In this document: one piece after another, positions 1 through 64,000 of the stretch
How positions within the stretch are numbered: position 1 is the stretch's first letter
How the letters are laid out: every line of letters begins with the position of its first letter
DNA from: Onchocerca volvulus
Lineage: Eukaryota > Nematoda > Chromadorea > Rhabditida > Onchocercidae
NCBI GenBank assembly: GCA_000499405.2
Contig: HG738139.1
Span: 16,468,858-16,532,857 of the forward strand
Reading direction: 5' to 3'
Length of the DNA stretch: 64,000 nucleotides
Position numbers and translations under genes: made by a program
The notes under the pieces: model-generated
Seen by the model: the letters and a program-made list of their open reading frames with translations, nothing else
The model's database searches: none
Told to the model about the DNA's origin: nothing

Positions 1-683
1 AATTAAATTCTGATTTTTGTCCTTCCGCTACCGATAAAATTAATTCCTTTTGAGAATTTCATCAACTGAGTCACTTATCTATTATTTATTAGAAATTGTT
101 TTTATAATGGAAATTTATAAAATTTCGATAATGTAAAAATGTGAGAAAATATGGTGAAAAACATATCCTTACGGAACTGTGTAGGAAAACTTTCAAAGAT
201 GTTTCAAATTCGTTTCATTCTTCAAATATCCCACGAGATTTCGAGGAATCGATGATAGATGGATAAATGCAAAGACGAATGGATGAATGAATAAAAGATA
301 GATCATTGGCTCGAAACAGATTCAAATCCCAAAAACATGCAATTCCATGGATGAAAGATTTCATTTGTAAGATTTCAGATTTGCTTTCTAATGCTATAAG
401 ACTTTCTATCTCGCAGGCCAGTTCGAGCTAACAGTAGGAAGAGATATAGAAATGCAAGGCCTTGATTAGATTATTATCACAGATAATTCGACATGAGTGA
501 TCTAGCACTGACAGATATTCGGTCGTTTTTTAGTTCAAAATTGCCTTAGAAAAGATCAAAAATTGAATGAAAAATAAAGTTAAAATCGGTTATCATCGAT
601 TGAACACTCCATGAATTACTACGACCACCTTCTGTCTTTGCTGTCGTCTGTATGGATGGATGTATTGAGTGTGTTAGTCTATA

Positions 684-744
684 TTTGTGTGTGTGTGTGT
701 GTATGTGTGTGTGTGTGTGTATGTGTATGTGTGCATGTGTGTGT
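684..744. repeat. (TG)n microsatellite
   Basis: About 60 bases of TG dinucleotides, interrupted by a few TATG units, are seen directly. The repeat creates spurious Val/Cys and His/Thr reading frames on the two strands, and these should not be called as genes. Confidence 0.95.
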
Positions 745-3700
745 CGCATTCATGTTGATTAATAGCTGTTTACGGGGTGGTACCGAAAGAGATTACAAAA
801 TGTCCTCTTATCATGAAGAGCGACCAAATTCATGAACAACCCGCAAACATGCGCTGACAACATTTATGAATGCTATTAACCGGTGCTTTAGGAACTGAGC
901 CTTATTGCTGTTGAAGTTTAATTGAAATCAAAATTAGATATTCCCTTGGAATAAAATTAAAATCTATCCTTTCTATTCAGTTTTTAAAGTAATAAGAGAA
1001 CGATATGTTACAAAAAAGGCGGTACTGAAAATCATTTGGAAATGTTTTCATCAGAATTTAGGCAAATAATGTTTGCTTTACTTGTCTTTTTAGTTTGCAA
1101 CCCGAAATGTCCGTAACTCTTAATTCATTTCTATTGCTGAAATGTTGCTGTCTACAACAGTCACTGCTGTCATCATATCATTTTTATCCTCACATGTATG
1201 CATTACGGACAAAATCTTCCGTAATTTCAGCCATACAAAACAAACCGTTTGAATCTTTCAATTTCCTCTCAAGTTGTTTTTAGCAACCTTTTTGAAAAGT
1301 ATAGCGGCGGAATTCATTTCAAGACAATATTTTCATTATATGCATAATAACGATCCAAAATGTCAATGATACATATTTTGTTTGAAGTTGAAGGTACCAT
1401 CTATGGAAGATGAAAACGAAAATTTAAAGAAATATTTAAACAAATAGGAATTAATATTTTAAGAGAATAGTCTTCGAAAAACAATTTTTCTCTTAAAACT
1501 CTCATTTCTTTAAATCATTTTAATTAAACTGTAGAAAGATTGGATCTATAACCTATTTAAAATCAAACTTGGCCTGAAAAATGATCAATTTTTTATGATT
1601 CGTTTTAGATGGGCCGAAGAAAGGCAAATGGCGAACACATAAAATTGAAAGAAGGAGAAGTGGAGTAAAAGGATAAAAAGGGAAGATGGGTACCTTTGAC
1701 CTGAATAGGTATAAGTGGAGAAGCAGGTGTACAAAGTAATAGTTTAACGTTTTAAATATATTTGCACTACAATGTTTTGTTGAATAGGTAGACAACAGGT
1801 AGGAGCTTAGGGATTAGAACTGTTTATTGCTTTAAACGCTTGTAAATTAGCATCGTCAAACGATGACCATCACGTCGGACTTGCATGCTATTCAAATTTG
1901 AGCGCCAGTTAAATCATCTTTATTAATTGGTAAATGATGAAAGAATTTCATGATGTTTTGAATGACTTATTCAAATTACAAAGATTTCAGATCAATGTCT
2001 ATGTTTCGACAACAAATTTGTTTCAAATAATCCGGGGGATGATTAAAATCTCTAAACAATAGAACATAATTGAGAAAACTGAAATTTGATGTTAGTTCAT
2101 AATAATATTCCAGAGAAACTTGAAACCGTCGAGTAAAATTTTAGAAAGAATCTAGATACTTGCCAGTCACTCTTACATGATTAATTCCAAATTTAAGTAC
2201 TTTAGGTTTTCTGGAAAATTGAACTTTAATGTTATGTCAAACAAATAAATATAGTAGAAAGATTCAAGAGATAATGCCATTTCGGAGTTGATATCTTTAT
2301 GAAGCATACAATTCGTCTCTAGGGAAATGAATTTATTACTAGGTTTTCGAGAGATGTTTAGACAAGAGAATTCGACAAAAGAATTCGAAAGTTCATTCAT
2401 TTCAAAATATACACTGATTACAACGCTTTTTATTCAATGATACATCACAATGGCGAATCTCATCTCGATATTTATTTTTCATCTTTAAATTCGTGAATTG
2501 ATCACTAAAATTGGAGCCTGATTAGCTTTGCACCATTTGGAAAGCCTCACTTGGCCAAATCTCCTGCTATGATACTTCGGAAAGATAATGAAAAGAAGAA
2601 ATGATATGGTACGTGCTACAATGAGTCAAATATCTAGGATAATCCCTTATAATGAGCTATAACGATAAAGTCAATTTTAATGATTTCATCGGGTTTTTGA
2701 AGAAATAACTTACGTGAGTCAAGTCATCTCGGATTATGACTGATGCTATAATTGTTGGACTTACTCATTAATTGAGCATTTTACAATTTGACAGCAAAAG
2801 AAAATTAGCAAATGTAATTTTTTTGCACTAATCCTTCTTTCCTGCTCATCCTATCTCAAAATTGCCTGCATCCCTCTATTAGGTTGGATTATGGTACTCT
2901 CATGATTCCAATATCCCACCAAATCTTAGGAAATACATTCATATGAAACTGAAAAAAGAAATTATACTCTCATCACAAATAAATTGCAATTTAGATTTCA
3001 AATCGAGTGAATTTCTTTCTGGCAATCAACTTGAAAATTATTTGAAATAATTGAAAAACCTTAAGAATTGAAGTAAATGGAATATATTTACATAAATTTA
3101 TGCAAATCACAAATTTCAGAGAAATATTTTCAGGCTGAAAACAGTTACATATCTGAAATGATACTTGGCGATTAACACACGCTTATTATGATAATTAGGC
3201 AAGCTTTGAAATTTGAAAATGATTCGGCACTCTTTGTATCGACCCCCATTGTGCAGCTCAAGTTGTTCAGAAAAAGAAATTCTTTTTGATCAAAAAGGGA
3301 TCATCGACTTTCTGGACAAGATATAGATCTTGTCTACAGCAGTGTCCTTGCTGCCTTTCAAATGAAGTCGATCGGTTCTATTAAAGGTCAAAGATTGCAT
3401 AATGTATATCAGAAAGCTGTCTCTCTTACTGTTTATTTGAATGTGAATTTCTTGTCGTGATATACATGCATTTCTTAGTCACTTTAATTTCCGTTTTTAA
3501 TGGAAGATAATCTTTGCGACCAAATTTATTGCATAAATGGTCGAGTTGGGTGGAGAACTGATGAGATATTTCCATTTTTTTTTCCCATTCACACCCTCTA
3601 TAACGATAATCTTCAACTATTTTGAAAAGTTGTTTCTATTTAATCTCTTATAGGATGATTCATTTCTTGATTAAGAGAGAAGTGTTAAAGCTCTACTTTG

Positions 3701-6648
3701 AAATAAACTTGAAATTTAACTCGAAATAAAAAACAATGACTGATTGAATGTTAAATGTAAGAAGAAAATTTATAATAAAGTTCGCATCAATTGTCATAAC
3801 AATGATGAACGATCAACCGACAAATTTATGAAAAAAAAGAATGAAACGCTCGGATGATCTTTCGGTTACAGCATATTATCAAAGAAGAAGATTGCTATCT
3901 TCGGATCGGATATGCATATATTTAGCATATTATCGAATAAAGCGGGCCTGAAATGTCCGTTTACCCAAGGGATTGCCATAAACTCCTATAGGATAGATCA
4001 ATGAGTGGTTTCAGGATATGTTGATGGGATATGTAGTTGAAAGATAACAGGACAACGGAGATGAGCAAAATATCACTTAACATGTCACTATTATTCTTCA
4101 TCCTTAATGAGATTATAATTTAGCAGAGATAAGGGTTTTGAGAAGTTGTAGATCTCCATAGATGTACAGTATTTGGGATTGCTTTAGTCTTGAGAATTAT
4201 TAAATTTATTTAATCTTATCTAACCAAAAGTTATGAACTATAGCATAAAGGAAGACTATGTCAGATAGATAAGGCTATCAGCCACAAGGCTGCTGCGTAA
4301 TTCTCGTTAAAAACAAATCCTGAAATGTTATTTGAACAAATTTATCATGGGAAGAATTCCTCCGAACAGTCTCTGAGTTATTTAAAATAAGGCATGGCCA
4401 TCAATAGATATTGTATCATTCAATAATTCTTTACTTCTAGACTAATGGCTGCAAAAAGCTGATTGAACAATTTGACAGAATGAATGCTTCTGTCACTATT
4501 ATCTGTATGAATTATTCATACTTTAAGGTAGGCAAAAATAATTTTTTTTTTTCACATATTATTCAAATCGATTCAGCAAGATGACAAAGACAAAGAACAT
4601 GAGCCTAGTCTTTTAATGGGCTCTTTTATGAGTTTTTGAAATAGTGAGTTGAAAGGGTTCAATAAAGCATTAATAGAGCAATATATCATTTATTTTTATC
4701 CTGATACTAATTTTTATTTCTTCTCTAATAACTTTCAAAAATAATATGCGATTTCCAAATTTGAATAGGAAGCTGAAACATGGAAGCGATACAGTATACG
4801 GCAATATATTCTCTCAAATTTTATAGTGATAAAGTTCTGAGAATTTCTTGGTAACATAGTTTTCGAGATTCTAATGAACAGAAAATTCGATATTTCTTGG
4901 ATCAATAAAATAACAATGGAAACGATATTAACTAATAAATGAGAGTAAAGATAAACATTGAAAAAAAATGAGATAAAGGCGCAGGTGAAACACATGGATG
5001 AAATTTTGATCGGAATAAAGTAAAGGAAATCCAGTGTATCAGTATTTTCAATTTCCGTCAGAAAGTTCTTTTCTTCTTTTGAAACGAGTATGAGGATGAT
5101 TGATGATAATGCGGTTGGATATGAAGCAAGTGTAATGCATGTCACGCAACTGATAGCATCAGTTGATTTCTCGGTCCCACTAGAAATGTCACCATCTGTC
5201 GTCCACAACCATCATCTGACTAGAAGTCTTCACCAACTGGATATTAAATTCTATTGAAATCCGGCAGAAAATGTCAAAAGATAAATGGCAAAGATATAAA
5301 AGATTTTATTGATAATGAATGAATTTCGGGATGAGCATTGTTCGTCGCAAAATCGTCAAAAAAGTTTTGCTAGAAGAAATTCAGTTCTCAGCTCCTAAGC
5401 CAAAGATATGATCTATTCTTTTAGTTTCCAATATATATGTATATTTCAAAATTTTGATGTAAATTTACTAAAAACCGAGAGATGAAGTTATATCCAGCTA
5501 TAAGAAGTGTAAGGAGAATTTAGTGCGTTTCTAAGATTATAATAAAGTTGGATGATAAGGGATTAGCCAATCAGTAGCGATATGACAATGATTAAATTAG
5601 ACATTGCATGAGCTAATTGCTGTTCCCTGCGCAATAGGATGCTTGCATCAACCAATTGGTCCCGCTATCAAGATTCCGCATAAACTGATTATTGCTACTG
5701 AGAGTAGAGATTTTTTTTAATGTAATTAGTAAAAATAGAGATATAAAAGTTCAGATGATACAATGCTAACGGTGATATAGAATATTGAAGAAAGTTTCGA
5801 GTGATCGTTATGTCTCTCTCATTTCTATGATTGGGACTAAGCTGTTAAATTTTGAAGTTTTTAGCCAAAAAATTTGGTATTCATGTAATTACTAAATGCA
5901 AATAATGAATGACAAATGACATGAAATTTTATCACGTAATTGGAGTACTACACTAACTGATTGAAATCAAACTATTAAAGCTATCAACGGTTCGGATTAC
6001 ACTATTTGCTGGTATTTTGATATTGTTTATCTTCTATCATTGAATAATTGGTCGATAAAATCGATGCAATGGAATTATCCAGAGAAGGATCGAAGAAATT
6101 AATGGAGAACAAGAAGCAACTTTGCAGTTAATAATACCATAAAGAAATTTGAACGGTTCTCGAGTTTCGGATTCAGGTGGAAACAAAATCGGGCCATCCA
6201 ATCCTTGCCTTTTCTTATTGCTATGATATTTATCTACGATATAAATCTTCTATAATCGACGTGAAATTATTTTCTAAATTAGTGAATTAACAAATTAAAT
6301 AAGCCCCACAATCTAAAAGCAATTTTCATATTCATTCTAAGCTTATCATCTAGAAATGACACAATCAAAGAAACTTCTGATTTAAATTGAATTGTAATTC
6401 GATTTCGATCAGAAATCAATTATTGATAACTGGAATTAATGAAAAATTTGTACTTCACTTGACTGAAGCTCAAGTGAGGCATTGAATTGTGTACGAAATC
6501 TTAAGCCAAAATAAATTTAAGAAGTTGCTGGTGTAAATAGATTTTAAATAAACTTGCAGTTCACAACAAATAATCGCATAATTTTTGAAAAAAATAAAAT
6601 TTGAGGCGGAAAAAGTCATTCTTCTTTGAGTTAATCATTTCTCCCGAA

Positions 6649-6725
6649 GTACAAACTAAAAAAACTTATGACAGAAGTCTTCAATAAATAAAGTACAAAC
6701 TTTATGACATAGACTTCAATAAATT
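6649..6725. repeat. Imperfect tandem duplication, about 38 bp
   Basis: A unit containing AAGTACAAACT, then CTTATGACA, then ACTTCAATAAAT occurs twice head to tail. The copies differ by small indels. There is no coding potential. Confidence 0.75.
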
Positions 6726-8399
6726 TATTTGATTGTCCCATAACTCGAATAAAATTGAGCTGATAACAAAAGGTTTTGTAAATTATTACATGCTAATGAA
6801 AAAGATTCAGAAACTTCATAAAATCAAGAGATGCGGCGATAGAGCAGAGCAAAAATATTGCAATAGAATGGAAGAAAGATAGAAGTTTAATGTTGCACTT
6901 CAAAAGTAATCTTTTAATATCTGCAGAAAATCTACTTTAATATTTTTAAGATTTAAATTGAAAAATTTTCATTTGTTCGGATATATTTTGGTGTGTTTAA
7001 AAGATTTTGCTTCTACTGCACTGGGAATTTTATATGCAAATATATTTTTCATTAAAAAAATTTTCTTGAAATTCTTACCAAAGCATTATGTCCACCAAAT
7101 ATTTCATTAATAATATTTGTTTTTTACAAAATCTGAAACGCTGTAAAGTGTTTTTGAAGTACTGTACTCGAATTCCTCGCTATAATTTATACCGAAAGAG
7201 AATGAATATGAGAGATAGGAATTTATTCCAATGATCTATCATTTCATATTAGTTTCAGGACAATGTCAAAAACTTAATCATTGGAAAATAAGTAGGATAG
7301 AAAAAAATAATTTCAACCTCGATAACCATTACAATAGTTCCTCTCGAAATAAAACGAAAAACAAAAAAGTGTGGAACACATAATGAATAATTCTTAGCTC
7401 CTACTCATTATGCAACTTGCATTGATGTGAGAGGGGACAGTCCTTTCCTGAGTTAATATTACAAGGCAGTTATCATTACTCGTAGTGACTTTGATATGAT
7501 AGTATGTAAATGTTATCATCCAATGATTTCAGACTAATTGCTATATTCCTTTTTATTTATTCCTATAATTGCATTCCTCATTCAATTATTCACTGCTCAA
7601 TTATATTTAAATTTGCGATGTTCGATTATGTTTTTGCAAAGTTTATTTTCATTTTCTCATTTCTGTGTTTGCATTCTAATGAATATCAAAATAACAATCA
7701 TCCTTCATATGGTGATGAATTCATAAACTCAATGGTTTGTAAAAATAAATATTCAATAATAATTTTTCAGATTTATAATAATTTGAATTCTGTGCCGCAT
7801 TTATCTCTAAATGTTTTAGTGGATATGATTTCCTGATGAAAATGTCCTCGTCAAATGTATCGATATTATAAATGAAATTGAAACTCATATGCATAGAAAA
7901 ACTTATTCGAGCAGTAAAAGCGATGCATCATTCAATTTATTTTGAGCTGCAAAATCTGAAACAATTCGACAATTTTGTGTATCATATTTACGCTTATTTG
8001 AAAGACCATTTTGGTGGTTAACTGATTGCAGAAACAGCAATCTGGTAGACAAGTCTAGGAATAATCTTGGGATTTTGAAATCATTCCAATTTAAGGATAG
8101 AGAAAGAAGAGACTTACTAATAATGGTTCTATGATATGTAAATCATTTCATTCCCTAAGCTTTTCCCTCGAGATTTATTAACTTTGAAGAATCCATATAA
8201 ATTAATAAAAATGTGAATTTCACTCAGCGTTTTTAAGTGAGCCTTTTACTGAGACGTTTGCTCGTATCATTCTTATATTGCTAATCCCTTGGGTTGTGCA
8301 ACTATAGTTGTTTCTTTTCCCGAAGATTCATAATTCATACAAGAAGAAACTAGTAAATACCTGCCAAAAGTTTGCAGGAACATTCAGCAAGCACGTGTG

Positions 8400-9085
8400 C
8401 TGGTGTTATCAGCTTTAAATCTCCGAAAGTTCTTCACCGATTGCTTTCAAATCTTGATAAAACTTTGAATTTTTTTATTGATATACTTACTTTTCTCGCG
8501 TTTAAATTCCATGACAGATAAAAATAAGTTAGCGGACTGAATTTTTTGACCACCCTCTATATCACGCCTTCATGACCGGGCAGAATTTATTGATCACACC
8601 TTCATCAGCAGACTGAATTTATTGGCTACGCCTGCTTTCTGCATTTACCGCGCCAAATTCCTGCACTGTTCATTTTTACACAATGTTTCAAGCTCTTCAT
8701 CGATTGATTTGAAAACGTTATATTCGAATAGGCGTGTGTTTCCATATAGTTTCTACATAGATTCTATACAGACAAAACGCGTGCTTAAACTTTTTCATTT
8801 GTTATTTTGTGAAGAATGTAGTTGCGTCGCAGAAATGCCAAGATCTTATAGTGTTAAATAAAATATTTCGTTCAAGCAGTTTATGGATTATTTTTTTAAC
8901 TTCTAATATTAGGTCGTGTCTTGATTGCCTGCTCGTCCCACATTGTTCATTTTGACACAACCTTTTAAGTTCTTTATCGATTGATTTGAAATTTTGATAC
9001 AATGTTGCATTTAAATAGGCACGTGAAAGCATTTTTATAAATTTATTAGTATAATCTATGCACATAAAAAACTGTATATTTATTA
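8400..9085 (+). mobile_element. Three degenerate copies of a Helitron-associated repeat (family A)
   Basis: Three stretches, around 8420-8475, 8685-8790 and 8940-9075, share an ordered core. It runs: a TTCTTCACCGATTG-like block, then TTTGAAATTTTGATACAA-like sequence, then a GCATTTAAATAGGC-like block followed by a CGTG-rich step and a T-rich tail. Further copies lie on the opposite strand at about 11640-11790 and 13540-13620, next to Helitron protein fragments. That association suggests the repeat is a non-coding part of a Helitron or of a non-autonomous derivative. The copies differ by many substitutions, so they are old. No intact ends are seen here. Confidence 0.6.
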
Positions 9086-9443
9086 AATATTAATCTTCTT
9101 ACAGTGGTCCTAACTTCCATGTCAGCGTAATTTGAGAAGCTCATCACTTCTGTCGTCCTTTAGATGAGCTAGATAAATAAAGCTATGATTTTTGAGATCT
9201 AGAAGTATAATGAAACTGTTGCAATCATTTCCATAATAAAAAATTACACTTATATCACTATTTCATCTGTTTCTTGCAATTTTTTATCTTTAGCCATCTA
9301 TGCTTTAGCAAGCGCAATTTTAGACTTATGGCCTAATTAGCTTCGATGATCTTTCTCATCGATGTTTTTGCTACCATTGTTTTTACTGTTTGAAGATTGT
9401 TATCTAAAACCAGGCGTTACTAGTTTTCCCATACAGATACATC

Positions 9444-9446
<3 letters not shown>

Positions 9447-9485
<39 letters not shown>
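9447..9485. repeat. Poly(T) run of 39 bases
   Basis: An uninterrupted run of 39 T lies just before a copy of repeat family B. It could be an inverted poly(A) tail or plain slippage. Length in the assembly may be unreliable. Confidence 0.95.
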
Positions 9486-9487
<2 letters not shown>

Positions 9488-9499
9488 GTCTCTATAAGA

Positions 9500-9720
9500 A
9501 TAAACATGTTTTCCGCCAAAATGCTTCGATTAACAGATAAGCAGAATGATATTATCCAATCATGAGACCACATATTGGAGATCAGGAAAGGAGAAGGAGC
9601 CCCAAAAGGATTTGAAAGGTTCAGATTTTGGAGCAAATCAATTCGATTTCGACAATCATTCGGATTCAATGAATAGTTTAGTTCGGAGTTTCTACACCGA
9701 CGCAGAGACAAATTTACAAT
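9500..9720 (+). repeat. Dispersed repeat family B, copy 1
   Basis: This stretch has an ATGTTTTCCGCCAAAATGCT-like block, then GATAAGCAGAATGA, then TTGGAGATCAGGAAAGG, and ends near TTTCTACACCGACGCAGAGA. The same order of blocks recurs at about 53195-53330 on the + strand and at 12640-12840 on the - strand. The family is therefore interspersed. I cannot assign it to a known class; a Gag-like reading is possible but unproven. Confidence 0.6.
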
Positions 9721-10189
9721 GACTCAAATCGATGCAGCAATAGCAGTAAATTGTCAGTCAAGGAATCCTGTTCTTCTCTATAAGTGACAAAGGAAAGAAT
9801 AATCCATTGATCAATTTGCTTGGATATTCACAGAGAATTTCGCGGACAGTACTAGCACAATCGATCTGCTTTAGTTAATCGAAATAATACCATACAGAAG
9901 ATCAAACTAAGGTCGTCGTACTCTCAGAACGAAAGCATTGCGACGATTAATTGCAAATCAAACTGAGTAGTTAACGGGCATCAGCGAGCGGGCGAACAAG
10001 ACAAAAAATTACTCAAATGCAAACAGAGCGACGTGAAGCCAGATTTGAGATGCACAGTTGCGCGCACGTCGATTGTGTTCTGCAGCTTCAGATCTGCTTC
10101 ATTCTCAGTAGGATGAACACGAAAGCTCAAGAATAGCTGAAAAACGTCAACGAGAAACAGAAAATCAGCGTGAAACACGACTTCGTGTT

Positions 10190-11460
10190 CAGCAATTGCG
10201 CAATTATAATCACTTTGCATTCCGATATAACTCAGCTGATGATTATAGTTTGAGCCCGGATGTTCTCATCGACACTATGACTGAAGTGTGTCCATACTGC
10301 AAAGCTTTCAAATTTTGTGAAGAAACGAAAAGAATGTGTTGCGCCATCGGAAAATATAAACTGCTTCAACTTGGAGAACCATCAGAGCAGTTAAATACTT
10401 TGCTTGCCGAATACTGCTGATTCAAAGCAATTCATTTCTGTCATCAGGAAATACAACTCTTGCTTCCAAATGACATCGTTCGGCGCAGAAATCGTAAAAA
10501 AAAAAATTCAGAGAAAAGTCAAATTTATCATACAGCCGGCTTCCTACTTCTGTTGCCAGATGGTCAGCATAAATTCCTACAAATTTATTTCATCGATGAT
10601 AGCAATGATGAATCATACTGACATAGAAAGATCCGCTGTTTTCCAACTGCAACAACTTCTTCATGAAAAAAACAAATTGGTGTATTTGTTCAAAACGGCA
10701 ATTGACACGATGCCACCTGATACACACAAGATTGGTATTTATGCTGAAAAAACAGCTGCTGGAGAGCATATGCGAAGATTCAATACTCCAGTTATAGATG
10801 AAGTGGCAATTGTTATAGTAGAAGAACAATTCCAACCTATAGATATTGTTCTTCACGATCAATTGACATAAATTGCAGAAACTCATCGATACGAAGCTCT
10901 TTTTTTGAGATGGTCGATGAATATCACTTTAACGTTAAGACGATAAATCCAATCAGTGCCGAAGAAACAAGTAAGAAATGCAGCGGAATGAGCTATTATT
11001 CATATCGATTAATGATTCAAGAGAATAAGAACAATTACATTTTGAACTGCAGTCAGTTGTTTCACCAATATATCGTAGATATGTTGCAAAAATTGAAACA
11101 GAATGTTTGATATTCTCCGTTTGAATCAGACCAAGTTTCGCTCTGAAGAATACTTTCATTTGCGAGATGCAGTTGTAAATGACAGTAATACAACTAATGT
11201 TGGAAAACTAACGATTTTGCCGTCTTCATATACAGGCAGTCCATGTCATATGCATGAGTACGCTCAAGATGCAATTACATATGCTCGCCACTACGCGCTT
11301 TCAGACCTGTTCATTACATTCACATGCACTCCAGCTGGGATGATACAAAACCTCCTATTTCTTGGGCAGTAGTCGATGGATAGGCATGAAATCACAGACG
11401 TGTTTTCAGACCGAAATTGAAATCGCTGCTGGATTTCATGTTAAAAAATGAAGTGATCTA
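10190..11460 (+). pseudogene. Helitron Rep/helicase N-terminal region, broken by frameshifts
   Basis: Consecutive + strand segments in changing frames match the N-terminal part of Helitron rolling-circle transposases. In order they are: a Cys-rich segment with VCPYCKAFKF and MCC (about 10260-10350); the IRKYNSCFQMTSFGA block (about 10445-10490); a QIYHTAG and KFLQIYFIDD block in another frame (about 10520-10620); TAAGEHMRRFNTP (about 10750-10790); YHFNVKTINPIS with YYSYRLMIQE (about 10920-11030); and LTILPSSYTGSP followed by HMHEYAQDAITYARHY and DLFITFTC (about 11205-11335). At least four frame changes and several stops separate them, so no transposase can be made. The matching stops shortly after the FTC motif, before the HUH nuclease and helicase regions. 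This is established Helitron architecture; the age of the decay is inference. Confidence 0.9.
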
Positions 11461-11639
11461 AAATACGAAAACCAGACAATCTTTGTATTTACGCAGACAA
11501 TGGAACAACGAAAAATATTATATATCCACAAGCATTGCGAAATTAAATATACTAGAAACGTGCGCTTTCTTTGTTTTTCACTTGATCAGACTGAGCTCAG
11601 CAACGCATCTATATAAGAAGCATATGAAAATATGGCGTA

Positions 11640-11830
11640 TTTGAATGTAATATTGTGTCAAAATTTCAAACCATTGACAAGAACTTTCGGAGAATTTAGA
11701 TTTTGAACTAATATAGATAAAGCGCGTGTTTAAGAAATTTCGGAGATTTAAGATTTTAAAAAACGAATACTTACATTTTTATTCATATAGACTAGCAGAA
11801 CGGGCCATGCGGAGCGTTGCAGGGTACATC
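11640..11830 (-). mobile_element. Helitron-associated repeat (family A) copy with GC-rich terminal block
   Basis: On the minus strand this stretch has a GC-rich block (GTACCCTGCAACGCTCCGCA near 11825-11805) followed by TTCTGCTAGT. It then has two CTCCGAAA/TCTTAAATC segments and the family A core (GTTTGAAATTTTGACACAA, then a CATTCAAATACGCCAT block). A GC-rich block next to a CTAGT end resembles Helitron termini, although I see no clean hairpin. The orientation is opposite to the adjacent Rep fragment at 10190-11460, so it is probably not that fragment's own end. Confidence 0.5.
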
Positions 11831-12149
11831 CAGTATAAAAACAAATGAATCTCAGGAATTTATTAAAATGAAAAAAGACTGGTAGTTTGCACGATAGGAA
11901 AAAGCTATATGTATGGCTATTTAAAAGTATTTCTCAAGCAGTGCAAGAAATAGTATAGTAGAGCAGGAAGAGCTGAATTATTAAACTTCGAAAGTTATGA
12001 ATAGAAGTCGAATGAAGACGAAATACAAGAAATAGCCAAGATTATAACAGCAACTGACAAGCTGTAACAACTGATATTATCATTGGCTCTGAAAAGTTAG
12101 ACTTGATGCCAAATTCTTTTTGAATGATCAAGTTTATTTGATACTAGCT

Positions 12150-12405
12150 GGATCTGGCCTCACGAGCCAGGAAATTTAACAAGGGCAATAAAAATATTAA
12201 ACTTGAAATATGCTGTCATTACCTCCGTTGACCGTGATGATTTCTTAGATGGTGGCGCAAGTCAGTTTATAAAGTGTATAGAAGAAATTAGAAAGATTAC
12301 TCCAGAAACAACAATAGAAATTTTACTCCCAATTTTTTAAATAAAAAAGGTGCATTTGAAGCAATCGCTGTTGCATCACCTGATATCTATAACCACAATA
12401 TTGAA
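12150..12405 (+). pseudogene. Lipoyl synthase (LipA) fragment of bacterial (Wolbachia-like) type
   Basis: The frame beginning at the HEPGNL motif (about 12154) reads through [23 protein letters not shown] and TPETTIEIL. It then meets a stop caused by an apparent one-base deletion at about 12332. One frame over it continues NKKGAFEAIAV and SPDIYNHNIET to about 12404. These are consecutive conserved segments of the radical SAM enzyme lipoyl synthase, which inserts two sulfurs into protein-bound octanoate. The fragment covers only about 80-85 residues of a roughly 300-residue protein. The CxxxCxxC cluster region upstream and the C-terminal part are missing. There is no intron. Wording such as TSVDRDD and HNIET, and the lack of an intron, favour a Rickettsiales/Wolbachia source over the animal nuclear LIAS gene; that is inference without a search. 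It lies between Helitron remnants. Confidence 0.8.
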
Positions 12406-12639
12406 ACGCGCGTTGTCACGATAACGATTGGGTTGCTTCTTCTCGCTATTGTGATTCAGCTGGATGAGCAATAGATGTCGGAAAAGTTTTTTGCATCTTG
12501 TGTGACAAAGCCGAATTCTGTCGAGAAAGTTTTATTGATTGATGGAAGAGTGATTCTTCATATAAAACAATTATCAGAAAATATTCAGCAAGTTGATCAC
12601 TGGGTTATTTTTTTCTTCCTATGCTGTATCGGTGTAAGA

Positions 12640-12840
12640 ACCCGAATTTGAACTTGAACTCCGGTTCCAGTCCTGTCCTTCTAAGTCCTTTCGTTGCTCC
12701 TTCCATTTACCTGATCTCCATCTCGTGATCTCTTGATTGTTAGCCTCACTTTGTTTATTAATGAATTGAAGCGTTTTACCGATAAATATGTTGACATCTT
12801 TCGGCTTTCTCCGACAGAAAAGAAAGGAGAAAACGCACGT
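12640..12840 (-). repeat. Dispersed repeat family B, copy 2
   Basis: Read on the minus strand, this stretch shows CAACATATTTATCGGTAAAA, then AAACAAAGTGAGGCT, then GATGGAGATCAGGTAAATGG, then TTCTTACACCGATACAGCAT. These blocks follow the same order as in copy 1 at 9500-9720. It lies between the lipA fragment and the minus-strand Helitron helicase tail. Confidence 0.6.
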
Positions 12841-12964
12841 CTCTAATATGTTTAATTTCTAAGTGTTTGTAGGTGTAAATATTTTTTGTTGTTCCATTGT
12901 TTGTGCAGATTGTCTGGTTTGCCGACTCCAGAACATGCAGTTGTCTATGTGAGGAGCAATCTGA

Positions 12965-13540
12965 TCTAAAACCTCACAATTCTAAAGATTGGCTTTGAGT
13001 TTTGTTGTTAGCAATTGCAGACGACAATCGAATTGGGAATTACAATCTCTTAAATTGAAATATCGTATTCGTTGGAATCATGGGAAGGTAAGGAATAAGG
13101 ACATCATTTTTGAAAAATCTTTCAAGATTTTTGCTTCTACGACATTGCTCATTAGTTTTTTTGCTCCAAGCCACATGCCATTACAAAGCTTTGGCTGGTT
13201 GATATTTCGAAACATAATTGGCACACCGATTTTTAATTGCAGTACGTGCGATGGTATTCCTGGCAGATCGAGTGAATTCAAAAATTCTGTTGGATAATTA
13301 GCCGCTTCACCCTCTTTTACAACAATGTCGACCGAATTGCATCTAACTGCCTAGTTTTGAATGTTAGACTGAATAATACTATTAAATTCATAGATGTCTT
13401 TGTTCTTGGTCGCAAGAATAGCTCTTTCACTCAGCTAATCATGATTCTTATAACTGATTCGAATATTGGGAAATACTTTTTCAACCAATTCTCTTTTGGC
13501 ATCATTAAATTACAGATGTTATGAGGAATGAAATTCGTCC
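12965..13540 (-). pseudogene. Helitron Pif1-like helicase C-terminal region, decayed
   Basis: Read on the minus strand, the segments are, in order: an HNICNLMMPKENWLKKYFP-like stretch (about 13530-13475), WLSERAILATKNKDIYEF (about 13440-13385), [20 protein letters not shown] (about 13300-13240), [20 protein letters not shown] (about 13240-13180), a KLMSNVVEA block, and finally a degraded FKRL..FPIRL stretch with NNKTQ (about 13050-12985). These match the C-terminal half of the SF1B helicase domain of Helitrons; the last block corresponds to the motif before INKAQGQS. At least one in-frame stop and a missing residue in the VP(I)MLRN region show it is dead. Its orientation is opposite to the Rep-region fragment at 10190-11460, so the two either come from separate insertions or were rearranged. 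Confidence 0.88.
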
Positions 13541-13620
13541 AAGGTCAATCGCGTCTATCCGAATGCAATGTTGTATCAAAAATTTGAAGTGATCGGTGAA
13601 GAACTTGCGACATTGTGTCG
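13540..13620 (-). mobile_element. Helitron-associated repeat (family A), further copy
   Basis: On the minus strand the order is AAGTTCTTCACCGATCACTT, then CAAATTTTTGATACAACA, then TTGCATTCGGATAGACGCG. This matches the family A core seen at 8400-9085 and 11640-11790. It directly abuts the helicase fragment, which links the repeat physically to a Helitron. Confidence 0.55.
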
Positions 13621-15151
13621 AAAGTAACAACAAACATTTACACATTTATTTGTAGAGATTGATTAGAATCTTGCACTGTTGTGATATATCAAGTGAAGCG
13701 ACTAATCATATAAGAAATAACAGAAGCACTTGAATTAATGGGTGATGAGTAACAATTTAAAAAAAAAATGATAAATAAATGAAAAAAATCATGCCATCTT
13801 CGAGAGACAATAGCAGCTTGCATATCCATCAATGAAGTAACGCAAAAAGCTTTGCAAATTATTTAACAAATTGCTGAAAATTCTCACTCATTAAAGAGTT
13901 ACTTTTGCAAGGATAGAATTAGTTTTGCTACAAATAATTATGAAAGTGTTGCTTGATTCCGAATGGTGTGGTCTCACCAACTGCAGTGTTTCATCAGAGA
14001 TTACATCAGATCCTTTCCTTTTTTTTTTTTTTGTGCCTCTAAAACTTTTCAATCATATCACTGTCGGAATTATTTCTCCTTCTTTCTTTATATTTCAGCA
14101 TTGAAATGAAATTTATTTGCGGCACTTTGGTAAAATTATCCGAATAGGCAACAGGCAATAAAATGTGAAGATTTTTTTAAGACCCAGATTTTTAAAGATT
14201 CTAGTGGGTGATATTCTGTCGCGTCAAAAAAAAAAAGACAAAAAACAAATCTAGTCTCCAAATTTAAACAGATACCAAAGTTTATATCTGAAAAAATAGT
14301 AGAAAAAAGATCTGCGTAGCTGAAGTCTTTAGTTATATTTGAAAAATAATTAAGCTCAGTAAAATTCTGAAAATTGTTGAGTCAAAATTAATAATTGATT
14401 AGATGACATCTCATGAAACCATACGTTCTCATTTCACATCACTCTGATATTAAATGGTTCGTCTTTCATTTTATGTTTATCTTCAATTACTGATAACAAC
14501 GCAATTCTGGAATTTATTAAATTGAAATATAAAAAAACACACCAGTAAAAACTTATTTTAATAATCACCTCTGGCAATAGCAAGCTGGTTTCCTATACAA
14601 TTAAATTGTACGGTGAGGATTAAATGAATGCAGTCTACTATAAACATGATCAAATCACTTTTATGGAGTACAAATTTTTTTTATAGTGTTCCTACCATTA
14701 TTAATAATGGCAGTTACGCACCAATGCTGCCGATCATTCGACTTTTCGTTTCTGAGACATAATCAGTGCCAAGAATGATTCTAGCAAATTTTCTTCCTAA
14801 TTTTTCAAACACGAATGAAAAACTAGAAATTACCTCATCCTTCTGCCAAATGAAAAAATGATTGCACCATCATGATTATAATTAAATGACTGCAATACGC
14901 AAATGAATTTTCAGTAATACTGGACAGTAGCAAAATCAAAGAAAAATATACTACAAAATTGTTTTTTTTTTCCTTCTTTTTTTTTCACTAACAAAACATT
15001 CTTTCTGATTTTATGCTTTTCATCGTACTCTAACTAGAAGAAAAGTATAGCGGCTGAGATAAGCTATCGCGCTGAATAAAATGCTTCATTTTTAGAAAAT
15101 TTATTGGTTTTACAAATTGAAAAAGGAAAATAACAGGTAAGACATCTCCGA
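13620..15151. other. Intergenic, downstream of MPP10
   Basis: There is no gene I can support. The stretch is AT-rich with several T and A runs (for example near 14020, 14226 and 14960). It lies 3' of the minus-strand MPP10 gene and probably holds its 3' UTR and polyadenylation site, which I cannot pinpoint. Confidence 0.5.
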
Positions 15152-18100
15152 TCAGAGTTTATAATTTGTACTTAATTTCTTCTTTGCTGCATCCATTTCT
15201 GTCGTTCTATATTTCTTAACTTTTACCTGAAAAGAACAAATTAGTTAAAGTATTAAGAATTATTGCGGTCTTTGTCAAATATCAAATGACTGGATATATC
15301 TTGTTAATAAAAATGTGTAATTCAAAAACTTGATGAATTTTAGACTTCGATTCATTTGAAATATTAGCAATAAATAGCTCAAAGGACTAAACTTGGTTTT
15401 GATTAATATTCTGTTAACTTTTTAAATTTAATTTAAGGCCAATATTTCAGACGAATCCTACCTTCTCAGCGGTTTTAGTTTGAAGGCACTGGAAAAACGA
15501 AGCTGATGTGAGTTTTATGTTAGCGTTTTTGTTATCATATTGGGATATTAATTTTGGTTTTTTAGCAAGCATTTCATTCTTCGTAGTCGCAAGTTCTATT
15601 TCTTGTTTTTTAAATTGCTTAATATGTTGCCACTTCTGAAATTTAACAGTATTAAAAGTTATAAAATGCTATAACACAATCCGTAGAAACAGAGAGAATT
15701 GCTGCGGAAATTGTTAGCAATTATTCATCAAAAAAAGTTAGAATCTATAATGTTGACAGAATCATAGAATCAAGGTATTTCCCAAAATTAAGTGAGAAAA
15801 ATTTCTATACGGCTTTTTAAGTTCTCTATAATTTTAATATCACTTTTTTAAAATTACTTTTTATCTCTACCTTTCCACACGAATCTTAATTCAAAAAATA
15901 GAGAATACTATTTTGAAATTCTTCATTTTTGAAGAATTAGTGAAGAAAACCAAATGTCATCAAAGCCTTGTAGCTTGAAAAGGAGAATCATGTCCGTTAT
16001 GAAGAATTCAACTTTCATTAATAACTAACTATAAGGAATCAAAGTTAACCAACCTTTTTTTTGCGATGGGAGCGAGATCGGTCTGTTTTTGTTTTCTCAT
16101 CATCCCCTTTGAACGCACCACTAATATGTTTATGTATTTCTTCTGGAGCTAAAAGTACAGCATCGGTGGATGCTAAAGGTCCTACTTCCTCCTTTTGAAG
16201 TGAAGGCATGTTATTTAAGATACGTACTTCCGAATGGACCTGAAAAAAAGATGCAGTAATAAAACAAACTTCTATATAATTCATTGGAATCATTAAACTT
16301 GTTAGTTACAAAAGAGAAGGAATGAAATTAATAAAGAAAGTGAAGCGATGGAATTAAATTTTTTCAAATTCAATAAAAGTATGAGGAAGAAATCCATTTT
16401 TTCTTCGATAACAAACTTACTTCAGATGGGATGTAACGATAATGGCTCAAGGCATTTAATTTCTGGAACAATGATGATAGCAGCTTTTTAATTTCTTCGT
16501 GTTTCGCATTAATCTTCTCTTCATTTCCTGTCTATAGTAATTGGAGATAGCACTTCTGATTCAAATTCAAAAAAAAAAAAAAAAAAAAAAAAGGGAAAAA
16601 ATCACCAGTAAAAATTTAAAATTTGATATTACATACTAAGATTTTTCCAAAATGGAAACATTACTTCATATTGGGTTTTCTGATACTGTTCTTCATAAAC
16701 TTCCGCAAGAGACTTTTTTACGGTTTCCGATTCTACAACTGGTGCCCGATACGTTACATTTGTTTCCGGTTTATGTTCTGTCCTCAACACATCGTCAAAT
16801 ACCTGAAATTCTCATTTAATTTTTTCCGAGATTTTGATAGACATAAATAAATACTAGAAAATCGTTCCTTACCAAGCTTTACGATGACGCCATCCTTTTA
16901 AACTGAATAATAAATATAAATTAAAGATTAAAAAATAAGATTTTAATTTAAAATTTCATAATCAAACTTAAAAAATTATCGCTTACTCTATCCTTGATTC
17001 GTTGAACTATCTTCGCTTCTAGCTGAGCAGTTGTATCCACTGTAATGACTGGAGCTGAAAATATTGAGCAAAGATTATAGTACTGCAATTAACAACAAAA
17101 ATATTAGTAAGCATTCAGTTACGAAAATAAACTTTATGGTAAAAATATAGCAATAATTATTTAAAAATAACGCATAATGACACTAAACCGCAAGGTGCCG
17201 ATTGATCGAAATCAAGATGTTTCTCCAACATCGTGTTTTCCTCCCTTTCGATAGCTGTCACTTCACCACTTAAATCCCAACTTCTTGGAGCTAAATTTGC
17301 TTGTTCTATTGAAGAGATTCGTTCACGGAGCTGAAAACAATGAATTTGAATTTCATGAAATAAAGTGCTGTGATAATATCACTACTATTTCAGCCTATTT
17401 GAGCAATTTAGCATTTTCACCACAGTCTCTTCCAGTTACGATAGATCTAGCTCTTTTGCACTGATTTTATTACAAGACTTGTCTTCTCATCAGATTCTGA
17501 TCTTACTTTCTTCTGTCGATGTTGAAATTCAGTTTCATTATTCCTTTCGCCCACCTGACCAAGAAGAACTGTTGCTTCTAAAATGTCAAAAATGGTTAAA
17601 ATTAACTGAATAAATTCACAACCATGAAGATGAAATGAAAAGGAGAAAGCGCCGAATGAATTAAGGAACCTTGACTACTTCCATGGCTGTCATCATCATC
17701 ATTTTTATCTATATCATTAGCGATATCATCAGCAAATGTAACTCTTTTCTCCGTACGATTGTTCATTTCGATTGACTGTGAATTCTATAAAAACATTATC
17801 AGAAATTACAGATTTTAAAGTGAAAACACAACACAAATGTATTCATTTCAAGAATCAAAAGCAAACCTCCGTCGATTTGTTCAACTTCTTCGAAGCAGAT
17901 TTTATGCCATTCTTTTTATCATTATTATTTCTGCTCTCATAAAAATCTGCATAATCATAATCAGTTTGCGAATTTTTAAAATCATCACCATCCTGAAAAA
18001 AATTTGTACTATATGATTCAATAGTAACTTTCCGAGGAATTAAAATTTGTCAGATATTTTGAAGACAATTTTCGAAAAGTCATGGAAATTATTAACCGCA

Positions 18101-20595
18101 ATTAATAAGGATTAATTTGCTTTAAACTGTTACCTGAATAATCACACAATTTTCATTAGTTAAAAAACGAACCTTATCAAACTGTTCAAAAAAATTTTCA
18201 TCTAAGTGCGCCTGGTCCCTTTCTTGCTTATCCAAATATTCCTCCATCTCCGCCAATGAAAAAAAATGATCATCAACTGCACTCTTCCAACGCTTTTTGG
18301 AAAAGCTGTCAGAAATTCCAGAAACGCAAACACTTTCGCTATTCGATGCATTGCTATCGTTGTCATCATCATTTTTACACATTTTACTATCACTGATGTT
18401 CTTATCAAGTCTCTGAAAATATATCAAAAGGCATTTTATTAAAAACCAATCAGTAGATTTATAAGAAACAGCAGAAAGAATTTTCCAAAAATCTTCTCTT
18501 CTAGAAAATATACGCACCTTAATTTGATCTTCTGTAAGGTTAAAAAGATCAGCGTTATCCTCTTCAGTGTTATCGGAACTTTCATCTTTAAATTTAGGTG
18601 CAATAACTGAAGAAAATGAATCGCCTGATTTCTCGTCAGGTTTCTTATCTGTAGGTAATTCAACGTCCAAGAAATGCTGAAAAAATCATGACTTTCGAGA
18701 AAAGACAATACGAGACAATCAAAACTTTTGGAATAAATAAAGAAGAACGAAAAACCTTTTTTTTCGTGAAATATCGATAAAATTTTTTATTTCCATAGGC
18801 AATTTGTTGCCAAATCGTTTCGCTGTTGGTTGTAATCAATTCTTGTGATATACTCGGCACTTCTGGCTCTACTCCGTTCACAAAAGCATACGCTCTTCCA
18901 ATATTATCCACAAATATATTGTGTTCGCTACGTCTTGAATCATATTTAATTAGAAAAAAAGAAAAAAAAGAAATCATAAATAAGAACCAAAGAATCTAAA
19001 TATCTGATTACATTTAAAAAAAAGTAGTCACCTCAACCATAACGATAATGGATCATCTAATTTCGGCCATATATTCAAGTTATTCTCTTCTAAATTTATT
19101 CCAGTGATAAATCTGGCTTCTTCTTCTAAATGATCATTGAAAGATGATGAATTGTTTGTCAGCATTTCTTTTTGATTCATTTTTGGAAATTCTTGCAAAA
19201 CCTTTGCTGGTGAAGTTTCTGGATTTTTTGCGAGGAACATTTTTGCATTATTCGTAACTTTTGCGGAGGATTCCCTTGGGCTTCCATCTGACTTATTCCA
19301 CGCTGTCTTCATGTTTTTTCGCTGTGGTTTTGTTAAATCAGATTCTACATCTTTCACGGAAGCAACCTTACTAAATTTTTTTATAGGATTTCTTTCACTG
19401 TGCACTTCAACATGTGCTCTATCATTTTCCAACAGTTCTCTTTTCTTTTTCGACATTCTTTTTGTTTCAGTTTTTCCTTCCATTAGCTTCTCCCCACTAT
19501 TATCTTCGTCAATGCATTTTAGTTGTTCTTCAACAATTTCTTCTAATTCAGGCATTAATGAAGTCCTTTTACGGCACAGTTTCACTGGAGTCATCACCTT
19601 CTGAAAATGAAGGAAAAAATTCGAATAAATCAACAGCTGGCTATTAAGATCCAAAAAATTTAAATGAAACCAACTCTAACTTTCTTTGGAGTTAATTTAA
19701 TACTAATTGCTTTCTGGATATCCCCATTAATGCCTGAAAATACAAAACTCATAAAGAAAGTTACTAAAACAAACAAATGAGACAAAATACAGATGAATTT
19801 CATTCAGAATGAATAAAATTATACACACACAAGCACACACAAAAAAAAGTAATGTCATAGAACCAAGGGCATAATAAAGTATAATACCTGCATCGTTGGA
19901 CTCCATACTTGAGCAACGCGATCGCGATCGTGTTCGTAAAGCAACTGGCGAACTCTGAGTACTTGAATTTTCCTGTACTTGCAAAAAATGCAGAATGAGA
20001 ACATTAAAAATGACTTTTGTACATATTTCAAGAACTAAAATGAAAGAAAATCAAATTCGTCCACTACTGTTTAACAATCTACTTTTAGCATAATCTATTT
20101 TTTCATAAATATGTTCATCATCATTTAGCAGATCTGAAAATTAAGTGAAAATCTGATGACTGTGAGATATTTAAAAAACTCATAGCAAATAAAAGAGTAG
20201 AAATACTAAAATTGTCTGGAGGTTGAATTTCCCAATTTCTATTAAGATTTGAAATTAAAATAAATGACATAAAAAGCAAGATAATCACCAATAACTCGGC
20301 AAGAAAAAATGCACCACGGTTTCCTTTTAACAAAATGAAAGGAAACTTACTTTTTTTTCGATATTAATCTCTTCTGTTCGTTTGCTTTCATCATTTGATT
20401 CTATTTTGGTAAGTACTAAAATCAGATTTATTTCAATTCATGATTTTCCTAGTATTAAAATTGACTTGAACTGATTAAAACATCATATATATCTTGTTCA
20501 TTATTACCAACTCCCAAAACGTCGATTGAAGAACATGTAGAAAAATCCTCTGGTTCTTGTGATGGCAGCCTACGTGAACGTCGCCGTAATGACAT
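15152..20595 (-). CDS. mpp10: U3 small nucleolar RNP protein MPP10, with long N-terminal extension
   Basis: MPP10 is a component of the U3 snoRNP/SSU processome in the nucleolus and is needed for early 18S pre-rRNA cleavages. Eighteen exons join in one frame (893 codons plus stop): 20595-20508, 20415-20351, 19972-19888, 19733-19681, 19600-19032, 18933-18756, 18676-18518, 18412-18134, 17992-17867, 17784-17670, 17577-17507, 17330-17189, 17054-16987, 16802-16665, 16531-16421, 16239-16054, 15635-15462 and 15226-15152. Family hallmarks from N to C are ETIWQQI, DDHFFSLAEMEEYLD, YDYADFYE, KRVTFAD, PRSWDLSGEVTA, APVITVDTTAQLE, KKSLAEVYEEQY, LNALSHYRYIPSE, TDAVLLAPEEI and a Lys-rich tail. Human MPP10 is about 680 residues. 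The excess is exons 1-5 (about 286 codons), basic and Ser-rich, with RRRSRRL, RTRSRSR and TPVKLCRKR motifs and no MPP10 similarity that I recognise. The exon 5 to 6 junction uses a weak GTGACT donor. Without that splice, exon 5 ends in its own stop, so a separate upstream gene is the alternative. Confidence 0.9.
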
Positions 20596-20599
20596 ACTG

Positions 20600-23500
20600 A
20601 TGCTGGATATCGAATCTTGCACAGGCTTTCGGAAGAACTTTTTCTGGATTGATTAGTTTTTGCACGTCACCTTTATTCCTCAAGATTGTGCAATTTGCTT
20701 GAGATCTCTTCCAGAAATTCTGAAATTGCTTGTCACAAAAAAAACATAAAATGACTACATAAAGCTTGGTTTGACACGATTATTTTAAATAAATTTGACT
20801 TCAGTAATCTTTTAAAATGTGCTTTCTTTTTAGTAAGGCTAATCAGAGATGTAATTCAGACAAATATTGATAATAACGATAATGACCAGTGAAGTTGATT
20901 GATAACGACATGATTTTTTGCTTAAAATGCTTCTGAAATGGATAATTTGTGGGGCTCATCTTATCAATGTCGCGGAGAAGGGTCACGTACAAAAGATTCT
21001 ATCATTCGTCACGATTATAATCATAATATGGTTGGAAGTGGAAGATCTCATAAAACAAACTGAAAATAAACTTTCCCAGCACAAGGCTAGTGATGGCGCA
21101 ACTTAGCATCATCCAGAATAGAGAGAAGAATGAATGATTGATGATAAAGATAGAATGAGTAAAAGACTACATTAGAGATGACAATAAATGAAAAAAAAAA
21201 AAAAAAAAAGGACAAATCAAGACAAAAATGCCTCTTCCAAGATAAAGGACAATGAGGAGATTCAGACTTGATAGGAACCATCCCAGATAAACATACGATG
21301 TCATCACCCTGCGATCTCACCTGAATTTTCGGCTTTCAACAGTCAGATTTCTAGGATTTGCATTCCGCTACATCTCTTTCTTAGTTCTTCTATCCATCTT
21401 GTTCCTCTAACTACTCTCACACTTCTCTTTTGCTGGGCAATTCTCCTCTAATACGCAATGTCATTGAAATGATTGTGGAAAGAAGTGTGAACTGCACGAC
21501 GATGGCCTTGATGATATCAGTGGCATCTTATTCGAAATAACGTAAACTTTTGAAGAGGAGATGAAGTTTGGATCTCATAGTAACTCTGTTAGGATTCCAG
21601 ACCACTACATTTTGACAGTTGAATCTGTTCAGTGTGTCCTTAAACAAGAATGAAATGTTTCAAAATGAATCATGCTATATCAAACTGCAATTCACCATCA
21701 GATGGTGGTATCCATCCTAATTATGGTAAGATTTGCAAAAAGTTGTGCACACGTAGATACACGTAAGTGGTTCGCATATTCCGGATGCTGTCACCACTGT
21801 TGATATTCATGCCATCACCGACATATTGCTCGAAACGAGCTATAAAACAAAGATTCTCATCGCGATCAGAAAAGGAAGTAAATGAGAACGATGTTCAAAA
21901 CAAAACTTTGCAAAGAGAAAAGGTAACATGGGCCTTGAATCATCATGAATCGAGAAGAAATGGGAAAATACGACTGTTGAAGAAAGTAAGTGAAGCACAA
22001 AGTTGCCATTAAGAGTTTATAACGATAGTTCTGATATTAATATGACACCATAAATTAAAAATATTGGAAAATTGCAGCGAAATTTCTTAAATCAGTACTT
22101 GGATTTTGTGCACTCGAGATTAGCTATTTTATGGTTTTCGGGAATTACCGAAACTGCGTTTATTATCTTGAAGAACTCGGTATTGCTTTCCATATTCTAA
22201 AGTTATCGCATTCAAAGTTTTACGATAATGAACGAACGCAAGATTTACAAGACCAGTTCTTGCCCGTGATTTCATTTTCTTTTTTTTTTAGCATATTGAA
22301 ATGCTCACTTGTTCAAACGTTATAATTCAAATCAGAAATGTCTAGATTTTTCTTTTTTTTTTTCTCTTCTTATATGTAAGCATATGTTCATTCTTGTATT
22401 TCACGCTAGCGGCAATAAAACTAATTTTGTTAGCAAAAGCACTATGTTTTTCTCAAAACTATTTAAGGTAGAAGAGCAAAAACATCACGATATCGCTGCA
22501 TGAAATGCTTTATGCATTTTTTGATTGATTTCAGAAATAAAATAAAACTGGCGAGAAGTCAATTTTAAGTGAGGACTTTTTCTCCAAAATAAAATGATTC
22601 ACTCCTCCTTCTTCCATTGGAAATAAATGTTAGACAGATTTTAATGATCCTATCTTAATTGCCAATTTTTAGGCACATCCCTAGAAAGATCTTTGCCAGA
22701 ATATACAATATAACAGATATTTCAAAGTAAATATAAAGTAGCTTTGCGTTAGAAAAAAGTGTACTTATTAGTATTTTTTACATTGCCAATTAATAATTTA
22801 TTAACTAGTTTATATTCCCTTTTTATTATAGAGTATATACAATATAACATCCAATATTTTGAAATACTATATTGAAAAATCTCTTGCCGTGGAAAATCTC
22901 TGAAAAAAAAAAAAAAAAAAAATTATCAACAATCTTCTACCTTTGTATAATTTATAACCGGTCACATTATCATCCAATCATTTTATCACTAATTAGCTGT
23001 CACCGACTAGTAATACTTATTTTTATTATCTCAAAGATTAGCTGTATCCAACTGCTATTCCAATGCATGGAGATAAGATTGTCGTCAAGAACCGACAATT
23101 GGGATTTTTAATGATTCCTAATGAAATTCTTCATGATGTCATGAATTTTTTTTTTTCTTTTTTTTTTAGTTCTTAAATTTACGTAATTATACATCTTAGT
23201 ATCATTTTCCATCATCACAAAAAGTTGAATCGACTGTGTTTCTTTATTCATTTCTCCAAGTTTCTATTACAAATTTTACCTCTTTGAATTGATTTCGTAA
23301 TTCCGCTTCTTTTACTTTTTCGTTTCTTTTCTTGAAGGAATCTTTGATGGAAATACTTGACTCCTTCCCTTCGTGAATAATTGTATTCTTTTCAATTACA
23401 AAATTTCGTGTAATTTGATCTGACGAAGACTATTTTGAAATTGAGACAGTGAATATTTTTATTCTGCAGGGTCCTGTAATAGCTACTTCGACACAGGATA

Positions 23501-24660
23501 TCCGCAAAAAAAAATCGATACCGCGAACATCAAAATGACGAAAAGATATTATGGAGCATTTGTATTTCTCAATTCTTAAATTAATTTTCATTTAAATATC
23601 AATAAAGGGTTCGATTTATTAATCGAAAATTAGTTACAATCATTTTCACTGAAGATTCGAAATGCCTTAGAAATGGGAACGAACGTTTAAAGAACGAATA
23701 ATGGGCGAAGTTTTAAAATTAATCAGCAAATGAGCTTTCGAAAAATTTGTTAGCATTTCTTTTATATCACTGATATAGCACCAGGAGGAGTAGGAAAAGA
23801 ATGGAAGGGCAATTTAGGCTTCAGCGCAGAATTCATCCAAAAGCTGAAAGAAATAATGAAAAGTTGTTCTCGAACTGCCCAATGGTTTTGATTAAATTAA
23901 ACTAATAGCCTAGTGGTTTAATGAATGGATTTTGATAAGTAAATGGAACTTCAATAAACTGGCAGTTAGATATATTTTGCTAAAATCAAGTTGGTGACTT
24001 TCAGGAACTCACAACTAGCGTCATTATATTCATTGAATAACAACTGCATCACTCTTTTATCACTGATGTCGTAATTTCGATAAGCAATAAAACTGAGAAC
24101 AAATTCCAATATCAAGTAACTCTGAATATTAGGAATACGACTTTAAATTTCTAAATACATCTCTGTGTCAAAAAAAGAAAAAACATGGATTATTGCAAAA
24201 ATACCAACAATATATTTGGAAGTTTCCTGAATAATTCTGATAATTATCATAAAGATCACAAAATTGGTCATGTCATTAATGGTTCACGGTACTGTATTTT
24301 TCTGTGGCCACCCGAAATTTGAATCAGAAATCTTCCCACGCGTGAGAAAGCTTTCTTTTAACCTTGCTTTCTCTTTTTTCCTTTTATGAATTCTTGATAG
24401 CTACTTACACTTTTCTGATGAAATTTCTCCAATTTGTTTTTTATATGGACCGAAAAGTTTAAAAAATATTTCGCACCTCAAATGAATTTTTTACCGTAGT
24501 AGTGGATTTTTCCTTAGTCAGTGACTCGAGAATTGAAGAAGGTAGTCTTTAAAAAGAAATTTTAAATGATATATTCAACTCAACAAAAACAAGAATTGGC
24601 AAATATGCTGAAATATTATAACAAAAATAATGTCCATCTCTTTGTAAAATATCAATTGTA
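20600..24660. other. Intergenic between divergent MPP10 and Kv channel genes
   Basis: This stretch separates the start of the minus-strand MPP10 gene from the + strand channel gene, so it probably holds both promoters. I see no convincing exon. Reading frames are short and interrupted, and A/T runs lie near 21190, 22275, 22345, 22905 and 23150. Nothing resembles a tRNA or a known RNA gene. Confidence 0.45.
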
Positions 24661-24661
24661 G

Positions 24662-27550
24662 ATGGGACTGATAATGTACAATAACAACTTTAATACGTTT
24701 TTACGTTTAAATATTGGCGGCTCACATTTTCTGATACGCAATGAAATCGTTCTGAAACTACAAACCGGTATAACTTTTCACTTGTTTCTTCCTTTCAGCT
24801 GTCCCCTCAGGCCTCATTTCAGCTGTCCCCTTATGCATTCGTCATTGTCATTTTGCTGAAGTTTCGTTAAGTAATATCAGAGTTGAATGAAATCAGTCCA
24901 AGTTTTTCACGTTTATCAACTTAGTTTCTTGTAAATGCCTTCTTTTTTTACTGGTTTTTCGACATCATTTTAAAGTCTTACATTTGAATCCATCGATTTC
25001 TCGTACAATCTTGCCTGAGCAGATTTATAATGTCATTATTAAGCAACAAATATGAATCTGAACAGTAACTTTTGTTAAAATACGTCAATTTCACGGACAT
25101 GCTGTATTCTTGACGTATGTTTGCTTAAGTTCCTTTATTTCCAACTTTTTTATATATCATTTTCATATATCATTTATATATATTATATCACTGCATATCA
25201 TTTTTCACATATCATTTGAATCATTTGCCCTTTTTTGTACATTTTGTCCGTTCTTTTCAACCTTCAAAAACGCTCTCGGGATTTATATGTTGATGAATGT
25301 TTAATCAGAGAATTTGATCGGAAACAAAAAGTACCGTTGGAATAATTGGAAGAAACAATTTCTTCAATTAGTTTATATGAGCTGTATTCTGATAATTATG
25401 CAGCATGAAGATGAATTTGCTTGCATTTAATCGATGCTCTCATCTGGGTTTGGTCTGAAACCTAGCCACACATTGTCATCGTTGTCCTTATTATCTATTA
25501 TAGCATGCAGTCTCTGCATATGTCATATGCATGTGGCTAACTTGCAAAGCTTTCTTCATGTGCAAAAAGATTTATTCTGCAGGTTCATCAAGCTTTCACA
25601 TAGTAGAAACGGAACCATTACCCATATTTGAGCATTTGGAATTCATCTGCATTGTTTGGTTCATATTTGAATCTGTATTAAAGATGGCGGCTAACAACGA
25701 CCGTGTGAGGACATTCTTTCAACTACTGAACATGATCGATTTGTTGGCGATACTTACATTTATTATCGAGATTGTCCTCAGTTTGTTTGAATTTAATACT
25801 AGAAACATGACAGCCCTCAAGATATCATCTTCATTTCAGACAGCAAATGCTTCGAGTTGATAATTGCGCTATCTTATTGTCATTTCTCGGTCATCTCTCG
25901 GTATTAGGAATGGGTGAGGCACCGAAAAAAAAAAAAAAAAAACGAGCAGGGAGAAATGAATGCAACATTCATATGTCTACCTTTAATTCAAATTACTCAT
26001 TGCTCATCTTCTGAAGATATAACAAACTGAAGACTGAGATATCTTCTGCCATTAACCCGTCTCTGCTGTCATTATTACGATGATTATCACTGATAACACA
26101 TATCTCGTTCACTTACAGCATTCTCTTTTTTTTTTTTTTTTTTAGCAAGACCCTATATATATCAACCGTTTTAAATAAATTTGCTTGTTTAGTTTTAACT
26201 AATGAGCTAAATATAAAACATAAGAAATTATAAAGGATATGTTTTACAGTTCGCCCTCTTCGTGTTTTACGTGTTTTGCGAGTTGCTCGTATATTAAAAC
26301 TTGGCCGATATAGTACTGGTTTGCAGATGTTTGGGCGTACGCTAAAAGTAAGAAATTTTTCGCTTCGAAGATTTTATTTTCTTGGAAAGTCTAAAATTAT
26401 ATTCATTTTACATTTATCTAAAGAAATACTTAACAAATAGAATCGAAAATTAAAAATATTATGAATCGTTGATTCAGGCCAGGTCCCGGCAACTTAGCAT
26501 GATGACGACGGTTCCCCTGACCGGTGTCATATTCTTTGGTATACCGGTGTATTAATCACTAAAAGTGTGAAATTGATGCCTTTGTATTCCTCTCATCTAT
26601 CATACTTATGAAATGCACTGGTCATCCTTCCCAGAAAACTTTTCTCGAGAAGTATTCTACTTTTATGAATTGGAAAATGTAAATTTTCGAGTTTAAAAAA
26701 AAAAAAAAACTAACAGAAAAATGTTTGGTTAGAAAACTAGTGGCGACTGGTACGATTGCATGCGGTATTTTAGTGCTTGACTTACCGATAATTACCATTG
26801 TAAGTTACTCATACTAGTTTTAACTCGTTTTTTCAACATTTGCTGAAAGAAATTGGTAGGAATAATGATATATGAATTAATGGTGTACGAAAGGATTTGA
26901 CTTGACGCATGTCATGCTTGAGGTGTGATTTTGAATCTGGTGGTGGTATCAATTACTTTTTATTTTCTTGCAAATGAAGTCCTTTAACTTCAAGTATTAC
27001 ATATATGATTACGTCAATGTTCATGATCTCCCGCCGTTACTTATATTATCTTTATAGCGATCAGTAGCGTAGTTTTGCTTGAACTTTTTAATGTTTTGAT
27101 ATTAAGCAAGATTTTAGTTGTTTGCTGTCTATGCAGAATACAGTTTCTTTTAGGCTACTCAATTCCAGGTCGATTATTTTATGAAAGTAACTGAGGAAGA
27201 AGTGGATGGTAAACATCGACTGAGACGAACTGAAACAAAAAACAGCTTCACTATGCAAGTTATTCAATGTTCAAGCTATTTAGCAACAGTACACTTTTGA
27301 CGTCTTTGAAGCAGATAGATAGATCAAAGTATAGTAAGAATTTACTGAATAATTTCAGAGCAGTACCACTGGAAGCATTCGAAAGCAGAAGCAGGAAGTG
27401 GTAGAAGGAGAAAAAAACAGGCACCTGGAAAGTAATGAGCAACAAACACCTGTTTATAAAAATAATAATATAAATGACAGAGGTAACGATAGTGATAATG
27501 CTAATAGTAATGATGACATGAATTTTCAACTATTTCTGACGAATCAATAA
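24662..27550 (+). CDS. Voltage-gated potassium channel (Kv family) gene, fragmentary; pore exon absent
   Basis: Kv channels are plasma-membrane tetramers with an intracellular T1 domain, six membrane segments and a pore loop. Visible parts are: a T1 first strand, FLRLNIGGSHFL (24662-24767); an S1-like segment, SLLSIIACSLCICHMH (about 25434-25560); S2 and S3, ICIVWFIFESVLKMA and NMIDLLAILTFIIEIVL (25583-25855); S4, RPLRVLRVLRVARILKLGRY (26250-26347), with Arg/Lys at every third position; the S4-S5 linker and start of S5, RQLSMMTTVPLTGVIFFG (26478-26538); S6, KLVATGTIACGILVLDLPIT (26733-26799), with Pro-Ile-Thr where many Kv channels have Pro-Val-Pro; VDYFMKVTEEE (27169-27258); and a polar Asn-rich tail ending at 27550. 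No exon codes for the GYG selectivity filter, and the S5 and S6 exon phases do not fit each other. Most of T1 is also missing, and S1 and S2 are not in one frame. The gene is either a pseudogene or damaged by an assembly deletion. I cannot name the subfamily; exp-2- or kvs-like nematode channels are possible. Confidence 0.8.
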
Positions 27551-30500
27551 TTCAGAAAGTTCGTCGTCATTCCGTGGCATATTATTTTAAATACGCTTGA
27601 ACAATTATTTTCCATACGATCAGAATTGCCCAAGCATAAGATTAAACATTGCAAAATCATTAATCAGCTACTTACATTTAAATATTGTGTATCTTTTCCG
27701 GAATGAGCAAATATTCCGTTTTTTTTTTTTTTAAATAAAACAACAACAAACATCCGAAAAGAATTCAGGAAGAGTTTGTGAAAGAATGGCAATAACAAAA
27801 GGAATGAGCATTTTACATTATGAAGCACTGATAAAGTAACACTGATATCTGATTTGCTACACAATCAATAATGCGAAATAAACAACTTAATAAATCAATA
27901 TAATTCTTGCTACTTTTATAAGGGATCGTTTGTGCTGAATCCTCTAAATTCCCGAGATGTCTCAAAATGCTGCGTTCTTTGAATGCTTTGGGCAATTCTG
28001 TTAGTTTAGAGCAGTCCAAAGAAATCTGTTATACAAATAAGAAACGAGAATGTGCATCATAAAGCAAACATGGAAAAGATTGAAAAAAAAAAGATGATTG
28101 ATATCGTTAGTGATTTTATTCGTGAATTAAAGTAAGGAAAAGTAAATTATCTCCACAGGACCCAATGGATGATTAAATTTTAATGAAATTAAGATTAAAT
28201 TAAATTAGCATTCATTAAGAATTTATCTTAACAGAATAGGTATACTTAAATTTAATATACATATTTGTGCAGTGTCGTAAACATCTGGTGACTAAAAAAT
28301 GAAACTTTGATCAAACGTCCATTTGATTCATTATACAGATCAGTATCCAAAAAAATTGTTTCGAAAGCTACTTCTTATTCATTCCAAGTTAATAGAAATT
28401 CCTCTTTCTATCTCATTGTATTGAATATAATTAACCAACAGCAATCATTTAAAAATAAGGTAGCAACTTGTTCTAATCAGTATGCAAATTAGTGAACGTC
28501 AGAAATCGTTTGCATATCATATCAAATGAAAAGCGCATAGATTAACACATGAAAACGAGCTGTGTAAGGAGGGATAAAATTTTTATACCCAAATGTGATT
28601 CAGAATTTTGCTGATTCGTAAGGAATCCAGTTTTTTTCCAGGTTTCATGTCAAATTCATAGCAAGTTCCCGAATGCAAATATCAATCGTTTTATGGTTTT
28701 TCCGAGCAGGCATTTTGAATAGTTGAAAAAAGTGCAATTGTAAAATATGAGGATTTGATCAATTGTCTTCATTTTTTTCAAATTGTCTTAAATTAAATTT
28801 CTAAAAACCTAAAATACCCGAAGCTCTCTGACACTTCCTCCCAGATTTTGAGATCGGAAGGAATAAATTTTAAGGAAATGCAAGATTCATGTGAATGTTA
28901 TTGAATTCAATACTTTGTTACAAGTTGATCATTTTCTCTTCTCACTTACCTATATTGGACGAAACCAGCAGTGCGGTAATTTGCTGTATAATATTGGGTG
29001 TTGCTTTACTCATAGTTTGTAGCCAACTCTTTCTACATGTTCAGAATGGAATCCATCAGAAATTGATAATCCGTATATCGACTCTTCCACCAAACAGTTC
29101 GCATGTTCAGTCTTCTCGCATGTACAAATTTCTTTTACTTAATCAGTCAGTTTTGAAAGTTTTCCCACCCACCATTTACAGTGAATCGCATTATCAACTG
29201 CTTGCTTTGCAATAAATTCGTTTTGATCAAATTATCAATAGCTGGCTGCCGTATAAAAACTCTAGACCGTGAAATAAATCTGGAGTGTTTGACTCGAGGT
29301 TTCACCTTCACAATGAAATCACATCTAAGTTATTACTGACAAATTAACACCGTTTACTGCATCACGGAAAGGTAAAAAATACAAGGAAACAAGAAAGATA
29401 CTTTTTTCTCCATATCAACGAAATGAAATCTTCAAAACATTTGTCTATTTCATAACCTTGGTGAGAAGAAATCTCAAAAAGACGCTTCACAAAATGTTAA
29501 AAAACTCTGCTTCTTCAAACCAGCTCATACAACAACGAATCATCAAATCCCCAGGATTTCGGGATGACACCTCGTCCCCAACCTAGAACCAATCATCAAT
29601 GTGCGCAATATTTAACGCTTTCATACCGCATTATTTCTCTCGACCGTATTTTTCTCGGTTTTGTAATTGCTGTGACAGCTTGTCGAGTGTGATGAATGCG
29701 CCTGGTGTGGTGGGCAGTGATTGGTAGCAATGGTTTGATCGGATCATATCAATAATCAGTGCGGTGTTTCACGAACAGTTGGCATTGTTGCGTTCGAGCT
29801 GTGATGGGCGTGAGGTATACACTTTAGTTCGTTAAGCATTTCAGTGCTATACTCTTTGCCACATCCTTGCTCCTGTTCAGCATTCCGCTTGAAACGTCCT
29901 GCCCTGTTGTTCGTTTTCATCCTGAATCTCCCTGAACAGGTTTCTCTGTTACAAGGATCATTGTTCATTTATCCAGATTTCTCCGCTCTCTTACTCACAT
30001 TTCTCTCGTTCGTTTCAAGTGCCACTGTTTCCTTGGTTATATTTTTCCTGTTTCGCTTTTTCGCTTATAATGTAGAATATTTGATGGAAGATCATTTCGT
30101 GTTGTTGGAGAAATTGAAAAATATTCAGGGAATTGGGTGAGAGATCAGAAATCAGAAATATTAATAAAGTTCAAAACCAACATAGCGCAATTATCATAGC
30201 GTAATTACCCTTCTTGTATTCATGAAGTATTGACATCTCTATTTCTACTTCTGTCTTCCTTTGTAGCGTAAGTTTTTAGTTAAGTTGGAATTAGTATTGA
30301 GCCAAAGTTAGTACTGCAAACATTCAAGAAGTGGAGAAGACATCAAGACTCTAAAGCAATTACTTTTCCGTATTCTAGTTATTTCAAATCATTAGAATCT
30401 ATTTGTCTTATATTTGATTAAGGAAAATTTATCAGATTATCCATTTTTTGCAGCATAAAGAGTTGATGCTTACGGCACTTTCTCAACTGGTAGGAGCTTG

Positions 30501-31171
30501 TCGAATATTGGAAATCGTTAGAATCTTAATTTTTCTTTTCTTTTTTTTTTTTTTTGTGGTTCCATTCGGATAATTAGAATGTATTTTATGTATCTAACTA
30601 AATATTCTTTAGCTAAATGCTTAGCGATCTCCGGAAAATTGTTTCGGAAAAAGGAAAAGAGAACTAAGGCTTGGAATTATTAGCCATTTCTGATTTCTCA
30701 CTCTTAGGTTGTCAGATTTTTAAAGTCCTGTACTTCCAAATTTGCTTCTCTCATTTATTATATTAGTTACATCGATTTCTTATGAAAGGTCAATTATTTT
30801 ATTATTTACCAAAGATTTCTTAGCATTTCTGAAAATAACCAGTTACTTTGTTTCCATTTGATCCATTTTAATCCATCGATATGATGTATAGAATATGAGC
30901 TTTTTTGAAAAGCCCTTATTTTTAAATGACTGTTCTGATTTTATGAATATTTCAACTTATCGTGCAGAAATCATTGGATCCTCGTAATTTGCATGCATTA
31001 CTATATTTTCAATAAATTTAGTTACTCAGTCAGTCATAATAGTGATAATTAAGTCTTAGTGACCATTATAGAGTATTCTTTTTCTTAATGGTTTTTGAAT
31101 GGTATTTATCGTTCCATTTTCTGTAATCTATGCATGATTCATTGAATTTCCATGCTTAATTTTAGGCGATT
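27551..31171. other. Intergenic between Kv channel and ALG11
   Basis: I see no gene that I can support. Two frames deserve mention. One at 28895-29215 (+, ATG) has a hydrophobic helix, VICCIILGVALLIVC. One at 29844-30140 (+) has no ATG near its start but encodes a hydrophobic stretch near its middle. Neither shows a known domain or a clear exon partner. The segment 29640-29960 is richer in GC than its surroundings and could hold a promoter. T runs occur at 27719 and 30540. Confidence 0.4.
31160..31165 (+). promoter_or_regulatory. Probable spliced-leader acceptor of ALG11
   Basis: A TTTTAG-type acceptor ends at 31165, only six bases before the ALG11 start codon at 31172. In nematodes such a short leader is typical of trans-splicing of a spliced leader onto the mRNA. 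A 5' UTR intron is the alternative. Confidence 0.5.
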
Positions 31172-34100
31172 ATGGATTCCGCAGTTCTATTTTTTGCTGC
31201 TCTGCCATTAATAATACTCCTATTGATGATATGGTATGTTTTATTTGCATAAATGAAATAGTACTAATCAAATTTGATTTTGTGCTTTGTTTGTTACACG
31301 ATACATCAGAATCCTTTATCAGTCACTCGGAGTTTTTTGGGTATTCTAATATAGCATTCACTGCATATGCATGAAATATGAAATAAGTTAGTGCTCGAAC
31401 ATCTCATATTTAAGGTGTTGTGAAGCTAATGAAAGTTTCCTATATGTAGTGAATAGTCATGTCGTTTTTCTCTGACAATTTCCATGGTGATATAACTTCA
31501 TACTTATTTTCCCAAACATCGAATTATTACATATTTCAGTTTCATTCTTTTAACAGATAATCGGCAAAATGCATTTGCAAGTGAAAAAATTTTTATTTAT
31601 GTTGTTACAGTTCGCTTTTACGACAGTATTTTCATATTTTTATTATTACGTATTCACTTTCTTCTGCATTTCTCTGTCATAATAGTTAAACTTATAACAG
31701 AATAGTTTTAAATCGCACGTGGTTTACTAGTATTTTTATATTTGGTAAGTTGTTTACATTTATTCTTGATTAATATATTCTTATTCCCAAACTTTACGTC
31801 ATTTTGGATAACATTTTCTAGGTTCCGGATATGGAAGAATCGTGGTGTGATAGCTTTTTTTCATCCATACTGCAATGCTGGTGGTGGTGGTGAACGCGTT
31901 TTATGGTGCGCTATCAATGCTATGCAAAAAAAGTAAGTATTTAATATGATGCAGTATCATATAAAATAATATCCAGAAGGTCCAACTAATGCTATGCAAA
32001 AAAAGTATCTATTTAAAAGAAATTATCTTTTTGATGAGTTTGTCTTTTGCTTAGAAATTGTACTATCTGACAAGCCATCAGATATACAGTATTGATCTCG
32101 TATCAATTCTCATAACAGGAAATAAAGTTTAGTTTCTGTAAAAGGTCTTGTACTTTTCGATAAGTACTGAATTTTTATTTATTATTCTGCCGTTCTTCAA
32201 GTAAATTTACAATTTATAAAAATAAAATATCACCCTGTTGTATTCTGCTTGGGAATCTTAAATCTACATATCTTTTTTTTCTTGCTTATTTAATTTTATT
32301 TCTCTAAAATCTCAGTAGAGCTTTGAAAATTTTTTTTTCCTTTCATATGATTTTCAATAAGCTTGCAACATTCATAGTCTTCATCCAGTGCTGTCTTCAA
32401 ATGGGAATTTTGAAATAGATGATGCCTTGCTACCGAGAATACTTTCATTTAAGCTTTGCCGAAGTAGTGAGTGCATTGTTGCAAACATTAGAAAATACGT
32501 AATCCTTTCAGAGTGGCTTTCCGGCCATCTGTCCTCATTCTTTTTCTTTTTTTTTTTTTTTATGTTAAAATTCCAGTTCATTATGAATTGTTAAAATTCA
32601 GTTCATTAAGAAACTAACACAGAAGTTAAATAAAAGGAAATTTTGTCCTATAAATTTTTAAAAAATTAAAAAAAAAGAATATGATGTAAATGAGGATAGA
32701 TAACTTATGGAAAATGGTTGTCTGCTTTTGACTACAGTAGAATGATCATTAGATAGCTAATAGGAGCGAAATACATTGGGCGTTATAAAATTTATCGAAT
32801 GTTAAAATTTTAAAAATGGATAAGCAGAATGTAACAAAAAATCAATAAAATGTAAAATAATCGTTGCTGAGAAGACTAATGTAATTGAATGACTTTTAAT
32901 TATTAACATTCTTTTTATAACTTTCTAGAAAATTCAGTTTATCACTTGCAAAATTTTTTTTTCTGTCCGCATATTATTACCTTTTATATTTTTTTTTACA
33001 TTATCGTTCTGACAATTAAGTGCAGTTCAAGAATATTCTAAAACAAAATCGAAAAATTTCTTTAGATATGGCAAGAAGTATCGATATGTGATTTATACTG
33101 GTGATGTGGATGTGACACCTCAAGAAATCTTGCAGAAAGCGAAAGATTGCTTCGACATCGAAGTTATTGATGCTGATTTGCAGTTCATCTATCTTCGGTA
33201 TTTTTTTTAATAAGAATAGTATCGTAAATTTAGAGTAGATAATTGTAATTTTAGAATTAATTGTATTACTGACTAGTATAATTCAAATTAAATATCGGCA
33301 ATATAACTTCCGACAATTATAAATTTCTATATTCCGTATCACATGTTATCGAACATTCACGAAATAACAAAAAAAAAGTCTTTTCTGTAAACTGTCAAGA
33401 AAAACTTCTTAAAGATCTGCAGTGTAATTTCGTTTATAATTTCCAGTATTTAATTTAGAAAATTTTTTTCTTATATTTTTAGTACACGGTCATGGTTGGA
33501 ATCGCGAAATTACCCATACTTCACTTTGCTGCTTCAAAATTTGGCTGGTTTTCTGGTTGGTGTTGAGGCGTTGCTCCGATACAATCCACATGTTTTCATT
33601 GACACAATGGGCTATCCATTTGCTTTACCTTTATTCAGGTTGCTGTTAACTTTATCGCAATCCGATATATACTTTTTTATTTTTATTGCACAGAAAAACG
33701 TAAAAACAAAAGGTAATATTAATTTTCATTTTCTATTTTTATAGTTGATGGAAAATTGCGAAATTTTGTGGTTTTGTGGTAAGATCAGCAAATGTCATCT
33801 TATAAAGGATGCAAAAGTATTAAGTTTATATAAGATGTAACAGCAGCATCGCATTATTTTAATAAAGAAAGATTTCATTTTTTTATATAATAAAATTAAG
33901 TAAATTTGCTAAATCAATGATATTTTCTTATTTTTATTTGCTTGGGAATATGTTGGTAAACACTTTAGCTTTAACAAGAGTAAATACTATGTAGTTGTTT
34001 TTTTCAGGTGGCTGGCTGGATGCAATGTTGCTTGTTATGTGCACTATCCTGTTATTTCCCGTGGTTAATTTCTTTTTCATTTATATTGTTTTCTAAATAT

Positions 34101-36588
34101 ATTTTGTTTTTGTGTTGAATATCCGTTTAGAAATGATAAAATTGGTGGAATCGGCGGAGCCGTCTTATAATAATGCACAGTGGATAGCGAAAAACCGATT
34201 CTTTACTTATTTAAAACTGGTATATTATCGCATATTCGCCACACTGTATTCGTTTAGTGGCATGTGCAGTGAAGTTATTATGGTTAATGGCACGTATGTA
34301 TTTGATTTATCATTTCTAGTTATTAGTTATTGTTACTGGTCAGTTGGAACTTAAACGCTAAAGTAGGCGATGAAAGATAACAGCTTTATAACATAGTTTA
34401 GATTTTAGATTCGAAGTTTCTAAAGATCTTAGTTTACATTCTAGACTTTAAACACATTTGATTTTTCATCACGTTTCTCGATGATGGCGCATTAATCCTA
34501 AGTTAATAATTTCTAAAAATAATTCGTTCGAAAGGAATGAGAATAGACATATTACGGACTTATTGATTAAAATATCTAGTTTACTGATTCAGCAAATCAT
34601 CGCATTTGATTGCTTATAACTTTTTCCTTTTTTTGAACATAATTCGCACTAGAACATAATTTAGATGTAATCATGACTTTATAGCTTCGGATTTAAAATT
34701 ATATCTAATTTACTTATCCATAGTTTTTCTCATTGTATTCCTCTCCATTCGAAATGGCGTCCTTTTTTTTTTTTTTTTTTTTTGATCCCAGATTTTCTGA
34801 TTTTTAATTTTAAAATTTCAGTTGGACTCGTAATCATATTTTGGCATCATGGGATGCTGATGATCGTACATATATCGTCTATCCACCATGTAATGTTGAT
34901 AATTTGCTCAGGTTCTTTGTTTGTTTGTTTGTTGAGAATAGAAGCAGGAAGGAATTTTGGAAGCATTAACGAAGTTAACATAGGTTGTTAAAATCGTAAT
35001 ATATGACAATATCAGAAAGAAGGATTGTTCGAAAGCTTAACAGGTGATATTAATTGATTTTTTTAGGATCAATTCTAGAGCAGAAAAATTGCTAACGGAA
35101 GAAAGACGAGTGCAGATGTTATCAATTGGACAGATAAGACCCGAGAAAGATCATCGATTACAAATTTGTTTTCTGGCTGAGTTGAAGAAACGGTTATTAA
35201 AGGAAAATCTGAACTATAGAGTGGGGTTTTGTACCATAGTCTGAGTCATTAGCTGTCACCAATAACAAAATGCGAATTTAGGAGTAGTGAATTTTTTTAT
35301 TTTTTGTTAGATCTAAAATTTGGATGAATTATTTTCTAAACTGGAATTACAGATTCGATTGGTAATATGCGGTGGATGTCGTGATATGGATGATGTTCAA
35401 CGTGCCAAAGACTTGCAGTTATATGCAGAGGATATGGGCCTTAGCACTGATGACTTAGAGTGGGCACTAAATGCGCCTGTCGATAAAGTAGCGGCATTGC
35501 TTGAAGTAATAGAATTTTCATATATATCTAATGTTTAAATAATTTAAATAGATATCAGTTTTAATTAAGGAGTTATTGGTAATTCAAAGAGATATCAATT
35601 TTAATTAAGGAGTCATTGATCGGTATCCATACTATGCAAAATGAACATTTTGGCATATCAGTTGTGGAGGGTATTGCTGCTGGCCAAATCATGATTGCTC
35701 ACAATTCAGGTTACTTACTATCTTTTATGTTTCTTTTTTTTTTCTGAATTGAGATTTACAACAAGTTTTGGTAAATGCAAAACAACTAGCATTTACAGGT
35801 GGACCTAAACTAGATATATTGAATGCGAATGCTATCGGAAGCAAGACTTCGCTTGGTTTGCTAGCAGTCAGTGTGCATGGTAAATTTTCCTATATTTTCT
35901 CTAATTTTAAATAAAATTATTGAATTGCTTCAAGAAAAAAGAGAGGGATAAGTTTCAGATATTACAAGAATTTTCTAAAAAGTAAACTTTATATGCTGAA
36001 TTTTTTGCAACTTTTTTACCTTTCAATAATTCTAGCAGCAATATGAAACATACTTTACTGTCGGAGAGAAGGAAGAACAAATAATGAGTTTTAGCAATAT
36101 ATCAAAGTATATAGCTTTTTTGTTTTAATGATATCTTTTTCATACTTAAAACAAAGCTGGAAGCGCAACATATAATACATTATTGTTTCGGCTCGGAAAT
36201 TGGATTTATTGAAAGAAGGACAGTAAAATAAAAAATTCCATTCAAATGGTAAAAGAAGAGTGAAACAATTAGTGTAAATTTTCAGTAAATTGTCTTTATC
36301 AGTAGTATGTCGAAATTCATGTACTTTGATGTTCTGGAATTTAATTAAAGAAAATCGAAACACATGAACTTCGACATTTATGTAGGCATTCAATTTAATG
36401 TTATTCTTTCGATGTTTTATTCATTTGCAGATTTCGTGGACGGTGTTCTAGAAATAATACGAATGGGTCCGGAAAAACGTAATTCAATACGTGATGCTGC
36501 ACGTTGTTCAGTGAATCGTTTTACTGAAACAAATTTCGAAAAAAGATGGAACACTGTGATTAAAAAGTTGTTACCTGCTTATGATTGA
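31172..36588 (+). CDS. alg11: ALG11, GDP-mannose: dolichol-linked oligosaccharide alpha-1,2-mannosyltransferase
   Basis: ALG11 adds the fourth and fifth mannoses to the dolichol-linked N-glycan precursor on the cytosolic face of the ER. Twelve exons join to 471 codons plus stop: 31172-31233, 31822-31932, 33066-33197, 33483-33638, 34008-34063, 34131-34293, 34822-34911, 35067-35220, 35353-35505, 35610-35709, 35799-35879 and 36431-36588. Human ALG11 is 492 residues. An N-terminal membrane anchor (residues about 3-21) precedes [20 protein letters not shown], the donor-binding start of this GT4 enzyme. Later come [66 protein letters not shown] and [14 protein letters not shown], where two glutamates eight residues apart form the GT4 E-x7-E motif, then AHNSGGPKLDI. 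The whole C-terminal GT-B half is present, so the gene should be active. YKT6 follows 2 kb downstream on the same strand. Exon 10 uses an unusual TTAATTAAG acceptor inside a tandem duplication. Confidence 0.95.
35551..35630 (+). repeat. 40-bp tandem duplication across an ALG11 splice acceptor
   Basis: Two head-to-tail copies of GATATCA(G/A)TTTTAATTAAGG followed by AGT(T/C)ATTG are visible with a 40-base period. The second copy carries the acceptor of ALG11 exon 10 (after 35609). The first carries a look-alike acceptor at the end of the intron. Using the first would add codons that soon reach a TAA. Confidence 0.85.
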
Positions 36589-36592
36589 CAGC

Positions 36593-36656
36593 GTTACTTA
36601 TCTTATTAGATGCTTACTTATCTTATTAGATGCTGTTACTTATCTTATTAGATGCT
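36593..36656 (+). repeat. Three tandem copies of a 21-22 bp unit after the ALG11 stop
   Basis: The unit TTACTTATCTTATTAGATGC is repeated three times, starting four bases after the ALG11 stop codon and running into a T run. It probably lies in the 3' UTR. Confidence 0.9.
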
Positions 36657-37080
36657 TTTTTTTTTTCTAATTTTATCGAATTATATAGACTTTCGAATGT
36701 TTAGTATAATTTTCGATTGTTCACCATCTTCACTTTTGTTTTTTTTTTTTTCTTCACTCTCTTGTCTTCTTTCAGTTTGTATTTATGGTATCGCTTTGGA
36801 TCTTACTAATCTACTTAAACAGACAAGCTTTTTTCCAAATAAAATTAAAACGAATATTATTTCATCCATATTCTTAATCAAAGAATATTACTTACTGAAT
36901 ACTTTATTTGGCTAAAAATAATTTTTATTTCATCATTGTTTTTGCAGATTAGAACCTTCCTGTTGAAATTTGATCGCAAGATGACATTGAATTCATCTAT
37001 CTACAGCAGTTGCTATTCACTCTTCCTTTCTCCATTTTTATAATTAAATTTTCAAAAAAAAAAGAAAAAAAAAAGGCAGG

Positions 37081-37150
37081 TAGGAAGCTACAAGAGACGT
37101 AGGAAGACTTCTTTGATGTCACACTTGTCCTATTTTTAGTAGCTTCCTAT
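37081..37150. other. Inverted repeat with 11-bp perfect arms
   Basis: TAGGAAGCTAC at 37081-37091 is the reverse complement of GTAGCTTCCTA at 37139-37149. The loop is about 47 bases. Flanking purine-rich (AGGCAGG) and pyrimidine-rich (TCTTCCTG) sequence extends the pairing imperfectly. It could be a hairpin in RNA or a small decayed inverted-repeat element. Confidence 0.6.
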
Positions 37151-37170
37151 CTCTTCCTGTAATTCATTTA

Positions 37171-37178
37171 TGACGTCA
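37171..37178. promoter_or_regulatory. CRE-like palindrome TGACGTCA
   Basis: A perfect TGACGTCA octamer, the classical binding site of CREB/ATF bZIP factors, lies 1.4 kb upstream of the YKT6 start. A single octamer could occur by chance, and function is unproven. Confidence 0.3.
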
Positions 37179-38591
37179 GTTTTACACATACATGCTTTTA
37201 TTCATTTTTCGCTTTATTACTTTTTTTTTCTACAGCTTCCTTTCGTTACAGATCATTAGGTTGGCTCAGTTTGCTTGAATTTCATGAATACTCATTTTTT
37301 GTAACAAATTTTAATTGATGTTAGCATCCATTGCAAAGATTTTTTAAAATATAGCAATTACACATGACTTGTTCAAATCGGAATTGCAACTGAATATTTC
37401 TAGATTGAAAGAAAAACATTATTTATTCCGTAGGAAAATACGTCATGATTACTCTCTTTCATTTAGATATATCATTTATTTTTGAATGAACACTTTTTGA
37501 TCGTAGAGTACGATGTGTGTATATCGTTTGTAATTTGCTTAATAGTAAAAATTATGAACCGTGATTAATTTATTTCAGTTACATGAAACCAACAGTGTTT
37601 TGTCTATATCGCTATAAAAATTGGGAGATTATACATTGTAATTTACTTGGCTGAATTTTCTAACAAAAGGATTATGTATTTATTTATAATATATCAATTT
37701 TTTTTTTCTCTTTCTGTCGTTTGATTATCTTTATAACAGTGGAAATTATAAATGGAATTAACTTAGAAGTGATGAATAGGCGAATTCAGTTGTTTATGTG
37801 CAGAGATTTTTACCTGTACATGAAGGATTTATGTCGACGTTTCTTTTATTCTTTGTTTTATTTAATTTCGAGAATTTCTATTCACACATTATAGGCTTTG
37901 ATTTTAATAATGCATAAAAATTTAATCATTTTTAACATGCATATCCAATTTGTAGTGGAAAACGATGTCGTAAATATTCTGATCTATAATTTCTATCATG
38001 ATTTTTACGTATTTTCTTACCTGTCGTATCATATTTTGGGTTATTTTGTTAACAGTCGAGGAAAGTATGTGTTAATAAGCTAGTGCTTTTAATGATTTTG
38101 GTAGGCGAGTTGATTGGCGTGTGGGTCTTTTTCCATAAGTGCTTCTCTTTTATCTTTCACAGTAATTATTGGAAGCGACTTTATTCTAGGATACAACTTT
38201 CGCTTGGCAAGAGTCGTGGAGAGCATATAATTATCAAATACTCATAGGTCGAAAGAATTTGGATTAATGAAAGAATTCATCAAGAAAAAAAAAACTTCTG
38301 ACTACTGATTTTCGAGAATAGTACATAAATTCACTGACGTAATTTTCTGATTAGTAACCTTTGGGAAAAAGTAATTCGAAACCATTCCGGTAATAAAACA
38401 GCTAATCAGTTGTAATTGTTGTTGTTTCTCATGGTTTTCGCTTATTTCGGTAATTTTCACTCGCTGTTTATAGATTTCAGATTTTTTAGCGCTATTTGAC
38501 ACATCATTGTGGAACAGCTTGTGAATTCGGGAAAATACAGTCTGGATATTCATACGTTATCGAAGTTTTTGTCCAGTTTTCTGGGCCATCG

Positions 38592-40809
38592 ATGAAGATT
38601 TTCTCACTCCAAGTGTTTCACAAAGGCTCTGATGGCAAAGCAAAAGCTCTCAAATCCACTCATGACTTGAGCAGTTTCAGTTTTTTCCAACGAAGTTCCG
38701 TTCAAGTTAGTGCCCAATAACTGATTTATTTGCTTGGAACAGTGTGGCATTTGCGATTTCAGCAGTTCTTAATTTATTTTGAATCATTTAATATTTCGTG
38801 ATCGAGAATGTAAAATAAGGGGGGCATGTTATATTCTGCTTGCATAGAGTTTTTCTCAGCTAAACTAGTTTTAATTGGATTGTAAAGATATTTTCTCAAC
38901 TAAGCTGATTTGAATTGAATTGTAAAAATAACATATGAATATTTGCTTATTATACTGATGCGAATTGATTTTTTAGGAATTTATGATTTTTACGGGGAAA
39001 TTATTGGTTGAACGTTCTGCCTTGTCAAGTCGAAGTTCTGTGAAGGAAAATGAATATTTTTGTCACATGTAAGTCAAAGTACTTAATTCTATCGTTATAT
39101 TAGATTTGTTTCGTTTATAAGATCTAGTCTTTGTCAGCTTTGTGTTTTTCAGTATATCTTTTTCATATTTTTAGATTTCATGCATCATATTTAAAAGTCT
39201 TGTTTTTACGAATAACTCGAATTTTGTTTCTCAACTTCAAGAAAATTCCAGGCAACTCTAAAATAAATGAAACTAGGTCTTGTAAATCTTTTGATCTTCA
39301 GATTCATACGACAAGACGGACTCGCGGGCATTTGTATAACGGATGCAGAATATCAGCAACGTATTGCTTTTACTATGTTGCGTCGAATTTTGGATGATTT
39401 TGCAATTAAAGTGCCGCCGATCCAATGGGTCTGCTCAGTTTTTTTTTTTTTTTTTTAATTTCATTGTTTTTTTTTCTAATTCATTTCTTCAGAATTAGTA
39501 GATTGAAATCCGAAATTTTAAATTATTTGGATGGGAATCAGGAAGTACTCAGAAGTAATAAGAGAAATATGGATAATCGATGTGAATACATAACTCAGTG
39601 TGTCTAACTTGAGCCAGATCATCGGCAAAGAATAATGTTAAAATAAATAGTTGTTTGAAAATCAAATTCTTTTTTTAGCCATTTTAATTAGGAATTTCGA
39701 TGACGCTTTGAAGAAGGAAATAGCTGGCAATTTTAAATTCAAAGACTTGAAGAGCTTACTTGAATATCTGATTTATATCTGTTTCAATAAGAATAATGAC
39801 TTCTGTAAGATTCTTTATCAGTTTTATTTAAAAGCGGAATAAACATAGAAGTAATGCATTTTAAAATGTAGCCAAGGAGAATAATAAACTAACATGGAAA
39901 TCAGTTAACAATTTAGTCGGAAAACTTTGCTCTGTAGATTGCTTTTGTGTCATTTCAAAAGAGTATATTTCAATCTGGATCACTCTGCGGAATTTTTTGA
40001 TCGGATTTTGTACTCCTGACAGAGATCTGATTGCTTAAAAAATTACTTTCTTATTGCGATAGAAAGCCGTAAAAATTAATTGCTTCAATGCATTATTCAC
40101 AACTGTATCAAAAATCATTCTATCACAGATAGAGTGCAGAAAAGTATTTTCTAGACAACGAAACAGACAAAGAAAAAATGGTAAAATTGAAAATTTAACT
40201 TGTAAATTGAAGGTGCAAATAATGATTTGGTATCTCTCCATTACAATACTTTTAAACAAAAACTATCTTTTGTTTAGTTCTCCGATAGTCTACTTGTGCT
40301 TGTTACAGATATTTAAGCGAAAGATTAGTTTGTTATTTTAGGCACAAATAAAAACTGAGAAAGATTGCACTTATACAGGTTTACCGGAGCTATTGATGAA
40401 ATGGCAAAATCCTCGCGAAGCAGATGCGATGACACGAGTTCAGGTCATGAGTAAATTTCTTTCTTTTGCATTTGTAATGAAAAGGATTAATGAAAATCTT
40501 TTGAAATTATCCTCAGAAGTTTTCTTACTGCTCTAATAATTATTTCATATGCAACGTTACAAAAATAAAAATGTTATTCGACGACTTTGTTTTGCCGTTC
40601 ATTGCTTTGAAGTGTTATCTATATTGTAAATATATTTTCAGGAAGAAGTAGAGGAGACGAAAGTGGTACTGCATAATACGATACAGTCAGTACTGGAACG
40701 CGGTGAGAAGCTTGATGACTTGATCGCTGCTAGTGAAGGCCTCTCTAATCAAAGTAAATTGTTTTATACCCAGGCAAGAAAGATGAACAAATGTTGTAGC
40801 TGGGTTTGA
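38592..40809 (+). CDS. ykt6: YKT6 R-SNARE (v-SNARE)
   Basis: YKT6 is a lipid-anchored R-SNARE without a membrane helix that works in ER-Golgi, endosomal and autophagosomal fusion. Five exons (38592-38705, 38977-39068, 39302-39428, 40343-40444, 40642-40809) join to 200 codons plus stop, against about 198 in human. The N-terminal longin domain includes THDLSSFSFFQRSSVQ and LAGICITDAEYQQRIAFTML. The linker carries QNPREADAMTRVQ. The R-SNARE motif spans VVLHNTIQSVLERGEKLDDL, with the zero-layer Arg in LERGEKL. The C-terminus is KMNKCCSWV, so the last four residues CSWV form the prenylation box and the Cys before it is the palmitoylation site; human YKT6 ends CCAIM. The start is the only Met that gives the expected longin length. 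An acceptor-like AG lies 15-20 bases upstream of it. Confidence 0.96.
38850..38935 (+). repeat. Imperfect tandem duplication in YKT6 intron 1
   Basis: Two adjacent units of about 41 bases share TTTTCTCA(G/A)CTAA, then CT(A/G)(G/A)TTT, then AATTG(G/A)ATTGTAAA. The repeat lies about 40 bases upstream of exon 2. It is seen directly, and no function is evident. Confidence 0.7.
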
Positions 40810-41070
40810 ATGATCCCACCTCTTATATTTCTCATGTTTCTTATTTTTTTTGATATGTTCCATTTTTCAAGATGATTCATCATACTTTTGTATCTTCTTT
40901 TTGTCATATCTTGAAAAATCATTAGCATGTTTTGCTGCATTGGTGCCATTTTTTAATATTGAGCTATTACTAAACTGCATGTAAGTTCATAATAGAGATT
41001 TACTTTGGCAGGTGTCATACTATTCCATTTAATTCATTTTTTAGTGATTTGAGGCATCATTTAATAAAAA

Positions 41071-41126
<56 letters not shown>

Positions 41127-42986
41127 AAAAACAAGACTCAGGCTATTGAAAATAAGAAGTACTTGAGTAAGTATAAGTTGGTCATTTCGGTTTTTTTTTT
41201 CTTTTTTTCTTTTAGGAATTTTATATGTTTTTCGAAATTCGCATTGGGATCACTATATGCATCGATTGAGGAAAAAAGCATATGTTTCTCTTATTCTTCT
41301 GTTATCACTATAAATTTTCCCATCCTGTAATTCTTTTCTGGTTTTTCTCTTTTTATTCTTTCAAACTCATTTTTTGCACCCACTCGAAATTCTCATTTGA
41401 AGGTTTTTTATGAAGTTCTTATTTATTCATATATTTCTTTTTCTCTATTTATTTCTAAAAGTGAATCATATTTAAACCAATGCAGTAGTGGTGTGGCAGT
41501 CGTCAGATATTGGAAGTAGCATAAAACTGAACTATATGATAACTATTTGCGAATTTTCAAATGATAATGCCTTTCCATTATTCTTGGGAAGGTTGACAAA
41601 AACGAGTTTGAACTTTCGCTTTGTAAATTTTTAATGCTTGGTACTGATATAGTATTAATAATACTGATATAATATTGTAAGCGAAATCGCATATCTGTCG
41701 TCATTAAATCGTCATATCTGTAGAGATTTATTTCGGTTTATGTAAAATTTGTTTAGAAATAAGGAGTGAACTGAAAGAAAGCTCCTGAACACTATATTTT
41801 CTATCGATCGACCAGTTACATGCTTAAACTTTCCATTATTCTCTATGATGAAATAATTTTATGGAAAGACTAGTCCCTTAAGGTAACTGTAATCTTGACT
41901 TCATCAAAAACATTTAATGCTGCCCCAATATTGGAAAGTTATTAAGCATTAAATTCTTGTCTTAAAAAATCATCAAAGCGCAATATGAATGACATTAACG
42001 ACAAAATTTAACTAGAATTCAAATTGAAAATTCCGAATAGGAACTTAAGAATCTTTTAAATTATGAATGAAACTTGGGAATTTTCTTGAATTTCAGGATC
42101 CACAATGAAATATGCATATTTGATGGATTTAATAGGTTTTAGTGCGGAAAACATTGTTCAGATCATTAGGATATTTGAATGGGTGCTCCAAATTTGAATT
42201 TCATTTGTAATTTTGTGCAATTTAGAAAAGATTTGGAAAGGATTGCTATTGCTCTTCTCTGAGATCTAAACTCAGGCCATCATCTTTTTTCAGAATTTGA
42301 CAATCCGTTTCATTGTTTATGCTGACTTCCTTGTTCACTTATTGCTCCATCGTATCTCCTTTTCCATTGAAATCCAAATTTCAATCCAGGGATAAGCTAT
42401 ACATTACCCAAGATGGGATTTCATAGTTTGTTGCATGCGACATGTGGCTCGTCTGACCCTGAAGTCTAATTGGAGTTTTCACTGGACGTAGTTGCGGTAT
42501 GGGTCTGCAAGTCGGGGTTCCCAGTTTGGATTTTCTCTATTTTCAATTCTATATTCATGTTTTTTCTTGTTTTACTCTATTCTTTCACGTTATATTTTGT
42601 GAGTATTATATCAATAAAAACGAAAATCTAATTGATTGCTGGTTCTTTCATCGTTTATATTATTCATGGGAATATTGACATTTCTTACTTCGAAATGTTT
42701 GATGATTTCAGAATGAGAGTGAGAAATTCGGGAGAAACTGAGATTTCATTCATCTTGGATGACTGAAAAGCGAAGCAAAACTGAGGAAAGGAGATACTTA
42801 AATATATAATTGCAGTACCCATCTATTGCTGAACTGTTCTGCAGTTGATACTAATTTTTCATTTCTTTCTACATATTGTGTGTTAACTGCAATTCAAGTG
42901 TGGAATCGGTCGATTACCTCATCTTCAGGATAGTCTTAATTTTACGAATATTCAGTAAATTTTTCTGAAAGACCTTATTTCTGGTA
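40810..42986. other. Intergenic between YKT6 and NMT
   Basis: I see no gene I can support. The stretch includes the 3' end of YKT6, a very long A run and probably the NMT promoter. Frames seen on either strand are A/T-rich and short. Confidence 0.5.
41072..41125 (+). repeat. Poly(A) run of 54 bases
   Basis: An uninterrupted run of 54 A follows TTAATAAAAAC. It could be the fossil tail of a retroposed sequence, since AATAAA sits just before it, or a slippage tract. The length may be inexact in the assembly. Confidence 0.95.
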
Positions 42987-45900
42987 ATGGAGGAACTACG
43001 AGGGGGAAAGAAGAAATTGGATAATGGAAATGAGAAAGTGATGGCTGCTGGTGATTCGAAGATGATTCAGCATAATGGTGAAGAGAGCGGTGATGATAAC
43101 ACTCAAAATGTAGCGAGTCGGAATAGTCCCACCGCTGTGATCGACCTCAAAGAATTTACTGATTCTGCTCTCATGAAGAAATTTGAGGTGATAATTTTTA
43201 TTTGATTGAAATAAATTTAAAACTGAAGAGGCAAAACTGCCGAATCTATCAGTTGGAACAAAGATTTTCTAATAGTGTTTAAGATGATTCCGAAATGTTT
43301 AGTTGGATTTTCCGTTATTGTTTCAAAATTATTTATTTACTGGTTACTTGCAGATGTTAACGGTTGGTGGAACATCGGCTGCTAAACATATAACTGAAGC
43401 ACAACGACATAAATATCTTTTCTGGGACACACAACCGGTTCCAAAAATTAGTAAGTGATGCTCATGAAAATTTTGGAATCCGATTGGATTTCATGAAACT
43501 TGTTTAGGATAACTGAGAGAGAGTTGGTTTTGCAATCTTGATTAAAAAAATTTGTCATTAATTTATAGATGAAATGGTAACGGAAAACAGAGCTATTGAA
43601 CCTCCACTAGATATCTCAGAAGTACGTGAAGAACCATTTTCATTGCCAGATCCTTTTTGTTGGTACGATATTGAAATCAATAATGTGAAGGAACTTACCG
43701 AATTGTACACATTATTGACAGAGAATTACGTAGAAGATGATGATAACATGTTTCGGTTTGATTACAGTCCACAGTTTTTGCTTTGGTTCGCAAATCTTTG
43801 CTTTATGACATTCTAATAATTTTTATAAGTAAAAATTATAATACGATATTATCAGTGAATTGACTCATCCAAAAGCAATGAGAATCACGTGAATAGCTAA
43901 AAATCTCGATAGATAGTCATGTTTAAGAAATTGTACCTTAATAAAATTATAGAATGATAGAATCTTGAAAAGAGATTTAAGTTTGCTTATATAAGAATTC
44001 TTTGATTTTTATGAAAAGCATAAAAATAACTCATTTTGTAAATAGGGAATTTCCTCTTGTCTAAGTTTATACGTAAGTCAATACTCATAAAAAATCCGCT
44101 TGACATTCTCAGCAAATTCCAGGGCCTTAAAAGCTCCGGGGTGGATGAAGAAATGGCATTGCGGTGTTCGGGCGAAATCAAGTGGAAAATTAATTGCTTT
44201 TATTTCTGCTATTCCTTCAGCTATACGGGTTTATGATAAGGTATTTTCGTTTTTAATGCCAACAAGCGATTGTTTTGTTATGTCGGTCTTTTCTGATTAA
44301 AAAAATTAAATGAGATTCTACGCAATAAATATTAAAGCAAAATTTAAGAAGCTGAGATCTGTCATACCTGGAGTGATATTTACATGTCTCGTAAAAGAGC
44401 AAAAAAAAAAAAAACGCATAGCCACAAATCACATGATATATTATAAGATGAAATAATTTGTCCTAGTAATTCGCATATTTAAAAAATTTATTTATTGTTG
44501 GCTATATTATCAATTTTTCTCTGCATTGTCTTTATTAATTAAGCATTTAATCCAAAAATTATTTTTCTTTAGAAAATTAGAATGGTAGAAATTAATTTCC
44601 TTTGTGTGCATAAGAAACTTCGATCAAAAAGAGTAGCTCCAGTATTGATTCGTGAAATCACTCGCCGTGTAAATCGAGAAGGTATTTTTCAAGCAGTATT
44701 CACAGCTGGTGTCGTCTTACCGAAACCTATTGCGACATGCAGGTATTGTGTTTCAATAATGAGATCAAACTTTGAAGCATCGCTAACTTCAGGAAATTCA
44801 TTATCTCGATGTTACAATTTGTTGTCCTGCTGTATTTTGATTTCCTTTTAAAGTTTTGATATCTGAAGCCATGAAAGTTTTTGCATTTAAATTTTATTAG
44901 GATAATAGAAAAATTGTGTTATATTAATTAACAAAGTTTAAATGCAAAAAGTCTAGTCAAGTTTAATGGTTTATTTTTTGCAAGAAATCTAATCAAGTTT
45001 AATTGCTTTCTTTCAAGATACTGGCATCGATCGCTGAATCCAAAGAAGCTTATTGAAGTGAAATTTTCACATCTTTCACGAAAAATGACGATGCAGAGAA
45101 CGCTGAAATTGTATAAACTTCCGGAGGTATATTTGATCTGAAATGAATTACAGATTTTTTTCCTTTTCATATTATAAGTAGTATAAAGCGTTGATTAAGT
45201 CATAATTTCAAGTTACAAATTAATTCCTCATTTCAATAATGTTTGGAAAAAAGATTGGAACCAAAAATAAAAACGAAGGGAAGTTTTTAACCATCTGTGA
45301 GCTGTTGGAATATTTAACTTCATAGCTCAAAAGTCAATGCTAATAAATTGATGTTGAGAACTCGTACATATTAACGTCAAGCCATTTTGCTATTAGATAT
45401 TTTTATTTCAGCAACCCAAAACAGCAAACTTGACACCGATGGAGAAATGTCATATTGATGGTGCGTATAGCTTACTACAGTGTTATCTGAAGAAATTTTA
45501 TTTAGCTCCTGAATTTACTCGTGACGATTTCGAGCATTTTTTTATGCCACGTGAGGATGTCATCTACAGTTACGTGGCCTTGGTTCGTTTATTTTTGTTA
45601 TATAAATCCCTATTGTTTTATTGAGGAATTCAAGTTAAAATATAATTTTTTCATGTTATTATTATGAATTTTTCGTTCATAAAATAAACATGGAATGAAA
45701 TCCGAATTTATGAATCACAATAAAGAGATTGTACTTCATATAAAAGAAAGCATTTCAGAATGAAGAAGATAACAAGGTGACCGACTTAATCAGCTTTTAC
45801 TCATTGCCTTCATCGGTTATGCATCATCCACAATATAAATCAATTCGTGCCGCATATTCGTTCTACAATGTTGCTACGTCAGTAACTCTTAAACAGCTCA

Positions 45901-46392
45901 TCAATGATGCACTTATTCTTGCACGAAATGTATGGTTGTTATTGAACCGTTGATTAGAAATGATTTTAAAATCCAAAATGCAAAGCAGAAATTGATAGCT
46001 TGATACTTTTGTTCGGTTTTGTTGTTTTTTTTTTTCACAAAAATCAAATATTATCAAATTTATTGATAAAAAGCATCATATCATGTCTAATTTGAAAACA
46101 AATAATTATATTCACATGTAATGATACGAAAGTAAAATACTTATTACACTAAAAACTGAGATTTCTAATGTTGTTGTTGATTGTTTTTCTGATGATAAAT
46201 TGAACTTGAGAAGTCATATTCTATATTTTATAGTGTGGTTTTGATGTATTCAACGCACTTGATCTCATGGACAACAAAAAAATACTGGAAGATCTCAAGT
46301 TTGGTATTGGTGATGGAAATTTGCAATATTATCTATATAATTGGAAGTGTCCCGATATAGCACCGGAGAAAATTGGTCTCGTGCTGCAATAA
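42987..46392 (+). CDS. nmt: Glycylpeptide N-tetradecanoyltransferase (N-myristoyltransferase)
   Basis: NMT transfers myristate from myristoyl-CoA to the N-terminal glycine of cytosolic and membrane-targeted proteins. Nine exons (42987-43187, 43354-43450, 43569-43785, 44123-44240, 44573-44742, 45018-45126, 45412-45582, 45759-45929, 46234-46392) join to 470 codons plus stop, within the family's usual length. After a variable charged N-terminus come the family blocks [72 protein letters not shown] (the signature that binds acyl-CoA), [45 protein letters not shown], and [16 protein letters not shown] ending in GLVLQ. The C-terminal Leu-Gln, whose carboxylate acts as catalytic base, is intact. The start Met opens the only long upstream frame, so exact N-terminal length is less certain than the rest. 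Confidence 0.97.
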
Positions 46393-48501
46393 GCATATTC
46401 TAAAGCTAGAACTGCTGGGATTACTTCAAACTATATTTTTATAAACATTGTCATGCGTTTTATCAGTGAACAATACTTTCTACATAGTCCTTTATCAAGT
46501 TTCGGTTGAAGATAGATGTTATCTGACATAAATTGAGGAATTTCTTATATTTAGAAGTATTAGCTTGCTATAACATAGAGTTATTCTTGACTCTATCTTA
46601 TTAACAACTCAGAAATATGGTAAGTAGATTAGGAGGCCAATTACTCTAAGATAAAGCAATTGTTTTGGAAAATGTGTGTGTTTTAAATCATACTTTTTAT
46701 GTGAACTCAACAGTTCTTTATAATTCGGAGACAAAATGAATATAGTTATAAATCGAAACTCCGACAAAATAGAAATGCTAGCAAAATGCATCAGTTCTGA
46801 AAAAAAAAGGAAGAAAAAAATCCTTGAAAAAAAACTTGTTGTCACTATTTTTTAAGTTAATGAGTTAGCATTCTAAAGAATTTTCATTTGTATATTGGGT
46901 TGTACTTTTTTAGGTGTTTGTCTGTGTTAGCATTCCCTTAATTTAAGTTAGATTTAAGTTAATAATGTTTAGCATTGTTTTTTCGGTTTAACAAGATTAT
47001 TTCCGATCATTTCAAGTCAGATTTTGAGGTCTAAATGCAAGTCTCGAACATTTTATCTTCGAAATATAATTATTTATTATTTAATTAAACACTGTCACCA
47101 TGTTTTATCATTTACTTACTTCCTTATATAAGTTAATAATTGTGAATGATTTTTATGTTATTATTGAAGAGATCGACTAATTAGTTACTTGCGTTTTTAT
47201 AGACTTCTAGATATATTTTCTCATGATAGCTTGAAATAAAAGCCTTAATAACATTTTTTACACAATTTTTTTTTAATACATAGGATCTTTACGGGGATAT
47301 TTAGCTCTTTTTAGTAATGTATATATCCAAATTGTGAAATTTTGGAAGTATTTTTGATATTGTATACGGGTGATGTTTGATACCCTTTCATTCCCATTTC
47401 GTTTATATGTAATTCATGATTCATAATCTTTCACAAAGTTCGTTCCTCGTTATTGATTTTATCGGTAAATTTAGTCGTAATTGGGAAGGAAATGTCACTG
47501 CTTTTCTGTTAATTTAAATTTAAATGAAATAAGTTGAAATTTTTGAAAGCTACAACTCTTTTTAAAAAAAATTTTTGTTAACATTGGTTCCAAACGGATC
47601 TTATCGATTCCAAATAATAATTTATTATCTTGCAAAAGAGATTAATAAATTGAGACATAATAAATTGAAATGAAGGGACATAAAGTCTAGTCTTTCTTTT
47701 CTGAAGAACAGAACATTTGGAAAGCATCGAGAGAACTGCAGTTTTTTTCGATTTATTTTGTTGCTTTTTTCCTATATATTATTTATAGTCTTTACTGTTC
47801 TCAGTGTAGAATTGAAGTTAATGCTTTCAGTGTTCCAAACAGGGAGCAATATTGCGTTAAATCAGTTAGTCTTTTGTGATTGGTCGTTCATAAATTTCGT
47901 CATTTATTGTTGCTCTCTATGTTGAATTGTCAGTGAAATGATGAAACGTATTCAGTCAGAATTGTTGCACTTGAACTTGCACTATTTCATCGTTTTAGTA
48001 ATGTTATGCATCAACTAGTAAGAAGTGAACTCTTACTGAATATTGTAACTGTCTCAAACTTCTCTAAAACAAATTTTGTCAATATTGGGTTTTTATTTAA
48101 CATTATTATGATAAACATGATTTAAAAAAAAAGAAAAGAAAATAATAAATTTGAAAAAATCTTGCACTTTGTTCCATTTCTGCATTTTTTCCTTTTTCTG
48201 CAACTTCATTTTCTGCGACTACTTTTTTGCTGATAATCTTCATTTCTGCGGCTAAAATTTACTGACATTAGAAATAAGAAATGAGTTTTTTTAGTAAAAA
48301 TTGAGATGAGAAGTTCATCAATTTATTTTTTTATTATTCTCGTATTTTATCATGGCTCTGCCATCAATGATATCATCACAGCACTTTTTCAGTTATTCCA
48401 TTATATTTAAAAATTAATTGTAAAATTTTTTTTGAATTGGAATCCTTAAAAATTCTTTCACACATATGTTATTTGGTCTTGTCCATTTTGCGATAAGTGA
48501 C
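46393..48501. other. Intergenic between convergent NMT and the minus-strand gene
   Basis: There is no gene I can support. The convergent gene ends imply two 3' UTRs. AATAAA-like signals occur (for example near 47235), but I cannot assign a cleavage site. Confidence 0.5.
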
Positions 48502-50604
48502 TTAACAAATGAAAACTTGCTTCTCTATCACATCCTTGACATTTTCCCTCTTGCATATCAAGTTTGATTGCTGGAATGGTTTTTCTTGGATAGCAATTGG
48601 TTTTGGTGTACTGCAAGACTGTGAACGCATTCGCCGCGGTGGAATTTCCATACCACTTGGAATATCGTGAACAAGCTGGACGATCATTGGCCGAGGAGAC
48701 GGGATAGTTCTGAGAGGACCAGGTTCCGGTAGTTCTGGGGAATCTAGTTTATCAGATATAGGTTTCCGTTTCAATACTTTTGTCTGCAAACATGGTCGCC
48801 AATTTTCGACGCGTTCATGCGGTGCCGTAACACGTTGTTCTGATCGAGAAAAAGTCTCGGACTTTATTCTCTTTCGCCTTTCCTCCATTCTCTTTTGATC
48901 TAATTTATTTGCATTCATCTTTGCTGCAGATAAGCTATCCTCTATTCCGATTCGGGAAACCGAAGTTGCAGTCGGTAAATTCACAGAAGACCTTGGTCTT
49001 TTTACTCCGGATCTGTTCTAGAAGAATGACTTGTTTGGTGATTTATTTTTCTTCGAGATATTAGTTTTCATATGCTAGCAAATTTTTTTATGATTTACAT
49101 CCGTTTTATTATTTCTATTCTATGCATAATATCTGGATGATTTGTCACAGCTTCATTACTTTTCAATTTGAGTTTTATTTTCATCAGGATTAAAAGTAAA
49201 GTTTAAATGAATTCACTATCCTAATGCAGTATTTCTGAAAACTGAAAAAACAAATGGTATGAAAACAAAACCATAATTTTCTTCATTTAACATAAAGAAT
49301 GCGAAATTATGGATTGAAAGATATCATTCTCAGAAGTCTACCTTTGTTGTTTTTTCCAGCAGACTTTTCGTCTTATTCCATTTTTTGAAGTGCCATTTTG
49401 TCTCTCTCCGCGTGAAACCACGTTGTAGTGATTCTTGGTCTTGATCTTCTCGATTCATTTTTAGAAATATTAATGAAGCATGGCTTAAATTTTGGCCGTA
49501 TTTATTCGTAAGAATAGAACTTTTATTCTCGCGAATAAACTTTGAATAATTTTGCGCGTTTATTCCCAAGATTAGAGCTTTTCGTGTTGAAGAACTGCCA
49601 CGAGCTTCAGCAAGATTTTTCCTAATATTTTTCTTCCAATATAGAAAAAAGTATCAAAAAGATATTTTGGTTTTCTAATCTTGAGAAGTGAAAAGCTCCA
49701 TTTTTGGGAATATGCGGAGAATGATTTGCTACTTCTTGATTCACAAATACTTTGTGGAATCTTGAAATTGAGCTGCTGCATCAGCGTTGCGTAACAAAGG
49801 CTTGTGTTTTTCGGGAAGCTGCTGCAGTAGTTCAGATGAGGATAAATCTGATGACTGTCTTTTGGGTTCTGCGCTGACTTTTGTTAAATTTGTCAAATCT
49901 TTTGCCTGAAATAATTTTGCCTGAGATTTTGCACCCTAATATCACTGCTAGCCATATGAAAAAAAAGAAATGGAAATCAATTTGCAAAATTCAGATATTA
50001 TGATTCATTGAGATTTCGGAGAAATAAACTCGCATTATCAGTTCTATTATACATATCATAACTATAACCCTTGATTGTCATATCGAGCGTCATGTGAGTC
50101 TAGATATACAGCAGAATCATATGAGCCTATTGTTGCTTTAGTAAAGTGAGGAATTGGACATGAAATTAAAACTATCAGAACATGATTCTTCATTCTTTTC
50201 GATTAACTTCAACGGCAATTGAATTTGCTTTATTTTAAAAAATTTGTTAAATATCAACAAGGAAACAGTGAAGCAGTGTTTCTGGCAACATCAGAATATA
50301 CGGTTGGATTGAGTTCGAGCAGTTATTCATTATATTAAATCTAATAAGAACGTACTCAATGTTTCAATATCTTTATTATTTTTTTATTTTTTGGACAATC
50401 GAAAGACTGGAAATAAGATCTCGTACTTACAGTATCCTTCAACGGTATCATTTTAGGTGTTCCTGCTTTGGATGACTTGTTTTGTTGTATTAAATCAAGA
50501 CTATTTCGAATCCTTATCCACTGCTTTATTTTTCTTTCAGAAGTTTGTTTATAAAATTCAATTTCTTCTACAGTCTGTTGCTGCTCGATTCCTTCAAAGA
50601 TAGC
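48502..50604 (-). CDS. Unrecognised basic Ser/Lys-rich protein, 5' end not found
   Basis: I do not recognise this gene. Four minus-strand exons join in one frame with GT..AG junctions: 50604-50431, 49905-49751, 49621-49342 and 49017-48502. They give 374 codons plus a stop. The first exon found has no suitable Met and follows an acceptor, so at least one exon lies upstream. The protein is hydrophilic and basic. From N to C one sees a possible short coiled coil (EQQQTVEEIEFYKQTSERKI), a SSSELLQQLPEKHKPLL stretch, a Trp/Lys-rich piece (KWHFKKWNKTK), an Arg/Lys helix (QKRMEERRKRIKSE) and a Pro-rich tail with IPSPRPMIVQLVHDIP and PPRRMRSQSCSTP. Ser-Pro and Thr-Pro sites suggest phosphorylation. 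No signal peptide or membrane helix is seen. A cytoskeletal or nuclear role is possible but is only a guess from composition. Confidence 0.65.
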
Positions 50605-53190
50605 CTTAGTTTATATTCACACTGAAGAACTTCCATTCCGATTATCAACTACGATTTGGCTCAAGTAATAATGTATTTGTTATTTAGTTTCTGTCAACTA
50701 TCGCTCGTTTAATGTTCTATTTTATTCCTCTTATCGCCGTTTTACATAAATTCTCCGGTTAGCTATTTCTTCGTTCGATCAGTCCGATCCGCCGCAACAT
50801 TATGCCGAAAAAAAGAATGAAAGCGTACTTGCATGTTGTGCTAATATTATGCAAAATATCAAATAGATAGCGATACAATATCCTGTGATGCCCAAGATAA
50901 CTATAAAACAGACAGTTTTGTAAGTTGCGTAAATTGGAGAGCTTCCTGAAAATTGCTATTTTGCATTTTTGAATTTACTGCATTATTAATATCTTTTATA
51001 TCTTTCGCTAACTAAAAGCTTACTTATAGATTCATAATGGTACTTTTTTCCAATAGATTTTGACATAACGGACCGTTTTAATCTTTCTTTAGAACAATTA
51101 TGGGCTAAAACTTCGATTTGATTTTGTCTGGCTGTGAATGTTTTTTGCATTCTGCAACTCCATCCAACCTACAATGTGTCCAGTTGATAGAGTATGAATC
51201 GAATTTTTTTTGAAGAATGATGTCTTCTTTCTAAGCTGCGAATTAAAGTAAATAAATATATGATAATGCACGATTTGAGATAATAGGAAAGATAAACGAA
51301 TCGTCGTGAATTTAATTTTGTGGATAAGACATCAGGTGCTTGAGAACATCATACATAATTATCAGCATTACTGATGCTAACGATAAGCGCAAGTGGCGAG
51401 CTCAGTTGGGCATTTAAAAAGCATCTATTGACTCGTTCTAAACATTTCCAATCATTGATCTGTAAATTATACTCCGTACAATCAGATATTAGTACACTTT
51501 TGGCAAGACCGGTTTTTAGAAGGCAACTTTTAAATTAAATAACAGATCTTGTTGGAGTAACTTGAAAGTCAACTCAAGTAGCGGACATATTACAGTGGAA
51601 ATATGCAAATATGCTGTAGTTGGCGAAGTGATACTCATCATTTCAGAACTGTCCATGCATTGAATCACAATAGTGGCACACATTCCGTCATACTGAAATA
51701 TTTGATGTGTTGGAAGAGAACTTCTTCAGTTCTATCTTAACGAAACTATTAACTATATATTATTGACTGAATTTTTGGTCAAAATGGAAATAAAGAGTGT
51801 GCAGGCATTATGAATGATACGAGTAAAGAGAGAGTTAAGGCGGGAGAAGTTGCATTTCAGGATCGGCGAAATGGGAGAGGTGACATCATGTTATGAAGAA
51901 TTATGCAGAAGATGCGCACGCCTTAAAAGAATGCTTTCTATTAGATGGAAAATGCTGCACAGCAAGATTCGGAATGATAGATTTGCGAGAATACAATGAT
52001 CTCTACAGAAGTCTTCCACTGACATTTGGAAAATGTGAACCTGATATTTTGATAAATTTATTGAAATACCAAATTGCCATTTGTGAACATCAGCAATAGC
52101 GCCAAAGATCTGCTTGATTACACTTAGAAGAATGAACTTTGCTGTAGTTATTATCGACTGCATAATGGCTTGAAATTTCATTGATTAATGACAAGTTTAT
52201 CACTCATACTGCTTTATACTATCAAATTTTTAACTCAATTTGCATATTTCATATTCAAAGGGCTAGTACGATTTCTAATTGTCGATGAAACTCTGTTTCA
52301 AGCAAATTTCTTATCGATGATAACAGATTTTTGTTGTAAGCACTTTTAATTAGTATGAGAATACTTTTCCAATCGTCTTTAATCAGCAAATTTGAAAAAA
52401 GGCTATTATATCGTTCAAAAAAATTACAAAAAATGTCATCGATTAGAGTACTAGCAAATCTGAGCAATGATTCAGGAAGTTTTGGCCTACCAACGACTCT
52501 TCATGAGAAAAATTTTAAGCACTTAGCCGAAGATCAGCTATATACTTAAGTGAAACTATCCATTTTAATGAGACATCAAATTATGGCATCATAATTTCGT
52601 ATTATTATTATTGTTTATTAATTAATCGTTATTTGATGTATTGAAATACACTTTTACATCAAGTCATTCAGTCCTGTCTCATATTTTGAATTCAATGCTG
52701 ATTTCAAATATTTATGTTAATTAAAAACTCACATTTTGTACAGCTTTTCAGAACTTTTTATACTCTAATGCATTGGTAATTGTAGGCGCAAGATTAATTA
52801 ATTAATAATATGAATGCTACGATTCTCATTGATCCTGAAATGAAATTACACCATGAAAATTAACGATTTTATAATGTCATGAGACATTAACTGCTAAATA
52901 TAATAACGGTATTCAATATCTAATCTTGTTCAAATTCATGGTTCATTTTTTCAAAATTTCATTTCCGTTTAAAAATCTTTCAGATTGTCGTCAAATTCCT
53001 ATCTTTTTTCAAAACTTTTCATCAGTTCAACTTCTAAATTATATGAAATGCGACAAGCAATGTTCTAAATTGGGAAATAAAATAGAATGCAAAAGAGGAG
53101 CTGTCAGAAAATTCGGAAAGATGGGTTATTATAAGAAAGGAATGTTAAAACTCAAGAAGAGTGAAAATAGTTTCAAATAAACCACAAGGA
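50605..53190. other. Probable 5' region of the minus-strand gene and intergenic DNA
   Basis: The missing 5' exon(s) of the 48.5-50.6 kb gene should lie at the start of this stretch. A candidate short minus-strand frame near 50810-50760 begins ATGTTGCGGCGG, but I could not join it. Frames at 51814-52099 (+) overlap in two phases and look like chance. A frame at 52926-53180 (+) ends in a Lys- and Cys-bearing stretch (MKCDKQCSKLGNKIECKRG); it could be an exon but has no recognisable partner. Confidence 0.35.
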
Positions 53191-53194
53191 TAAA

Positions 53195-53660
53195 TATGTT
53201 TCTCGGCAGAATGCTTTAATTAACATGCAAACAAGGCGAGGTCATTAAATGACGAGGAGAAATTGGAGGTCAGGAAAGAAGAAGCTCCACATGAGGTTCA
53301 GATATATGAGGATATGAGTGAAGAGAAGAATCGCTAGCATAAAAAGGATATACAAGGTTCGGATTTTAAGAAGAGTCGCCTTTTTATACAAATTCTCTCA
53401 GATAGTTTTCGACAAGAGCAGTTTTTCTATAAAGTTTCTATAATAGTTCGACTCAGTTCGACAATCCCGCAACGACACAATCAACGCTTCAACAGCAATA
53501 AATCGACAACCCCAATCGACAAGAGCGACAATTCAGCAGAAAGCCACTGTTAGTATCCCTTCATTATTTGTCAAGTATTGTTCCTTTATTTTTCTATTGT
53601 TATAATACTGTGTATAATATCGTATTTCCAATAAAACCTATTACCGATTTTGCCGAGTCA
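53195..53660 (+). repeat. Dispersed repeat family B, copy 3, with possible LTR-like tail
   Basis: The stretch begins ATGTTTCTCGGCAGAATGCT and continues through ATGACGAGGAGAAATTGGAG and TCAGGAAAGAAGAAGC, in the same order as copies at 9500 and 12640. It extends further than they do, with repeated short ACAA/CGACAA-rich blocks (about 53405-53540) and an AATAAAACCTATT segment near 53631. Such an arrangement is compatible with a retroelement end, but I see no terminal TG..CA pair or tRNA primer site. Confidence 0.45.
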
Positions 53661-56243
53661 CAATAGCAACAAGAATCAATTCCAGTCCATCTATCCGCAA
53701 ACCAGATTACACAAATTTATGCAAATTTTTTTCCCCAATAGAGCCAAAAACCTCTCTGCAAATTAAAACTTATTTAGTTAAGAAGTGGCAGGAAGAGCAA
53801 GATGACTTGTTTAATGTAGCAAAACAGAAATAGTAGAAATCATAGTTTACCACTGATTGTATTTTTATCACTTCTGTGAAGATCTTGGCCATCTGAAACT
53901 GAATAAGAGATGTGAAAGGAAGTAACTGGAAATCAGGATTAATAGCACTGAATGACAAGCAGGTAAGATTCTTCTATCAGTTAGCATTTTCATGTACCAT
54001 TTGTAGAATGCAGAGTTTTAAACTTTTTTGTCAATTTCCTTGTTGCTATTTGTTTTGTGAGTGATCAAAGACCGAGAACGAATGGTCTATTATCGAGTCT
54101 TATATACTGACAAAAAAGATCTAATGTCTAACAATAGCTATAATTTAAAGAAAAGGAAAAAACATAGATTTAGCTGAAGTAATTAATATCAGGATGGCCT
54201 TAACTAGAAAAATAAAAGAAATGAAAGGAAAGCATGAACATTCAGACATTCTGACTAAATTAGTATTGGTTTAAATAAGTATCATTAGCTTAAAACCAAA
54301 TACTTGATAAAGTAAAGTATAACTTCATTGATCGACAGTTATTTATTTCTTTAGAGATGAGAAACTTGGAACATTTTAGAAATGGACTGGAAAATGCATG
54401 CAAAACATCGAAAAGCAACGGTATGATTTATCCATGCCATAGCATTTTCTGCCTCAGAATGATTTTGCTATTTTTTTTTCTTTTTGAAATTCTAGAAACT
54501 TCAGATGCGCATAAAAGAATTTAAAACAAAAACCTTTATACTTTGATGCTCTCCATCTGGCGAAATTAAAACTCAGATGATGCAGACGGACCAGTTTAGA
54601 TATATCGGTGTATGAAACCGATCTTCTTGGTGAAGTTTATGGAACAAAGGATGTCAAATTTTAAATCTACGAATTATTTCAAAAAAGTGAAAAATGTTTC
54701 TCACTTTTGCAACAATCCAAAAAATTCTCAATTGCCTTCTTACTGATTGTTTACTAGAAAAGAAAAAAGAAACAGGAAATTTCTTTCTTAATCTTGAAAC
54801 TTCCATATCAGCATTGTATCTGCAAAGGCATTATGCCGAGCTGTCGTCACTATGTCAAGCTTATCTGACTAACTTCATAGATAATTGCATCATTTTTTGG
54901 AAAAAAATTTTTATTACGTATAGATGGAAGCTGCGGTGATATTACAGAATCACAATCTCGTAACATTACGGCAGATTCAATTGCCCTGATTCCTTTTTTT
55001 TTAGAGGAAGCATCGATCCCATGCTGAGAGTGCAAATGTCGCTCTCTTGAAACAGTCACTAAGTTATTCCAGCTTTATCCAGTTTTTGCTTAAAAAATGA
55101 TTCGAAACTGTCTGATCTCCTATGATTAACTTTTAATTTGTCGTCGAGGCATGTAGGATTAAGTCATATCCCTAACGCCCAATCCGTTTGTCAATTGTAC
55201 ATTAAGGACGAGCTGATGTAGTCTGTTTTGATAGGTATTCAAATTTATACATATCCACATGCTGAAATTGATGTTGTTCAAGGAATCTTTTGCACAACAG
55301 GGACAATGTGGATGGACAATGGAGAAATCGTCAACTAATGACCAGAGGAGGTAAGTCTTTAAAAATTTTAAGTTAACTTCAATTATTTACTGATAAATGT
55401 GAGGCTTGTAAGGTAGTTCTACAAAAAACAAAAAAAAAAAAATGAATTATAAAAAAAAAAAAAGTTAGAAAGAGGCGAGCAGTGTTAGCAATGGAATATT
55501 TTTTATTTGCTTTGTTTTTAAAGCTGACGACTAATTCTATGTTGCCTTTGCTACTATGCCTGCGAAATATCGTAAATAACTGCGGTGTACTTCGCGGAAT
55601 ATGAGGAAGTGCATAGTAGGAACGACCTGGTAGGTATTTTCGATCTGTGCATGTCAGGAGTGCTTGCATTTTCGGGAATAGATCCCGTACATGGTGAGAT
55701 TGATGAACATCAACATTGAGCCACCATGCATCCAAACACTTAATTTGGCGATGATAAGAATGTCAATGGTCTAACGTTGGATAGTTATAAATCTGACACA
55801 CTTATCTGGACATTTATTGCAATATATCAGAAGTTAAGTTAATTTTGATTTTACACGTCACGATCACGTAAACCAATGACGAAATAGCACTATTATTATC
55901 GATCATTATATTTTTCATAAACTTTGAAGAAAGTATTTGCTGTTATCTTGTGCAAAAAATTGATTAAATCAAGAAAGGAACACATATCCAGGTAAAATGC
56001 ACATTAGGTTATACTGGCATTGCACTTTGTCCCATCTTCGATTGGCATTTTTGTACTTTCCAACAATATCATCACGCAATCTGTCACCATATCTCACACT
56101 CACAGTAGATGATCTTTTCGGATAATTGCGTGAGCGAATGGACGAATGATTTCTAAATGATTGAAGAAGTGATGAAGACTAAGTGATAGAGAAACGTTTA
56201 TTTGCGGTTGAAGATAACACGCATCTTTTGTAACTCTCAGTCT

Positions 56244-56317
56244 GATCGGAGAGATGATCACGAAATTAATCGCGGAGATGATCATAAGGTGATCGGAAAG
56301 TTGATCACAAGCTGATC
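56244..56317. repeat. Six phased GATC motifs
   Basis: GATC occurs at 56244, 56256, 56280, 56291, 56303 and 56314, each preceded by T. Spacings are 12, 24, 11, 12 and 11 bases, so the sites lie on about the same face of the helix. The surrounding sequence is degenerate, so this is not a simple clean tandem repeat. Confidence 0.7.
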
Positions 56318-59300
56318 GCTGTTCATTTATCTCTTTGCTTCTTCATTCCAAAAATGATCAGAAGAAATAGTTATCTGTTTTCCCTTCCATGTACGAATGA
56401 AAAACCGAATTTCCAGTGGAGTGGAGAAAACGAGTGGGAAAAAATTTCTTTAAAGAGACAATGATAATTTCTGGAAATCGAATTGCACTTTAATATTTGT
56501 TAATGAAACAGGAGAAAGAGGAAGGAAGAGACAGAGGGAAGAAGATGACAAGAAAATATTCCTGAGATGGACAGATGGATAGGTCGCGCGTTGAGCAGCT
56601 TGTTTTTTTTTTTGCCAGCGGCCGCACTTCTTCAATCTAATTGTTATTCATTCAAATGGTTTTTACCAAACTATTAATTAATCAATAAGGTGGGACAATT
56701 GGAGTAGTTCTCGGGAACAGATTCCCGGGAACCATTCGATACTATTCATCTTTCAGCACTAAAGCTACCATGTGCATGTATATCAGTGATAAGTCGCGAA
56801 GGTCAATGTGTTGATTTGGTGGGGTTTTGAAGTACCGCACTGATTGACCTTCACTTACTTTCCTTCCTGCACTTCAATCATCAATATTCCTTACTTCTTT
56901 TTTTACCTCAAAAATAGACCTTATCTTCAGCAACATTTCTACTGTACACCGACCGTTTTAGAAGTAAGCAATAGATGTTTTAGGTGTTGCAATATAAGCA
57001 GACTTCACACTGCAAATTAATACCAGTCATAGGAGTAGTTTTGCAGTAAAAGGATTAGAAGACAGCAATGAATAAAGTTGCAAATCGTATCGGTCACCTG
57101 TTTTCAGGAGAAATCAGTTGGTGACTCTGCCTTGAGGAGGACACTTCTTTCGACCGAATAATAGCGCAGAAAGACAGAAATTTCTCGACCGTTTCACTTT
57201 GTGCGAGATGTGAGCTTTGAGTGGACAGTTGTTAGCGTCTGCGGGATTTGCTTGTAATCCGTCACTTGTTGGCTAGAGGTTAATTGATATCATTGCTTGG
57301 CTGCTGTTGTTCTCTGAGCCATTAACCTTCCTTCTACTTGGTTTTTTTTTTTCTTAACTTTTGCAAATAATAATGTTCGCATATCTGTTGATCTTTGGAC
57401 TGTGTGTTAAAAATGGCTGCAGTCAACTGTTCAGAAATTTAGAACATAGATGACGTATAAAATGATAAACGAACATGAGGAATTTAGTAAAATGATTTTT
57501 TTGAAAGTTATTTGATAATTGCAAAAAATCTTCTAAAATTTGAAATTTCTTCGCACATTTCCAATTATTCAATATTATTAATCTTAACAGCTTTTCTGTT
57601 CTGAAAAGAAGGATTCATTCAATGCGAGAGCGCTTTTATTACCAATATCTATTTCAATTTTATGGCTTCAGTACATTCCCCATTCGATTTGTCCCCAATT
57701 ATTAATTCAACTTCTTTTTCCTATTTCTATATGTTTTTTACTTTTTTTTCCAATATGTTTTTTTACGAATTCAAGTCATTCGCGTGCTTAGCCCTGCTGT
57801 ATCATATATACATATCATTCTAAGATCCGTGGCTGGGAAGTTTAATTCTTAAAAAGATTTTTCAAATCAATTCTGATCTTCGAAAAAGATGAAATTAATT
57901 AAGAGTTATATTATATAATCAAACTTTGCTCACGCATTGTGTTATATAAGGAAAATGTCAAGCATATTTCTTTAATTCATGCAAATATCGCTCATAATAA
58001 CTTTTTAAAGCATAAATTTTGTGCTGTTGAGATCTTTTGTAATCAAGAATTCAGCGAGAGAAAGTATTGTTAGCGAGACAGTTGGAATTTGAAAATTTTA
58101 AAAGAGAAAAAATTTCACGCGTCGCAATTCCACAGATTACACCTGAATGATGCCATTGATACACGCACGCACATGCAGATGCATTCAGCAAAAACTGCCA
58201 TATTGCCATCGAAATCTGATTGCTGCTGAGAAATCTAACTATCTTGACTGCTATGTTCCCAATTTTTTTTTCGGAAAAGGAATTTTTGTTCATCAAATTT
58301 ATTTAGCTTCTTGCAGCATTTTCCTGAAATGACATTTAGTGGATGACCTATATAATGTCTGGCCTGAATTAAATGACTAATGAAGTAATTCGAATCAAAA
58401 CTGAAATTAGCAGAAAGTTCCGACTGGTTGAATGAGGTAACTCTTATAAGTTACTACCATCTTAATTTTAAAAAAGCAATTTTTTCTAAAGTGATATGGA
58501 ATTTCCTTCTCTTCATCCAGCCTATGTTATAAGTCTATGCTATCCACTTTTTTCTGCATGCAAGGTCAAATGATCAGCAATGATTTTTTACACATTGTTG
58601 TTCTTAATTTCATAGAGAAATTAAGTTATATGACGGAGATAACCTTCTTTAGTGGCGACCTAAAGAATGAATACTATTACCATCATAAGTTTACTATTTA
58701 CTTGCACTAACGATTAGTAGCACGGCTAGGATGTAATAGTACTGGTTGGTTCTTCTGAATCGCAAATGTTTTCATGTTAAATTGAAGCTCCTTTTTTAAC
58801 AATTTTGTTATTTTTCAAATTCCATTAATAGCCTCACAGTATGCAACTTTCCTCAGCGAACAAAATTTACAGTGCTACATTTCAGTTCCAGTTTATATTG
58901 GTAATGGTAAAAAAAAAAAAAAAAAAAGGAAAAAAAAAGGAAATCGGAAATTCGATAATGAAATGCTTATTTCGAAATGAGACATTAAAATAATGGCCAG
59001 TTTAATGAATTTCTTAAATATTAATACCAGTTAATAGTTTGCAAAATAGCTAAATACTGAAAGAATTTTTGTCCACTTTCAACTCGCTGCTTGTTTTTTT
59101 CCTTATTAAAAATGTAGTTTCAGTAAGTTCAGTATATAAAGATATTAACTTTATCATATTTTTTTGAAAAAAAAAGCTGAAAACAAAAAGATCGAAAGAA
59201 TCTGATGGAAAGAAAATTTAAGAATCTATCTTTATAAATTTTTATTTTGCTTAAAGACGAATTGAATTAGAAGCTGTCTATACCACGAGATAATAGTAAT

Positions 59301-60989
59301 GACCAAAAGTAGTTGATGGTCAAGATGGGATGTTGCTCAATCGGAGAAGATGCAGTCCTTGAGTTGACCTTCACGATTCCCCTAGCAGGAGTAAAATAGA
59401 AGCTAATGATGAGAATAAAGCACCTTGGATTTATGCAAATCAGTTCAATGAACTTTTCAGTGGAAAAACGAGCGTTGACGTGTCATATTTTTCTGCTTTT
59501 TTTCACTGTTCTCATTCATTATGTGAGTAAGGGAGGGAAGATTGCTATTAAGTATGATTTGTTAATTAAATTAAATGATAAATTGCAAGCAGCTATTAAT
59601 TAACAGGTCACTATGACTACTCATTCAGACGTAATGACCGACGCTGCCCTCACTTTAATGGTTTAAAGTGATAATCAGCAGCATGTTAACGGCTTTCTTG
59701 ATGCCTACCTTTCAGACAGTTTGCTTTAATAGCTCAGTGATGTGTTTGTGTGTGCAAATTTAATTCCTACATAGGCTGAAAAGAAGAATAAATAAAACGT
59801 GTTTAGTAGTTTAGCATATCACGTAGAGAGAAAAAATGCGATGAAGAAGGAATTCCTAAAAGAAACAGCTTAATTGGCTTTTAGAAATTTCATTTGCTAT
59901 CTTCGCTGATGAAGAACAAAATTATTGTTTTTAGTGTATTCCCAACAAGATCAGAAATGAATTTGAAAGGGTCATTTCAGGTCTGTCGTAAGAATTTGCA
60001 TTGTGCTATAATATATCTGCTGGTGCATTTGCTGTTTTGTCGAGTTGTCGCCTAGCGCCTTATCAGTAAAAAAAAACAAACAAGCAAACATTCTGCCATC
60101 CTCTCCGATAAATCAGCAACCTGTTCTCAGCGCAGGTGTTTCTCCCTACTTTCCTTTGCGTTGACTTCTGTTCCATTATCTGATTTGATGTCAATTCAAT
60201 TCAGTTCAGTCCCAAATTTTTTCTTGTTTACATCACACTCTCTTCGTTGCTGCCGAATCGAACTACTATTCGAAATTTTTGAACATAACGTTCGCTTCTC
60301 TTTGATTGTTATTCTATCTTCTTTGACTTTCCACACAGGATCTTTTTTCTTTCGTGATATAATTGATATCTGACATTAAAAATGACGTAATTGGTTGACA
60401 TTTGATAATAAAATGTGACATTAATTCTAAAGTAAATTCTTGATGATGCGACATTGAGCAGCTACATTATGTGACTCTTTCCTCAATACAAATTTCCTAA
60501 ACATATTAATTGACTTGGTGATAATGTGTAAATCTTGCAATTTGTGCATATGGAATTTCTAAAATTTGGAAATGCCAAGCTCATCTTTACGATTTCTATA
60601 AAGTAAGGGAAAACAGAGGATTTGAACTTATCCAAATCATTGGGAGAAAATTAAATCAATTTTACCATGTTGCTCGGGACATATTCCATAAGCATTTTAA
60701 GTATGGAAACATTTAGATTGAAAAAAAAAGCCTTGTAATTATATGATTCGATTTTTTCACTAAAAAAAAAAAAAGATATTTCAGCTTTCTATCAAAAGAA
60801 TTCTTTTTTCGTCAAGTGATGATGATTTTTTAGATTTTTGACGACTTCTGCCTCTGTGATATTGATTTTCCCTGAGCTGTAGCCAGTAAAATTATTAAAG
60901 TGTCATTTAGCTGAAAAATTTGATGATATATTTGCGAAGTGCAGTGGTTATGATATAAGCTAATCATTAAGTTCACTAATTAGCAATAC

Positions 60990-60995
60990 TTTTAG
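60990..60995 (+). promoter_or_regulatory. Probable spliced-leader acceptor of the GT92 gene
   Basis: CTTTTAG ends at 60995, two bases before the start codon at 60998. A leader this short fits nematode trans-splicing; no cis exon upstream is evident. Confidence 0.5.
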
Positions 60996-60997
60996 AC

Positions 60998-63556
60998 ATG
61001 GCATTGAAGCGTCTCTTTGCTGTATTGTTCCTCAGTTGCCTTACAACAATGATTGTGTTCTCATTTACCCGTATTTTTACATTTTCTACCACAATATATC
61101 TGTGGAAAAATGAACAACTTATCCGGAAGCCTTCATCAGTCGCTCTTACACTCAATACCTCCATTACTGAAAAGTCTTCTGACTATGATGACAAGGTGCG
61201 TATGGTTTTTGAATATTGATGTCCTCTTTTTGTCATTGAATCTGGCTCTTATCCATTGAACTGTTCGATTTCATTTATGTTTCTAAAGCGATCAGTCAAT
61301 CGAACGATTGCATAAAGGTCTTTCACGAAGGGTCTTTGAATGCAGTTTTCTTGGAGTGTTACAGCAAACATAGTGGAAAAATACTTTTATAAATTAAAAT
61401 GACTTTAAAATAGGAAAAGATAATTTCGTTCAGAGAGAAAAAAATGCGAATTTGATTTTCACCTGAGATAGCAATTATACTTGACTTCTGAAATCAGCTA
61501 CTGGCAACATCTCGTCTCAATAGGAAAGACTGCGCAGGTAATCCCAAGCAACCGCGGTATTAGAGGAAAGATGGATCAGCCATTTCTATGATTCGAAATG
61601 ATAAGATTAACTTCATATAAATGCATCACTGAATGCTGTTTTTGATCGCAATTATTGCAACCTTAGAAGCTCTAGAAATTGTCGTCGTGCTAAAATATTT
61701 ACATTTACAGACATATCTGATGGCTGCCTACATAACTTCTTCCTCAGTGATAAGATTAACGACAATTCGCAAATGTAAGACGATTATTAGGCTACGTTTT
61801 CATCTAAAAACAAATCAGTCCAAATTTCTGACTGTTCCACTAATTCATAAACCAATCCTCAAGTGTCCATGGTTCTATGCCACGAAGTTAGTTACAGCCT
61901 TTTATCATGTCTTTAGATCATTTTACCCGTTAAGTTAGCATTATATTACACATTTTTAGTAATTTAGTTTGTATTCAGATGCGATTTTGTTGGCTATTTT
62001 GCGACAACAGTGCGTCGGAATGATTTGGAGCAATTGTTGATGACAAACCATAAAAAATTACCTAAAGCTTACGTATCGCGAATGGATAGGCCTTCATTAC
62101 GAGTGCCAATTGTGCTACAGGAAGCGCGTGTGATGCCGAAACAACCACGCAAACATTATCTTGCTGTGTGCTTGCAGCCAATTTTCTTGCTAGCCGACTG
62201 GACTCTTTTAGTGCAATTTTTCGAGGTAGGCTGAAATCCATCTTCCTTGGCCAGTATACTATTAATGATGAGCCTTCTGATCGAAAGCTAATATTGCTGT
62301 TATTGTACGCTCAATATGCTTTAATTCATGTATTCATATGCTTTTCGATTGATTGCACTGATCGTTTTGTTTTCATGAAATTTGCACCAAATATTTTCAT
62401 CTTTTCATACGCTTTTACAGATTTGGATTGCCCAAGGTGTCACCAAATTTTGCGTGTATGTGCAGTCAATGACACCTGAAGTTGACGCATTATTACGTGT
62501 TTATGAGCATTCAAAAGACGTAGAAGTTGAGCGAATCAACTGGGCTCCATTGCCGACTGGTGAAGTTGCTGTGAATGAAGATAATCCAAATTTACGAATT
62601 TACAGGACTGAGGTATGAATTGATGAAACATTTATTGTAGATATTTTTGTTACTGGTAAGTAATGAATAATTATCTGAATTTACTGATTGATTTCCAAAC
62701 TTTTCTAATGTTATTTCAGGAATCTTTGAATTGCTTGAAAGCATAACGGAAAGACTTGTTGCTATGACTTAATCGCCGCGCAAAACTGTCCATTTTAACG
62801 AATGTTTAATTTAAATGGGAAATTGAAAAAGTAAATTTGGTGTAGATTTGATAGAAAATAGCAGCAGGTTTCTCCCATCGGAAAATAAACAAGGAGTGAT
62901 GAGCAGATACACTGACAGTACTCGATTCCTACTCTTAAAGCGATATAGCATTTCTGTCCAATTATTACCTTCTCAAATATGCAAAATACCACTTAGTCGA
63001 TAAATGCAAATCCTTCTGAGAAGGATCGCTTTCCGCCAAACTAAGCACTAAGCAATGCAGGTTCATCGGTGTCTTCCTGTCATTGAGAGCAATAATCACC
63101 GATGCTTTCTTAGAAGACCGTAAAATCTTACGAAACTGTCGCTCTTCCCGAACGATGACTCATGCAAGTAAAAATTATTCCAAACCTCAAATATGTAAAT
63201 GCGAGGTAAGGCCTTGCTGCTTCTATGGCTAACATCGAGTGTAAAGCATTGTAACATTAACAAAAAGCAATGCTTTTGTCTAAACAGTTTACAAATGTAT
63301 AAAATTGTCTTAAAATTCATGTTGTCCGAAAAACTCAGATCAGTTCTACAATTTTAACTGTTTAAAGGTGACTACTTCAATCAACGATTGTGTTTTACGA
63401 AGTCGCGGTCATGCAAAATACGTGATTTCTTCTGACCTGGACGAAATTCTGGTGATCTACAAAGAAACATCGTTGCTTAAATTGCTGGATAGTTTGCGAG
63501 CGAAGTTTAAAAATTCAGCGGCGTTTGTTATTCGCAGCAGTTTCGCGCTTTTTGAG
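60998..63556 (+). CDS. Glycosyltransferase family 92 (DUF23) protein, 3' part beyond the window
   Basis: GT92 proteins are Golgi type II membrane enzymes; the C. elegans GALT-1 member is a beta-1,4-galactosyltransferase acting on core fucose. Five exons join in frame to 339 codons: 60998-61195, 61711-61890, 61968-62225, 62421-62612 and 63368-63556. The N-terminus is a signal anchor (LFAVLFLSCLTTMIVFSF, residues about 5-22) with basic residues on its cytosolic side. The catalytic domain follows: TYLMAAYITSSSVIRL, KHYLAVCLQPIFLLADW, LLVQFFEIWIAQGVTKFCVY, then INWAPLP, then SINDCVLRSRGHAKYVISS and SDLDEIL, where Asp-Leu-Asp is the DxD metal/nucleotide-sugar site. The exon at 63368 ends at a GTTAGT donor, so later exons lie off the window. 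The family is much expanded in nematodes, so acceptor specificity cannot be told. Exon 3 could start at either of two close AGs; I chose the one that keeps the frame. Confidence 0.88.
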
Positions 63557-64000
63557 GTTAGTATTATTTCGTCTTTTTGGCGTTGATAATTTTCCTTCTT
63601 GAAAATATCGCAAAAGAACAAAGTAGTGATCCTTCTGGCGAGCAATGTGAAGGTAGTATTCCTGGCCGTTAGTAATAAGGGAAATGTAATTAATACGAAA
63701 ACATAATGGATGGGTGGATGGATGCGATCAGATGAGTTTCGTCTAATATGTTGATATTCGATGAGTAGAAGATGCATTTGTACCGTAGTAATTGTCATAT
63801 TAATCATTCATTTAGTTATAGAAAAACAGGTAAGAAGGAGATAAAATTATGATCATAAACCAATAAAAGAGATCGTAATAAAGCGAAAAAGAGTAGAATC
63901 AAACAAACAAAATGCTGGTGCCATAACTATTTTATTCACTGACCGTAATATTGGCACTTCCTTTTTTGATCCCGCTGCTAATTTTGTTCCTGTATTATTT
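63557..64000 (+). other. Intron of the GT92 gene, running off the window
   Basis: The stretch follows a GT donor and shows no further GT92-like coding sequence before the window ends. A minus-strand frame at 63457-63807 is antisense to the exon and is not supported. Confidence 0.6.

Follow-up and report, generated by a model that had tools for sequence, protein, structure and literature searches.

How did a piece of a bacterial lipoyl synthase gene (lipA) come to lie among transposon remains in a nematode chromosome? The question is raised by a stretch of 64,000 nucleotides of Onchocerca volvulus (assembly GCA_000499405.2, contig HG738139.1, positions 16,468,858 to 16,532,857 of the forward strand), which is referred to below as the window. 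A preliminary description, made from the letters alone, had read at 12150..12405 about 80 residues of lipA, with no intron and with one single-base deletion, and had regarded them as a probable transfer from Wolbachia. The observation is confirmed by the present analysis, and its interpretation as a Wolbachia transfer is supported. The location given for the fragment stands as well, but its edges do not, and the corrected ones are listed in Table 1 together with the other features discussed here.

The fragment derives from Wolbachia. A protein-to-DNA scan across the genomes of bacteria and archaea returned 68 loci, and the top six are all from Wolbachia. By blastn, this nuclear Wolbachia piece (nuwt) is nearest to lipA of wOo, the Wolbachia of Onchocerca ochengi (NC_018267.1), with 94.4% identity over 251 columns and 387 bits; the differences are 13 substitutions and one missing base. 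DNA identity to the five other Wolbachia is 78–89%, i.e., 88.9% for the strain of Litomosoides brasiliensis, 86.5% for that of Dipetalonema caudispina, 85.7% for wStur, 84.5% for the Dirofilaria immitis strain, and 78.0% for the Howardula strain. A chance match to lipA can be rejected: when the window was shuffled 50 times by a first-order Markov procedure, the top score against the six Wolbachia loci was 41 bits. The seven-row DNA tree joins the 250-base nuwt with wOo at 91/89, just below the star threshold of the tool; support in this tree is moderate, and three of its four inner branches are left open. The protein tree, computed after realignment with MAFFT of rows whose offsets were slightly unequal (by one residue in the rows of database proteins, by more in several of the rows for eight distant bacteria), places the nuwt with wOo and with P0001, a protein 98% identical to wOo LipA. 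This grouping is weak (85/45), with 13 of 29 inner branches open and the bootstrap unsettled. Taken together, blastn, the DNA tree, and the comparison with the lipoyl synthase gene of the host (LIAS; see below) group the nuwt with Wolbachia and not with the nematode, which is the relationship that the preliminary description had anticipated. A separate observation concerns protein P0024, which is filed under Ceratitis capitata and shares 97% identity with wOo LipA in an alignment covering 80% of the query; this record is perhaps symbiont DNA or contamination.

The nuwt corresponds to residues 79–162 of the 290-residue LipA of wOo. Its 84 residues are distributed over two frames (60 + 24): a base that is present in all six Wolbachia lipA compared is missing near 12324, after which the last 24 residues are read in another frame. 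The lipA frame in the window contains no intron. The translation of 12128–12337 matches four lipoyl synthase models (hmmscan, E from 5e-17 to 3e-20), every match remaining under the whole-protein cut-off, as is expected for a fragment; the translation of 12337–12405 reaches lipoyl synthase models at E 0.045 and 0.18 only. Truncated at both ends and broken in frame, the gene piece is dead, as had been noted, and it presumably has no function at present.

Table 1. Coordinates of the lipA nuwt, its flanks, and related features. Positions without a prefix are those of the window; a prefix denotes a contig of the assembly; percentages are identities to wOo.
Feature	Location	Strand	Remarks
lipA nuwt	12158..12407	+	Internal fragment of Wolbachia lipoyl synthase gene (blastn, site table, hmmscan, residue numbering)
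Piece of the right-hand repeat family	11469..11835	+	Opposite orientation; 3′ end with hairpin terminus at about 11835
Single-match stretch	11836..12157	.	Between left repeat end and nuwt; matches itself alone in own-genome search
Helitron 3′-terminal hairpin-like remnant	12133..12157	.	Last 25 or so bases of the preceding row, directly left of nuwt
Filler	12408..12425	.	18 bases between nuwt and Helitron; no source found
Decayed Helitron-like element	12426..13540	-	Multi-copy; interrupted at left end; adjoins right side of nuwt via filler; may extend further right
Wolbachia-like stretch	8222-8406		78%
Wolbachia-like stretch	9075-9369		82%
Wolbachia-like stretch, alaS	17367-17470		86%
Wolbachia-like stretch	22738-22829		84%
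Wolbachia-like stretch, coxA	63913-64000		84%; continues off the window; may be Wolbachia or mitochondrial in origin
Other lipA places	C3:5384170-5384590		
	C3:17625070-17625251		
	C3:24245370-24245476		
	C3:20766602-20766711		
	C5:7313815-7313910		
	C5:5666447-5666514		
	C2:24873625-24873764		
Host LIAS gene	C4:150,894-155,290		Several exon-like pieces; nuwt on the same contig, elsewhere

The nematode transposon debris reported around the fragment turns out to consist of Helitron-like pieces on both flanks. The right-hand element retains, in the frame 13078–13350, the remnant of a Pif1-type helicase (PF21530, Pif1 2B domain, E 4e-14). A hairpin followed by a CTAG-like terminus at the 3′ end is a hallmark of Helitrons, and such a terminus can be recognized by eye in many, though not all, of 19 copies of the repeat end. 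On these two features, the Pif1 2B remnant and the hairpin ends, we take the flanking repeat to be a Helitron.

This repeat is interrupted at the nuwt junction. The right-hand element continues beyond the break point of the window in all 29 other copies examined, which are the best 29 of the 40 other matches listed, 40 of 427 candidates having been scored. The continuation scores of all 29 copies lie above every one of 200 control positions, whereas the flank in the window scores 12, which is less than the control median of 14. The filler is unsupported as a second Wolbachia piece, the longest exact match of 12408–12427 in 800 kb of wOo being 11 bases. On the other side of the nuwt, the region 12121–12165 was compared with 19 aligned repeat ends and scored 34 in the forward direction, with 8 bases inside lipA, and 30 in reverse, wholly outside lipA; among 1500 random positions of the window a single one was higher, with 51, and it overlaps the known Helitron end, the runner-up reaching 29. 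The hairpin being almost a palindrome, the remnant at this place fits in both orientations. Six related copies show a distance of 258–293 bases between the matching segment and the hairpin end. Should the remnant be the terminus of the right-hand element, the nuwt and the filler would have replaced most of the last part of that element.

In our opinion, these features are almost certainly the outcome of a patched chromosome break. The donor would have been a Wolbachia ancestral to the wOo line or a sister of it. Some of its DNA would have reached a germline nucleus and, without comprising a complete gene, would have been joined into a break within an old Helitron-like element or next to it, with loss of the 3′ part of that element; the inserted piece would then have decayed by a one-base deletion and substitutions. 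The closest copy of the right-hand segment, among the matches listed, is 86% identical, compared with the 94% identity of the nuwt to wOo, which fits an old Helitron that received the bacterial piece later, copy divergence not being an insertion date.

The best surviving alternative, which we nevertheless consider improbable, is capture of the lipA fragment by a Helitron, which would have brought it to this place by transposition rather than being resident and patched. Helitrons are known for capturing gene fragments, and Helitron-like sequence is found on either side of the nuwt. A captured piece would be expected to recur, accompanied by the same Helitron, at two or more sites. In the searches of its own genome, however, no second copy of the fragment with the same flank was found: the 401-base query 12100–12500 has 14 matches, of which the one at full length is the locus itself, and the stretch to the left likewise has a single match. 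Moreover, the remaining lipA pieces in the genome differ in their ends and identities.

At three of the 13 substituted sites (12166, 12258, and 12268), the state of the nuwt recurs in each of the five other Wolbachia but not in wOo, and at a fourth (12269) it recurs in four of the five. Five sites (12171, 12179, 12213, 12244, and 12331) show states confined to the nuwt, and the remaining four (12195, 12265, 12366, and 12385) are ambiguous, the nuwt state occurring also in one or two other strains. About four of the 13 changes are therefore best assigned to the wOo branch, later than the split, and the agreement of the nuwt with at least four of five other Wolbachia at these sites shows the donor to have diverged before they arose in wOo. 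In the codons of 12258 and 12269, P0001 has the valines of wOo, which makes the split of the donor older than the last ancestor that wOo and P0001 share. Our guess is that P0001 represents wOv or close kin. Scraps of this kind, in which older lipA states are kept, can serve as symbiont fossils predating the divergence of the living Onchocerca strains.

The same sites bear on the possibility that a Wolbachia read or contig was misjoined into the scaffold. O. volvulus carries live Wolbachia, according to a passage in Cotton et al. (2016; PMC5310847), and the junctions of the nuwt are known from the assembly alone. Against such an artefact, which we regard as highly unlikely, stand the 13 substitutions and the deletion in 251 columns, compared with the 99.51% identity between wOv and wOo quoted in that source (PMC5310847), and the older states at four sites, which are incompatible with a read from the living symbiont. 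The nuwt is situated within a contig of 16.6 Mb and is flanked there, in the assembly sequence, by host nuclear DNA, namely multi-copy host repeats and a stretch for which the genome search gave itself as the single match. This agrees with the earlier opinion that the fragment is not simple contamination by a bacterial contig. A live Wolbachia contig in the assembly was also rejected, as genome searches yielded no intact, full-length, or near-identical lipA among the best candidates scored. Two tandem repeats were found in 8000–24000, neither of them at the nuwt.

An origin of the nuwt from the host's LIAS, as a pseudogene or a stray exon, can be dismissed with near certainty: such a gene does exist on the same contig (C4), but its identity to the nuwt is just 34% in an aligned piece of 47 residues and 41% in another of 17, against 94% at the DNA level for wOo, and its conserved frame is interrupted between TSVDR and DDIEDGG, apparently by an intron, where the window continues uninterrupted. 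The better nematode match with corresponding exon edges, named beforehand as evidence against a transfer, did not emerge.

Nuclear Wolbachia fragments as a kind are already known. Cotton et al. (2016) count 531 putative, largely non-functional nuwts in O. volvulus, seven of them longer than 1 kb (PMC5310847); no difference in kind was found between them, as characterized there, and the present locus, which is likewise a short, fragmented piece without apparent function. Sections of the survey of 22 filariae by Vancaester et al. (2025) list 653 regions for O. volvulus, of which 96% stem from supergroup C, and give 434 bp as the average length of supergroup C-derived pieces in Onchocerca (PMC12693587). 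The lipA nuwt is probably contained in a published list of such pieces; the words "lipoyl" and "lipA" are absent from the main text of the survey (PMC12693587), and the titles and abstract openings examined do not name the locus. With hundreds of such fragments in published filarial genomes, the nuwt is an ordinary one and matters little as a single locus.

Its junction is of more general interest. A passage of the same survey associates Onchocerca nuwts regionally with Helitron density, and in the same paragraph O. ochengi and O. lupi are counted among the species without a repeat association, so that the statement on Helitrons is not fully consistent (PMC12693587). To this catalogue, as far as those sections describe it, the present locus adds a single Helitron-like element interrupted, at base level, at a nuwt junction (PMC12693587). 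It is conceivable, though we hold it rather doubtful, that the patching of Helitron breaks with Wolbachia DNA is the direct mechanism behind the published association in Onchocerca. If this is true, the locus would be a base-level example of such patching, which in addition retains lipA states older than the living wOo, and the Helitron junction would offer a testable reason for the association.

A DNA search of the genome with the lipA region of wOo found eight lipA places with identities of 74–94%, among which the nuwt is the closest; the seven others are 74–90% identical to wOo. Four of the eight overlap in lipA coordinates and have different ends, and they are therefore separate copies, which probably arose by separate transfers rather than by subsequent duplication within the nucleus. 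The nuwt and the other lipA pieces together suggest that the entry of Wolbachia DNA was repeated, at different times.

The window contains five more Wolbachia-like stretches, 78–86% identical to wOo, and two weaker matches of 34–37 bases (14342–14375 and 33448–33484). The latter are of the same size as the two short matches, of 43 and 34 bases, obtained in 10 shuffles. For three of the other stretches an origin from RNA genes was rejected, since none of the corresponding wOo loci (L144–L146) reached the gathering score of an Rfam family. No Wolbachia-like stretch was found in 40001–60000; three of the five stretches and the lipA piece fall inside about 9 kb.
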